In this document: positions 1 through 48,276 of the stretch, piece by piece | Layout of the letters: every line of letters begins with the position of its first letter | How positions within the stretch are numbered: the stretch's first letter is position 1 | Assembly (NCBI RefSeq): GCF_005771525.1 | Contig: NZ_VAVZ01000012.1 | Coordinates: forward strand, 24,520-72,795 | Source of the DNA: Nesterenkonia salmonea | GTDB lineage: Bacteria; Actinomycetota; Actinomycetes; Actinomycetales; Micrococcaceae | Direction of reading: 5' to 3' | Length of the DNA: 48,276 bases | Translations under genes and position numbers: made by a program | Notes under the pieces: generated by a model | Told to the model about the DNA's origin: nothing | Database searches by the model: none | The model's input: the letters and a program-made list of their open reading frames with translations, nothing else

Positions 1-3000
1 CCTGGAAAGTCTGGAATCTCTCCACCGTCGGTGGCAACGTGGCCACCGCTCTGCCTGCGGGACCTATGACGTCCTGGTTATGCGGCATGGGCGCGACCGC
101 TCTGGTCCTCTCTCCCGGCGGAGGGCACCGCATTGTGCCGGTGGAGGAGGTGGTCACCGGCAATGGACAGACTTCACTCAAGGATGGGGACCTGATTCGG
201 TCCTTCCATGTGCCCGCCGCACATCTGCGCCGGCCAACCCTGATGGCACGCGAGTCCCTGACCCGCTACGGCCGCTCAGCTGCCCTGCTGTTGGCGCAGC
301 TGATTGATGCCAGCACTGTTCGGCTGACCGTCACCGCCGCCACGGACCGGCCCTTCATCCTGACAACCCCAAGGGATCCTGCCGCTGCGCGCGCGGCAGT
401 GGAGGGCATACCGGCACACCACTGGTTCGACGACGCCCACGGGTCCCCGGAGTGGCGGCACAATACCAGTCTCAGCTTCGCAGCGGAGCTGGTCAACGCG
501 TTGGCAGAGCACGAAGCCGCTCCCGGCGCCTGTGACGAGGATTTCAGGCACCTGTTGGGAAATCAGGCTCCTAGAGGAACCCGAAAACCCAACAGCCACC
601 TGACAACTGATGAGGTGACACGGACCGGGTCGACGGACACAGCCACAGTGCGGGTGGACGGCCAGGAATTTGCCCTTGAGCCTGAACCGGGACAGTGCCT
701 TCGCACATGGCTGCGGGACAGCGCCGGAGCCCACGCGGTCAAACGAGGCTGCGATGCCGGTGATTGCGGCGCATGCACAGTGCACCTGGACGGGACCGCG
801 GTGCACTCATGCATTACCGGTGCCCATCGAGCTGCCGGCTCAGCCGTGACGACCCTGCGCGGTCTCAGTCCAGAGGCCACCCAGGCCGTCGCCGAGGCCG
901 AAGACAACCCAGGAGATGTGCGGGTGAAGAACACCCTGCACCACACGCAGCGGGACTTCTTGGAGTCCCACGGGTTCCAATGTGGCTATTGCACCGCAGG
1001 GTTCATCATGACCGAAACTTCTACCGGGCCCTACGACGGTGCCGGAGACGATTCGGAAGAATCCACTCTGCGTCGCTTCAAAGGAAACCTCTGCCGCTGC
1101 ACCGGATACTGCTCCATCAAAGACGCGCTGGCTCACACACCACGAGCCAGCGAAGAATCCGGCCCCGGCCACAGTCCGATTCCGCCGGCCGGCCCAGGGA
1201 TCGTCACTGGGACAACGGACTTCACTCACGACGTCCCACTCTCCGGTGGCGGGGACCGCGTGCCCTCTGGAGACATCCTGCACATGGTGGTGGTCCGCTC
1301 CCCTCACGCGCATGCGCTCATCACGCACATTGACACCACCCGGGCGGAGAACGCACCTGGGGTCGTGGCGGTTTTCACCCACCGCGATGCGCCCGAGGCC
1401 GTCCGGTACTCCACTGCTCAGCACGAGCTCGTCGAAGACGACCCGGCTGACACTCGTCTGCTGGACGATACGGTGAGGTTCGTTGGCCAGCGGGTGGCCG
1501 TGGTGGTCGCGGAGTCCCGCAGGCAGGCGGTGCGCGCCAGCCGGCTGGTGGATGTGGAGTATGAGCAGTTGGAACCGGTCTTTGATCCCGCAGCTGCCAC
1601 CGATCCGGGGGCACCGGTACTTCATCCTTCTGGCGGTGAACGTACCGACGCCGTGGGCAGCACGTATTTCCCCGCCCTGGACCCTGAGCGCAACAGGTTA
1701 GCTGCTGCTCAAGTGGCGGTCGGCAACGCTGAGGCAGCGCTTAGGGAGTCTCCGCACCGTGTCTCCATGAACTTCACCACGCACCGCACTGCGCACACCG
1801 CTCTGGAGACCCACGGCACGGTGGGCTGGATCGACGAGCTGGGTCGGTACACATTGCGCAGCTCAACCCAGGTACCGTTCCTCGCGAAGAGAACCCTTCA
1901 GCGCCTCTTCGGCTTAGAACCACAGACCCTCAGGGTCTTCGCCGCGCGGGTAGGAGGCGGATTCGGCTCCAAACAGGAAGTCATCACTGAGGACCTGGTA
2001 CTGCTGGTCCTCATGAGGCTCGCAGAACGCGGCATCCGCGCGCCTGTCTCTTGGGAACTCACCCGTACGGAGGCGCTGACGGCCAGCACCACACGGCACC
2101 CTTTCCAGATCGGAGTGGATCTAGCCGCCGACGATCGTGGGAAGCTCACAGCCCAGACAATGCGGGTGCTCTCCGACACCGGGGCCTATGGAAACCATGG
2201 ACCCGGAGTGATGTTTCACTCCGTTCATGAGTCCATGCAGATCTACTCCGCCCCTAATAAGCAGGTCTCCGCCCAGGTGGTCTACACCAATAATCCGCCC
2301 TCTGGCGCGTTCCGAGGGTATGGGCTGTCGCAGACTCTCTTCGCAGTCGACTGCGCGATGGACGAATTCGCCCGCAGGCTCGGCCGTGATCCACTGACGT
2401 TCAAAGCAGACAACATCATCAGCGTTGGGGAAGAACTGTTCGGCCATGAGGATGACGTTCAAGTGGATGCCGGTGGTTTGAGGAAGTGTCTGGACATCAT
2501 GGCCGCTCAGCTCCGCCGTGGCCCACTGACCGACTCTGAGTTGAACAAGTGCCAGCAACGCCTCACTGAAGAGCGTCATGGGTACCAGGAGGAACAGGGT
2601 GACTGGCGGCTTGGGGTGGGCACTGCTGTCACGATGATCGACACCGCGCCGCCCAATGGCCATCACTCTCATGCGGTGGTGCGGCCCCTGAACCGGCCTG
2701 ATGCTGCCGGTGGGGGAAAGTACGAGCTCAAAGTGGGCACCGCCGAGTTCGGCAACGGCACCTCGACCGTCCACCGTCAGGTGGTCGCCGATGTGCTCGG
2801 CACCACCGCCGATCGCATCCTGCTGCGCCAGTCCGACACTGACCTGGTTGACCATGACAGTGGTGCGTTCGCCTCCACCGGGATCACTGTAGGGGTCAAG
2901 GCCGCGTATTTGGCGGCCCGGGATTTGAAAGGGGCGCTGGCGATGCTTGAAGAGGATGCAGATCCGACCTCGGTGATCGGCACCGGCCGGTGGGGAGGCT

Positions 3001-3461
3001 CCCCCCGGACCGCGGCGTTCAACGTCCATGGCTTCCGCATCGCTGTCGAGGCGAAGACGGGAACCCTGGTGATCCTGCAGTCAGTCCATGCTGCAGATGC
3101 CGGAGTGGTGCTCAATGAGGCCCAGTGCCGGGGCCAGGTGGAAGGCGGCGTCGGCCAAGCGATCGGAGCCGCGCTCTTTGAGGAAGTGGTCATCAACCCT
3201 CAGGGACGGATCAGCACGGACATTCTGCGCAACTATCACATCCCGCAGATGGCGGATCTTCCCGTCACGGAGGTGCACTTCGCTGAGACTGAAGACCCGG
3301 TGGGGCCCATGGGAGCTAAGTCCATGTCTGAATCACCCTTCAACCCGGTAGCCCCTGCTTTGGGGAATGCGATCCGGGACGCAGTCGGTGTTCGTTTGAC
3401 CCACACGCCGTTCACGAAAGATCGCATTGCTGCAGCCCTGGACCGACAGCGAGGCTCCTGA
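1..3461 (+). CDS. Xanthine dehydrogenase, single chain FAD - 2Fe-2S - Moco (5' partial)
   Basis: Oxidises xanthine (and hypoxanthine) to urate, the entry step of the purine pathway encoded opposite. The frame is open from base 3 and the first residues include the FAD-loop motif STVGGN, so the true start lies left of the window. Three modules follow in one chain. The end of the FAD domain and its C-terminal flavoprotein domain occupy about 1-560. A two-cluster ferredoxin domain occupies about 640-1140, with C-x4-C-x2-C from base 750, then CGYC (981-992) and CRCTGYC (from 1092). The molybdopterin domain fills the rest, with GGGFGSK near 1952, AFRGYG near 2310 and GAKSMSES near 3310, whose Glu is the expected catalytic base. 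Bacterial enzymes usually split these modules over subunits (Bacillus PucC/D/E), and eukaryotic XDH runs FeS-FAD-Moco, so this order is unusual. A related purine or aldehyde oxidase is possible, but the neighbours favour xanthine. Confidence 0.88.
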
Positions 3462-4038
3462 GATCATCGGGGGTGTCAATATCGGCATCATCGGCGCAAG
3501 CGGAGAGGTCGATGAGGTCGCTCCGCTGCCTGTGTGCACGCAGGTAGTGCCTTGCACCGTCATCGCCCTGGGCCTGTGAAGCTGCCGCGAGCGCATCTTC
3601 TCTGTCAAAAACCACAGGGTGGGACGGCTGTCCGCGAATGAGTCCGCGAGTGATGCGACCCCTCTGGTGCGCTTCCAGGACTGTGCGCAGCGCCTCGGCG
3701 CCGATCCAGGGCTGGTCCACTAAGAGAACAGCGATCTGCTCGGCCCCACGATCGGCGGCGTGGCGTATGCCAGTCCTGAAGGACAGCGATAGGCCCGCTG
3801 AAGAGGACGCGAGCTCGACAACCTCAGAGGCCTCCAGTTCCTCCGGTGCCTGTGTTCGCAGAGTGCGCAGCACCTCAGTTGATCGGTGGCTGAGAACCAG
3901 GACGGGAGTGGTTCCCGCCTGATGTGCTGTCCGCAGAGCGCGTACCACCAGCAACTCCCCGTTAATGCGCAGCAAAGGCTTGGACTGTCCACCCAGCCGC
4001 GATCCTCGTCCCGCGGCCAGAATGACGGTCGCTCTCAC
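3412..4038 (-). CDS. MocA/PucB-type molybdenum cofactor nucleotidyltransferase
   Basis: A 208-residue nucleotidyltransferase of the MobA-like fold that probably matures the molybdenum cofactor for the convergent xanthine dehydrogenase, as PucB does in Bacillus subtilis. The N-terminus carries the nucleotide-binding signature [17 protein letters not shown] (residues about 7-23). A metal-binding DQP motif lies near residue 108 and the family's '[11 protein letters not shown]' segment near 134. The start is GTG, overlapping the stop of the upstream IclR fragment by four bases (GTGA), so it is last in the allantoinase-IclR-maturase unit. Its last 50 bases overlap the 3' end of xanthine dehydrogenase on the other strand. 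It could make the cytosine-dinucleotide form or act as a chaperone; sequence alone does not separate these. Confidence 0.82.
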
Positions 4039-4295
4039 CGCCGGTTTCTCCGGGCCGCGACGTCGCCCAATGGCACCAGTTTCTGACTCAACCCATAACG
4101 ACGGTCCCGAAGCTGGACAAGGTAGCCACAGTCAATGAGGGTACGCAGCAGGCGGTGAACGGTGGCGGCGGGCAGTTCAGTTGCTATCGAGAGCTCGCTG
4201 AGTGTTGCGGCGCCACCCTGTCCAGCGAGGACCTCGATCAGTTCAAAGGCTCGGCCCACGGATTGGACTCCGGCTCGGTTCGTGTCCTTGCTCAC
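4035..4295 (-). CDS. IclR-family DNA-binding domain only (effector domain missing)
   Basis: An 86-residue protein made of just the winged-helix part of an IclR regulator. VGRAFELIEVLA starts the helical bundle, LSELSIATELPAATVHRLLRTL (about 34-55) is the helix-turn-helix, and YLVQLRDRRYGLSQKL is the wing. Full IclR proteins run about 250 residues with a C-terminal effector-binding domain. Here the frame stops right after the linker and the maturase gene begins at once. The GTG start overlaps the allantoinase stop (GTGA) and its stop overlaps the maturase GTG, so it is embedded in a translated operon. IclR relatives such as AllR control allantoin genes, so it is either the relic of such a regulator or a functional mini-regulator. 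It cannot sense glyoxylate or allantoin in the usual way. Confidence 0.75.
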   Translation of the reverse strand: MSKDTNRAGVQSVGRAFELIEVLAGQGGAATLSELSIATELPAATVHRLLRTLIDCGYLVQLRDRRYGLSQKLVPLGDVAARRNRR

Positions 4296-5746
4296 GAACT
4301 GCTCATCGCCCCGATATTCAGCTGGTCTCCGATCGCGAAGCCCTTGCCGCGCAGAAACTCCCCACCGCTGAGCACACTGGCGGAGGTGTCTTGAGCACTG
4401 AACAGCTCGGCCCCACGCAGCACAGAACCGACAACTGTTCCGTGAAGTTCGTAGCCGTCGTATGCACTGATGGGGTTCTTATGTGCCAGTCCGGCCGCTG
4501 ACACCACATGGTTTTCCTGCGGGTCGTAGAGTGCGAAGTCAGCATCGTATCCGACAGCAATCTGCCCCTTATGGGTCAGGCCCACCAGCTGAGCGGTGGA
4601 GGTACTCATCCATTTGCTGACCTGATCCAGTCCGATCCCCCGTTCACGGGCTGCCGATGCCACGGCTGCGAAGCCCACCTGCAGCCCGGAGACCCCACCC
4701 CAGGCCTCGCTGAGGTCAGGGGCACCCCTGTATTTCTCCTGACCGGTGGCCGGGGAATGATCCGTGACGACCATGTCGATCAAGCCTTCCTGCAGGCCCT
4801 GCCAGAGCGCGTCCCGATTGCCGCTGTCCCGGATGGGCGGGCAGCATTTGAACTCCGCGGCACCGTCGGGCACAGCTTCTGCTTCGAAGCACAGGTAGTG
4901 CGGGCAGGTTTCCACGGTGATCGGCAGACCTTCTGCCCGGGCATCCTGGATGAGATCGAGGGCTGAAGCTGCAGCGAGGTGCAGGATGTGGGTGCGGCAG
5001 CCAGTCTCCCGGACGGCATCGAGGAGCCCTTCGATGGCGGTCATTTCCGCCTCTTGCGGCCTAGTGGCAGCCCAATCGGCATAGCGTTTTACTCTGCGCC
5101 GCTGACCCAACGCCGCAGTAGCAGTGTCGATGGTCTTGGCGTCTTCGGCATGAACGATGACCAGGCCGTCGAACTGCGCGACCCGCTGCATGGCCGCGCG
5201 CAGGTCTGCTGGCGAGACCGGGGGGAACTCAGGTACTCCTGAATCCAGGAGGAAACATTTGAATCCGAATACTCCGGCGTTCCAGAGCGGTTCCAACTGT
5301 TCGGTATTTCCTGGAACGATCCCGCCCCAGAACCCGACATCGACGAAGGTCTGTCCCATGGCGGCCTGCTTCTTGATCTCCAGGCTGGGGACATCAACGG
5401 TAGGTGGGACAGAATTCAGGGGCATATCAACGATGCTGGTGACCCCGCCGAGCGCGGCGGCCATCGTTCCAGTGGCGAAGCCTTCCCAGCTGGTGCGCCC
5501 TGGTTCGTTAATGTGCACGTGGGTGTCCACATTGCCCGGCAGCACCACCACCCGGGGGTGAACCATGAGCATGCCGGTTCCGCCGGAGACGTCACGTGCC
5601 CGGACAATTTCTGCCTGTCGGGCACTTTGACCTGGGGCGATCCTGGTGATTCGACGGACCGCTCCCTGGTGGTCCACCTCCACATGCGCAGGCACAATGT
5701 CCTGGCCGATGAGGACCTGCTCTGCGATAAGGTGACGGACCATCAT
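4292..5746 (-). CDS. allB: Allantoinase
   Basis: Hydrolyses allantoin to allantoate, a zinc-dependent cytoplasmic step. The 484-residue length and layout match the cyclic amidohydrolase family. The metal motif HVHINEPG lies at about 76-83, followed by the allantoinase-typical WEGFATGT and AALGGVTSIVDMPLNS. A conserved 'FKCFL' segment near 165 holds the lysine expected to be carbamylated. Further ligands are seen in VIVHAEDA, THILHLAAA and VVTDHSPA. Two consecutive ATG codons begin the frame and the first is taken; no strong ribosome site precedes them. The gene lies 71 bases downstream of the urate oxidase stop and is followed by the overlapping IclR fragment and the maturase. Confidence 0.93.
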   Translation of the reverse strand: MMVRHLIAEQVLIGQDIVPAHVEVDHQGAVRRITRIAPGQSARQAEIVRARDVSGGTGMLMVHPRVVVLPGNVDTHVHINEPGRTSWEGFATGTMAAALGGVTSIVDMPLNSVPPTVDVPSLEIKKQAAMGQTFVDVGFWGGIVPGNTEQLEPLWNAGVFGFKCFLLDSGVPEFPPVSPADLRAAMQRVAQFDGLVIVHAEDAKTIDTATAALGQRRRVKRYADWAATRPQEAEMTAIEGLLDAVRETGCRTHILHLAAASALDLIQDARAEGLPITVETCPHYLCFEAEAVPDGAAEFKCCPPIRDSGNRDALWQGLQEGLIDMVVTDHSPATGQEKYRGAPDLSEAWGGVSGLQVGFAAVASAARERGIGLDQVSKWMSTSTAQLVGLTHKGQIAVGYDADFALYDPQENHVVSAAGLAHKNPISAYDGYELHGTVVGSVLRGAELFSAQDTSASVLSGGEFLRGKGFAIGDQLNIGAMSSS

Positions 5747-5817
5747 GCTGCTAACCCTAGATTGAGCATATTTCAGCAGTATTGACTACGTGTACACAGT
5801 CCATGTCGATCCCCGGC
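5747..5817 (-). promoter_or_regulatory. Leader between urate oxidase and allantoinase with GTGTACAC palindrome
   Basis: This AT-richer 71-base gap interrupts an otherwise overlapping gene block, so allantoinase may have its own promoter. It contains the perfect palindrome GTGTACAC at 5790-5797, the type of core seen in GntR/FadR-family operators. No convincing -35/-10 pair stands out. Assignment to any regulator is a guess. Confidence 0.3.
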
Positions 5818-6726
5818 TTAGTTGAACCCGGCGATCCATTTCCAGGCTTCGGGCTTCTCCCGCGCTGAGGCGCGAGTGACGGAGGCGTTCATCAGCCCGT
5901 AGGGGCGGTCTCCGGCTTCGAACACCTCGTTGGGGTTGTCCAGGCCGAAGGGCGAGAGGTCCACCACGTAGTGATGGTTGTTCGGCATCGCGAACCGGAT
6001 ATCTTCGATCTGCGGCACAGCCCGGAGCACGGACTGTCCTGCGGCGTAGAGAGTCTGCTGCAGCGACGCCGAGTGCACCGAGGCGAACTGTTCCAGCACC
6101 GCCTGCTTCACCTGGGCGTAGATGACGTCAAAGTCTGCTGAGGTCAGTGCCGTGTGATCGGTGTAGAGCCATCGAGTGGAGATGTCGGTGGCCATGATCC
6201 GGTCATGGGTCTCAGGCAGTGTGGTGTATTCGTCCCGGGGGAACCCATGGAATTCACTGCCTGTTGATTTCAGCACGGTGAGTTCTTTGAACCCTCCCAG
6301 GACGTATTCCACGCCGTCTTCGACGGTGACTGCTGCGGTGCGGATCTCCTGCTTGGATTTCACAAACGAGTGCTCGTGCGCTGAACCGTTGACGCTGATG
6401 CGCTCCCAGGGGTAGGACTCAGCACTCCAGCGTCCACCTTCGACCTCCGGGTATTCCACAAAGTGCCTGGCCAGGGCAAGCAGGAACTCCTCGGGAGTGC
6501 GGATCCCCTGGCTCTTGGCGAAGGCATAAACAGTGTTCTTCTGGGTGTCGGTGGCCAGGACTTTGGCGTTGTCACCGGTCAGGAAGGTGTCTGCGAAATC
6601 TCCGCGCAGTAACGATGTCACATTGAGATCCTGGATCTCATGCACGGGGGTGTCACGATTGATTCGCACCACCCGCACCTCGGCTTTGCCGTACTGGTTG
6701 GGTCCAAGAATGATGTCATCACTCAT
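5818..6726 (-). CDS. pucL: Urate oxidase (uricase)
   Basis: Cofactor-free oxidation of urate to 5-hydroxyisourate. The 302-residue length fits the family. Conserved parts include the N-terminal NQYGKAEVRVVRI with its active-site lysine, and the DNAKVLATDTQKNTVYAFAK block (about 53-72) with the catalytic threonine. The C-terminal PNNHHYVVDLSPFGLDNPNEVF carries the conserved Asn-His region. It lies 12 bases after the HIU hydrolase stop in the same operon, so the unstable product is handed to the next enzyme. The start ATG has a GGAG site a few bases upstream, in the gap after uraH. Confidence 0.95.
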   Translation of the reverse strand: MSDDIILGPNQYGKAEVRVVRINRDTPVHEIQDLNVTSLLRGDFADTFLTGDNAKVLATDTQKNTVYAFAKSQGIRTPEEFLLALARHFVEYPEVEGGRWSAESYPWERISVNGSAHEHSFVKSKQEIRTAAVTVEDGVEYVLGGFKELTVLKSTGSEFHGFPRDEYTTLPETHDRIMATDISTRWLYTDHTALTSADFDVIYAQVKQAVLEQFASVHSASLQQTLYAAGQSVLRAVPQIEDIRFAMPNNHHYVVDLSPFGLDNPNEVFEAGDRPYGLMNASVTRASAREKPEAWKWIAGFN

Positions 6727-6738
6727 AGTGGGTCTCCT

Positions 6739-7062
6739 TCAGCTTCCGCGGTAGGTGGAATAGGCGTAGGGGCTCAGCAGCAGCGGCACGTGGTAGTGGG
6801 GCTCCTGGCCCACAGTGAACGCAATGTGCACTTCGGGGAAGAACGTCTCCACTCCTTGGGCGGCGAAGTACGGTCCCGTGTGGAACTGCAGCCGATAGGT
6901 ACCTGGGTCGAGCGCCTCCGGACCCAGATCACCGATGCGTCCGTCGGCGTCGGTGGTCCCGGAACCACGTTCGGCGCCCTGCTGGTCGGTGAGTATAACG
7001 ACGACGCCGGCAGCGGGTGTGCCGGAGGCGTTGTCGAGGATGTGGGTGGTAATCAGGCTCAT
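6739..7062 (-). CDS. uraH: 5-hydroxyisourate hydrolase
   Basis: Transthyretin-related enzyme that opens 5-hydroxyisourate to OHCU, directly following urate oxidase in the pathway. It has 107 residues. The N-terminal LITTHILDNASGTPAAGV is the family signature with its catalytic His, and the protein ends exactly in the diagnostic tetrapeptide YRGS. The active-site region EPHYHVPLLLSPYAYSTYRGS is intact. The open frame runs further upstream, but the ATG at 7062 is the start: it has a GGAG site six bases before it and overlaps the regulator's stop by four bases (ATGA). Upstream codons are arginine-rich shadow of the regulator gene. Confidence 0.95.
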   Translation of the reverse strand: MSLITTHILDNASGTPAAGVVVILTDQQGAERGSGTTDADGRIGDLGPEALDPGTYRLQFHTGPYFAAQGVETFFPEVHIAFTVGQEPHYHVPLLLSPYAYSTYRGS

Positions 7063-7916
7063 GTGGTCTCCAGTTCCTGAAGGTCGTCGTACACGGATGC
7101 CACCTGGGAGATGCGGCGGCGTCCCCCCGACAGTGCAGAGTTGAGGACGCCGTTGGCGAGCATCGATATCAGCGACATTGCGGTGGCGTAGGAGTCGAAG
7201 GCGCCGTCGGCATCGACAGGGCATTCGACCCAACAGTCTGCGTCTTTGGCGTAGGTGCGGGAGGTGGAGTCCCCAATGAGCATCAGCCCTGCCGGTGAGT
7301 TCGCCGCGTGACGGACCAAGGTGCCGAAGCCTTTGGGCCTGCGCCGGAATCCGAGCAGCACGATCACATCATGGGCCGATACTCCTGCCAGTTCCTCCCC
7401 CACGCTCTGCCCGGGCTGCGGCGCCAACCGGACCTGGCTGCGCACCTGAATCAGCTGGTGGTGCAGGTGCGCTGCTGGCGGGTAGCTGTTGCGCATGCCG
7501 ATGATGAGGACTCGTTCGGCTTTGCGCACCATGTCCACTGCTTGGCTGAGTCGCCCATCGCTGAGCACCTCCGTCAGCTTCCCGAGGTTCCGGTGTTCAT
7601 GCTGGACGTGCCGCTGGATGGCGGTGCTGTCCTCGCTGTCCCCGGACAGCACCGGGGCAGCGGTGGGTTGGCCGGAGGCACGCAGAGCGAGGGCGTGGTC
7701 TCTGACTTCTTTGAAGTCCTCGAACCCGAGTTTGCGGAACAGTCGCGAGACGGTCGCTTTCGACACCTCGGTGTGTCGGCTGATCTCCGCCGCTGAGAAC
7801 ACCGCTAGGTCTCCCAGGTGTTCCAGGAGGAAATCGGCTACCCGGCGTTCCTGAGGTGGGAGGTCTCCGTAGCGATCGTCGATCCTGGCATCAATGCGTC
7901 GGGTGCTATCCGCCAT
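7059..7916 (-). CDS. MurR/RpiR-family regulator of purine catabolism
   Basis: A 285-residue regulator with an N-terminal helix-turn-helix (about 20-85; FSAAEISRHTEVSKATVSRLFRKLGF) and a C-terminal SIS domain (about 125-265) that binds small effectors, often sugar phosphates. It sits inside the operon between allantoate amidohydrolase (11-base overlap) and HIU hydrolase (4-base overlap), so it is co-expressed with the enzymes. The tandem palindromes upstream of pucG (10471-10507) are the natural candidates for its binding site, which would make it autoregulatory. Effector unknown; a ureide intermediate is more likely here than a sugar phosphate. Whether it represses or activates cannot be read from sequence. 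Confidence 0.88.
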   Translation of the reverse strand: MADSTRRIDARIDDRYGDLPPQERRVADFLLEHLGDLAVFSAAEISRHTEVSKATVSRLFRKLGFEDFKEVRDHALALRASGQPTAAPVLSGDSEDSTAIQRHVQHEHRNLGKLTEVLSDGRLSQAVDMVRKAERVLIIGMRNSYPPAAHLHHQLIQVRSQVRLAPQPGQSVGEELAGVSAHDVIVLLGFRRRPKGFGTLVRHAANSPAGLMLIGDSTSRTYAKDADCWVECPVDADGAFDSYATAMSLISMLANGVLNSALSGGRRRISQVASVYDDLQELETT

Positions 7917-9210
7917 GATGGGCCGTCCTCACTTGTGGAGAGCTCCCGGAGGGAGAAGCCTCAGCATCGGCTGCGCGGGCCAATGCCCAGACCGCCTGTG
8001 TCATGGCATCGACTGTTGCACCCACGTCTGGTTCCGTGACTGACTCATCAGGATGGTGGCTTATACCGTCGTGGCATCGAGTGAAAAGCATCCCGATTCC
8101 GGTCACAGCGGCCATCGCCATGGCGTCGTGCCCGGCTCGGGAGAACAACTGCATTGGTTCAGGGTCGCCACCGGCTTTCACCCCGCCAGCTAGTGCGTCC
8201 ATCAGCGGCGGCGAGCATGAGACGGTGGGTGCGTCATGGACCTCGGTGTACTCCGCGCGAAGTCCACGTGCGGCACAGAAACTTTCCACCGACGCCCATA
8301 TGGCAGTCCATGCGTCGTCGCGCAGCGTGTCGGTCTCAGCCCGGAGATCTAGAGAGAAATCGACGCGGCCGGGGACCACATTGACCGCACCCGGGTGGAC
8401 GCTGAGCTGCCCCACCGTAGCGATTGTCTCCATCTGACGTCCGATGCGCTCAACGTCGAGCACTGCCTGGCTGGCGCCGATGAGCGCATCATGTCGGCGC
8501 GCATAGGGAGTGCCTCCGGCGTGGCGAGCCTCTCCGTGAATGCTCAGGTGGAATCGTCGGGCTCCGGCAATGGAGGTGACCACACCCAGGGGGCGTCCGG
8601 CGGCTTCCAGATAGGGGCCCTGCTCAATGTGCGCTTCCAGGTACCCGACGAGCTCTTCGGGTCGTCGAGCCGCCTCTCCCACACGGAGCGGATCCAATCC
8701 GAAGGCCTCGAAGGCCTGGCTCATGGTGGTTCCCTCGGCGTCCTCGAGGTCAAGCCATTCGGGGTCCCAGGTTCCTGCCACTGCGCGGGACCCCAGCAGA
8801 GTGGCGCCGAACCGGGTGCCCTCTTCATCCGCGAACGCCACTACTTCCAGCGCGAACGGAAGTTCCGCCCTATGCGGCGCGAGCCGTTCTACAACCTCGA
8901 TCCCGGTCAGCACACCGAGGATTCCGTCATAGCGCCCAGCATCAGGCACGGTATCCAGGTGCGATGCGATCATCAGGGCGGGCAGTCCAGGAGTTCTTCC
9001 CTCGAGCCGTCCGCACTGGTTCCCCGCGGCGTCTTGCCACGTGTCCATCCCGGCCTGTCGCATCCATTGGGCAGCTTGCGCATTGTGCTGGTGGTGCTCC
9101 TCGGTGAGGTAGGCGCGCAGTATTCCCACTGGGGCGCCAGGCTCATCCTTCAGGGCGGTGATGGCAGCCAGTTCGTCGCTGCGGGCCATGATGCGCTCGG
9201 CGGCGTTCAT
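7906..9210 (-). CDS. allC: Allantoate amidohydrolase (M20 family)
   Basis: Di-metal hydrolase that releases ammonia and CO2 from allantoate, giving ureidoglycine, the substrate of the next-door aminotransferase. The 434-residue protein shows the M20 ligands in order: SHLDTV, the bridging Asp in GRYDGILGV, catalytic Glu-Glu in FADEEGTRFG, HIEQGP, and the C-terminal His in CHDGISHHPDESV. The conserved dimerisation-domain stretch IAGARRFHLSIHGEARHAGGTP is present. The ATG at 9210 is chosen over the longer open frame: GGAGG lies eight bases upstream and it overlaps the pucG stop (ATGA). An N-carbamoyl-amino-acid hydrolase is the main alternative, but the context supports allantoate. Confidence 0.9.
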   Translation of the reverse strand: MNAAERIMARSDELAAITALKDEPGAPVGILRAYLTEEHHQHNAQAAQWMRQAGMDTWQDAAGNQCGRLEGRTPGLPALMIASHLDTVPDAGRYDGILGVLTGIEVVERLAPHRAELPFALEVVAFADEEGTRFGATLLGSRAVAGTWDPEWLDLEDAEGTTMSQAFEAFGLDPLRVGEAARRPEELVGYLEAHIEQGPYLEAAGRPLGVVTSIAGARRFHLSIHGEARHAGGTPYARRHDALIGASQAVLDVERIGRQMETIATVGQLSVHPGAVNVVPGRVDFSLDLRAETDTLRDDAWTAIWASVESFCAARGLRAEYTEVHDAPTVSCSPPLMDALAGGVKAGGDPEPMQLFSRAGHDAMAMAAVTGIGMLFTRCHDGISHHPDESVTEPDVGATVDAMTQAVWALARAADAEASPSGSSPQVRTAHHGG

Positions 9211-10466
9211 GCGGCGGCCTCCTGGTAGATCTCTGCCGCCGCACCTACGCCGCCGCCTGCTGTGACCGGCGCACCGCTGGCTCGTAGCACCTGCTCCAAG
9301 GCGGCCAGGGTTGTCATCACCGCGTCTTTGCGGGCGTTGTACCCCATGGTCCCGATCCTCCACACCACCCCGTGCAGGGGCCCGAAGCTGGTGCCGATTT
9401 CGATTCCGTAGTCCTGCAGCAGTCCGGTCCGGACGGCTTCACCGTTGACTCCCTCAGGGATGTGAACGGCCAGCACATTGTTCATCCGGTGGGCCTGGTC
9501 ACCGAAGAAGCGCAGCCTTAACCCAGCCGCACCTGCAGCCATGGCGGCTCCGTGAAGCCGGTGCCTCTCAATGGAATTCTCCACGCCCTCAGTGAGCAGA
9601 ATTCGGGCGCATTCCCGGGCGCAGTAGAGCATGGAGGTCGCCTCAGTGTGGTGGTTCAGCCGTTGCGGACCCCAGTAGTCAAGAATCATGGCGAGGTCGA
9701 AGTAGTTGGACCTGATCCGCTCGCCTCTTGGTGCGCTGCCGTCGTCGATACCGGATTCCACATGGCGCCTGGATCGGATGACCTCCACGGCACGGTCACT
9801 CAGTGAGATGGGGGCGGATCCGGAGGGGCCAGCGAGGCATTTCTGCAGACCCGCCGTCACAGCGTCAATACCCCACTCATCCGCGTAGAAAGGGTTTCCA
9901 CCCAAGGATGCCGTCACATCTGTGTAGAACAGGGCATCGTATTCTGCGCACAGCTGGCCCACGCCTTCCAGAGGCTGATTCATGGTGGTGGAAGTATCAC
10001 CCTGCACAAGCGCCAGCAACTTGGGCCGGTGCTGGGCAAGCGCCCGGCGGAGTTCCTCAAAGGTGAAGACCTGCCCCCAGTCCTTTTCCACTACGACGAC
10101 GTCGGCTCCGGCGCGCTCTGCAATTTCCTTGAGCAGGTGCCCGAACCGTCCAAAGATGGGGACCAGCACCTTGTCTCCCGGCTCAACGAGTGACACGATC
10201 GCGGATTCGATACCGGCCCGCGAGGTGCCGTCTATCAGCAGAGTCGCCTCATTGCTGGTCTTGAAGACCCCACGGTAGAGGTCCATGACCTCGTTCATGT
10301 AGCCAGTCATCGCCGGGTCATACTGCCCAATCAACTGCGCTGACATAGCCCGGAGGACCCGCGGGTCGGCGTTGATCGGACCTGGGCCCATGAGCAGGCG
10401 AGGAGGCGGGTCGATCTGGGCATATGCGGCAGGTTCCGGGCGGACCGATGAGCTCATGCCGACCAT
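9207..10466 (-). CDS. pucG: (S)-ureidoglycine--glyoxylate aminotransferase
   Basis: PLP enzyme of the class V fold that moves the amino group of ureidoglycine to glyoxylate, giving oxalurate and glycine. It has 419 residues. The N-terminal LLMGPGPINADPRVLRAM motif is typical of PucG and related alanine-glyoxylate aminotransferases. The PLP-contacting Asp is in FYTDVTASLGG and the Schiff-base lysine in AGLQKCLAGPSG (about residue 212). It is the first gene after the tandem palindromic operator and is translationally coupled to allC. The start may be the first ATG (10466) or the ATG three codons on. A serine-glyoxylate aminotransferase is possible in isolation but not in this operon. Confidence 0.9.
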   Translation of the reverse strand: MVGMSSSVRPEPAAYAQIDPPPRLLMGPGPINADPRVLRAMSAQLIGQYDPAMTGYMNEVMDLYRGVFKTSNEATLLIDGTSRAGIESAIVSLVEPGDKVLVPIFGRFGHLLKEIAERAGADVVVVEKDWGQVFTFEELRRALAQHRPKLLALVQGDTSTTMNQPLEGVGQLCAEYDALFYTDVTASLGGNPFYADEWGIDAVTAGLQKCLAGPSGSAPISLSDRAVEVIRSRRHVESGIDDGSAPRGERIRSNYFDLAMILDYWGPQRLNHHTEATSMLYCARECARILLTEGVENSIERHRLHGAAMAAGAAGLRLRFFGDQAHRMNNVLAVHIPEGVNGEAVRTGLLQDYGIEIGTSFGPLHGVVWRIGTMGYNARKDAVMTTLAALEQVLRASGAPVTAGGGVGAAAEIYQEAAA

Positions 10467-10470
10467 GCTA

Positions 10471-10488
10471 CTGAAACAATTGTTTCAG
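10471..10488. promoter_or_regulatory. Perfect 18-bp palindromic operator upstream of pucG
   Basis: CTGAAACAATTGTTTCAG is a perfect dyad just before the pucG start, in the only gap of the distal purine genes. It resembles the TGAAAC/GTTTCA arms described for several RpiR-family operators, and an RpiR regulator is encoded three genes downstream. With its centre about 15 bases from the pucG ATG it would sit on or near the transcription start. Confidence 0.7.
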
Positions 10489-10491
10489 CTA

Positions 10492-10507
10492 TGAAACAAG
10501 CGTTTAG
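10492..10507. promoter_or_regulatory. Second, imperfect copy of the pucG operator
   Basis: TGAAACAAGCGTTTAG repeats the same arms (TGAAAC-N4-GTTTag) with its centre 19 bases from the first palindrome, about two helical turns, so both could face the same side of the DNA. It overlaps the uraD stop codon. Confidence 0.55.
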
Positions 10508-11004
10508 TCGGTCACCGCGTCCTCGAGTCGCAACAGAGCAATCTCTGCGAGCTGCTCGCGGCGTACTTGGGCCTCAGTGGCGGCGTCGTTATTCAACCGT
10601 TGACGCAGTTGAGCCATCATGTCCTCGCGGCTGCGCCCCTTGGCGCGGATGAGGAAGATACGGTCGAAGGTGCGCTCATAGTCTTGGTTCGCTGCCACCC
10701 ATTCCTCGCGGGCTGCGGCGTCTTCGCCCAGAGCGGCCTGCTCTGCCCGGGATGCTCTTGCCTCAGCAGAGTCGCCTTTTGCGCGCTCACCTATCCGGGG
10801 GTGGTGTGCCAGAGCGCCGTCGACCTCTTTGTCTGTCCAGTCCTGCGTCAACGACGATGCCATCTGCAGCAGGTCCTGGCGCGAGGAGTAGGGGCGTCTG
10901 GCCAGCAGCGCTGCGCTCCAAGAATTGATGGGTGCGCAGGAGGCGATGAGTTCTTTCACGGCTGCGGTCTGGTGAGTGTTGAAGTCCTTAAGGGTGATAC
11001 TCAT
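10504..11004 (-). CDS. uraD: OHCU decarboxylase
   Basis: Converts 2-oxo-4-hydroxy-4-carboxy-5-ureidoimidazoline to S-allantoin, third step of the uricase route. It has 166 residues, the normal length. The family's catalytic His lies in HHPRIGE (about residues 67-73), followed by SRAEQAAL and the long conserved helix NQDYERTFDRIFLIRAKGRS. The ATG overlaps the upstream amidase stop by four bases. The stop codon lies inside the second pucG operator copy, which may mark the end of one transcript and the start of another. Confidence 0.93.
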   Translation of the reverse strand: MSITLKDFNTHQTAAVKELIASCAPINSWSAALLARRPYSSRQDLLQMASSLTQDWTDKEVDGALAHHPRIGERAKGDSAEARASRAEQAALGEDAAAREEWVAANQDYERTFDRIFLIRAKGRSREDMMAQLRQRLNNDAATEAQVRREQLAEIALLRLEDAVTD

Positions 11005-12284
11005 GAGGGGGGCCCGCCCAGCTGGGCAGCGTAGGCGATGAGTGCTTTATCGCTGCCGGAGGGCCCCATAAGGCTCAGACCGGTGGGGAGTCCCTGCTCG
11101 GTGGCCGTAGGGATATTCACCACAGGAAGTCCCGCAAGGGATCCAATGGTGGTCAGCATCAGCGTGCGCTGGCGCAGAGTGTCCGACCCGTTGCCTTCAG
11201 CCCCGGCCTCATCGAGCAGCGGTGCCACTGAAGCCGCAGACGGTAGTGCGAGCACACCATTGCCGACCCAGCCGCGAATCGTTTCGCGGATGCCGGCGTG
11301 CTGGGCGCGGGCAGCTGCCTCGTCGGCGCTGGTGAACTGGCTCGCGGCACGGAAGCGAGCTCCAACATCAGGTGCCATATGGTCCCAATGCGCAGCGACC
11401 CAGTCGCCGTGGTTGGCCCAGGCTTCCCTCGACTGGATGACGGTGAAAGTGTGCTTCCATTCGTTGAAGATCTCGGGATCCGGCCCGTGAACAGCGACGC
11501 TGCGGCCCACCTGCGCTTCCAATTGGCCGAGGAGTACGCGGCAGGCGTTGGCGACGTCCTCATCCGCCAGAGCGAAGAGCTCCTCGACCACCTTGAGCTC
11601 ACCCAATTGGCGGTCGGCTTCCCACGCGACCGGGCCCCTGGGAACGGTCGGAATGGAACCGGTGCCCATTCCGCCCAGCGCGGAAGGAGCGGTCGGGGCG
11701 ACCTTCTTGGGGGCAGGGATGAGCGTCTGCGCCACGGTCGCCAACAGTCCCGGCTCCCTGGTGACCCATCCGACAGTGTCGAAGCTCTGCGCCAAGGGTT
11801 GGACGCCGGTCAGCGGGATGAGGTCTTGAGTGGTGCGGATGCCCCAAAGTCCTTGGTAGGCCGCCGGGACACGAATGGACCCTCCTGTATCAGTGCCCAG
11901 CCCAATACTGGCCTCGCCCAGGGCCACTGCGGACGCGGAGCCATTGGAGGAACCTCCGGAAATGCGTCCCGGGGCCGCCGGGTTCGGCGGCGTGCCGTAG
12001 TGAGCATTGGTCCCAGCTAGGGAGAGGGCGAATTCGTCCGTCTGGGCGATACCTGCGATGTCAGCTCCAGAACCGATCAGCGCCTGGACCGCAGTTGAGC
12101 TCCGGGACTGAGCGGGCTGCTGCGACAGTCGTACCGGGTTCCCTGCCCCAATGGACTCCCCTGCTACCGCGAAGAGATCTTTGACCGCCACGCTCTCCCC
12201 GCGCAGGGAACCTTCGCCTGCCCCTGGAATCAGCGGTGTGGCCTTGATGCGCCAGACAGCGGTCGCGGTGTCAATGGGCTTCAT
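11001..12284 (-). CDS. Amidase-signature family hydrolase
   Basis: A 427-residue amidase with the full Ser-cisSer-Lys triad: Lys in VAVKDLF, cis-Ser in the glycine/serine-rich ISGGSSNGSAS (about 108-118), and nucleophile Ser in GTDTGGSIRVPA. It overlaps both neighbours by four bases, upstream the formamidase-like gene and downstream uraD, so it is made with the purine enzymes. Pathway gaps it could fill are hydrolysis of oxalurate, oxamate or a ureido compound after PucG. The family is too broad to name a substrate. Allophanate hydrolases share the fold but normally carry an extra C-terminal domain that is absent here. Confidence 0.85.
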   Translation of the reverse strand: MKPIDTATAVWRIKATPLIPGAGEGSLRGESVAVKDLFAVAGESIGAGNPVRLSQQPAQSRSSTAVQALIGSGADIAGIAQTDEFALSLAGTNAHYGTPPNPAAPGRISGGSSNGSASAVALGEASIGLGTDTGGSIRVPAAYQGLWGIRTTQDLIPLTGVQPLAQSFDTVGWVTREPGLLATVAQTLIPAPKKVAPTAPSALGGMGTGSIPTVPRGPVAWEADRQLGELKVVEELFALADEDVANACRVLLGQLEAQVGRSVAVHGPDPEIFNEWKHTFTVIQSREAWANHGDWVAAHWDHMAPDVGARFRAASQFTSADEAAARAQHAGIRETIRGWVGNGVLALPSAASVAPLLDEAGAEGNGSDTLRQRTLMLTTIGSLAGLPVVNIPTATEQGLPTGLSLMGPSGSDKALIAYAAQLGGPPS

Positions 12285-13357
12285 GATGCAAGACTCCTGA
12301 AGTCGGATTTGCGCACGGCGGCGTGCACACCTTTGACGATGTCCACCACCTGGGAGATATGAAAGTCAGTGGCTGCTGAAAGATAAGCATAAGCGTGTTC
12401 GGGGTCCAGGCCCCAGCGAGCCTGCAACAGTGCCACGGCATTGCGCACGCAGGATTCCACGGCGAGGTCGAGGTCCTCATTCATGCCTGTGGGTATCAAG
12501 TACTCGGTGGTCTCAGCGATGGGTCCGACCTGCTCACCGAACTGTCGCAGCGCGTCTTCGCGGGCGATCACATCGAACTGCACGGTACCCCGCAGACTTG
12601 CCTCCATGGCTGTCAGCGCGACCTCGCCGTCTCCCTGAGCGAAGTGCGGGTCGCCGAGGAAGACCAGAGCCCCTGGGACCTGAACGGGCAGGTAGAGGCT
12701 GGCACCTTCTGTGAGCATGCGTATATCAATGTTGCCCCCATGGGTCCCTGGGGGCACCGAGTGGGGGCGGGCGTCGTCGTCCACTGCCACCCCGATAGTG
12801 CCGAAGAAGGGGTTGAGTTCAAAGGTGATGCTGCGCTCAGCTCCCGCAAATGGCGCGATGGTTCCCCGACCCTCGTCCACTCCGGCGAAGATGGACACAT
12901 CGTGCTCCCTGCGGGGAAATTCCGGCAGTGCCCCCTTTCCGTGGCGGTTGGAGATGATCCCGTAGGGCACCCGACGCTGCAGAGACCCGATGGTCACCTT
13001 GAGCAGATCTCCGGGCTGGGCACCAGCCACGTGGATGGGACCAGTGTTCACATGAGGGCCGTCAGTCCGGGCGTCACGCGGGGCGTCACTGGCAGCAAGG
13101 GTGATGGCGTCGCTGAGCACATGCTCCGGATCGACTCCGAGACCAGCGAAATAGCGCAGGGGGTCGCGCCCCTGGTCCTCCAGCAGGCCCTCATGGGAGA
13201 GGGTGTCCACTGTGACGCTCTCCCCCGGACTGACACGCAGCACGGGGGTATCGCGGCGGCACGGCAGGCGGCCCCAGAGCACATTCTGGGGCTCAGCAGG
13301 AAGGTAGTGGGCGCTCTGACCGGCCAGGTGTTCGCCGGGCTGAAGGATCTCAGTCAC
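12281..13357 (-). CDS. Acetamidase/formamidase family protein
   Basis: A 358-residue member of the FmdA/AmdA family, which releases ammonia from formamide or small amides. Diagnostic stretches are VNTGPIHVAGAQPGDLLKV, THGGNIDIRML and the signature GDPHFAQGDGEVALTAME (about 245-262). The frame is open into metX, but homology starts at GTG 13357 (product VTEILQPGEHL), 10 bases after the metX stop. Purine-rich sequence at the end of metX could serve as ribosome site. It overlaps the amidase by four bases. In this operon the pair may finish breakdown of small amides formed after ureidoglycine, or act on purine-derived formamide; that role is inferred. Confidence 0.87.
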   Translation of the reverse strand: MTEILQPGEHLAGQSAHYLPAEPQNVLWGRLPCRRDTPVLRVSPGESVTVDTLSHEGLLEDQGRDPLRYFAGLGVDPEHVLSDAITLAASDAPRDARTDGPHVNTGPIHVAGAQPGDLLKVTIGSLQRRVPYGIISNRHGKGALPEFPRREHDVSIFAGVDEGRGTIAPFAGAERSITFELNPFFGTIGVAVDDDARPHSVPPGTHGGNIDIRMLTEGASLYLPVQVPGALVFLGDPHFAQGDGEVALTAMEASLRGTVQFDVIAREDALRQFGEQVGPIAETTEYLIPTGMNEDLDLAVESCVRNAVALLQARWGLDPEHAYAYLSAATDFHISQVVDIVKGVHAAVRKSDFRSLAS

Positions 13358-13367
13358 CCTTCCAACC

Positions 13368-14603
13368 CTATAGGTCGAGACGGGCGCGCATAGAGTCGCC
13401 GAGCTGCTCGGCGGAGGTGAGGAAACCATCGTGACCGATATGGGAGGTGATGGTGTGCACCGTGTGATCACCCGGAATCAGGTCGGCAATCTGTTGCGAC
13501 TGTTCAGGAAAATACAGCCGGTCGGTATCCACAGCGGCCAGGAACGGGGTGGCTCTGACGCGTTGGAGAGCAGCCTCGAGACCACCGCGGCTGCGGCCGA
13601 CATCGTGGCTGATCAGCGCCTCCGCCATGGTGATGTACGCATTGGGGTCAAACCGCTGGACGAGCTTAGCGGCCTGGTGATCGAGATAGGACTCCACCTG
13701 GTAACGGCCAGTACGAACGCCCTCTCCTGCCAACTGGGTGCCGCCCAAGGGCTCCTCAACGCCTTGGGCTGCCCGCCCAAAGCGCAGCTGCAGCTCAGCC
13801 TCAGTTCGGTATGTCACATGCGCGATGCGCCGCGCGAGCCCTAAGCCCGCGTCCGGCCGAGGACCGCTGTAGTAGTCGCCACCGTTGAAGTGCGGATCGT
13901 TCCTGATGGCCATCACCTGGGCCTGCCCGAAGGCGATCTGCTCGGCAGTAGAAGCAGCTCCACAGGCGAACACGGCAAAGCTGTGCACGAACTCCGGATG
14001 GCTGACCGCCCACTCCAGGGCACGGGCGCCTCCCATGGACCCTCCGATGACGGTGTGCAGGGTGCGCACTCCGAGCTCATCGAGCAGACGCTTTTCCAGA
14101 TTCACGGCATCGCGGATGGTGACGAACGGGAAACGCGAGCCCCACGGCACACCCTCAGGATCCAGTGAGCTGGCACCGGTCGAACCGTAGCAGCCACCGA
14201 CCATCGCAGGTGCGATCACGAACCACTTCTCAGTGTCGATCGGGCGTCCCGGCCCGAGCAGGCCCTCCCACCATCCGGTGCTTGGGTCCGCATCCGATGA
14301 GGCCACATGCGTGTCACCGGTCAACGCATGGGCCACCAGCACGGCGTTGTCCCCTGCCGCGTTAAGTTCACCCCAGGTTTCATACGCGAGGGTGACCGCT
14401 GGGAGGTAGCCTCCGGTTTCAAAGGCGAAACTGCCGGCGTCGTAGGTTTTCAACACACCGGCAGGCCGAGTGCCGAAGTCATTGCTGAGCCCCCCGGGGT
14501 GACCCCCACCAGCACCGTCGGGCGCAGAATCAGCGGTGCGAGCGCACAGCTCAGAATCCACTGGGGCTCTGCGTCCGTTGGAGCTGGTGCTGGTGGTGGT
14601 CAC
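13368..14603 (-). CDS. metX: Homoserine O-acetyltransferase
   Basis: Acetylates homoserine with acetyl-CoA, giving the substrate of the upstream-encoded MetY. It is an alpha/beta hydrolase of 411 residues. The nucleophile elbow is GGSMGGARALEW (about 190-201). Other family marks are VLVAHALTGDTHV, MVGGCYGSTGASSLDPEG and, at the end, the catalytic His in HIGHDGFL. The N-terminal 45 residues are low-complexity and poorly conserved, so the exact start is uncertain. It follows metY by 29 bases and so lies under the SAM-IV riboswitch. The first purine-operon gene begins 10 bases after its stop. Confidence 0.94.
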   Translation of the reverse strand: MTTTSTSSNGRRAPVDSELCARTADSAPDGAGGGHPGGLSNDFGTRPAGVLKTYDAGSFAFETGGYLPAVTLAYETWGELNAAGDNAVLVAHALTGDTHVASSDADPSTGWWEGLLGPGRPIDTEKWFVIAPAMVGGCYGSTGASSLDPEGVPWGSRFPFVTIRDAVNLEKRLLDELGVRTLHTVIGGSMGGARALEWAVSHPEFVHSFAVFACGAASTAEQIAFGQAQVMAIRNDPHFNGGDYYSGPRPDAGLGLARRIAHVTYRTEAELQLRFGRAAQGVEEPLGGTQLAGEGVRTGRYQVESYLDHQAAKLVQRFDPNAYITMAEALISHDVGRSRGGLEAALQRVRATPFLAAVDTDRLYFPEQSQQIADLIPGDHTVHTITSHIGHDGFLTSAEQLGDSMRARLDL

Positions 14604-14615
14604 GGTGGTCCCTAC

Positions 14616-14647
14616 TTCACGCGATCTTGGCTTCAGGCGATCTTGGC
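14616..14647. repeat. Tandem 16-bp duplication across the metY stop codon
   Basis: Two adjacent 16-base units, 14616-14631 and 14632-14647, are identical except for one base. The downstream-of-stop unit copies the last metY codons together with the TGA. The second unit falls in another frame relative to metY, so it is a non-coding duplication in the metY-metX gap. Confidence 0.85.
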
Positions 14648-15967
14648 CAGGGCTTGGTCCAAGTCAGCGAGGATGTCGTCGATGTGCTCCAGGCCTACCG
14701 AGAGCCGAACGAGGCCTGGTTTGACCCCCGCAGCGCGCTGATCTGCTTCACTGAGTTGGCGGTGGGTGGTGGAGGCAGGATGAATGGCCAAGGAACGGAC
14801 ATCGCCGACATTGGCCACCAGCGAGTGGAGTTCCAGGGCATCGACCAGCGCCTGGCCGGCCTCTGCGCCCCCGTGGACTTCAAAGGAAAGCACCGCGCCT
14901 ACACCCTTGGGCAGGTACTTCTTGCCGCGTTCGTAGCAGGGGCTGGAGGGCAGGCCGGAGTAGAACACACGGCGCACTGCGGAGTGCCCTTCGAGGAACT
15001 CAGCGACTCTCTCCGCGTTCTCCACATGGCGTTCCAACCGCAGACTGAGCGTCTCCAAGCCCAGGTTGATCTCGAAGGCGTTGTGCGGCGACAGGGCCGG
15101 TCCCAGGTCGCGCAGCAGCTGGACACGTGCCTTGAGAATGTAGGACAGGTTAGCTCCGAAGAGCCCTCCTGGGCCGAGGTCGCGGCCGAAGACCAGACCG
15201 TTGTAGCTCTCATCCGGCTGGCTGAAGCCCGGGAATCGGTCCGGGTAGGAGCCGTAGTCAAAGTTCCCGGAGTCGACGATCACTCCAGCGATCGCGGTGC
15301 CGTGACCGCCGATGAATTTAGTGGCCGAGTGGACGACCACATCCGCTCCGAATTCGATGGGGCGCAGCAGATAGGGGGTCGGCAGCGTGTTGTCCACAAT
15401 GAGTGGTGCGCCGAACTCGTGGGCGATGCCCGCCACCGCCTCAATATCGAGGACATCACCACGAGGGTTGGCCACAGTCTCAGCGAAGAACGCCACCGTG
15501 TTCTCTTTGATCTCGGCCCGCCATGACTCAGGGTCATCAGGATCCGCGACGAAGCTGACTTCAATGCCGAACTTGGGCAGCGTGTGCTTGAAGAGGTTCT
15601 GGGTACCGCCGTAGAGCGACGGAGAGGCAACGATGTGACGTCCTGCGTGAGCAATGTTCAGCAGGGCGAGCGTGGTGGCTGCCTGGCCGGATCCGACGGC
15701 GAGCGCACCGACACCCCCTTCCAGGGAGGCGATCTTGTTCTCTACAGCTTCAACTGTGGGGTTGGTCAGCCGGGAGTAGATGGGCCCCAGTTCTTCGAGT
15801 CCGAACCGCTTAGCTGCTGTCTCAGTGCTGGGGAACACGAAACTTGTGGTCTGCTGGATGGGCAGGGCCCGGGCACCTGAACCTGGGTCGGGCTCAACCC
15901 CGGCGTGGATCTGGCGAGTTTCGAACCGAAGTTCAGGGGCGGCGTTAGTGCTGCTGGTTTCAGTCAT
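14633..15967 (-). CDS. metY: O-acetylhomoserine sulfhydrylase
   Basis: PLP enzyme that makes homocysteine from O-acetylhomoserine and sulfide, bypassing cystathionine. It has 444 residues of the Cys/Met metabolism fold. Visible motifs include TRQIHAGVEPDP, the substrate-site block YSRLTNPTVEAVENKIA, and the PLP lysine in VVHSATKFIGGHGTAIAG (about 210). ATG 15967 is preferred to the GTG three codons earlier because GGAG lies eight bases before the ATG and overlaps the upstream choice. It is the first gene behind the SAM-IV riboswitch, so its expression should fall when SAM is plentiful. Confidence 0.95.
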   Translation of the reverse strand: MTETSSTNAAPELRFETRQIHAGVEPDPGSGARALPIQQTTSFVFPSTETAAKRFGLEELGPIYSRLTNPTVEAVENKIASLEGGVGALAVGSGQAATTLALLNIAHAGRHIVASPSLYGGTQNLFKHTLPKFGIEVSFVADPDDPESWRAEIKENTVAFFAETVANPRGDVLDIEAVAGIAHEFGAPLIVDNTLPTPYLLRPIEFGADVVVHSATKFIGGHGTAIAGVIVDSGNFDYGSYPDRFPGFSQPDESYNGLVFGRDLGPGGLFGANLSYILKARVQLLRDLGPALSPHNAFEINLGLETLSLRLERHVENAERVAEFLEGHSAVRRVFYSGLPSSPCYERGKKYLPKGVGAVLSFEVHGGAEAGQALVDALELHSLVANVGDVRSLAIHPASTTHRQLSEADQRAAGVKPGLVRLSVGLEHIDDILADLDQALAKIA

Positions 15968-15974
15968 TAGTGAC

Positions 15975-16008
15975 ACTCCAGTGGTCGTTTCTAGACCTCT
16001 ACTGGAGT
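15975..16008 (-). promoter_or_regulatory. Inverted repeat able to mask the metY ribosome site
   Basis: In the mRNA, ACTCCAGT (16001-16008) is exactly complementary to ACTGGAGT (15975-15982), which contains the metY GGAG. The loop is 18 nt. Part of the loop side (GAGGTC) can instead pair with GACCTC at the riboswitch 3' edge. This suggests translation control coupled to the aptamer. The pairing is seen; the mechanism is inferred. Confidence 0.5.
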
Positions 16009-16015
16009 CCAGTGA

Positions 16016-16133
16016 GGTCCGCGCTTGCCGAAACGGGGTGTTCCGTCCGGCCAGGTCCTCACCCGGGGCACCCCACCGCGAACTGGAGGGTTGCCGGCCA
16101 CTAAACCGGGGTTTTGCAGTGGCACTCTTGACC
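16016..16133 (-). promoter_or_regulatory. SAM-IV riboswitch
   Basis: The minus-strand leader of metY matches the SAM-IV aptamer as I recall it from Mycobacterium and other actinobacteria. It starts GGTCAAGAGTGCC and has the SAM-core segment GGCCGGCAACCCTCC. Next come GCGGTGGGGTGCCCCGGGTGA and the closing strand GGACC of P1, then the SAM-IV-specific 3' element ending CGGCAAGCGCGGACC. It binds S-adenosylmethionine and should lower metY-metX expression. The distance from its end to the metY ATG (about 48 nt) and the possible masking helix there favour control of translation initiation. Confidence 0.9.
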
Positions 16134-16392
16134 TATACCTTTAGTCTGCTGAAAGTCCTTCGGCGGCGCAAGTCGCGGCACAACATTCCGTCATGTGGAC
16201 TGCGCCGACCCAATGGACCTTCCGGTGCACTCCGCGTCTCCCGATATGGGAAACTCGGGTGATTTTTGTGCCCATTTCCAACATCCCGAGACGTTCTTCT
16301 GAGGGATCGCGCCGGGACGGGCGGGGCGGGACCGGGATGGGCCAGGCCGGGACGTGACCAGCCGGTCTGGGCCGGGCCGGAATGAGGGCGGG
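16134..16392. other. Non-coding spacer with G-rich tract
   Basis: 259 bases between the gluQ stop and the riboswitch. The metY promoter must lie near 16134-16180 but no clean -35/-10 pair is seen. A 5-bp hairpin (CCCGA/TCGGG) followed by TGATTTTT lies on + at about 16240-16266, though no + gene precedes it. The rest is a G-run region at 16311-16390. A 95-codon open frame here reads as random G/C-rich sequence. Confidence 0.6.
16314..16341 (+). other. Potential G-quadruplex motif
   Basis: Six successive runs of three or four G separated by one- or two-base spacers (GGGACGGGCGGGGCGGGA, then CCGGGATGGG) meet the usual G4 pattern on the + strand. It lies just downstream of gluQ, where the RNA of that operon would be C-rich. 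Confidence 0.6.
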
Positions 16393-17295
16393 TCAACCGT
16401 TCAGGGGTTCCCAGACCCACGGATCACGGGGTAGCGCTGCTGGATCGAACGCCTCCACTGCGTTCTGCAGCGGACCCGTCGGCAGCTGAAGCGACCGCAG
16501 CAGGGCATCGCGGACCTGTTCCGGTGTGACGCCCTGCTCCCGGAGTTGGGCCAACGTCACTGCCCCGTCCCGTTTGGCGAGCCGCCTGCCCCCTGAGTTG
16601 ACCACCAGTGGGACATGGGCGTACTCCACCGCATCGCCGGCAGCGGCTCCGTAGAGCAGACGGCGCAGATACCGTTGCCGCGGCGCTGAATCTGCCAGAT
16701 CATCAGCCCTGACTACCTGATCCACTCCGGTGAGGTGGTCGTCAACCACCACCGCCAAGTTGTACGCCGCGGCTCCGTCGTTGCGCACAAGCACGAAGTC
16801 ATCGACTGAGGCGGTGACCTCCCCCAGCAGCTCGTCGTGCACCCTGTCCTGGGCGGCCTCGGCCCGCAACCGCAACGCGCCGGGGCGCTCAGCACGACGC
16901 CGCCTACGCTCCTGGTCACTCAGGAGGCGGCAGGTGCCCGGGTAGGCTCCGGGAGGCGCGTGGGGCGCGCGCGGAGCGTCCTGAATCTCGCGTCGAGTGC
17001 AGTAGCACTCATAGACGAGTCCTTGGGCGCTCAGGGTGGCCACGGCGTCGTCGTAGAGGTGTTTTCGCTGGGATTGGAAAACCACCTCACCGTGGAACGT
17101 CACCCCGAGGGCTTCTAAGTCAGCACGCTGACGTTCAGCTGAGCCGGCCACAGTGCGGGAGGCATCGAGGTCTTCGTAGCGCAGCAACAGGTCCCTTGCG
17201 GTGGACTGGGCGAAGAGCCACGCCAGCACAGCTGTGCGGAGGTTGCCGACGTGCAGATCGCCGGACGGGCTCGGAGCGTATCGACCGGCAGGCAT
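16393..17295 (-). CDS. gluQ: Glutamyl-Q tRNA(Asp) synthetase
   Basis: A 300-residue truncated glutamyl-tRNA synthetase that glutamylates queuosine in tRNA(Asp). It has the HIGH-type motif in YAPSPSGDLHVGNLRTA (about 6-22) and the KMSKS-like RLAKRDGAVTL (about 233-243). The zinc-site cysteines lie in YECYCTRRE and YPGTCR (about 95-120). It lacks the anticodon-binding domain, as expected for GluQRS rather than GltX. It starts 14 bases after the HSD10-like gene and looks like the last gene of the thiolase operon. That position is unrelated to acyl-CoA chemistry, so the link may be accidental. Confidence 0.92.
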   Translation of the reverse strand: MPAGRYAPSPSGDLHVGNLRTAVLAWLFAQSTARDLLLRYEDLDASRTVAGSAERQRADLEALGVTFHGEVVFQSQRKHLYDDAVATLSAQGLVYECYCTRREIQDAPRAPHAPPGAYPGTCRLLSDQERRRRRAERPGALRLRAEAAQDRVHDELLGEVTASVDDFVLVRNDGAAAYNLAVVVDDHLTGVDQVVRADDLADSAPRQRYLRRLLYGAAAGDAVEYAHVPLVVNSGGRRLAKRDGAVTLAQLREQGVTPEQVRDALLRSLQLPTGPLQNAVEAFDPAALPRDPWVWEPLNG

Positions 17296-17309
17296 GTGCT
17301 ACATGGTAG

Positions 17310-18083
17310 TCACTGTGGTTCCAGACGCACGGCGCCGTCCAAGCGGATGGTCTCTCCGTTGAGCATGGGGTTGGCGATGATCTGCATGACCAGTTGAGCG
17401 TAGTCCTCTGGTCGGCCCAAACGGGGCGGGTGGAGCGCCTTCGCTCGGAGGGACTCTCGGGCGGTCTCCGGCAGGCCGGCCATCATGGGAGTTTCGAACA
17501 GTCCGGGCGCGATCGTCATCACGCGCACGGCATGGCGGGCAAGTTCACGGGCTGCGGGGAGTGTGAGCGAAGCGACCGCTCCTTTGGACGCAGAGTACGC
17601 AATCTGGCCGATCTGGCCGTCGAAAGCCGCCACCGAGGCGGTGTTGATGAGCACCCCCCGGTCACCGTCCACGGGGTCGTTCTCCTGCATTGCGGCAGCC
17701 GCGGCCGTCATGAGGTTCACGGTGCCCCCGGCGTTGATGGCGAGGACCTTCATGAACTGTTCGGCCGGAAGCGGACCCTTACGCCCGAGAAGCTTTCCTG
17801 GGGTGGCGACCCCTGCGCAGCTGATGGCGGCACGCAATGGCGCCATCCGCGCCGCAGCAGCGACCGCATCAGCGCTCGTCTGAGGGTCAGTGACGTCGCC
17901 GGGGTGGAAATGGGCGGAGCCGCCGAGTGCAGCTACGGCCTCGGCCCTGTCGGAAGAACCTTCAGCATCGGGCAGATCAACGACGATAACCTGGGCGCCT
18001 GCTCTGATCAGGGCTTGGGCGGTAGCGTGGCCGAGTCCGGAGGCTCCCCCGGTGACGACTGCGCTGGCGGAGGTGAGATTCAT
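17310..18083 (-). CDS. Short-chain dehydrogenase, HSD10-like 3-hydroxyacyl-CoA dehydrogenase
   Basis: A 257-residue SDR. The NAD-binding TGGASGLGHATA starts at residue 12, the NAG equivalent is SCAGVA, catalytic Ser is in NTASVAAFDG, and the Tyr/Lys pair is in YSASKGAV. The sequence follows type II 3-hydroxyacyl-CoA dehydrogenase (HSD17B10), including IAPGLFETPMM and MLNGETIRLDGAVRL at the end. That enzyme oxidises 2-methyl-3-hydroxybutyryl-CoA in isoleucine breakdown. The thiolase just upstream in the operon would cleave its product. Other short-chain hydroxyacyl-CoAs are possible substrates. Confidence 0.88.
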   Translation of the reverse strand: MNLTSASAVVTGGASGLGHATAQALIRAGAQVIVVDLPDAEGSSDRAEAVAALGGSAHFHPGDVTDPQTSADAVAAAARMAPLRAAISCAGVATPGKLLGRKGPLPAEQFMKVLAINAGGTVNLMTAAAAAMQENDPVDGDRGVLINTASVAAFDGQIGQIAYSASKGAVASLTLPAARELARHAVRVMTIAPGLFETPMMAGLPETARESLRAKALHPPRLGRPEDYAQLVMQIIANPMLNGETIRLDGAVRLEPQ

Positions 18084-18103
18084 GGGGCTGTCTCCTTAGC
18101 CAT

Positions 18104-19291
18104 TCATGGGTTGACGCGAAGAATCAGGGCATCGCCCTGGCCGCCGCCACCGCAGAGTGCGGCCGCACCTGTGCCCCCGCCGCGTCGGCCGAGCTCTAGG
18201 GCCAGGTGAAGCAGCAGGCGTGCCCCGGACATACCGACCGGGTGCCCCAGGGCGATCGCACCGCCATTGACATTGACCTTGTCCTCACCAATGCCCAGTT
18301 GGCGCATGGAGGCGACGGATACTGCGGCGAAGGCCTCGTTGATCTCCACCAGGTCCAGGTCTGTGGGGTCGATTCCGGCTTTGCTGCAGGCAGCCTCGAT
18401 GGCGCGGGCTGGTTGGAGTTGAAGGCTTGAGTCCGGGCCGGCGACCATCCCGTGGGAACCGATTTCGGCGATCCACTTCAGGCCAAGTTCTTCAGCCTTC
18501 TGTTTGGACATGACCACCATGGCGCAGGCACCATCTGAGATCTGGGAGGCTGAGCCAGCGGTGATCGTTCCCTCTGTGTTGAAGGCTGGGCGCAGGCCGC
18601 CGAGCGCTTCAGCCGTGGCGTCGGCACGGATACCTTCATCGGCGTCGACGCGAACATCGTCGCCTTTCCGCTGCGGGATGTCTACGGGGACGATCTCTTC
18701 TGCGAAGAGGCCGTTCTGAGCGGCGTGAGCTGCCCGCTGGTGTGAGGTGGCGGCTATCTGGTCCTGTTCCTCACGGCTGACGTGAACATCAGCTGCGTTG
18801 CAGGACTCGGTGAGAGCCCCCATGGCCTGCTGCGTAGCCTGGTCGAAGAGCGCGTCGTAGGCCATTGAGTCAACAAGGGCGGCGTCGCCGTATTTGATTC
18901 CGGTGCGGGCCTTAGGCATCAAATGTGGAGCCTGCGACATGGACTCCATGCCACCGGCGACCACGACCTCGCACTCTCCGGCGCGGATCATCTGATCTGC
19001 CGTGGCGACCGCGTTGAGGCCGGAAAGGCATACTTTGTTGACGGTGATGGATGGCACAGCGGGCGGAATCCCTGCCCCCAGCGCTGCCGTGCGTGCAGGG
19101 TTCTGGCCAGCACCAGCTTGGATCACCTGGCCCATGATGACGTAGTCCACAGCTTCAGCACTGACTTCCCCGCGCTGAAGTGCTCCACGGATCGCGACGG
19201 CACCAAGCTGAGCAGCCGTTTGAGAGGACAGACCTCCCAGGAGCTTCCCCATAGGGGTACGGGCACCGGCAATGATCACTGTTTCCGTCAT
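18104..19291 (-). CDS. Acetyl-CoA C-acyltransferase (thiolase)
   Basis: A 395-residue degradative thiolase. The nucleophilic Cys is in [13 protein letters not shown] (about 88), the His in [17 protein letters not shown], and the second Cys in [16 protein letters not shown] lies five bases before the ATG. It is the first gene of the thiolase-SDR-gluQ operon, divergent from mmsA across a 101-base gap that holds a putative MarR operator. With the HSD10-like partner it would cleave 2-methylacetoacetyl-CoA to acetyl- and propionyl-CoA. Acetoacetyl-CoA thiolysis is the alternative. Confidence 0.92.
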
Positions 19292-19313
19292 GACACCTCA
19301 CTGTGTTTGACAA

Positions 19314-19332
19314 TTAGTTGCACGTCCAACGA
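19314..19332. promoter_or_regulatory. Putative MarR operator (site A), thiolase/mmsA divergent region
   Basis: TTAGTTGCACGTCCAACGA shares 14 of 19 positions with the site before the MHS transporter (27404-27422) and the TTG-N5-TCC core with the site between the acyl-CoA synthetase and dehydrogenase (26066-26084). It overlaps the proposed mmsA -35 box. Confidence 0.55.
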
Positions 19333-19346
19333 CTCGAGCTTAGGCT
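19318..19346 (+). promoter_or_regulatory. Predicted mmsA promoter
   Basis: TTGCAC (19318-19323), a 17-base spacer and TAGGCT (19341-19346) form a plausible sigma-70-type promoter about 45 bases before the mmsA ATG. The -35 box is inside operator site A, which suggests repression by steric block. Confidence 0.45.
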
Positions 19347-19392
19347 AGCACATGAGAGCCAGATCACGTTCAGTGTGCAAAGGAGCGCCACC

Positions 19393-20889
19393 ATGCCCGA
19401 ACTGTCCCATTTTATCCACGGAGAACATGTGCCCGGGACCTCCGGCCGTTTCCGTGAGGTGTTCAACCCGGTGCGGGGCGAGGTTTCCTCTCATGTTCCC
19501 CTGGCAACCAGCGATGAAGTCAGCCAGGCAATCGACTCGGCTCAGCGGGCTTTCCCGGTATGGTCCGCGCTCAATCCTCAGCGCCGGGGACGCATCCTAT
19601 TGAAGTGGGTGGACTTGATTCAGACACACCGGGACGAACTGGCAGAAACACTGTCCAATGAGCACGGCAAGACATTCGAAGACGCCAAGGGAGATATCCA
19701 ACGAGGTGTCGAAGTCGTGGAATTCGGCGCCGGCGCACCCCATCTGCTCAAGGGCGAGTTCTCCCATAATGTGGCCACAGGTATGGATGTTCACAGCCTG
19801 CGTCAGCCCCTCGGTGTGGTCGCCGGAATCACGCCCTTCAACTTTCCCGCCATGATTCCCCTCTGGAAGGCAGGCACCGCGCTGGCAGCCGGAAACACCT
19901 TTGTGCTGAAACCCTCCGAACGGGACCCCTCGGTACCCATCCGCTTGGCTGAGCTCGCGCTTGAGGCCGGAATGCCGCCGGGCACCCTGAACGTCATCAA
20001 CGGTGATAAGGAGTCCGTGGACGCCCTTATTGCGGACCCACGAGTGCAGGCCATCGGGTTCGTCGGCTCTACACCCATCGCCCAGTCCCTGTACGCGGCC
20101 GCCGCAGCCCAGGGCAAACGGGCACAGTGCTTCGGAGGCGCCAAGAACCATATGGTGATCATGCCCGACGCCGATCTCGACCAGGCCGCCGATGCCCTCA
20201 TCGGTGCCGGTTACGGCTCTGCCGGGGAGCGGTGTATGGCCGTCTCGGTCGCCGTCCCGGTCGGTGAAGCCACCGCAGAGGCACTGCGGGAGAAGCTGGT
20301 GGACCGCATCAGCCGACTCACCGTAGGTCCCTCATTGGACCCGAACAGTGACTTCGGCCCCGTCGTGGGCGCCGACGCTAAGCAACGGATCGAGGACTAC
20401 ATCGGAACCGGCGTGGAGGAAGGGGCCGAGCTGGTCACTGATGGCCGCGGCGTCGAGGTGGACGGATATCCCAATGGATATTGGGTGGGGGCCACCCTCT
20501 TCGATCGGGTCACCCCGGATATGCGTATCTATCGGGAGGAGATCTTCGGCCCGGTGCTGACTATGGTGCGTGCAGCTGACTATGAGGAGGCGCTGCGACT
20601 TCCGACCGAGCACGAGTACGGCAACGGGGTGGCGATCTTCACCCGCGACGGTGACACCGCCCGGGACTTCACCTCCCGCGTCGAGGTCGGGATGGTCGGC
20701 GTGAACGTACCCATCCCGGTGCCGATCGCCTACTACACCTTCGGCGGGTGGAAGGGATCCGGCTTCGGCGACCTCAACCAGCACGGCACCGACGGTCTGA
20801 AGTTCTACACCAAGACCAAGACGGTGAGCACCCGTTGGCCCTCCGGCACTAAAGAGGGCGCCAGCTTCGTGATGCCTGAGGGGAGCTGA
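19393..20889 (+). CDS. mmsA: Methylmalonate-semialdehyde dehydrogenase (acylating)
   Basis: Oxidises methylmalonate semialdehyde to propionyl-CoA, the last step of valine breakdown, using NAD and CoA. It has 498 residues of the ALDH fold. The family-typical GITPFNFPAMIPLW, CFGGAKNHMVIMPDADLDQA and the catalytic Cys in GSAGERCMAVSVAV are intact. FGGAKNH and the missing general-base Glu are features of the CoA-acylating group. ATG 19393 has AGGAG eight bases upstream; the open frame extends 25 codons further without support. First gene of the valine operon. Confidence 0.94.
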   Translation: MPELSHFIHGEHVPGTSGRFREVFNPVRGEVSSHVPLATSDEVSQAIDSAQRAFPVWSALNPQRRGRILLKWVDLIQTHRDELAETLSNEHGKTFEDAKGDIQRGVEVVEFGAGAPHLLKGEFSHNVATGMDVHSLRQPLGVVAGITPFNFPAMIPLWKAGTALAAGNTFVLKPSERDPSVPIRLAELALEAGMPPGTLNVINGDKESVDALIADPRVQAIGFVGSTPIAQSLYAAAAAQGKRAQCFGGAKNHMVIMPDADLDQAADALIGAGYGSAGERCMAVSVAVPVGEATAEALREKLVDRISRLTVGPSLDPNSDFGPVVGADAKQRIEDYIGTGVEEGAELVTDGRGVEVDGYPNGYWVGATLFDRVTPDMRIYREEIFGPVLTMVRAADYEEALRLPTEHEYGNGVAIFTRDGDTARDFTSRVEVGMVGVNVPIPVPIAYYTFGGWKGSGFGDLNQHGTDGLKFYTKTKTVSTRWPSGTKEGASFVMPEGS

Positions 20890-20892
20890 GCG

Positions 20893-21972
20893 GTGAGCAA
20901 TCACATCCGGAGCGAGATCAGGGGCAGCCTCGGGGTGCTCACCCTGAACCGTCCGGAGGCCATGAACGCTCTGACCACTGACATGGTGAAGCGGATGCTG
21001 CACCAGCTCACCCAGTGGCAGGACGACGACGCCGTCACCCAAGTCCTGCTCCGCGGCGCTGGCGATAAGGGTCTCTGCGCAGGCGGCGATATTCGAGCGA
21101 TTTACGAGGATATTCGCGCCACCCATGAGCGGGGTGACGATACTTATGCCACCGCCGAGTTCCTCGCATTGGAGTTTCAGCTCAACCTGCTGATCCACCA
21201 GTACCCCAAGCCGTACATTGCGCTGATGGATGGGGTCACACTGGGCGGCGGCATCGGAGTCTCCGCGCACGGCAGTCATCGCGTGGTGACCGAGCGCACC
21301 AAGGCCGGTATGCCCGAGGCGACCATCGGATACATCACCGATGTTGGTGGCACCTATCTCCTGGCCCGTTCCCCCGGGCAGACCGGCGTTCACGCTGGGC
21401 TCACCGCCGGTGTCTTCGGAGCGGCTGACGCGATCCACCTCGGTCTCGCGGACGCCTACGTACCTTCTGAGCGACTCGACGATCTCACTGCTGCGCTGGA
21501 ACATTCCCAGGTGGATGAGGTTCTGCCCCGATTCACGGAAGCACCGCCGGAGGCTCCTCTGGTGAGGGATCGGGAATGGATCGATGACGCCTACTCAGCT
21601 GATTCCGTGGAGGAGATTCTTGAGCGGCTTCAGTCCTGGGGCGCCAGCCACTCGGCTGCCTCCAGCACTCGGTCCACGATCCTGAGCAAGTCCCCCACGG
21701 CGGTGAAACTCACACTCCACGGCATTCACCAGGCACGCACGATGGACCTTCCCTCGGCGCTCCAGGGCGAATACGCGGCAGCCATGTATCAGCTGCGCGG
21801 CAGTGACTTCGCCGAAGGCATTCGCGCTCAGGTTATTGACAAGGACAAAGATCCGCAGTGGAGGCCGGCAACTTTCGCTGAGATCTCCGCGATCTCCATC
21901 GCTAACGCCTTCCTTCCTGATGCGCGCTCTACTCTGACACTGTCGGCCACACCACAGGAGGCATCCTCATGA
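20893..21972 (+). CDS. 3-hydroxyisobutyryl-CoA hydrolase
   Basis: Crotonase-fold thioesterase (359 residues) that frees 3-hydroxyisobutyrate from its CoA ester in the valine route. The oxyanion-hole segments are GLCAGGDIRAIYED (about 58-71) and MDGVTLGGGIGVSAHG. The catalytic region MPEATIGYITDVGGTYLLAR (about 137-156) follows the HIBCH pattern. The extra C-terminal ~100 residues separate it from simple enoyl-CoA hydratases. The GTG start lies three bases after the mmsA stop, and its own stop overlaps the mmsB ATG by four bases. The neighbours mmsA and mmsB settle the function. Confidence 0.92.
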   Translation: MSNHIRSEIRGSLGVLTLNRPEAMNALTTDMVKRMLHQLTQWQDDDAVTQVLLRGAGDKGLCAGGDIRAIYEDIRATHERGDDTYATAEFLALEFQLNLLIHQYPKPYIALMDGVTLGGGIGVSAHGSHRVVTERTKAGMPEATIGYITDVGGTYLLARSPGQTGVHAGLTAGVFGAADAIHLGLADAYVPSERLDDLTAALEHSQVDEVLPRFTEAPPEAPLVRDREWIDDAYSADSVEEILERLQSWGASHSAASSTRSTILSKSPTAVKLTLHGIHQARTMDLPSALQGEYAAAMYQLRGSDFAEGIRAQVIDKDKDPQWRPATFAEISAISIANAFLPDARSTLTLSATPQEASS

Positions 21973-22904
21973 CCAGCAGCACAGAACAGCCGGAACATCA
22001 GCCCTGCGCGGCGTTCATCGGACTCGGCAATATGGGCGGGCCCATGGCCGCGAACCTCGTCAAAGCCGGGGTTCGCGTTCTCGGGCACGACGTCGTTCCG
22101 GAGGCGATGGAATCCGCTCGCAGCAATGGTGTCCACGTGGTGACTGACCCCTTGGAAGCGGTGGCGCAGGCCGACGTCGTCCTTACCATGCTTCCCTCGG
22201 GTCAGCATGTGATCAGCGCCTACCAGGACTCCCCCGGGCTGCTCTCCGCTGCAAAGCCGGGCACGATCTTCCTGGACTGCTCCACGATCAACATTTCGGA
22301 AGCCCAAGAGGCTGCAGAACTGGCCCAAAGGGCAGGATTCCGGGCAGCTGATGCTCCTGTCTCCGGAGGCGTTGTCGGCGCTGAAGCGGGAACTTTAGCG
22401 TTCATGGTGGGTGGAGACACCGACGTCTTCCATGAAATACACCCCCTGCTGGACATTATGGGAGCCAGGGTGGTCCACTGCGGTGAGAACGGTTTGGGTC
22501 AGGCTGCCAAAATCTGCAACAACATGATCTTGGGCATCAGTCAGATCGCCGTGGCTGAAGCCTTCGTCCTTGCCGAACAACTGGGGCTGACTGATCAGGC
22601 GCTCTACGATGTCGTATCAAAAGCTTCCGGCCAATGCTGGGCCCTGACGACCAACTGTCCAGTCCCCGGGCCGGTGCCGAACTCTCCTGCGAACCGCGAG
22701 TTCGCACCCGGATTCGCCGGTGCTCTGATGGCCAAGGACCTCGGCCTGGCCACCAATGCGCTTGATGAGCAGGGGGTCGATGCCCAAATGGGACGGCTCG
22801 CGGCCGTCATATATTCAGAGTTCGCGCAGGGCGACGGCGCACGGAAAGACTTCTCCGCGATTATCACCAGCATCCGTGACAATTCAGCATCTCAAGGAGC
22901 GTAA
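21969..22904 (+). CDS. mmsB: 3-hydroxyisobutyrate dehydrogenase
   Basis: Oxidises 3-hydroxyisobutyrate to methylmalonate semialdehyde with NAD. It has 311 residues. The N-terminal Rossmann motif [19 protein letters not shown] (about 16-34) is followed by the substrate-site [22 protein letters not shown]. The catalytic lysine is in [15 protein letters not shown] (about 179). Its ATG overlaps the hydrolase stop. It sits between the enzymes making its substrate and using its product. Confidence 0.94.
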
Positions 22905-22908
22905 AAGC

Positions 22909-23685
22909 ATGAGCGAATATTCGACCATCGTGGTCTCCACTGACAACAGAGTCGGCACGATTCAACTTAATCGGCCTAAGGCACTCAACGCGCTCAACCA
23001 GGAACTCATGGAGGAGGTGGTGTCAGTTGCCGTTGAGTTCGACGCGGACCCGAATATCGGTTCCCTTCTCATCACAGGTTCGGAGAAGGCCTTTGCTGCC
23101 GGCGCCGACATCAAAGAGATGGCCGATCAGGATTATCCCGGCATGTATGCCTCGGATTGGTTCCGCCGTTGGGAAGACCTGGCTAATCTGCGCACCCCGG
23201 TGGTCGCCGCAGTCAATGGCTATGCTCTCGGCGGTGGGTGCGAATTGGCCATGATGGCTGATGTGATCATTGCAGGGGAAAGCGCCACCTTCGGCCAGCC
23301 GGAAATCAACCTGGGGGTCATCCCCGGAATGGGCGGCTCACAGCGACTTACACGTTCCGTCGGAAAAGCCAAGGCCATGGATATGGTGCTCACGGGGCGA
23401 TTCATTGGAGCCGAAGAAGCCGAACGCATTGGCCTGGTGTCCCGTGTTGTCCCTGATGATCAGACTCTTTCTGAGGCGAGGAAGGCGGCTGAGCTCATCG
23501 CGGCGAAATCAAAACCCGCCGCCCAGATGGCCAAAGAGGCCGTGTCTGCCTCATTTGAAACGACTCTCCAGCAGGGTACCCGCTTGGAACGCCGTCTCTT
23601 CCACTCGTTGTTCTCCCTGGCCGATCAGAAGGAGGGTATGAGCGCCTTCACTGAGAAACGTGATCCAGAGTGGAAGCACCGCTGA
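22909..23685 (+). CDS. Enoyl-CoA hydratase
   Basis: A 258-residue crotonase, probably hydrating methacrylyl-CoA in the valine route, though short-chain crotonases accept many enoyl-CoAs. The oxyanion-hole motifs are [11 protein letters not shown] and [14 protein letters not shown]. Both catalytic Glu residues appear: the first in [13 protein letters not shown] and the second in PGMGGSQRL's neighbourhood as in mitochondrial hydratase. ATG 22909 has AAGGAG about ten bases upstream, four bases past the mmsB stop; the longer open frame is mmsB shadow. The stop lies in a hairpin shared with the convergent MarR gene. Confidence 0.9.
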
Positions 23686-23697
23686 GCCTAGGGCTCA
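23683..23697. terminator. Hairpin shared by two convergent stop codons
   Basis: TGAGCC-TAG-GGCTCA is a perfect 6-bp inverted repeat with a 3-base loop. Its left arm begins with the TGA of the hydratase and its right arm, read on minus, begins with the TGA of the MarR gene. No T-run follows, so termination would be weak or factor-dependent. Confidence 0.45.
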
Positions 23698-24201
23698 ACG
23701 GGTGAAGTCACCTGCACGTTCACGGAAGTTCGCCAAAATGCGATTAAGGTCTTGGATTTCATCGGGGGCAAATCCTGTCTGCTCGAACAGCTCCGAGTTT
23801 AGTGCCTCGGTGGCCTTCTCCGCGATCCGCTTTCCCTCTGGCGTGAGCACCAGCAGAATGGCGCGCCGGTCTGAGTCATGCGGTTGCCGTTCTACCAGCC
23901 CCGCTGACTCCAGACGATCCACCGCATTGGTGATGGAGGTGGGGTGCACCTGGAGGAGCTGACTGGCCTTGTTCATAGGCATACGCTTCTCCCGAGAGAA
24001 GCTCAGCAGAGAAATCACTTCATATCGGGCGAAAGTCAGCTCGAAGGGTTTGAGGATCTCCTGAGCTCTGGCCAGCAGGATTTGCTGGGTGCGCATGATC
24101 GCCGTGACCGTCGCCGCAGGGGCTGCCGCAGCATCCCACCCGTGGCGTTGCCAATTCTTCTGAATCTCGGCGATCGGGTCCTTCGCCATCGGCGGATGCA
24201 T
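23695..24201 (-). CDS. MarR-family regulator
   Basis: A 168-residue winged-helix repressor-type protein. The DNA-binding core includes MNKASQLLQVHPTSITNAVDRLESAGLVER with the wing QPHDSDRRAILLVLTPEG (about 68-118). ATG 24201 is preferred over the ORF's first ATG because AAGGAG lies about nine bases upstream. It follows the acyl-CoA synthetase on the same strand (68-base gap), so it is likely co-transcribed and could sense an acyl-CoA. The 19-bp motif found at three nearby promoters is the proposed binding site; regulation of those operons is an inference. Confidence 0.88.
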   Translation of the reverse strand: MHPPMAKDPIAEIQKNWQRHGWDAAAAPAATVTAIMRTQQILLARAQEILKPFELTFARYEVISLLSFSREKRMPMNKASQLLQVHPTSITNAVDRLESAGLVERQPHDSDRRAILLVLTPEGKRIAEKATEALNSELFEQTGFAPDEIQDLNRILANFRERAGDFTR

Positions 24202-24269
24202 GTGCGGGTCTCCTTCAGGGTTCAGACGAGCTTCGACCATTGTAGAGACACATGCTCGAAAATCCTGGG

Positions 24270-26021
24270 TCAGCGCTTTGGCTTGAGGCCCAGATCCTCC
24301 TCGCGATACTCCACGCCGTAGCCAGCCTCTGTGCCTGTTGCCTGGGCCCGTTCTTGCTCGGCCTGGCGTAGCTGAACCCGGCGGATTTTACCTGAGATGG
24401 TCTTGGGCAGCTCCGTAAATTCGATGCGCCGAATCCTCTTATAGGGCGGAAGCTTGTCAAGACAGTGCTGGAGAATCTCCGCTGCCGTCTTCTCCCCTGG
24501 ATCCCACCCGGAGGCTAGCGTCACGTAGGCCTTGGGAATGGCCAGTCGAATCTCATCCGGCGCCGGGACTACGGCTGCTTCCACCACGGCCGGGTGCTCC
24601 ACCAACACGGATTCGAGCTCAAAGGGCGAGACTTTATAGTCACTGGATTTGAAGACATCATCGGCGCGTCCGACGTAGGTGATCACCCCATTCGCATCCC
24701 GGGAGGCAATGTCTCCGGTGTGGTAAAAACCGTCCCGGAAGACTTCCTTGTTTTTTGCCTCGTCTCCGTAGTAGCCCCGCATCAGGCCGACGGGACGGGG
24801 GTCCAGGCGGAGGCAGATTTCCCCCTCATCCGTTTCCTTCTCCGTCACCGGGTCGATCAGTGCCACATCAAAGCCGGGCAGCGGAAGTCCCATGGCGCCG
24901 AACGTGACGGCGCGGCCCGGAGTATTGGCAATCTGCAGCGAGGACTCTGTCTGGCCGAACCCGTCCCGAATGGTGCAGCCCCAGGCTCTCTGCACCTGCT
25001 CAATCACTTCGGCGTTGAGCGGTTCTCCTGCGGAGACGGCTACCCGCGGAGGTTGCTGCAGCTGTGACAGGTCTGCCTTGATGAGCATTCTCCACACTGT
25101 CGGCGGGGCGCAGAATGTGGTGACTCCACCTTCGTCCATGTTCTGCATGAGGGAGGCGGCATCGAACTTCGTGAAGTTGTAGAGGAAGATCGTCGCTTCG
25201 GCGATCCACGGGGCGAAGAAGTTGGACCAGGCATGTTTGGCCCACCCGGGTGAGGAGACGTTGAGATGGACGTCCCCAGGCTGCAGGCCGATCCAGTACA
25301 GAGTGGAGAGGTGACCGACGGGGTAGGAGGTGTGGGTGTGCTCCACAAGCTTTGGCTTCGATGTTGTCCCGGAGGTGAAGTAGAGCAGGAGCGTCTCATC
25401 GGCTCCGGTGGGCTGAGTGGGGGTGAGCTCGGCGGAGGCGGCGTAGGCTTCAGAGTATTGGTGCACGGTGCGCCCCGAAACCTGAGGGACGGTCTCGTTG
25501 TCCGATCCGTATATTCCGGGAACATGGATGAGCGAGTAGTCGCCGTCGACCTCATCAAACTTTTCCAGGGTCTCGGTGCCTCCCAGGACCCATTTGGCTT
25601 CGGCTCGAGTGACTCGATCCTGAAGATCGTAGGCGCCCATCTGGGTTGTCGTGGGCACCAGGACGGCCCCCAGCTTGATGGCGGCGAGCATGGTCTCCCA
25701 CAGCTCCACCTGATTGCCGAGTATCAGGATCATGCGGTCTCCGCGTTCAACTCCAATGCTGCGGAGCCAGTTGGCGGCCCGGTTTGAGTCGGCGCTGAGC
25801 TGAGCGAACGTCCGTGACAGTGTGGACCCGTCCTCCTCGACGATGACCAGCGCGTTCTGATCAGCCCGCTCTGGACTGGCCGCGACCTTGTCGAACCAGT
25901 CGAAACCGAAGTTGAAGTGTTCAAACCGAGGCCACTCGAACTCTTGGCGAGCGCGCTCCCAATCCTCCTGAACGCTGACCAAATGGTCACGTGCTGCGCG
26001 GAACTCTTCCGTAACTGTCAT
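24270..26021 (-). CDS. AMP-forming acyl-CoA synthetase (medium-chain type)
   Basis: Activates a carboxylic acid to its CoA thioester via an acyl-adenylate. It has 583 residues. The P-loop-like motif LLLYFTSGTTSKPK is at about 211-224, the adenylation motif GFGQTESS near 355, the hinge and YHTGD...GRADDVFKSSDYKVSPFELE near 440-480, and the catalytic lysine in LPKTISGKIRR near 540. The overall layout resembles the ACSM/medium-chain group, which also activates branched and aromatic acids. It is divergent from an acyl-CoA dehydrogenase, with operator site C between them, and precedes the MarR gene. Substrate unknown; isobutyrate or other branched acids fit the neighbours. Confidence 0.9.
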   Translation of the reverse strand: MTVTEEFRAARDHLVSVQEDWERARQEFEWPRFEHFNFGFDWFDKVAASPERADQNALVIVEEDGSTLSRTFAQLSADSNRAANWLRSIGVERGDRMILILGNQVELWETMLAAIKLGAVLVPTTTQMGAYDLQDRVTRAEAKWVLGGTETLEKFDEVDGDYSLIHVPGIYGSDNETVPQVSGRTVHQYSEAYAASAELTPTQPTGADETLLLYFTSGTTSKPKLVEHTHTSYPVGHLSTLYWIGLQPGDVHLNVSSPGWAKHAWSNFFAPWIAEATIFLYNFTKFDAASLMQNMDEGGVTTFCAPPTVWRMLIKADLSQLQQPPRVAVSAGEPLNAEVIEQVQRAWGCTIRDGFGQTESSLQIANTPGRAVTFGAMGLPLPGFDVALIDPVTEKETDEGEICLRLDPRPVGLMRGYYGDEAKNKEVFRDGFYHTGDIASRDANGVITYVGRADDVFKSSDYKVSPFELESVLVEHPAVVEAAVVPAPDEIRLAIPKAYVTLASGWDPGEKTAAEILQHCLDKLPPYKRIRRIEFTELPKTISGKIRRVQLRQAEQERAQATGTEAGYGVEYREEDLGLKPKR

Positions 26022-26062
26022 TCGGGTCCTCCTCGTCGAGGTGTGATACCGGTCACCCGTAG

Positions 26063-26092
26063 AATATACTTGGAAGTCCTATAGTTGGTAAA
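26063..26092 (-). promoter_or_regulatory. Predicted acyl-CoA synthetase promoter
   Basis: On minus, TTTACC (26092-26087), an 18-base spacer and TATATT (26068-26063) form a candidate promoter about 42 bases before the synthetase ATG. Operator site C fills the spacer. Confidence 0.45.
26066..26084. promoter_or_regulatory. Putative MarR operator (site C), synthetase/dehydrogenase divergent region
   Basis: ATACTTGGAAGTCCTATAG shares the TTGG-N3-TCC-[AT]-A core with sites at 19314 and 27404. It lies between the boxes of the minus promoter and over TATA-like sequence for the plus gene. Confidence 0.5.
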
Positions 26093-26159
26093 CCCCCCCA
26101 ACGCGCAGCGCCGCGCGAGGCCCGCATACCCAAGAGCCCGCGGGAGAACGGAGACAGCC

Positions 26160-27362
26160 ATGACCACGCAGGCAACCCCGACGTCACACGCCGTCAACAC
26201 ATCACAGGTCAGCGACAGTGCCCCCGACCTACTGAACCTTGCTCGTCATCTCAGTGCGGAGGAACAACACCGTCTGCAGCGCATTGAGGACTACGTCCAG
26301 GAGAACATCCGGCATCAGAGCATCGAACCGTGGAACCAGGAAGAGCTTCCTCTCGACATGCTCCACGGCCTGGGAGAACTCGGCCTGGGAGAAGTTTTCG
26401 TGGACGGCTCCTCTCAGCTCTTCCAGGGCCTGGCCCACATTGCCCTCGCCCAGGCAGATGTCTCCATTTCGGCGGTGGTCGGCATTCACAATGAGCTCAT
26501 CGTCGGCACAATCGAAAGCCTAGGGTCTGCGGAGCAGAAGGACCATTGGCTTCCTGATCTAAGGCGGTTGCGCACCCTGGGTGCCTTCTGCCTCACCGAA
26601 CCCGAACACGGCTCTGACATAGCAGGCGGACTCTCGACATCAGCCACGCTGGAGGATGACCAGTGGCACATACGCGGCTCCAAGCGGTGGATCGGACTGG
26701 GCACCGTGGCGGACGTCGCCGTCGTCTGGGCTCGAGACACGGCCGATGGGCAGATCAAAGGATTCCTAGTTCCTACTGACACACCTGGCTACCAAGCCCG
26801 GAAGATCACCAACAAGACCGGTCTTCGCATCATGCAGAATGCCGAGCTGGAGCTGGACCTGACCGCGCCCGAATCAGCACTGATGCCCAAGGCAACCAGC
26901 TTCGCGGCGACCAGCGAAGGCCTCAGGGGCTCACGGGCATGGGTTGGCTGGCAGGCCGTCGGCGCCCAACAGGCCCTACTGGAGGTAGCTCGCCACCATG
27001 CGCTGACCCGGACGCAGTTCGGAAAGCCGCTGGCGTCCTTCCAGCTGGTGCAGACCGCATTGGCGACCATAGCTGGGAACCTGGCTGTCTCCACGGCGTT
27101 CATGGGCGAGTTGGCCCGGCTCCAGGAGGAGAGCCAGCTGACCATGCTGCGGGCCACACTCGCCAAGGCCACGCTGACCCGCTTGGCCCGTGAATCGGCA
27201 GCGATCGCTCGCGATGCACTAGGAGGCAACGGCATCCTAAGCACCCATGAAGTGGCGAAGATCGCCGGGGACATCGACGCGATCTACACCTATGAGGGAA
27301 GCTACGGAATTAATATGCTGATCGCTGGACGGGAACTCACGGGAGTCTCTGCCTTCGTCTGA
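26160..27362 (+). CDS. Acyl-CoA dehydrogenase (glutaryl-CoA dehydrogenase-like)
   Basis: FAD enzyme of 400 residues introducing a 2,3 double bond into an acyl-CoA. FAD-site motifs FCLTEPEHGSD and GSKRWIGLGTVADVAVVWA (about 142-205) are followed by ARDALGGNGILSTHEVAK. The catalytic Glu is in YTYEGSYGINMLIAGRELTG near the end. The TEPEHGSD, ADVAVVWA and C-terminal YEG patterns resemble glutaryl-CoA dehydrogenase more than isobutyryl-CoA dehydrogenase. The context (valine genes, acyl-CoA synthetase, shared operator) favours a branched short-chain substrate, so the substrate stays open. ATG 26160 has GGAG eight bases upstream. Confidence 0.88.
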   Translation: MTTQATPTSHAVNTSQVSDSAPDLLNLARHLSAEEQHRLQRIEDYVQENIRHQSIEPWNQEELPLDMLHGLGELGLGEVFVDGSSQLFQGLAHIALAQADVSISAVVGIHNELIVGTIESLGSAEQKDHWLPDLRRLRTLGAFCLTEPEHGSDIAGGLSTSATLEDDQWHIRGSKRWIGLGTVADVAVVWARDTADGQIKGFLVPTDTPGYQARKITNKTGLRIMQNAELELDLTAPESALMPKATSFAATSEGLRGSRAWVGWQAVGAQQALLEVARHHALTRTQFGKPLASFQLVQTALATIAGNLAVSTAFMGELARLQEESQLTMLRATLAKATLTRLARESAAIARDALGGNGILSTHEVAKIAGDIDAIYTYEGSYGINMLIAGRELTGVSAFV

Positions 27363-27403
27363 CCTAAAGACCTCTGGACACAATGTGTGTTGTGCGTCAC
27401 AGT

Positions 27404-27422
27404 TTAGTTGGCCATCCAATAA
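27404..27422. promoter_or_regulatory. Putative MarR operator (site B) upstream of the MHS transporter
   Basis: TTAGTTGGCCATCCAATAA lies 52 bases before the transporter ATG and contains the dyad TTGG-N4-CCAA. It is the best-formed of three similar sites (19314, 26066, 27404). Confidence 0.55.
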
Positions 27423-27473
27423 ATGGACAAGCGACTAGCTATTCACTGACCACCATTGAGAAAGAGATCAGTC

Positions 27474-28850
27474 ATGTCATCTGAGCCAGCAGCCCGCGGC
27501 AACGACGCCGCTGGCCACGTTGCAGAGGTTTCTCCGCGCGCCCGACGCAAAGCCTTCGTCGGAGCCACAGTGGGGCACCTCATTGAGTGGTACGACTACG
27601 GCATCTACGGCTTCCTGGCGGTGTACGTCGGTGCCAACTTCTTCATCTCCGATGACCCGCTCGTTGAGATTCTCAGCGCCTTCGCAGTGTTTGCCCTGAG
27701 CTTCTTCGTCCGCCCCCTGGGTGGGCTGTTCTTCGGGCCACTTGCAGACCGCATCGGCCGAAGGACCACCCTGCTCATCGTCCTGACGTTGATGTGCGGC
27801 GCCACGATGTGCATCGGACTACTCCCCACAGCGCATGCCATCGGCGTCGCTGCGCCGGCACTGCTAGTCTTCCTGCGACTCATTCAGGGATTCTCCGCCG
27901 GCGGCGAGATCTCGACCATCACCGCGTTCATCGCGGAGTACGCGAAGAAGGGCACCCGCGGCTACGCCACGAGCTTTCTGATGGCGACCGCCGCCACCGG
28001 TCTCATGCTCGGCGCCATAGTGGGCAACGGCCTGAGCTGGATGCTCGGCAGTGAGACCATGACCGAGTGGGGTTGGAGAATCCCCTTCCTCCTGGCCGGA
28101 CCCTTGGGCGCCATCGCCATCTACATTCGCCTAAAGCTGGAGGACAGCCCGGAGTTCAAAACTCTGCAGAAGGAGAACCGACTCTCCAAGGCACCGCTAC
28201 GAGAGGTTCTGGGATACCCGCGACAGCTCCTTCTGGTCGCCGCCGCCATCACCCTGCTGGCCTCAAGCTTCTACCTCGTGCTGACCTACATGACCACCTA
28301 CCTCAACACGATTCTGGGCATGGACTGGGGCATCACCTTCACCTATGTACTGATCGCCGGAGTCATCGGGATCATCCTGATGCCGGTGGCCGGTCTGCTC
28401 TCCGACAAGCTGCCCAACCGCCGGGGCTTTCTGCTGGTCGTCGCTGTGTACACAGCGCTCGCCGCGGTCTGGTTCTTCTACACAGCGCCCAACGCAACTG
28501 CACTGGGGCTGCTACCGCCGCTGATCGCTGTGGCCATCGGATTCGGCCTGTACTGCGGCGTGCCATACGCCACCATGAGTGAGCTGCTGCCCACACATAT
28601 TCGATCAACCGGCATCGCACTCGGCTACAACATCCCCGTGGCGATCTTCGGCGGATCGGCTCCCTTCATTGCCTCGTGGCTCATCCAGCAGACAGGCGAT
28701 GTCTCCTCACCCTCGTGGTTCTTCGTCTTCACAGCGGCCGTTTCGTTCATCGGCCTGCTGTTCCTCCGAGACCAAGACCTTCTCGGAAAGGACAAGGTGG
28801 CCGCAACAAGCCAAGACACTGCGAAGACCGTTTCCCAGGAAGCCAGCTGA
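27474..28850 (+). CDS. MFS transporter, metabolite:H+ symporter (MHS) family
   Basis: A 458-residue inner-membrane carrier with about 12 hydrophobic helices. The MHS hallmark VGHLIEWYDYGIYGFLA occupies helix 1. MFS motif A is PLGGLFFGPLADRIGRRTTLL (about 84-104) and FLRLIQGFSAGGEISTI lies in helix 4-5. ATG 27474 has AAAGAG eight bases upstream. Relatives move proline/betaine, shikimate, dicarboxylates or aromatic acids, so the cargo is unknown. The upstream site B links it to the valine/acyl-CoA regulon rather than to PaaR, whose operator lies after this gene. Confidence 0.9.
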   Translation: MSSEPAARGNDAAGHVAEVSPRARRKAFVGATVGHLIEWYDYGIYGFLAVYVGANFFISDDPLVEILSAFAVFALSFFVRPLGGLFFGPLADRIGRRTTLLIVLTLMCGATMCIGLLPTAHAIGVAAPALLVFLRLIQGFSAGGEISTITAFIAEYAKKGTRGYATSFLMATAATGLMLGAIVGNGLSWMLGSETMTEWGWRIPFLLAGPLGAIAIYIRLKLEDSPEFKTLQKENRLSKAPLREVLGYPRQLLLVAAAITLLASSFYLVLTYMTTYLNTILGMDWGITFTYVLIAGVIGIILMPVAGLLSDKLPNRRGFLLVVAVYTALAAVWFFYTAPNATALGLLPPLIAVAIGFGLYCGVPYATMSELLPTHIRSTGIALGYNIPVAIFGGSAPFIASWLIQQTGDVSSPSWFFVFTAAVSFIGLLFLRDQDLLGKDKVAATSQDTAKTVSQEAS

Positions 28851-28864
28851 TCAGTTCGATGTGC

Positions 28865-28894
28865 TTGACATCACACTGAGGCAGTGCTTAGGTT
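28865..28894 (+). promoter_or_regulatory. Predicted paaI promoter
   Basis: TTGACA (28865-28870), an 18-base spacer and TAGGTT (28889-28894) precede the PaaR site directly, so the repressor would cover the start point of the paaI-paaK-paaR transcript. Confidence 0.5.
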
Positions 28895-28897
28895 GAC

Positions 28898-28919
28898 TTA
28901 CTGACCGATTGGTCTGTAA
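28898..28919. promoter_or_regulatory. PaaR operator 1 (paaI promoter)
   Basis: TTACTGACC-GATT-GGTCTGTAA is a dyad with eight of nine arm pairs matching. Near-copies precede paaA (31581) and lie between paaZ and the 2-oxoacid dehydrogenase (44287). TetR-type PaaR is encoded two genes downstream. Confidence 0.78.
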
Positions 28920-28946
28920 TTGTCAGTCGTGACACCAGGAGCACCT

Positions 28947-29423
28947 ATGCCCGACACTGAAACGACCACACCCGCTGCCCCTGAGGGTGTGGCCATGCCA
29001 CCGGGCAGCCCGCATCACATCATGCTCGAGACCGACCGGTGCACCCGCTGGCTCGGTGCTGAAGTTCTCACAGCCAACGAGGGCCACGCCAAACTCCAGA
29101 TGACCATCCGTCCGGAGATGACCAATGGGTTCGATATCGTCCACGGCGGCATGATCTTCACTCTCGCTGACACGTGTTTTGCCATGGCATGCAATCACCC
29201 CGAAGGCGATGAAGGCACAGTCACCGTGGCCTCGGGCGCTGACATTACATTTCTCCAGACCGCCCGAGTCGGCGACACGTTGATCGCCGAATCACACCGA
29301 GTCGCCCAAGCCGGCAGAAGTGGTGTCTACGACGTTGTGGTGACTCGCGATGGCGCGACTGTCGCCGTATTCCGGGGTCGCTCCCGAACCATTCCGTTCT
29401 CCCGAGAAGGTGGATCACGATGA
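28947..29423 (+). CDS. paaI: Hydroxyphenylacetyl-CoA thioesterase
   Basis: Hot-dog thioesterase (158 residues) that rescues CoA from dead-end intermediates of phenylacetate breakdown. Asn60, His67 and Asp75 lie in NGFDIVHGGMIFTLADTCFA, the PaaI active-site block. ASGADITFLQTARVGDTL is also typical. ATG 28947 has AGGAG six bases upstream; the open frame's GTG-like extension overlaps the operator and is not used. The stop overlaps the paaK ATG by four bases. Confidence 0.93.
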   Translation: MPDTETTTPAAPEGVAMPPGSPHHIMLETDRCTRWLGAEVLTANEGHAKLQMTIRPEMTNGFDIVHGGMIFTLADTCFAMACNHPEGDEGTVTVASGADITFLQTARVGDTLIAESHRVAQAGRSGVYDVVVTRDGATVAVFRGRSRTIPFSREGGSR

Positions 29424-30811
29424 GTATCGCCAGTGCACCAGAAGTGCCCAACACGCCAGCCGACGCATCAGCAGCCAACGCAGTAGCCGCGGCCATCGCC
29501 TCCACCGACCCGGGCACCACCGCGCCGGGAGAGGCTGATGCCGAGGAGCGCCTCAGCCGCGAAGAGGTCGAACGGCTACAGCTGACCCGGTTGAAAGCTA
29601 CGATCAAGCACGCCTATGACAACATTGCCGCATATCGGGAGCTCTACGATGCCCATGGCGTAAAACCATCCGATCTGCAGACTCTCGAGGATCTGGCCAA
29701 GTTTCCGTTGACCGACAAAGAGTTCCTCCGCAACGCATACCCGTTCAAGTCTTTCGCTGTGCCCATGAGCCAAGTCCGCCGGATTCACGCCTCGTCCGGG
29801 ACAACGGGGAAGCCCACCGTTGTGGGCTATACAGAGGGAGACATTGACCGGTGGGCCTCCCTGCTCGCCCGCAGCCTACGATTCTCCGGCGTCAAGCCAG
29901 GGGACATCGTTCACAATGCCTACGGCTATGGCCTATTCACAGGCGGACTGGGTGCTCACTACGGCATTGAGAAGCTTGGCTGCACTGTCATCCCCATGTC
30001 AGGTGGGCAGACGGAGAAGCAGATTCAGCTGATCCAGGACTTCAAACCCCGAGTCATCCTGTGCACCCCCACCTACCTTTTGGCGCTCGCTGATGCCTTC
30101 CGGAGCAAAGGACTGGACCCGCGCGAGACCTCCCTGGAGATCGGTGTGCTCGGTGCCGAACCCTGGACCGAAAAGATGCGCCATGAGATCGAATCCGCAT
30201 TCGGCATTGCTGCCTGCGATATCTATGGCCTCTCTGAAGTCATGGGCCCAGGGGTTGCAGGTGAGTCCCAGAATCGCCAAGACGGCTCCACGATATGGGA
30301 AGACCATTTTCGGCCCGAGATCATCGACCCCATGACTGAAGATGTCCTGCCGTCGGGTCACCACGGAGAACTGGTCTTCACGACTCTGACCAAAGAAGCC
30401 CTCCCAGTCATTCGTTACCGCACTCACGATCTCACTCGGCTCGCCCCGGGTACCGACCGCCCGGGACACCGCAGGATGGGACGCATCACTGGACGCAGCG
30501 ACGATATGATCATTCTTCGCGGAGTCAACCTCTTCCCCACCCAGATCGAGGAGATAGCGCTCAGCATTCGGGGCCTCTCCCCTCACTTCCAGCTTGAGCT
30601 CACCCGTCCTGACACCATGGACCAGATGACCGTCCATATTGAAAGGCGGCCGGAGATCGGCCGGGACGAGGCAGAGGCGGCAGGCGCAGAACTTGCCCAG
30701 CAGATCAAGGTCAAGGTTGGGTCCAGCTGCCAGGTCACGGTCGCTGAACCAGAGACTCTTGCCAGGTCCTCGGGGAAGCTGCGGCGAATCTATGACAGAC
30801 GCCCGCGATGA
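29420..30811 (+). CDS. paaK: Phenylacetate--CoA ligase
   Basis: Activates phenylacetate to phenylacetyl-CoA, the entry step of the aerobic Paa pathway. It has 463 residues. The nucleotide-binding SSGTTGKP lies at 125-132. PaaK-typical blocks follow: NAYGYGLFTGGLGAHYG, CTPTYLLALAD, YGLSEVMGPGVA, and YRTHDLTRL with GRITGRSDDMIILRGVNLFPTQIEE. An Ala/Thr-rich N-terminal extension of about 40 residues looks disordered. Translationally coupled to paaI; paaR follows 65 bases later. Confidence 0.95.
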   Translation: MSIASAPEVPNTPADASAANAVAAAIASTDPGTTAPGEADAEERLSREEVERLQLTRLKATIKHAYDNIAAYRELYDAHGVKPSDLQTLEDLAKFPLTDKEFLRNAYPFKSFAVPMSQVRRIHASSGTTGKPTVVGYTEGDIDRWASLLARSLRFSGVKPGDIVHNAYGYGLFTGGLGAHYGIEKLGCTVIPMSGGQTEKQIQLIQDFKPRVILCTPTYLLALADAFRSKGLDPRETSLEIGVLGAEPWTEKMRHEIESAFGIAACDIYGLSEVMGPGVAGESQNRQDGSTIWEDHFRPEIIDPMTEDVLPSGHHGELVFTTLTKEALPVIRYRTHDLTRLAPGTDRPGHRRMGRITGRSDDMIILRGVNLFPTQIEEIALSIRGLSPHFQLELTRPDTMDQMTVHIERRPEIGRDEAEAAGAELAQQIKVKVGSSCQVTVAEPETLARSSGKLRRIYDRRPR

Positions 30812-30876
30812 GTCAGGGGCTAGGGATACTCTTGTAGCCAACTATCCAGCGACTACACAGGGAGCCCACAGGACTC

Positions 30877-31527
30877 ATGTCACCGGACCAACTTCCCCAG
30901 GCGACACCCGCTGCACCCCTGGGCCGTGCGCGAACCTCAGCCAAGCGGGGCCGCCCCGGCTATGACCGCGAGACCCTGCTGCGGGTCTGCGTCGAAGTCT
31001 TCAACCACCGTGGCTATGAGGCGACGTCGATGGGTGTCTTGGCAGAGGAGCTCGGTATCTCCAAGTCCGCGATTTACCACCATGTGAAATCCAAAGAGGA
31101 AATCCTCGACGCCGCCCTCAGCCACTCCCTGACAGAGTTGGAGGGAGTAGTCGCTGACGCTGAGGCCCTGAAGGCCCCTGCCGTGGTGGAACTGGAAACC
31201 ATCATCCGGGAATCCATCAACGTCCTGACCCGGTCGCTGCCGCATGTGACACTGCTGCTGAGGCTGCGCGGGAACTCCGAAGTCGAAACCGCTGCCCTCT
31301 TCAGACGACGCGAAATCACCCGACGTATCGCGGCACTGATCGCTCAAGCCCAGACCGATGGTGATCTGCGCAGCGACATTGACGCCCGGACCGCCTCCAG
31401 GCTGGCGATGGGTATGGTCAATTCGATCGTGGACTGGTACCGGCCTGAGCGCGCTGAATCCTCAGCCCCGGTGACGGACACCGTGGTCAACCTGCTCATG
31501 GGCGGACTGCGCACCACCTTCCGATAG
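30877..31527 (+). CDS. paaR: TetR-family repressor PaaR
   Basis: A 216-residue TetR protein. The helix-turn-helix is in YEATSMGVLAEELGISKSAIYHHVKSKEEILDAAL (about 50-84), after the conserved RETLLRVCVEVFNHRGY. A basic N-terminal tail (RARTSAKRGRPG) precedes it. The TetR family controls paa genes in actinobacteria and Thermus, usually released by phenylacetyl-CoA. It lies between paaK and paaA, with no operator of its own in the 65-base gap before it, so it is probably autoregulated through operator 1. Three matching palindromes in the window are the predicted targets. Confidence 0.88.
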   Translation: MSPDQLPQATPAAPLGRARTSAKRGRPGYDRETLLRVCVEVFNHRGYEATSMGVLAEELGISKSAIYHHVKSKEEILDAALSHSLTELEGVVADAEALKAPAVVELETIIRESINVLTRSLPHVTLLLRLRGNSEVETAALFRRREITRRIAALIAQAQTDGDLRSDIDARTASRLAMGMVNSIVDWYRPERAESSAPVTDTVVNLLMGGLRTTFR

Positions 31528-31555
31528 CAGTCTTTCGCTGACCTCATTTTAGGTG

Positions 31556-31585
31556 TTGTAGGTCACACCTATACTGGTATATACT
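31556..31585 (+). promoter_or_regulatory. Predicted paaA promoter
   Basis: TTGTAG (31556-31561), an 18-base spacer and TATACT (31580-31585) precede paaA. The -10 box runs into PaaR operator 2. A second TATACT at 31570 is an alternative. Confidence 0.45.
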
Positions 31586-31602
31586 GAACGAACGGTCAGT
31601 AA
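31581..31602. promoter_or_regulatory. PaaR operator 2 (paaA promoter)
   Basis: ATACTGAAC-GAAC-GGTCAGTAA, seven of nine arm pairs matching, lies just before the strong paaA ribosome site (GGAGG at 31607). It belongs to the same family as the sites at 28898 and 44287. Confidence 0.75.
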
Positions 31603-31618
31603 TTCAGGAGGTTCCGCA

Positions 31619-32653
31619 ATGTCCCCAGAGAAGCCAGCCCTTCGAGCAGTCGACTCCCCGAGTGAGACGACCACACACGAAGCGCAAGCAGCTGCAGAAG
31701 ATGCCCGAGTGGGCTGGGAACAGTTCCAGCAGCTCATCGAAGAGGATCAGCGCGTCGAACCTCGGGATTGGATGCCACAGAACTACCGCAAAACACTGGT
31801 GCGCCAGATCTCCCAGCACGCACATTCCGAGATCATCGGAATGCAGCCAGAGGGCAACTGGATCTCGCGAGCCCCGTCACTGAAGCGGAAGTCAGTCCTC
31901 ATGGCCAAGGTGCAGGATGAGGCAGGCCACGGGCTCTACCTCTACTCTGCGGCTGAAACGCTAGGTACCTCTCGCGATGAGATGTATCAGCAGCTGTACA
32001 CCGGAAAAGCTAAGTACTCCTCCATTTTCAACTACCCCGCCCGCACATGGGCCGATGTTGGCGCTGTGGGCTGGCTTGTCGACGGCGCCGCCATCACCAA
32101 TCAAGTGCCCCTGTGCCGGGCTTCTTTCGGTCCGTACGGACGTGCCATGGTCCGAGTGTGCAAGGAAGAGTCGTTCCACCAAAGGCAGGGGTGGGAGATT
32201 CTCTACACCCTCTCGCACGGAACAGAAGCGCAGAAGCAGATGGCACAAGATGCCGTAGACCGCTTCTACGGCCCCGCGCTTCAGATGTTTGGACCTCCAG
32301 ATGATGAGTCGCCAAACTCTCAGCAGTCCATGGCATGGAACATCAAACGTTTCTCCAACGATGTCCTGCGCCAGCGCTTCGTCGACATGATCGTGCCACA
32401 GGCTGAGGCGCTGGGGCTCACGCTGCCTGACCCGGACTTGAAGTGGAATGAGGAGCGTGGTCACTACGACTACGGAGACCTTGACTGGGACGAGTTCTTC
32501 AGCGTGGTCAAAGGCAACGGGCCTCTGAACCATCAGCGCCTTGCTCATTACCGAGCAGCGCGCGACGACGGCGCCTGGGTCCGCGAAGCAGCCGCAGCCT
32601 ATGCAGCCAAACAGGCAGAAGCATCCCCTCGAAGTGCCCTGCTCAGCGCCTAG
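31619..32653 (+). CDS. paaA: 1,2-phenylacetyl-CoA epoxidase, catalytic subunit
   Basis: Di-iron oxygenase subunit (344 residues) that adds one O2 oxygen to the ring of phenylacetyl-CoA. The ferritin-like iron ligands are visible as [11 protein letters not shown] (about 99-109) and [11 protein letters not shown] (about 182-192). The family stretch [21 protein letters not shown] binds substrate near the PaaC interface. A strong GGAGG precedes the ATG, behind PaaR operator 2. First gene of paaABCDE. Confidence 0.96.
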
Positions 32654-32693
32654 ACCCCACTTCACGTCTTCTTCGGCAAGAAAGGCCCGCATC

Positions 32694-33050
32694 ATGGCAG
32701 AGACTGACCCCCACGCGCCCGCAGACCAGATCCCAGACGGCGGCGTGGTCACCGAGGACCCCGCAGATCACAGCGTATGGCCACTTTGGGAGGTCTTCGT
32801 CAGATCCTCACGGGGCCTGTCGCATGTGCACGCAGGTTCTCTGCACGCACCTGACCCTGCCATGGCCCTGCGCAATGCACGGGACCTCTATACCCGGCGC
32901 AATGAAGGAACATCTATCTGGGTCGTCCCAGCAGCAGAGATCACAGCTTCCGACCCAGACTCAAAGGGTGGGTACTTCGAATCCTCCAAAGGCAAGTCCT
33001 ACCGCCACGCCACTTACTACACACAGTCCGAGGGGGTACCGCACTTATGA
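32694..33050 (+). CDS. paaB: 1,2-phenylacetyl-CoA epoxidase subunit
   Basis: Small structural subunit (118 residues) that bridges PaaA-PaaC dimers. Family marks are WPLWEVFVRSSRGLSHVHAGSLHAPD and ARDLYTRRNEGTSIWVVP. ATG 32694, 40 bases after paaA, has AAAGG about ten bases upstream; the longer open frame lies inside paaA. The stop overlaps paaC by four bases. An N-terminal acidic, proline-rich tail of about 25 residues is extra compared with short homologues. Confidence 0.94.
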   Translation: MAETDPHAPADQIPDGGVVTEDPADHSVWPLWEVFVRSSRGLSHVHAGSLHAPDPAMALRNARDLYTRRNEGTSIWVVPAAEITASDPDSKGGYFESSKGKSYRHATYYTQSEGVPHL

Positions 33051-33892
33051 GTCACTCTGGTGGTTTTACTTCACAGGACTCAGCCACAAAGATCTCGGTC
33101 GGCGATGCCATCACCCCCGAAGATGTGAGCGCAAGCAGCGCAGTCGCCTCTGATGAGACCGCCCGCTACGCACTGTTGTTGGGCGATGACTGTCTGATCC
33201 TCGCCCAGCGGTTGGGGCACTGGATCTCCCGCGCCCCCGAGCTCGAAGAGGACATCGCGCTGGGGAACATCGCCTTGGACCTTCTCGGCCACGCACGATT
33301 TTTCCTCACCTACGCTGGTTCCGCCTGGGGCAAGACCGAAGACGATTTGGCGTATTTTCGCTCAGAGGAAGAGTTCCGTTCCTGCCGTCTCGTCGAGCAG
33401 GAGAACGGTGACTTCGGCCGGACGATCGCTCGCCAACTGCTGTTCAGTTTCTACACTCATGAGCTCTACCAGCGACTGGTGAGGTCAGCGGATACAACAC
33501 TCGCCGCCATTGCCGATAAGGCTTTGAAGGAAGTTGACTACCATCAGGACCACGCAGCCCAGTGGCTGTTGCGACTCGGTGGGGGCACAGATGAGTCCAA
33601 ACGGCGAATGCAGGAAGGGCTCGAGTCCGTGTGGCCCTATCTGGAGGAACTCTTCGCCGACGTGGAGCCGACCCCCACACTGGCCGAGCAAGAGGTGGCC
33701 GTGCTGCCTTCATCATTGCGCGACGCCGTCCTCACACGACTGAGCTCGATCATCGAAGAATCCGGGTTGGAAGTACCTGCGTCAAAAGGTGCCTTCGGAG
33801 CTGACCGGTCCGGCCGGTTCTCGGAGAACCGCGGTTTCATTCTGGCCGAAATGCAGGTTCTCGCCCGCCAACACCCCGGCGCCACATGGTAG
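33047..33892 (+). CDS. paaC: 1,2-phenylacetyl-CoA epoxidase, structural subunit
   Basis: Ferritin-fold partner of PaaA (281 residues) without a complete iron site, needed for the stable epoxidase complex. Family blocks are YALLLGDDCLILAQRLGHW, EEDIALGNIALDLLGHARFFL and KALKEVDYHQDHAAQWLLRLGGGTDES. The last segment matches the PaaC helix that in PaaA would carry ligands. It starts inside the paaB stop and ends 14 bases before paaD. Confidence 0.94.
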   Translation: MSHSGGFTSQDSATKISVGDAITPEDVSASSAVASDETARYALLLGDDCLILAQRLGHWISRAPELEEDIALGNIALDLLGHARFFLTYAGSAWGKTEDDLAYFRSEEEFRSCRLVEQENGDFGRTIARQLLFSFYTHELYQRLVRSADTTLAAIADKALKEVDYHQDHAAQWLLRLGGGTDESKRRMQEGLESVWPYLEELFADVEPTPTLAEQEVAVLPSSLRDAVLTRLSSIIEESGLEVPASKGAFGADRSGRFSENRGFILAEMQVLARQHPGATW

Positions 33893-33906
33893 GCGGTAGG
33901 ACACCC

Positions 33907-34443
33907 ATGAGCACTGTCGAACACCGGCCCCTCACACCCAACGGCATAAGGCCCGAAGAACCTGCCGACGCCGCGGTGTGGGATGCCGCCGCGCAGGTGA
34001 CAGATCCGGAGATTCCTGTCCTGACCATTGCGGATCTCGGTATCCTCAGGGCTGCAGGGGCAACACCGGAGGGCGGCGTCGTCGTCATCACTCCCACCTA
34101 CTCAGGATGTCCCGCCATGGACACCATCACCGCTGATGTCACGGCCGCTCTCCGTGAGGCTGGATATGGAACGGCGCGAGTGGACACCGTACTCACCCCG
34201 TCCTGGACCACCGACTGGATGACAGAGGACGGCAAACGCAAACTGCGTGAATACGGCATCACTCCCCCGTCAGGCAACGCACCAGCCCGCGGCGGCCCGG
34301 TGCGGGTGGGGCTGAGTGTGAAGTGTCCGCGCTGCGATTCGCTGGACACTAAGGAACTTGCCCGTTTCGGCTCTACTGCGTGCAAGGCGCTCTACCAGTG
34401 CCAGACCTGCCTAGAGCCCTTCGACTATTTCAAGGTGCTGTGA
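33907..34443 (+). CDS. paaD: Phenylacetate epoxidase assembly protein
   Basis: DUF59/MIP18-type protein (178 residues) implicated in iron-sulfur or di-iron assembly of the Paa epoxidase. The N-terminal domain has VTDPEIPVLTIADLGILR and TPTYSGCPAMDTI with the conserved Cys. The C-terminus is the PaaD zinc-ribbon: CPRC, then AC and CQTC near the end. ATG 33907 is preferred to 33886 because AGGA lies seven bases before it and it avoids overlap with paaC. The TGA shares a base with the paaE ATG. Confidence 0.93.
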   Translation: MSTVEHRPLTPNGIRPEEPADAAVWDAAAQVTDPEIPVLTIADLGILRAAGATPEGGVVVITPTYSGCPAMDTITADVTAALREAGYGTARVDTVLTPSWTTDWMTEDGKRKLREYGITPPSGNAPARGGPVRVGLSVKCPRCDSLDTKELARFGSTACKALYQCQTCLEPFDYFKVL

Positions 34444-35621
34444 TGACACTCAAAAGCCCCACCACCGAGGCTGGACCATCAGCGCGTCGGCGCGCCACCT
34501 TCTCCCCGCTTCGCGTGAAGGAAGTTCGCCGACTCACCGCTGATTCAGTGGAGGTCTCTTTCGAGGTTCCCGAGCACCTCGTGGAGGACTTCGACTATGC
34601 CCCTGGCCAGTACGTCGCGCTGCGCACAGAGATCGAGGGCAAGGAAGTCCGCCGCTCATATTCGATCTGCACCGAGCCTGTTCCAGGGGAAATCAGAGTC
34701 GCGGTCAAGCGCGACATCGGCGGAGTGTTCTCCACATGGGCCAATGAGCAGTTGAAACCCGGCGACACTCTCGATGTCATGAACCCTGCCGGGGCTTTCA
34801 TCTCCAAAACCGCACTGACCTCCATGAACCGGCCTGAGGAACTCGCCGAGGAGACCATCGCTCGTCATACAGGTGCCCGCCTCGTCGCCTTCGCCGCTGG
34901 CTCCGGTATCACTCCGATTATGGCGATTGCGCGGTCAGTTCTGAGCGCATCCCCTGATACGAGCTTTGAGCTGGTCTACGCGAACAGGTCAGCGGCTGAT
35001 GTCATGTTCGCTGAAGAGCTCGGCGATATGAAGGATCGCTACCCGTCCCGGTTTGTTGTGCATCATGTTCTGTCACGGGAGCAGCGGTTGAATCCACTGT
35101 TGACTGGGCGGATCGATGCAGAAAAGCTGACTGCGCTACTCGACCACGTACTTCCCACAGAAAATGCTGATGAGTGGTTTCTCTGTGGACCGTTCGAACT
35201 GGTGCAACTGGTGAGGGATGAGCTCGACTCCCGGGACGTCCCAGCAGAGAAGGTACGGTTCGAACTCTTCACCACTGGCCGTCCTGATCGACCCGCGGGC
35301 CAACAGGGCAGACGCGTTGCCGAGGACCAGGCGGGCCCAACACGGCGCATCGAATTCACGCTCGACGGATTGACCGGTCAAGTGGACTCCCCGGCCAGTT
35401 CTGGGGAGACCGTGCTCAACGCAGCGCTGCGTCAACGCTCCGATGTTCCGTTCGCTTGCGCAGGCGGTGTCTGCGGCACATGCCGGGCCAAAGTGATCTC
35501 CGGTGACTTTGAGATGGAGGAGAACTACGCGTTGGAAGCTGATGAGGTCGAACGTGGTTTCGTCCTGACCTGCCAGACCAGACCCACCTCAGACCATTTG
35601 GTGGTCGACTACGACGCATGA
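34443..35621 (+). CDS. paaE: 1,2-phenylacetyl-CoA epoxidase reductase
   Basis: Electron carrier from NADPH to PaaA (392 residues). The FAD motif RRSYSICTEP is near 74-83, the NAD(P) motif AAGSGITPIMAIARS near 148-162 and the C-terminal CGPF. The plant-type 2Fe-2S domain at the end shows ACAGGVCGTCRAK followed by VLTCQT (C-x4-C-x2-C...C). The start ATG overlaps the paaD stop by one base; the upstream open frame is paaD shadow. Last of the coupled paaABCDE set. Confidence 0.95.
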   Translation: MTLKSPTTEAGPSARRRATFSPLRVKEVRRLTADSVEVSFEVPEHLVEDFDYAPGQYVALRTEIEGKEVRRSYSICTEPVPGEIRVAVKRDIGGVFSTWANEQLKPGDTLDVMNPAGAFISKTALTSMNRPEELAEETIARHTGARLVAFAAGSGITPIMAIARSVLSASPDTSFELVYANRSAADVMFAEELGDMKDRYPSRFVVHHVLSREQRLNPLLTGRIDAEKLTALLDHVLPTENADEWFLCGPFELVQLVRDELDSRDVPAEKVRFELFTTGRPDRPAGQQGRRVAEDQAGPTRRIEFTLDGLTGQVDSPASSGETVLNAALRQRSDVPFACAGGVCGTCRAKVISGDFEMEENYALEADEVERGFVLTCQTRPTSDHLVVDYDA

Positions 35622-35656
35622 GCCGCCTGGCAGTACGAATCACGTGACGGGAGCAG

Positions 35657-36430
35657 ATGATGATTGATGTGAGCATCGAGGGTGACTACGCAGAAGTGGT
35701 GTTGAACGCCCCCCGCAAGCTCAACGCACTGGATGAAAACGCCCTGGACGAGCTTGATGCTGCCTACCAGGAGGCCGAAGAAGCAGGAGTGCGTGCACTG
35801 CTGCTTCGCGGAGATGGCCGCGCGTTTTGTGCCGGCCGGGACATCTCAGCTGTGGACCCCGCGAGCGACGACGTTATAGGTTACCTCGGTGGGAGAGTCA
35901 CTCCCCTCTTGCGGCGTATGGCGCAGTTTCCGGCACCAACTTTTGCCGCTGTCCACGGAGCGTGCCTGGGGGTCGGGCTGGGACTGGCGATCGCCACCGA
36001 CGTGGTCTATGTAGCCGAGGACGCCAAGATCGGATCGCCTTTCGCTTCACTGGGGGCCACGCTGGACTCTGGTGGACATGCCCTGTTCGTTGAGCGTCTC
36101 GGCGCACACCGCACCCTCGACTTGATCTACACCGCAGAGCTGATGTCAGGCAGGGAGGCTGTAGCTTCGGGGCTGTTCTCGCGGGCTGTTCCTGCAGATG
36201 AAGTGACGTCCTTTGCTCGGGAGAAAACCCAGGCTGCAGCCCATGGGGCCACCTTGGCTTTCCGTGAATCCAAGAAGCTGGTTGCCCAGATCAGGGATCA
36301 GCGCTTAGGCCTCTGGGAATCCCTCGACGCGGAGAACCATTCGCAGGCTGCGCTCTGCGCCTCTGAAGACTATGTTGAAGGCTTTGCTGCCTTCCAGCAG
36401 AAGCGTGTCCCATCATTCAAGGGCCGGTAA
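35657..36430 (+). CDS. paaG: Enoyl-CoA hydratase/isomerase, PaaG-type
   Basis: Crotonase-fold protein (257 residues), most likely the isomerase that turns ring-1,2-epoxyphenylacetyl-CoA into the oxepin. The oxyanion-hole motif is AFCAGRDISAV (about 56-66). At the catalytic place it has TLDSGGHALF with Asp137, matching the D-x-GG of PaaG rather than the Glu of hydratases. It lies 35 bases after paaE. Two adjacent ATGs exist; the second (35660) has better spacing to GGGAG. PaaF-like hydratase activity cannot be excluded. Confidence 0.8.
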   Translation: MMIDVSIEGDYAEVVLNAPRKLNALDENALDELDAAYQEAEEAGVRALLLRGDGRAFCAGRDISAVDPASDDVIGYLGGRVTPLLRRMAQFPAPTFAAVHGACLGVGLGLAIATDVVYVAEDAKIGSPFASLGATLDSGGHALFVERLGAHRTLDLIYTAELMSGREAVASGLFSRAVPADEVTSFAREKTQAAAHGATLAFRESKKLVAQIRDQRLGLWESLDAENHSQAALCASEDYVEGFAAFQQKRVPSFKGR

Positions 36431-36731
36431 GTCCCTGAGCACGCCCACTTCGGGATTTCTGTGCTGTCACGGAGCTCAGACCCGGCTCTTGGTGTCCACC
36501 TAGTGAAATCCTCAGGAAAGAATCTCCGCCTGGCCGTGGGCATCCCCTAGTCTCTTGTCCACGGTCTAAAGAAAGTACTGACCACTGCGACGGCGTGGGG
36601 AACCGATGATCTCGGCATCCACGGCAGCGCACGGCTGGAGCCCTGATCCACCCAATGACGTGTGTGGGCTCCCGCGGGATCCGCGATGCGCCGTGTCACC
36701 CTGAACAGTTACTTTCAAGGAGAGATCTCCC
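36431..36731 (+). other. 300-base leader before malic enzyme
   Basis: No gene is seen. The region ends with AGGAG upstream of the malic enzyme ATG. A PaaR half-site TACTGACC occurs at about 36576 but lacks the second arm. TTGTCC (36555) has no good -10 partner. Nothing else is recognised. Confidence 0.5.
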
Positions 36732-37913
36732 ATGGCGAATGCCCATACGACCGGCCCCATCACCGAGCACGAAGTCCTCAGCGCCCATGAAGGCGGCAAA
36801 CTCAGTGTCGAGAGCAAAATGCCGCTTGATTCGAAGCGAGCACTGTCTATTGCCTACACCCCTGGAGTAGCCCAGGTGTCCCGCGCCATCCACGAACAGC
36901 CGGCGATGCACACCTCGCATACATGGGCTTCACGATTAGTCGTGGTGTTGTCTGACGGAACCGCGGTGCTGGGCTTAGGAAACATCGGGCCTGCCGCCTC
37001 ACTGCCCGTCATGGAGGGCAAATCAGCCCTGTTTCGGGAATTCGGTGGCCTCAACTCCATACCGCTGGTCATCGACACCACTGATGTGGATGAGATTGTT
37101 GAAACGATGGTGCGTCTGCGACCCAGCTTCGGCGCGGTCAACCTGGAAGACGTCGTCGCCCCACGGTGTTTTGAACTGGAACAGAAACTTATTGAGGCCC
37201 TCGACTGCCCCGTCATGCACGATGATCAGCACGGCACAGCAGTGGTTGTGCTGGCAGCACTGACCAACGCCACCCGGCTGACGGGGCGGAGTTTCGCCGA
37301 CACTCGGGTCGTCATCGCAGGCGCAGGTGCCGCCGGAATCGCCGTGACCGAGATCCTGCTCGAGGCTGGTGTCGGCGACATCACCCTGACCGACTCCAAG
37401 GGCACAATCCACGGTCAACGCAACGATCTCAATGACACGAAGGCCCGGGTCGCGGCGAAGACCAACCGGAACAACATCACCGGCGGGATTGTCGAAGCTC
37501 TCGACGGAGCGGATGTGTTCATAGGAGTCTCGTCCTCCACGGTGTCCGAGGAAGCCGTGGCAGGTATGGCCGACAATGCGATCATTTTCGCTCTGTCGAA
37601 CCCAGATCCTGAAGTGGCTCCCGATGTCGCCGCCCGGCACGCCGCAGTAGTAGCCACCGGCCGATCCGACTTTCCTAATCAGATCAACAACGTCTTGGCC
37701 TTCCCCGGTATCTTTCGCGGAGCACTTGACTGCGGGGCTCGCAGAATCACCTCAGCGATGAAGGTCGCGGCTGCTACTGCGATTGCCGACGTCGTCGGTG
37801 AAGATCTCCGAGCCGACTACATTGTCCCGTCTCCTCTGGATGACCGTGTGGCCACCGGCGTTGCCAGGGCTGTCATGAACGCCGCCCGTCAGGACGCCGT
37901 CACGACCGCCTAG
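36732..37913 (+). CDS. NAD(P)-dependent malic enzyme
   Basis: Decarboxylates malate to pyruvate (393 residues, short bacterial type). Visible blocks are AYTPGVAQVSRAI with the catalytic Tyr (about 42-54), VVVLSDGTAVLGLGNIGPAASLPVMEGK with the catalytic Lys, metal ligands in NLEDVVAPRCFELE and HDDQHGTAVVVLAAL, and the NAD site VIAGAGAAGIAV. AGGAG lies about 12 bases before the ATG. Phenylacetate and valine breakdown yield succinyl-CoA and acetyl-CoA, so converting malate to pyruvate next to these genes is sensible; co-regulation is not shown. Confidence 0.93.
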   Translation: MANAHTTGPITEHEVLSAHEGGKLSVESKMPLDSKRALSIAYTPGVAQVSRAIHEQPAMHTSHTWASRLVVVLSDGTAVLGLGNIGPAASLPVMEGKSALFREFGGLNSIPLVIDTTDVDEIVETMVRLRPSFGAVNLEDVVAPRCFELEQKLIEALDCPVMHDDQHGTAVVVLAALTNATRLTGRSFADTRVVIAGAGAAGIAVTEILLEAGVGDITLTDSKGTIHGQRNDLNDTKARVAAKTNRNNITGGIVEALDGADVFIGVSSSTVSEEAVAGMADNAIIFALSNPDPEVAPDVAARHAAVVATGRSDFPNQINNVLAFPGIFRGALDCGARRITSAMKVAAATAIADVVGEDLRADYIVPSPLDDRVATGVARAVMNAARQDAVTTA

Positions 37914-37937
37914 GTTCGGCCTAACCGTGTTGATTGC

Positions 37938-37945
37938 GGGGGGGG
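37938..37945 (+). repeat. G8 homopolymer between convergent malic enzyme and GMC genes
   Basis: Eight consecutive G in the 61-base gap between the two convergent stops. It lies outside both reading frames, so slippage would not change a protein. Confidence 0.8.
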
Positions 37946-37974
37946 ACGGCGCCAGCTTCCGCGGCTGAGACCCG

Positions 37975-39510
37975 TCAGAAGGGTGTACCGCCGGTGATCT
38001 CGGCAGCCGCCTTTTCCCCGATCAGCACTGAGGGAGCGTTCGTGTTGCCAGTGGTCACCTGTGGCATGATCGAGGCGTCCGCGACCCGCAGGCCACTGAC
38101 GCCCCTGACCCTGAAACTCACCGGGTCGACCACAGACATCTCTCCTGTACCCATCGCGCAGGTGCCGACCTGGTGGTGGTAGGTCGTGGTGGTATTGCGG
38201 ATGTAATCGACCAGAGATTCATCCGACTCATCGACACCGGGGCCTGGGAAGATTTCCCTCGCACCCCATTCCCGCAGAGCGGGCTGGGCAGCGATCGACC
38301 GACACTGCCGAACAGAGTAGAGCATCGTCTGCAGATCCTTCGGGTCGGTGTATGCGCCGAGCTGTATGCGAACTGGGTCCGCAGCTCCTGGCCCCGACAG
38401 AGACACCGAACCTCGTGATTCAGGGCGCACAATGCCCGCCAGCAGGGAAAAACCCTCCTCCGGGCCTTCCATGAGAGTGCCTGCGGTGTTCGTGTACATA
38501 GGGACGGAGAAGAAGATGGGTTGAGTGTCAGCCACCGGCACGGACTCGGAGGATCTGTCCCAGTAGTGGACCTGGGTAGCGGCGATTTCCGGTGGTGAGA
38601 GTGGTTTCTCAGTGGTGCAAACCACTGGCACCAGCAGGTGATCGTGCAGGTTCTGTCCCACTCCCTGGAGTTCTGTTGTGACGGGGATGCCCATTTCCTG
38701 CAGATGATCCGCTGGGCCGATCCCGGAGCGCAGCAGAAGTTCAGGTGATCCAATAGCACCGGTGGTGAGCACGACTTCGTCAGCTGAGAAGGTCACGGTC
38801 TCCCCCTCATGCTCAAATTCGGCACCAGTGACGGCCCCCTGGGCGATGTGTAACCGTCGCGCCGTCGCCCCTGTCACCAGGGTCAAGCCGGGATGGTCCA
38901 GTACAGGCTTCAGATAGGCCCGCCAGGTGTTGAATCTCCTTCCGTTGCGGATGTTGAGCTGCATCCAGCCGACTCCATCGACTGAACCGCTGTTGTAGTC
39001 CTTGTTCTCTTGGATCCCCTCCTGCACAGTGGCGTTGTAGAGAGCCTGTTGGATGGGATGGCGGGGGTAGTCAGTGGTGACATCCAACGGCCCCTCGGTT
39101 CCCCGCAGGTTGTGGTCGCCCTCAGGGTAGGACTCGATGGCTTTGAAGAAGGGGAGAACTTCATCCCATGACCACCCGGTGCATCCTGCTTGTGCCCAAG
39201 AATCGTAGTCCCACTTATCGCCTCTCACCCAGATGGTCGCGTTGAGAGCGTGGGAGCCACCAAGAACTTTGCCTCGTGGGAGGTGCACCTGCCTGTTGTT
39301 GAGTTCGGGCTCAGGCTCGGTGAAGAAGTTCCAGTCCTCGGCAGCCCCCCAGAGGAAGCCCAGCCGAGAAACGTCGTCAATGTCTGGATTGGTGTCCTGA
39401 CCGCCGGCTTCGACGATACGAACGGTATGTCCTGCATCGAGGAGTCGCCGGGCGATCACGCACCCAGCGGAGCCTGCACCGATGACAAGGAAGTCAGTAT
39501 GAGAGTTCAC
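37975..39510 (-). CDS. GMC-family FAD oxidoreductase (choline-dehydrogenase-like)
   Basis: Alcohol-oxidising flavoenzyme of 511 residues. The dinucleotide motif VIGAGSAGCVIARRL starts near residue 9. GMC signature 1 is RGKVLGGSHALNATIWVRG (about 79-97) and signature 2 is TTGAIGSPELLLRSGIGP. The catalytic His is in TYHHQVGTCAMG, and the C-terminal VADASIMPQVTTGNTNAPSVLIGEKAA completes the fold. GTG 39510 is chosen because AAGGA lies six bases before it; an earlier GTG at 39525 lacks that. It follows the aldehyde dehydrogenase by 26 bases. Together they would oxidise an alcohol to an acid: choline to betaine, or an aryl alcohol to an arylacetate. Confidence 0.88.
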   Translation of the reverse strand: MNSHTDFLVIGAGSAGCVIARRLLDAGHTVRIVEAGGQDTNPDIDDVSRLGFLWGAAEDWNFFTEPEPELNNRQVHLPRGKVLGGSHALNATIWVRGDKWDYDSWAQAGCTGWSWDEVLPFFKAIESYPEGDHNLRGTEGPLDVTTDYPRHPIQQALYNATVQEGIQENKDYNSGSVDGVGWMQLNIRNGRRFNTWRAYLKPVLDHPGLTLVTGATARRLHIAQGAVTGAEFEHEGETVTFSADEVVLTTGAIGSPELLLRSGIGPADHLQEMGIPVTTELQGVGQNLHDHLLVPVVCTTEKPLSPPEIAATQVHYWDRSSESVPVADTQPIFFSVPMYTNTAGTLMEGPEEGFSLLAGIVRPESRGSVSLSGPGAADPVRIQLGAYTDPKDLQTMLYSVRQCRSIAAQPALREWGAREIFPGPGVDESDESLVDYIRNTTTTYHHQVGTCAMGTGEMSVVDPVSFRVRGVSGLRVADASIMPQVTTGNTNAPSVLIGEKAAAEITGGTPF

Positions 39511-39536
39511 AAGAGGTCCTTTCACAAGAGCGGGTG

Positions 39537-40955
39537 TCAGCGGTTGATGATGTGCGGCTGGCTGACTTCTTTCAGGCCTTCGACTCCGAATTCGAGGCCG
39601 TAGCCAGATTCGCGCGCCCCGCCGAAGGGCATCCGTGGGTCAACCGCGCCGTGCTTGTTAATCCATGTGGTTCCAGCGACGAGACGTGAGGCAACCTCCT
39701 CAGCCCGGTCAAGATCGGATGACCAGACAGAGGAGCCGAGGGCGAAGTCGAGCTCGTTGGCCCATTCGACGGCTTGGTCGAGAGAGGTGTACTTAATGAT
39801 GGGCAGCGCTGGACCGAACTGCTCCTCGACCACCAGCGGGTTGTGCGGGTCAATATCGGCGACCAGGGTGGTGGGGTAGAAGTAGCCTGGCGCCTCGGCG
39901 TCAGGAGTGCCTCCTAACAGCACACGGGCTCCGGAATCTTTGGCTGCGGTGACGAGCTTGTCGACGATCTCCCATTGAGCTTTGTTCTGGAGCGGGCCGA
40001 GCACGTTCTGCTCGTCGAGTCCGACTCCCATGGGCATCTTGGCGGCGACCTCGGTCAGGGCATCGCAGACCTGATCATAGAGAGACTCGGGCACGTAGAG
40101 ACGCTTCAGCGCCGCGCAGGTCTGTCCAGTATTGATAAAAGCTCCCCAAAACACGTCCTCCGCGATGGATGTGGGGTCTGAGTCCTCCAGGACGATCCCG
40201 GCGTCGTTGCCTCCGAGCTCCATAGTGACGCGTTTGACGGTGTCAGCTGACGATTTAATAATGTTCTTGCCTGTGGCAGTGGAACCGGTGAACATGATCT
40301 TGTCCACCTGCGGGTGGCGACTGAGCGCTTCGCCCACATCCCCCCGCCCGGGCACGGCAATGAGGACGTCTTGAGGCAGGACAGAGTTCAGCACGTCCAC
40401 CAGCGCCAGTACACTCAGCGTCGTGTAGCCAGAGGGTTTGATCACTACGGTGTTGCCCTGACGCAGCGACGGTGCGATCTGCCACACGGAGATCATCATG
40501 GGCCAGTTCCACGGGCCTATTGCACCGACGACGCCGAGTGGCCTCCAGTGCATGACGGCGCGTCCGGAATCGTCATCAACCAGGACCTCGGGTTTTAGGG
40601 AGAACTCAGCGGTGGCACGCAGCCAGGCGACGCAGGCTCCGACCTCGAACCGGGCGTTGGGACCGTTGAGCGGTTTGCCCTGTTCGCGCGAGAGCAACTG
40701 AGCGAGTTCCTCTGCGTGGGCTTCAACAGTGTCCGCCGCCGAGTGCAAGGTGGCGCTGCGCTGTTCGTCACTGCGAGCCGCCCAGCCGGGCTGGGCCGCC
40801 TTGGCCCGGGCCACGGCATGATCGAGTTCCTGCACCGACGCTTCTGGAGCTCGGCCCACAAGCTCACCAGTTGCGGGGTCCAATACTTCACGGCCTCCCT
40901 GTGCGGGTTGAATACGGCTCAATAAGTCCTGCGAATGCTGGGTTGGAGTGCTCAT
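39537..40955 (-). CDS. NAD(P)-dependent aldehyde dehydrogenase
   Basis: Oxidises an aldehyde to its acid (472 residues). The substrate-tunnel Asn is in GAIGPWNWPMM (about 146-156), the base Glu in TMELGGNDAGIV (about 240-251) and nucleophile Cys in NTGQTCAALKRLYV (about 274-287). The end block MPFGGARESGYGLEFGVEGLKE is normal. ATG 40955 has AAGGA about nine bases upstream; the 28-codon upstream extension has no support. First gene of the pair with the GMC enzyme, divergent from an AraC regulator. Phenylacetaldehyde is an attractive but unproven substrate. Confidence 0.9.
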   Translation of the reverse strand: MSTPTQHSQDLLSRIQPAQGGREVLDPATGELVGRAPEASVQELDHAVARAKAAQPGWAARSDEQRSATLHSAADTVEAHAEELAQLLSREQGKPLNGPNARFEVGACVAWLRATAEFSLKPEVLVDDDSGRAVMHWRPLGVVGAIGPWNWPMMISVWQIAPSLRQGNTVVIKPSGYTTLSVLALVDVLNSVLPQDVLIAVPGRGDVGEALSRHPQVDKIMFTGSTATGKNIIKSSADTVKRVTMELGGNDAGIVLEDSDPTSIAEDVFWGAFINTGQTCAALKRLYVPESLYDQVCDALTEVAAKMPMGVGLDEQNVLGPLQNKAQWEIVDKLVTAAKDSGARVLLGGTPDAEAPGYFYPTTLVADIDPHNPLVVEEQFGPALPIIKYTSLDQAVEWANELDFALGSSVWSSDLDRAEEVASRLVAGTTWINKHGAVDPRMPFGGARESGYGLEFGVEGLKEVSQPHIINR

Positions 40956-41129
40956 CAACCAATTCCTTCCATCAGTGATCTGGATTACTTCTTCAGCGTG
41001 CCGGAGACTTGAAGTTCTGGGTTGGCACGGGGTGCACAATGCTGTGCTCCAGATGCACTGATGTGGCGCTCATCACACAAAATGCGATGATGGACACCCA
41101 GAGAAAACTTCAGGTCAGGAGCAGCGCGA

Positions 41130-42095
41130 ATGGGGACAGAGGCAGTCACGTCCACGGGATTCACCAGCACCTCCCTAGATGCTGCAGAGCAGTTCGATGC
41201 GTGGCAGAACGCCGTCAACTCCGCTTTCGTACCCTTGGAGGCTGCGCATCAGAACACTGGCGGGTTCGATGGGTACCTGCGTGGTCAGCCATTGGGACTG
41301 CTCAGCATCACCGAAGTCGGTGGAGATCCAGTGCACGTCAGGAGGAGCCGACGCAGTATCTCAGCTGGCAATCCCGGCGTATACAAGTTCGCCCTTCAGC
41401 GGTCAGGTGAGTGCCTGGTCCGCCAGGATCAGCAGCAGGCACTCCTCCTCCCCGGTGACCTCGTCATTTACGACACCACAAAACCGTACGACCTATCATT
41501 CAAAGGCCCGTACGGCATGTTCGTGGTCCAGATTCCCCATGAATCCATGGGACTCAGCGACGGCCAGGCCGCATCGCTGGTGGCCCAGAGAATCCCCGGC
41601 AGCACCGGGCTCGGAGCACTTACCTCATCACTGCTTACCAGCCTGAGCCAGCAGCTTGAGCGCGAGGAGATGGCCCCCGATCCCCGTGCAGCAGCCGCAG
41701 TGCTTCAGCTTGTGCAGGCCACCCTCCTAGCCCGCCTCCGACCCGAGCCACAAGTGCCCACCCGGGACGTGGTGTACCTGGAAGCGGTGAGCTACATCGA
41801 CAAGCGCCTGAAGGATCCACACCTGTCCGTCTCGGCAGTGGCCCAGGCACTTCACGTCTCAACACGCTACTTACAGGCCGTGTTCGCCGACGAGGGAACG
41901 ACTGTCAGTGAGTGGATCCGAAAGCGTCGACTCGAGCACTGCCGTCAAGAACTCAGCAACACTCACAACCAGTCGCGATCAGTCAGCTCGATCGCCGCTC
42001 AATGGGGATATCGCGACGCCTCAAGCTTCACTCGATCCTTCAGAAGCACATTCGGAGAGACCCCGACCGACTACCGCCGCCGAGTGCACCGCTGA
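41130..42095 (+). CDS. AraC-family regulator with FeaR-type ligand domain
   Basis: A 321-residue activator-type protein. The N-terminal ~180 residues look like the AraC-like ligand-binding domain of FeaR-type proteins (AEQFDAWQNAVNSAFVPLE; LLPGDLVIYDTTKPYDLSFKGPYGMFVVQIP). The C-terminal 100 carry two helix-turn-helices (LSVSAVAQALHVSTRYLQAVFADEG and SSIAAQWGYRDASSFTRSFRSTFGETPTDYRR). AGGAG lies eight bases before the ATG. It is divergent from the aldehyde dehydrogenase and probably controls it. FeaR of E. coli turns on aromatic amine to phenylacetate conversion, which fits the surrounding paa genes. Confidence 0.87.
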   Translation: MGTEAVTSTGFTSTSLDAAEQFDAWQNAVNSAFVPLEAAHQNTGGFDGYLRGQPLGLLSITEVGGDPVHVRRSRRSISAGNPGVYKFALQRSGECLVRQDQQQALLLPGDLVIYDTTKPYDLSFKGPYGMFVVQIPHESMGLSDGQAASLVAQRIPGSTGLGALTSSLLTSLSQQLEREEMAPDPRAAAAVLQLVQATLLARLRPEPQVPTRDVVYLEAVSYIDKRLKDPHLSVSAVAQALHVSTRYLQAVFADEGTTVSEWIRKRRLEHCRQELSNTHNQSRSVSSIAAQWGYRDASSFTRSFRSTFGETPTDYRRRVHR

Positions 42096-42109
42096 GCATC
42101 CGAGCGCGA

Positions 42110-44233
42110 TCACTGCGCCCAATCCGGCATGCGTTTCGCCACACGGGTGAGCACATCGTAGGTGGCGACGATCTCTTCGTGCTGATTGTGCAGCACAGTG
42201 TCCCAACGGACCTCTCCATAGTCGTCCGTCTCACGGGGCGTGATCTGCTTAGCGGTCAAGGTCACCCGGATCGAGTCCCCATAGGTGACAGGCGTCAGGA
42301 AGCTGAGGTTCTCCAGACCTGTGTTCGCCAATACCGGACCAGGCGCCGGGTCAACAAAGAGCCCCGCGGCCCAGGAGACCAATAGGTAGCCATGCGCAAC
42401 GCGCCGAGGAAAGAACGGATTGGCGGTAGCAGCTTCCTCGTTCGTGTGCGCATAGAACGTGTCACCGGTGGACTGAGCGAAGGCATCGATGTCTTCCAGG
42501 CGGACTTCGCGCAGCCCTGAGACGAACTGGTCACCGATGCGCAGCTCGGCAAGAGACTTCCGGAACGGATGCCGAGCGCTTCCGTCTGCAACAGCCTCAG
42601 GAGTCACTGACTGAGCCGTGGCGCCACGGTGCCAGACCCCGGTGATACCGGTGAGGAGGTCAGGTGTTCCCTGGATAGCGGTGCGCTGCATGTGGTGCTT
42701 GACCCCGCGCATACCGCCAAGTTCTTCACCTCCTCCAGCGCGGCCGGGGCCGCCGTGAACAAGGTGGGGCAGCGGCGAACCATGTCCGGTTGAGGTCTTG
42801 GCATCATCGCGGTCCAGCAGGTGCACCCGCCCATGATGAGAGCCGATGCCCCGCACAAACTCTGCAGCGGTCTGGGGATCATGAGTGCACACCGTCGCCA
42901 CCAGGGATCCTCCGCCGAGGGCAGCGAGGGCCACGGCGTCGTCAATATCGGTGTAGCCCAGAACTGAGGTGACAGGCCCGAAAGCTTCCACCTGGTGCAC
43001 CTCAGGGGTCCGGGCATTGGAGAACTTCAGTGTGGTCACCGGATAGAACGCGCCCGTTTCGGCATTGGCGCGGCCAGTGGAGGCATCCGGCCCGCCGAAG
43101 CACACCTCGCCGCCGGCATCAACGAGTCGCTGCACCGCTTGGGAGACCTCGGCCTGCTGATCTTTCGACGCCAAAGCCCCCACTGTGGTGTCCGCGTCAC
43201 GGGGATCACCCAGGACAGCGCGGGCTTCAACCCGCTGGCGCAGGGCATCAACCACTGCGTCGACGTGTTCACTCGGGACGATAGTGCGCCGGATCGCGGT
43301 GCACTTCTGCCCGGCCTTGACTGTCATCTCTTGAACCACAGCTTTGATGAACGCCTCAAACTCGGCAGTCCCCGGCACAGCGTCAGGCGCCAGAATCGCG
43401 GAGTTCAACGAATCCGTCTCTGCGGTGAAGCGCACACCCTCATACTGAACATTCGGATGCGCGCGCAGCATATGAGCGGTCGCGGCTGATCCGGTGAAAG
43501 CCACATGGTCGCGGTAGTCCAGGTGATCGAGAAGGTCACGGGCCGAACCGGAGATCAGTTGGAGTGAGCCTTCCGGCAGCAGCCCAGATTCCACCATGAG
43601 CCGGACACAGGCCTCTGTGACGTAGGCGGTCTGGCTTGCGGGTTTCACAATGGTGGGTACTCCGGCAATGAAACTTGGGGCGAGCTTCTCCAGCATTCCC
43701 CACACGGGGAAATTGAACGCGTTAATCTGAACGGCCGCTCCGGTGAGCCGAGTGTAGATGTGCTCGCCGATGAAGCTGCCATCGCGGGACAACTGTTCGA
43801 CGCCACCGTCGATGATGACATTGGAGTTGGGGAGCTCTTTGCGGGCCTTCGACGAATACGCGAACAGAGTGCCGATACCGCCGTCGACGTCCACCAGATG
43901 ATCCTTGCGAGTGGCGCCGGTCTTATCAGAGAGCTCATAGAGCAGTTCCTTGTGCTCACCCAAGTGCAGCGCAAGCTGCTTCAGCCGCAAGGCACGCTGG
44001 TGGAAGGTCAATTGCCCCAGAGCCGCCTGGCCCACGCTGCGGGCATAGTCGACAGCTCGGGACGTCTCCAAGCCATCTGTGGAGACCCGGCAGACCAACG
44101 CGTCCGTGGCGGCGTCGTGGATTTCGGCAATCTTTTGGGGATTGGCCGGGGCCCACCAGTCACCTGCGATAAAGCTCGGCAAGATTCTCTCGGGTGCGTG
44201 TCCGGGTGTTGCTTCGGCAGTCTCGACGGTCAT
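42110..44233 (-). CDS. paaZ: Oxepin-CoA hydrolase / 3-oxo-5,6-dehydrosuberyl-CoA semialdehyde dehydrogenase
   Basis: Bifunctional ring-opening enzyme (707 residues). Residues 1 to about 530 are an aldehyde dehydrogenase with INAFNFPVWGMLEK, the catalytic Cys in VKAGQKCTAIRR and a Glu in RFTAETDSLNSAIL. The C-terminal ~150 residues are a MaoC/hot-dog hydratase with Asp in STGDTFYAHTNEEAA and His in FPRRVAHGYLL. The PaaZ-specific HGGPGRAGGGEELGGMRGVKHHMQRTAIQG links them. ATG 44233 has GAGGA about six bases upstream and is preferred to the earlier GTG. It is divergent from the 2-oxoacid dehydrogenase across PaaR operator 3. Confidence 0.95.
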   Translation of the reverse strand: MTVETAEATPGHAPERILPSFIAGDWWAPANPQKIAEIHDAATDALVCRVSTDGLETSRAVDYARSVGQAALGQLTFHQRALRLKQLALHLGEHKELLYELSDKTGATRKDHLVDVDGGIGTLFAYSSKARKELPNSNVIIDGGVEQLSRDGSFIGEHIYTRLTGAAVQINAFNFPVWGMLEKLAPSFIAGVPTIVKPASQTAYVTEACVRLMVESGLLPEGSLQLISGSARDLLDHLDYRDHVAFTGSAATAHMLRAHPNVQYEGVRFTAETDSLNSAILAPDAVPGTAEFEAFIKAVVQEMTVKAGQKCTAIRRTIVPSEHVDAVVDALRQRVEARAVLGDPRDADTTVGALASKDQQAEVSQAVQRLVDAGGEVCFGGPDASTGRANAETGAFYPVTTLKFSNARTPEVHQVEAFGPVTSVLGYTDIDDAVALAALGGGSLVATVCTHDPQTAAEFVRGIGSHHGRVHLLDRDDAKTSTGHGSPLPHLVHGGPGRAGGGEELGGMRGVKHHMQRTAIQGTPDLLTGITGVWHRGATAQSVTPEAVADGSARHPFRKSLAELRIGDQFVSGLREVRLEDIDAFAQSTGDTFYAHTNEEAATANPFFPRRVAHGYLLVSWAAGLFVDPAPGPVLANTGLENLSFLTPVTYGDSIRVTLTAKQITPRETDDYGEVRWDTVLHNQHEEIVATYDVLTRVAKRMPDWAQ

Positions 44234-44286
44234 CAGCGTCCTCAATTCCACGGTTGGATTGCGGTTTTTTGATTGGCCGAAAACTG

Positions 44287-44308
44287 TTACCGACCAATCG
44301 GTCAGTAT
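44287..44308. promoter_or_regulatory. PaaR operator 3 (paaZ / 2-oxoacid dehydrogenase)
   Basis: On minus the site reads ATACTGACC-GATT-GGTCGGTAA, with the same 13-base core as operator 1. It lies between two divergent starts (paaZ ATG 44233, E1 alpha ATG 44381). A candidate plus promoter is TTACCG (44287) - 17 - TACGAT (44310), overlapping the operator. Confidence 0.77.
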
Positions 44309-44380
44309 TTACGATACACTAGCGTGACAGGTATCACACATGGCGTGCGCCACTTCCGCATCCATCCAGAGAGGGTGATC

Positions 44381-45592
44381 ATGGACGATCCCAAAACGAC
44401 ACCGGAGCCTGGCCACGAAAAAGCAGAGCAGGCTTCCAGAATTTTTGAGGCAAGCCGCAGCTTCGGCATTACTCCAGAGCAATATATGCTGCCCGCTCAG
44501 CAGCAAATCCGCATGCTCGATGCACAGGGCACACTTGTCCCCGTCGAGCAGCAGGGCACCGGGCCGGGACATGAGTACCCGATCCCTGAGGACGAGGTGC
44601 TGCTGAAGGCCTACGCCGCCCTGGTGGCCGGCCGGCGCATCAACGACCAGAACTATGCCCTGGTCCGGCAGGGCAGGCTGGCGGTCTACCCTTCTTCCCA
44701 CGGGCAGGAGGCCTGCCAAGTAGGCGCGGCGCTGTGTCTGGAACCGGGCGACTGGATGTTCCCCACCTACCGGGACACTGTCTCGGTTATTTCACGCGGT
44801 GTCGATCCGCTGGAGGTCATGGTCTCCTTCCGCGGTGACTGGCACTGCGGATACGACCCCAAAGAACACCGTGTGGGTGCGATGTCCACCCCACTGACCA
44901 CCCAGCTGCTGCACGCGGTGGGAGTCGCCCATGCCGCCAAACTGCGAGGCGAAGACTCCGTAGTCCTAGCCATGTGCGGGGATGGCGCCACCAGCGAAGG
45001 CGACTTCCACGAGGCGCTGAACTTCGCTGCGGTGTTCGAGGTCCCCGTGGTCTTCTTTGTGCAGAACAACGGCTACGCCATCTCGGTTCCGCTCTCCAGC
45101 CAGTCCGCGGCCCCTTCACTGGCGCATAAGGCCATCGGCTATGGGCTCGCCGGGGAGCAGGTGGACGGCAATGACATGGTCGCCGTCCTCGCGACCCTGC
45201 GGCGCGCGGTGCACCTGGCGCGTGAAAACTCGATGCCCCTGCTGGTGGAAGCTGTCACCTACCGCATGCAGGCTCACACCAACGCTGATGATGAGACTCG
45301 CTACCGGGATCGTGAAGAGGTTGAGCAGTGGAAACGCAAGGACCCACTGCTGCGGATGCAGACCTTCCTCACCAGTGAAGGGATCCTCGACGACGACGCC
45401 GCGGGCCGCATCACTGACGCAGCAGAGAAGGTTGCCAGCTCACTGCGCCAGGCAATGACCGCTGAACCGGCAGAGAACCCGTTGGAGATCTTTGACCACG
45501 TCTACACCGCACCCACCGCGCAACTGTTGGCCCAACGGGCACAGCTCGACGACGAACTCCAGCGCGCCACAACCACTGAAGGGGCCCAGTGA
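44381..45592 (+). CDS. bkdA: 2-oxoacid dehydrogenase E1 alpha (branched-chain type)
   Basis: Thiamine-diphosphate subunit (403 residues) that decarboxylates a 2-oxoacid. The ThDP motif is MCGDGATSEGDFHEALNFAAVFEVPVVFFVQNN (about 203-235). Upstream, YPSSHGQEACQVGAA and FPTYRDTVSVISRGVDP match branched-chain rather than pyruvate enzymes, and the phosphorylation-loop area HTNADDETRYR is typical. ATG 44381 has GAGG just upstream. It lies 70 bases past PaaR operator 3. The usual substrates are the 2-oxoacids of Val, Leu and Ile; phenylpyruvate is proposed because of the regulon. Confidence 0.92.
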   Translation: MDDPKTTPEPGHEKAEQASRIFEASRSFGITPEQYMLPAQQQIRMLDAQGTLVPVEQQGTGPGHEYPIPEDEVLLKAYAALVAGRRINDQNYALVRQGRLAVYPSSHGQEACQVGAALCLEPGDWMFPTYRDTVSVISRGVDPLEVMVSFRGDWHCGYDPKEHRVGAMSTPLTTQLLHAVGVAHAAKLRGEDSVVLAMCGDGATSEGDFHEALNFAAVFEVPVVFFVQNNGYAISVPLSSQSAAPSLAHKAIGYGLAGEQVDGNDMVAVLATLRRAVHLARENSMPLLVEAVTYRMQAHTNADDETRYRDREEVEQWKRKDPLLRMQTFLTSEGILDDDAAGRITDAAEKVASSLRQAMTAEPAENPLEIFDHVYTAPTAQLLAQRAQLDDELQRATTTEGAQ

Positions 45593-46626
45593 TGAGCACC
45601 ATAACTGCCACCAGCACTACCACCTTCGCCTCCGCGCTGAACACCGCAATGTCCGATGCCATGGAGGCCGATGAATCTGTGGTGGTCTTCGGTGAAGATG
45701 TCGGCACCCTGGGTGGTGTCTTCCGGATTACCGATGGGTTGACCAAACGCTTTGGAGCCAACCGGTGCTTCGACACTCCCCTGGCCGAATCGGGAATTGC
45801 CGGAACAGCCGTGGGAATGGCGATCAACGGCATGCGCCCAGTGATCGAAATGCAGTTCGACGCCTTTGCCTTCCCCGCCCTGGAACAGATCTTCAGCCAT
45901 ATCGCGAAGATGGCGAACCGGACCCGCGGCCGCGTCCGGTTACCGATCGTCATCCGCATCCCCTACGGCGGCGGCGTCGGGGGCGTTGAACATCACTGTG
46001 ACTCTTCAGAGGCCTACTACGCCCACACCGCAGGCCTGAAAGTCTTCACCCCCGCCACTGCTGCTGATGCCTATCTGATGCTTCGTGAAGCCATCGACAC
46101 TGACGATCCGGTGGTGTTCTTCGAACCGAAGAAACTCTACTGGTCCAAGGCACCCGAAGATCTTTCCACACTCCGGCAGACGTATGAATCCGATAGTGCA
46201 CACTCCCGGCAGATCGGCGCCCAGGGCCAAGCCGTCGTCGTACGTGAAGGAACTGACGTGTCGATTATTTCCTACGGTCCCTCAGTAGCAACGGCTGTGA
46301 AAGCTGCTGAAGCGGCCGCCGAAGACGGGATCAGCGCCGAGGTCCTGGATATGCGCAGCCTGGTCCCGTTCGATGAGGCTGGGTTGATCCGCACCGTGGA
46401 AAAGACCGGACGCGCCGTCGTAGTGGCAGAGGCCCAGGGATTCGTGTCCGTGGCCAGTGAAATCACTGCCCGCATACAAGAGCGGTGCTTCCACTCCTTG
46501 GCGTCTCCCGTACTTCGCGTCACAGGTTTCGACATTCCCTATCCGGCCCCGAAATTGGAAGAACACCATCTGCCGGATGTGGATCGCATCCTTGACGCTC
46601 TCGACGAGATGCAGTGGGAGGACTGA
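45592..46626 (+). CDS. bkdB: 2-oxoacid dehydrogenase E1 beta
   Basis: Partner of E1 alpha (344 residues), completing the ThDP site. Family blocks are VVVFGEDVGTLGGVFRITDGL, FDTPLAESGIAGTAVGMAINGMRPVIEMQF (with the ThDP-contacting Glu) and RIPYGGGVGGVEHHCDSSEAYYAHTAGLKV. The ATG shares a base with the E1 alpha stop (TGATG); an in-frame GTG one codon earlier is less likely. Followed by E2 after one base. Confidence 0.93.
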   Translation: MSTITATSTTTFASALNTAMSDAMEADESVVVFGEDVGTLGGVFRITDGLTKRFGANRCFDTPLAESGIAGTAVGMAINGMRPVIEMQFDAFAFPALEQIFSHIAKMANRTRGRVRLPIVIRIPYGGGVGGVEHHCDSSEAYYAHTAGLKVFTPATAADAYLMLREAIDTDDPVVFFEPKKLYWSKAPEDLSTLRQTYESDSAHSRQIGAQGQAVVVREGTDVSIISYGPSVATAVKAAEAAAEDGISAEVLDMRSLVPFDEAGLIRTVEKTGRAVVVAEAQGFVSVASEITARIQERCFHSLASPVLRVTGFDIPYPAPKLEEHHLPDVDRILDALDEMQWED

Positions 46627-46627
46627 G

Positions 46628-48022
46628 ATGACCACGTTTAATCTTCCCGATTTGGGCGAAGGCCTCACTGAGGCGACACTGCTCAGCTGGCTCGTTTCCG
46701 AGGGTGACGCTGTGCAAGTCGACCAAGCAATCGCGGAGGTGGAGACCGCGAAGTCCGCGATCGAAGTCCCCTCCCCCTACGCCGGCACGGTGCACACACT
46801 CCATGGAGAAGCCGGCGAAACGCTTGAAGTCGGCAAGCCGTTGATTACCGTCAGTACAGGCGACGACACCACCAACGGCAAGCAGGCGCAGGATTCCGAC
46901 GCCGGCGCGTTGTCCTACCGTGAAGAGGAACGCGCTGGAACCAGGGCGCCGCATTCTGCTGACTCCGATGAAGGCTCCGGCAATGTGCTCATCGGCTACG
47001 GCACCGCGGCAAGCAAGAACGGTCGCAGACGCCGTCGAAAGCACTCCGGCGGATCATCAGCTGAGCGGAGTACCGCTGCCGGGGAAAAGACTAGAGCTCC
47101 ACGGGTGTCGTCTCCACTGGTGCGCAAAATGGCACGCCAGCACGGAGTCGATCTCCGCTCACTGGTCGGATCGGGGCCCGATGGTCTCATCATGCGCCGT
47201 GACGTCCTCTCCGCCACCGATCAAACCACCGCACCTCAGCCGAGAAGTGCAGCCGAATCACCACAGGGAGGATCCTCTGCTGCGGGGGCTCAGGGCGCAA
47301 GCCATGATTCGCTGACCGGGCTCGGCATTAGGGAGCGCGTCCCCATGACTGGGATGCGACGCGCCATCGCGACCAAGATGTCCCAGTCGAGGACAGAGAT
47401 CCCCGAGGCTACCGTGTGGCAGGACGTCGACGTCACACAACTGGTGGGGATGCGGCAGCAGCTCAAGGAGGCCGGCCATGTGGCTCCTTCCATTTTGGCT
47501 TTCCTCAGTAGGTTCGTTGTCGAAGGGTTGAAGAAGTATCCAGCACTGAACTCACGCATCGTTGACGCCGGCGGGTCCGAGGAGATCGTGCATTTTGATG
47601 GCATCAACTTGGGATTCGCGGCGCAGACAGATGGTGGGTTGGTCGTTCCCGTGATTCGGCATGCCGAAAAGCATTCGGCGCAGGGCCTGAACAGCGAGAT
47701 CCGCCGTCTTGCCGAGGCCGCCCGTGCCGGCACCATCGGAGGCAAGGACCTCTCCGGCGGAACCTTCACGGTCAACAACTACGGGGTGTTCGGATCTGAC
47801 GGGGCAACCCCAATCATCAACCACCCTGAGGCTGCGATCCTCGGCATCGGCCGGACTCTGGACCGCCCGTGGGTCGTCGATGGGGAGATTGCCGTCCGCA
47901 AGATCACTACCGTGACACTCGCGTTCGACCACCGGGTCTGCGACGGCGGTGCCGCAGGCGGCTTCCTCGGTTATGTGGCCAGCTGCCTGGAGAATCCTGC
48001 TGTGGCCCTAGCCGACTTCTAA
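46628..48022 (+). CDS. bkdC: 2-oxoacid dehydrogenase E2 (dihydrolipoyl acyltransferase)
   Basis: Core of the complex (464 residues). There is one lipoyl domain with Lys42 in VETAKSAIEVPSPYAG and a flexible Ser/Gly/Arg-rich linker (about 90-160). The E1/E3-binding domain is SSPLVRKMARQHGVDLRSLVGSGPDGLIMRRDV. The catalytic domain ends with FDHRVCDGG, the HxxxDG motif. No E3 (lipoamide dehydrogenase) follows, so a shared housekeeping E3 must serve. The 14-base gap to the thiolase holds AAAGGAG, so they are one transcript. Confidence 0.93.
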   Translation: MTTFNLPDLGEGLTEATLLSWLVSEGDAVQVDQAIAEVETAKSAIEVPSPYAGTVHTLHGEAGETLEVGKPLITVSTGDDTTNGKQAQDSDAGALSYREEERAGTRAPHSADSDEGSGNVLIGYGTAASKNGRRRRRKHSGGSSAERSTAAGEKTRAPRVSSPLVRKMARQHGVDLRSLVGSGPDGLIMRRDVLSATDQTTAPQPRSAAESPQGGSSAAGAQGASHDSLTGLGIRERVPMTGMRRAIATKMSQSRTEIPEATVWQDVDVTQLVGMRQQLKEAGHVAPSILAFLSRFVVEGLKKYPALNSRIVDAGGSEEIVHFDGINLGFAAQTDGGLVVPVIRHAEKHSAQGLNSEIRRLAEAARAGTIGGKDLSGGTFTVNNYGVFGSDGATPIINHPEAAILGIGRTLDRPWVVDGEIAVRKITTVTLAFDHRVCDGGAAGGFLGYVASCLENPAVALADF

Positions 48023-48036
48023 AGGAGAACAACACA

Positions 48037-48234
48037 GTGACTGACGCATTTCTCGTATCCGGAACCCGCACACCGGTGGGCAGATACGGTGGAGCCCTCT
48101 CTGCAGTACGTCCCGATGACCTCGCCGCCCTCGTGATCCGCCAGGTAGTGGAAGAGTCAAGGGTGCCATCGGCTGAGGTTGATGAGGTGATCTTCGGCAG
48201 CGCGAACGGGGTCAAGTCCCGTGTAGTGGTGTAG
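48037..48234 (+). pseudogene. paaJ: paaJ thiolase, truncated after 57 codons
   Basis: The N-terminus of the Paa beta-ketoadipyl-CoA thiolase. VSGTRTPVGRYGGALSAVRPDDLAALVIR closely follows E. coli PaaJ, and DEVIFGSAN matches the segment where the family continues with QAGEDNRNVAR. Here the frame instead reads GVKSRVVV and stops at 48234. GTG 48037 has AAAGGAG nine bases upstream. The loss of homology at 48207 coincides with sequence resembling an insertion-sequence end. The remainder of the gene may lie beyond the window; as it stands the product would lack the catalytic Cys and His. Confidence 0.75.
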
Positions 48235-48276
48235 CTGGCCCTGTTGTTCTTCGAGGCTTTCGTTGGTCAGCCAGGG
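48208..48276. mobile_element. Possible insertion-sequence end interrupting paaJ
   Basis: From 48208 the sequence has no link to thiolase. It starts GGGGTCAAGTCCCGTGTAG, recalling the AAGTCCGTATAATTGTGTA-type termini of IS256-family elements. Only 69 bases are inside the window, with no transposase or second end visible, so family and orientation are tentative. Confidence 0.45.

Follow-up and report, generated by a model that had tools for sequence, protein, structure and literature searches.

A predicted phenylpyruvate dehydrogenase complex encoded among the phenylacetate genes of Nesterenkonia salmonea

On the phenylalanine route, phenylpyruvate is taken to phenylacetyl-CoA by phenylpyruvate decarboxylase, phenylacetaldehyde dehydrogenase and PaaK. 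Arylpyruvates are also converted to aryl-acetyl-CoA by 2-oxoacid:ferredoxin oxidoreductases of the IorAB type, which are ferredoxin-dependent iron-sulphur enzymes. The window, i.e., the whole 48,276-nucleotide stretch of DNA analysed here, carries E1α, E1β and E2 genes among those for phenylacetate degradation (paa), and we consider it probable that the three encode a dedicated phenylpyruvate dehydrogenase complex, as predicted from sequence. Together with a housekeeping E3, such a complex would oxidatively decarboxylate phenylpyruvate to phenylacetyl-CoA, CO2 and NADH. In comparison to the decarboxylase-PaaK route, this would be one CoA-forming oxidative decarboxylation and should save the ATP spent by PaaK; the kind of reaction is like that of the IorAB type, whereas the enzyme make-up is different.

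By description, the closest precedent for the proposed reaction is PglB/PglC of pristinamycin (L-phenylglycine) biosynthesis in Streptomyces pristinaespiralis, for which the step from phenylpyruvate to phenylacetyl-CoA is 'suggested' in the relevant passage of PMC7089894. As described there, PglB/PglC form a pyruvate-dehydrogenase-like alpha/beta pair with the same proposed reaction as the E1 of the window, but differ in lying in an operon with pglA, pglD and pglE behind an NRPS gene and in serving a biosynthetic role (PMC7089894). Neighbours of that type (pglA, pglD, pglE, NRPS) were not found in the window, where E1-E2 are flanked by paa genes. Apart from the PglB/C paper, a search mostly at title and abstract level found no literature on a lipoate-type phenylpyruvate dehydrogenase or on a paa cluster containing one.

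PaaR regulons have been described for Burkholderia cenocepacia, Thermus thermophilus, Streptomyces pristinaespiralis and Corynebacterium glutamicum, for which the operators ACCGACCGGTCGGTT and AACGA-N4-TCGGT are given (passages in PMC9493321 and PMC10933834). Like these, the window has an in-cluster TetR-type gene and similar palindromes before its paa units. The spacing of the window palindrome differs from that of the Burkholderia PaaR site given there, and the palindrome fronts a 2-oxoacid dehydrogenase, which is not named as a PaaR target in the passages concerned of PMC9493321 and PMC10933834. The domain make-up of E1α, E1β and E2 is that of the branched-chain 2-oxoacid dehydrogenase complex (BkdA1/A2/B; structures 1um9, 2bp7, 1dtw), from which the window genes differ by forming a clade of their own and by their ties to phenylacetate and phenylpyruvate genes.

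The E1-E2 operon and its paa neighbours

The features discussed are:
28900-28917, PaaR-type operator before paaI-paaK
28920-29423, + strand, paaI-type thioesterase, named from domain (PF03061) and position
29420-30811, + strand, paaK, phenylacetate-CoA ligase (TIGR02155, 646.6 bits, cut-off 646.3)
30877-31527, + strand, paaR-type TetR regulator, named from domain (PF00440, PF17932) and position
31583-31600, PaaR-type operator before paaA
31619-35621, + strand, paaA to paaE, phenylacetyl-CoA epoxidase genes (PaaA, PaaC, PaaD and PaaE above cut-off)
42110-44233, − strand, paaZ, divergent neighbour sharing an operator with E1α (ATG at 44233; TIGR02278, 1023 bits, cut-off 562.8)
44286-44338, + strand, conserved block of 53 bases, identical in the window and in loci L007, L008, L009, L039 and L044
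44287-44308 (core 44289-44306), PaaR-type operator palindrome before E1α, common to divergent paaZ
44315-44320, + strand, TACACT, read off the conserved block as the probable -10 element of the E1 promoter
44381-45592, + strand, E1α, alpha subunit of a 2-oxoacid dehydrogenase E1 (ATG at 44381; Pfam E1_dh PF00676, 255.8 bits)
45592-46626, + strand, E1β, E1 beta subunit (ATG at 45592; Transket_pyr PF02779 and Transketolase_C PF02780)
46628-48022, + strand, E2 acyltransferase with one lipoyl and one E3-binding domain (ATG at 46628; PF00364, PF02817, PF00198)
48037-48276, + strand, start of paaJ (thiolase) in the E1-E2 operon (frame stop at 48232-48234; contig end at 48276)

The gene arrangement agrees with the earlier note, which had the E1 alpha, E1 beta and E2 genes divergent from paaZ and running into paaJ. 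The make-up of an alpha2beta2-type 2-oxoacid dehydrogenase is complete, with E1_dh in E1α, Transket_pyr/Transketolase_C in E1β, and lipoyl, E3-binding and catalytic domains in E2. E1α carries the ThDP motif GDG..NN, and E2 keeps both the HxxxDG motif (as HRVCDG) and the lipoyl site ETAKSA. No E3 gene was found among those window genes scanned, as the note had also observed, and the complex would recruit a remote E3. E2 and paaJ are separated by 14 bases holding the ribosome-binding-site-like AAGGAG. The window ends where the contig ends, and the stop in the paaJ frame amends the earlier note's description of this gene; the full-length relative in L011 is 3-oxoadipyl-CoA-thiolase-like, at a score under that family's cut-off. 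The paaR-type regulator matched no NCBIfam family at 1e-20. Family scans behind the epoxidase names covered PaaA, PaaC, PaaD and PaaE. Genes from mechanical ORF lists were used only where tblastn or a family scan recovered them too.

Operator palindromes and regulator genes

The E1 genes had been placed about 70 bases past a palindrome nearly identical to those before paaI and paaA. Measured, 72 bases separate it from the E1α ATG, and it is identical to the paaI site at 20/22 and to the paaA site at 18/22 positions (better orientation of each). Scanning the window with three mismatches allowed gave 8 hits against a shuffled mean of 3.46, and 11 of 100 shuffles gave as many, which is not significant alone. 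With at most one mismatch, the whole genome yielded 7 matches versus 4 for a backwards control; three of the seven, including both exact ones, are the intergenic paa sites, a recovery that is partly by construction since the pattern was derived from these three sites. Independent support comes from the 53-base block, which spans the palindrome and is identical in five further Nesterenkonia species, although it is absent as such in L010 and L011. A chance palindrome before E1α was rejected because of this conservation across relatives.

A -35 element at the usual spacing from TACACT would fall within the palindrome; a promoter consensus scan returned no promoter at its threshold. A PaaR-type palindrome common to the paa units is found at the probable E1 promoter. 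PaaR would repress E1-E2 and be relieved by phenylacetyl-CoA. The related claim that the valine genes use a different operator is unproven, as no convincing operator was found there.

An Lrp/AsnC gene lies at most 900 bases from E1α in 74 of 80 related loci, and outside the window's clade it is mostly divergent from the E1-E2 operon. It is missing in five relatives with the palindrome directly upstream and in L086, where a PaaR-like gene lies close by; none was found in the window. A PaaR-type palindrome at E1 was seen in the window's clade alone (6 genomes). At the E2-paaJ junction, the five palindrome-bearing relatives have no palindrome, whereas L010-L013 do. In this clade the Lrp/AsnC gene is gone, the palindrome overlies the probable promoter of E1, and paaJ lacks its own operator; E1-E2 seem to have been captured by the phenylacetate regulon. 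The operon would have moved from an Lrp/AsnC-type neighbour into a PaaR-type unit and become fused to paaJ, which, if true, is a case of a catabolic operon exchanging an Lrp-type regulator for a product-sensing one. For the window's clade, the palindrome supports the PaaR-type control that the earlier note proposed for E1.

Distribution across genomes and substrate

Among 120 sampled Micrococcaceae genomes, the E1α orthologue is present in 110 of the 111 with paaA and in 0 of the 9 without (Fisher p about 1e-12, kinship ignored), the single exception being G115, which has paaA but no E1α orthologue. About five genera account for the losses behind this co-occurrence, and some of the losses are perhaps single deletions since the genes are often adjacent. 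In a class sample of 148 genomes, paaA accompanies the orthologue in 34 of 34 cases outside Frankiaceae, but the orthologue is missing from 37 of 71 paaA genomes; these and G115 imply that the complex is not required for the pathway. Neighbours of the orthologue include an aminotransferase, PaaN and paa genes in Streptomyces loci and a PaaR-like gene in 12 of 13 loci of family f20. PaaA/PaaZ (at least 50% identity) are missing from the fetched flanks in 49 of 80 loci, some of them ended by contig ends, and no paa gene lies near the second copies in G224 (L180) and G202 (L181).

An ordinary branched-chain 2-oxoacid dehydrogenase, serving Val/Leu/Ile breakdown or branched fatty-acid primers and present in the paa cluster by chance, is an unlikely alternative on these data. 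The window E1 does belong to the E1_dh/BCKDH-like superfamily, complexes of the branched-chain type can have broad substrate ranges, and valine genes lie 21-25 kb from E1-E2 in the window. However, the valine marker MMSDH, the only branched-chain marker used, is not linked to the orthologue: scoring the best 12 candidates per genome, it was found in 45 of 110 genomes with E1α and 3 of 10 without (p 0.74, kinship ignored). G016 and G053 keep valine MMSDH and E1 paralogues while lacking paaA and E1α. The window's own genome also has a second, different E1-E2 operon (C50), linked to an aminotransferase, which answers the earlier suggestion to search for a second bkd-type operon. For want of the MMSDH association, an ordinary BCKDH was rejected as first choice. 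A pyruvate dehydrogenase complex is very improbable. E1α matches NCBIfam TIGR03181, a pyruvate dehydrogenase subunit, at 411.6 bits, just 0.25 over the cut-off of 411.35 (own paralogue 401.1), but the genome encodes an AceE-type pyruvate dehydrogenase (1353.9 bits), on which ground this identity was rejected, and the orthologue is missing from 9 of 9 paaA-less relatives, unlike an only PDH.

The genomic links point to aromatic metabolism, and few of them separate aromatic side chains; aromatic aminotransferases are often broad. An aryl-2-oxoacid dehydrogenase of other or broader range (4-hydroxyphenylpyruvate, indolepyruvate), found among paa genes since phenylacetyl-CoA is one of its products, is nonetheless quite improbable, as PaaABCE acts on phenylacetyl-CoA and the prephenate dehydratase encoded beside the operon in Frankiaceae yields phenylpyruvate rather than 4-hydroxyphenylpyruvate.

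The dedicated phenylpyruvate dehydrogenase remains our preferred reading, and E1-E2 are tied genomically to phenylpyruvate formation or phenylacetyl-CoA use. Phenylpyruvate, the substrate put forward in the earlier note, is supported by the paaA co-occurrence without a valine link, by the apparent capture of E1-E2 in the phenylacetate regulon, by aminotransferase, PaaN and PaaR-like neighbours and by the Frankiaceae dehydratase. It would arise from phenylalanine via an aminotransferase, and the phenylacetyl-CoA formed would supply the epoxidase PaaABCE, bypassing phenylacetaldehyde, free phenylacetate and PaaK. If true, this would close the gap between phenylalanine and phenylacetyl-CoA in much of the Actinomycetota, account for the extra 'BCKDH' retained by such bacteria and correct the routine annotation as 'pyruvate' or '2-oxoisovalerate dehydrogenase'.

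The 21 paralogue rows taken from the family fall outside the window's E1α clade. The active site of E1 sits between two chains. In the alignment, 21 of 21 paralogues carry L-W where 100 of 100 clade rows have alpha V102-Y103, a pair mostly found in Frankiaceae too; beta A91/A93 likewise distinguishes the clade from the paralogues. V102 and A93 are smaller than the corresponding Thermus residues. We take these positions to line the pocket and give this little weight.

The operon in Frankiaceae

All 8 orthologue-bearing genomes without paaA in the class sample are Frankiaceae, and in 7 of the 8 E1α-bearing Frankiaceae the gene immediately behind E2 is a second one for prephenate dehydratase, whose product is phenylpyruvate. 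The nifH-bearing relative G133 has a second prephenate dehydratase gene, and E1-E2 are not beside it. A close relative of the complex may serve the plant symbiont Frankia. As a whole, the clade could be the Actinomycetota phenylpyruvate dehydrogenase working in two metabolic directions, a proposal we judge equally apt to hold or to fail: in most lineages it would lead from phenylalanine to the phenylacetyl-CoA epoxidase pathway, and in Frankia from prephenate to phenylacetyl-CoA for released phenylacetate (auxin) and phenylacetate-esterified vesicle hopanoid. If the Frankia part is true, it would point to genes that can be tested for a role in forming phenylacetate during actinorhizal symbiosis, Frankia being reported to make this auxin.

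Frankia genes may already be named, as Perrine-Walker 2010 is described in PMC6773980 as concerned with phenylacetate genes of Frankia CcI3. In a table passage of PMC8951365, Frankia alni FRAAL3226 (bkdC) is 8.14-fold up in nodules with a rounded abundance of 0.000, and that passage gives no values for its E1 or dehydratase neighbours. From tag order and the E2 census, FRAAL3226 is probably the E2 of the Frankiaceae operon. A wax-ester-synthase-like gene lies near the operon in only 3 of 8 Frankiaceae loci and was given no weight.

Gene order and putative operator

The operon under study comprises three genes:

44381-45592, E1alpha, domains and motifs complete
45592-46626, E1beta, domains and motifs complete
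46628-48022, E2, domains and motifs complete

In this Nesterenkonia genome, the E1alpha sequence is 97% identical to that of N. haasae. As the earlier note had described, E1alpha is divergent from paaZ and the genes run into paaJ, which starts 14 bases after E2. In the paaJ frame, a stop comes at 48232-48234, 42 bases short of the contig end (48276), and contig C24 (72,795 bases) ends where the window ends; a mobile element or assembly repeat may be located in this part of paaJ (48037-48276). Approximately 9 to 15 kb upstream of E1alpha lie paaI, paaK, a TetR-type gene and paaA-E.

Further genes were observed around the cluster. A malic enzyme gene (36732-37913) inside the paa cluster is kept in the related loci L007, L008 and L039. 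The interval between malic enzyme and paaZ (37975-42095) holds a GMC oxidoreductase, a FeaR-like AraC regulator and an aldehyde dehydrogenase; the best matches of the last include the phenylacetaldehyde dehydrogenase StyD, below cut-off. Together they possibly form a second feed into phenylacetate. This set was not found at the same place in L007 or L008, is present in L010 and is partial in L013. The left part of the window (39-12284) carries genes for the breakdown of purines, namely xanthine-dehydrogenase-like, urate oxidase, allantoinase and allantoate amidohydrolase genes.

The palindromes at paaI, paaA and E1alpha/paaZ have 17-20 of 22 bases in common pairwise. Their joint pattern, searched through the whole genome with at most one mismatch, was found at 7 places, compared to 4 when the pattern was reversed as a control. 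Among the 7 are the three sites from which the pattern was derived, two of them as the only exact matches. A palindrome scan of the window only, at three mismatches, was not significant. By sequence, the palindromes resemble the PaaR operators printed for Burkholderia cenocepacia (ACCGACCGGTCGGTT) and Thermus (CNAACGNNCGTTNG) (PMC9493321) and for Streptomyces pristinaespiralis (AACGA-N4-TCGGT, PMC10933834), although their spacing is unlike that of the Burkholderia site.

Regulation of the operon in the window's clade

The best 80 loci, taken from 374 relatives found, were compared upstream of E1alpha. The palindrome, at up to two mismatches, stands 92-95 bases before the start of the E1alpha match in L007, L008, L009, L039 and L044, as it does in the window; the one other upstream match lies at -342 in L052, with two mismatches, and a backwards-palindrome control gave 3 matches in 1.57 Mb. 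A block of 53 bases, consisting of the palindrome and TATTTACGATACACTAGCGTGACAGGTATCACA, is identical in these six genomes and is not present in L010 and L011. A -35 element at the usual distance from TACACT would fall inside the palindrome; a promoter consensus scan found no promoter.

In 74 of the 80 loci, a divergent gene of the Lrp/AsnC family (Pfam AsnC_trans_reg in both of two genes scanned) lies at most 900 bases upstream of E1alpha. It is missing from the five palindrome-bearing loci, likewise from the window, and from L086 (Actinoallomurus). L010 to L013 keep the Lrp gene and their paaJ has a palindrome of its own (two mismatches), while the E2-paaJ interval of the five palindrome-bearing loci contains none at up to three mismatches. 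In L010, the palindrome is flanked by paaZ and the end of the Lrp gene, and the sequence after it differs. In L007, paaJ is joined by two more genes, crotonase-like and 3-hydroxyacyl-CoA-dehydrogenase-like, named paaF and paaH by position. In NCBIfam, the L011 thiolase is 3-oxoadipyl-CoA-thiolase-like and the dehydrogenase-like gene fits its own family, both below cut-off, and no family matched the crotonase-like gene at 1e-60. Because the palindrome lies upstream of E1alpha, the Lrp gene is absent and no palindrome separates E2 from paaJ, the operon of this clade appears to have left its ancestral neighbour for a PaaR-type unit that includes paaJ (in L007 also paaF and paaH). In L086, around 9000, a PaaR-like tblastn match occupies the usual position of the Lrp gene approximately 1 kb upstream, perhaps a second regulator swap.

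Co-occurrence with the phenylacetate pathway

E1alpha tracks the phenylacetate pathway, not valine breakdown. One set of 120 Micrococcaceae genomes, drawn evenly and at least 90% complete, was searched for PaaA, E1alpha and the valine-breakdown marker MMSDH. PaaA was found in 111 genomes. E1alpha orthologues, delimited by a clear break in match quality (identity of 58% or more and E of 6.4e-131 or less; next group at most 48% and E at least 2.3e-84), were found in 110, comprising 110 of the 111 genomes with PaaA and none of the nine without (Fisher p ~1e-12 with kinship ignored, few independent losses underlying the association); the single exception is G115. MMSDH orthologues (at least 65% identity to the window's MMSDH) occurred in 48 genomes, 45 of the 110 with E1alpha and 3 of the 10 without (p 0.74, kinship ignored).

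The nine PaaA-less genomes represent five genera; in four (g3, g6, g26, g27), other genomes carry PaaA. E1alpha and PaaA share a contig in 92 of 110 genomes, at most 20 kb apart in 75 and more than 40 kb apart in 13, and lie on different contigs in 18. Five g6 genomes have both, 9 kb apart in one, 499 kb apart in one and on different contigs in three, and G117 of the same genus has neither; in g27, the genes are 640 kb apart in G027 and both missing from G054. Since the two genes are often this distant or on different contigs in g6 and g27, the joint absences do not all look like one deletion.

In a class-wide sample of 148 genomes, with E1alpha taken as a best match of at least 52% identity and E at most 7.5e-111 (next genome 48%), E1alpha was found in 42, PaaA in 71 and both in 34 (p 4e-7); matches in family f7 (45-48%) were left out, two f7 sequences branching outside the clade in the tree. 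PaaA occurred without E1alpha in 37 genomes and E1alpha without PaaA in eight, all Frankiaceae. Outside this family, PaaA is present in 34 of 34 E1alpha-bearing genomes versus 37 of 103 E1alpha-less ones. Both genes lie on one contig in 19 of the 34 and within 20 kb in 10.

PaaA or PaaZ was found in the fetched flanks of 31 of the 80 loci. E1beta, E2 and Lrp are the commonest neighbours across 99 loci, followed by paa genes (crotonase/PaaG type 30; PaaA, PaaC and PaaE 27 each; PaaZ 26; PaaJ 22; PaaH 19), in a ranking that covers the commonest clusters, rarer ones occurring in at most 16 loci. The Streptomyces locus L056 reads aminotransferase, PaaN, Lrp, E1alpha, E1beta, E2, paaJ, paaF, paaH, paaA-E, its aminotransferase belonging to subfamily NF002878, also nearby in L061, L070 and L084, and its PaaN matching TIGR02288 below cut-off. 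In family f20, probably Streptomycetaceae, a PaaR-like gene adjoins Lrp-E1alpha in 12 loci; the thirteenth, L180, has neither PaaR-like gene nor Lrp. L180 and L181, second clade copies in G224 and G202, respectively, have no paa genes in their fetched flanks.

The earlier note had proposed a search for a second bkd operon; a second E1-E2 operon lies on contig C50 of the window's own genome (8118-12939), with an NF002878-type aminotransferase at its head and E1-E2 genes starting 12 bases after it. AceE, the pyruvate dehydrogenase E1, is also encoded in this genome, as is a 1310-aa frame with the third E1_dh match, which is probably 2-oxoglutarate dehydrogenase. A tree built on 121 rows separated the clade (100 rows) from 21 paralogues at full support. 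In 20 fetched paralogue regions, the same type of aminotransferase adjoins in 6, an Lrp-like gene in 7 and neither in 7.

Proposed reaction and the Frankiaceae exceptions

In the proposed route, phenylalanine would be transaminated to phenylpyruvate, which E1 would decarboxylate on ThDP, passing the phenylacetyl group to the lipoyl arm of E2 and from there to CoA; a shared E3 would regenerate the arm with NAD. Phenylacetyl-CoA is expected to take PaaR off its operators, and the complex would therefore induce the pathway consuming its own product, PaaK serving as the remaining entry for free phenylacetate or phenylethylamine. The same reaction was suggested for the PglB/C pair of S. pristinaespiralis (PMC7089894), and a 2026 phenylacetate-pathway survey does not use 'phenylpyruv' in its main text (PMC13186573).

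The eight Frankiaceae E1alpha sequences are nested within the clade, and no Lrp gene was found at their loci. Phenylpyruvate is the product of prephenate dehydratase. In seven of the eight genomes nifH scored over its curated cut-off, and the same seven carry a prephenate dehydratase gene after E2 on the same strand (tblastn, at least 77% identity), its alignment beginning 35-132 bases past the E2 stop in six loci measured. All seven scored over the Pfam PDT cut-off, and the three scanned against NCBIfam NF008865 over that cut-off. Each of the seven genomes gave exactly two prephenate dehydratase matches, and the E2-linked gene is therefore a second copy. The nifH-bearing Frankiaceae genome G133 likewise has a second prephenate dehydratase (L186, G133:C7, 2208-3107), with no clade E1-E2 adjoining. 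G213, the eighth of the E1alpha-bearing genomes, lacks the E2-prephenate dehydratase link and gave no nifH over the cut-off.

Phenylacetate formation in culture has been reported for Frankia strains, and phenylacetate pathway genes are stated as already named for strain CcI3 (both PMC6773980); the vesicle envelope reportedly contains phenyl-acetate hopanetetrol (PMC4139986). The bkdC-annotated gene FRAAL3226 is listed with an 8.14-fold increase in Frankia alni nodules and an abundance that rounds to 0.000 (PMC8951365). Locus-tag order, scaled on nifH (FRAAL6813, 7.42 Mb), places this gene at ~3.51 Mb. Among five E2-domain places in G152, presumably the strain of that nodule study, only the one at 3.509 Mb fits this estimate. 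Genes for wax-ester-synthase/DGAT-like acyltransferases, which could esterify phenylacetyl-CoA, lie near the E1-E2 operon in three of the eight Frankiaceae loci (L163, 5604-7202; L164, 3340-4758; L161).
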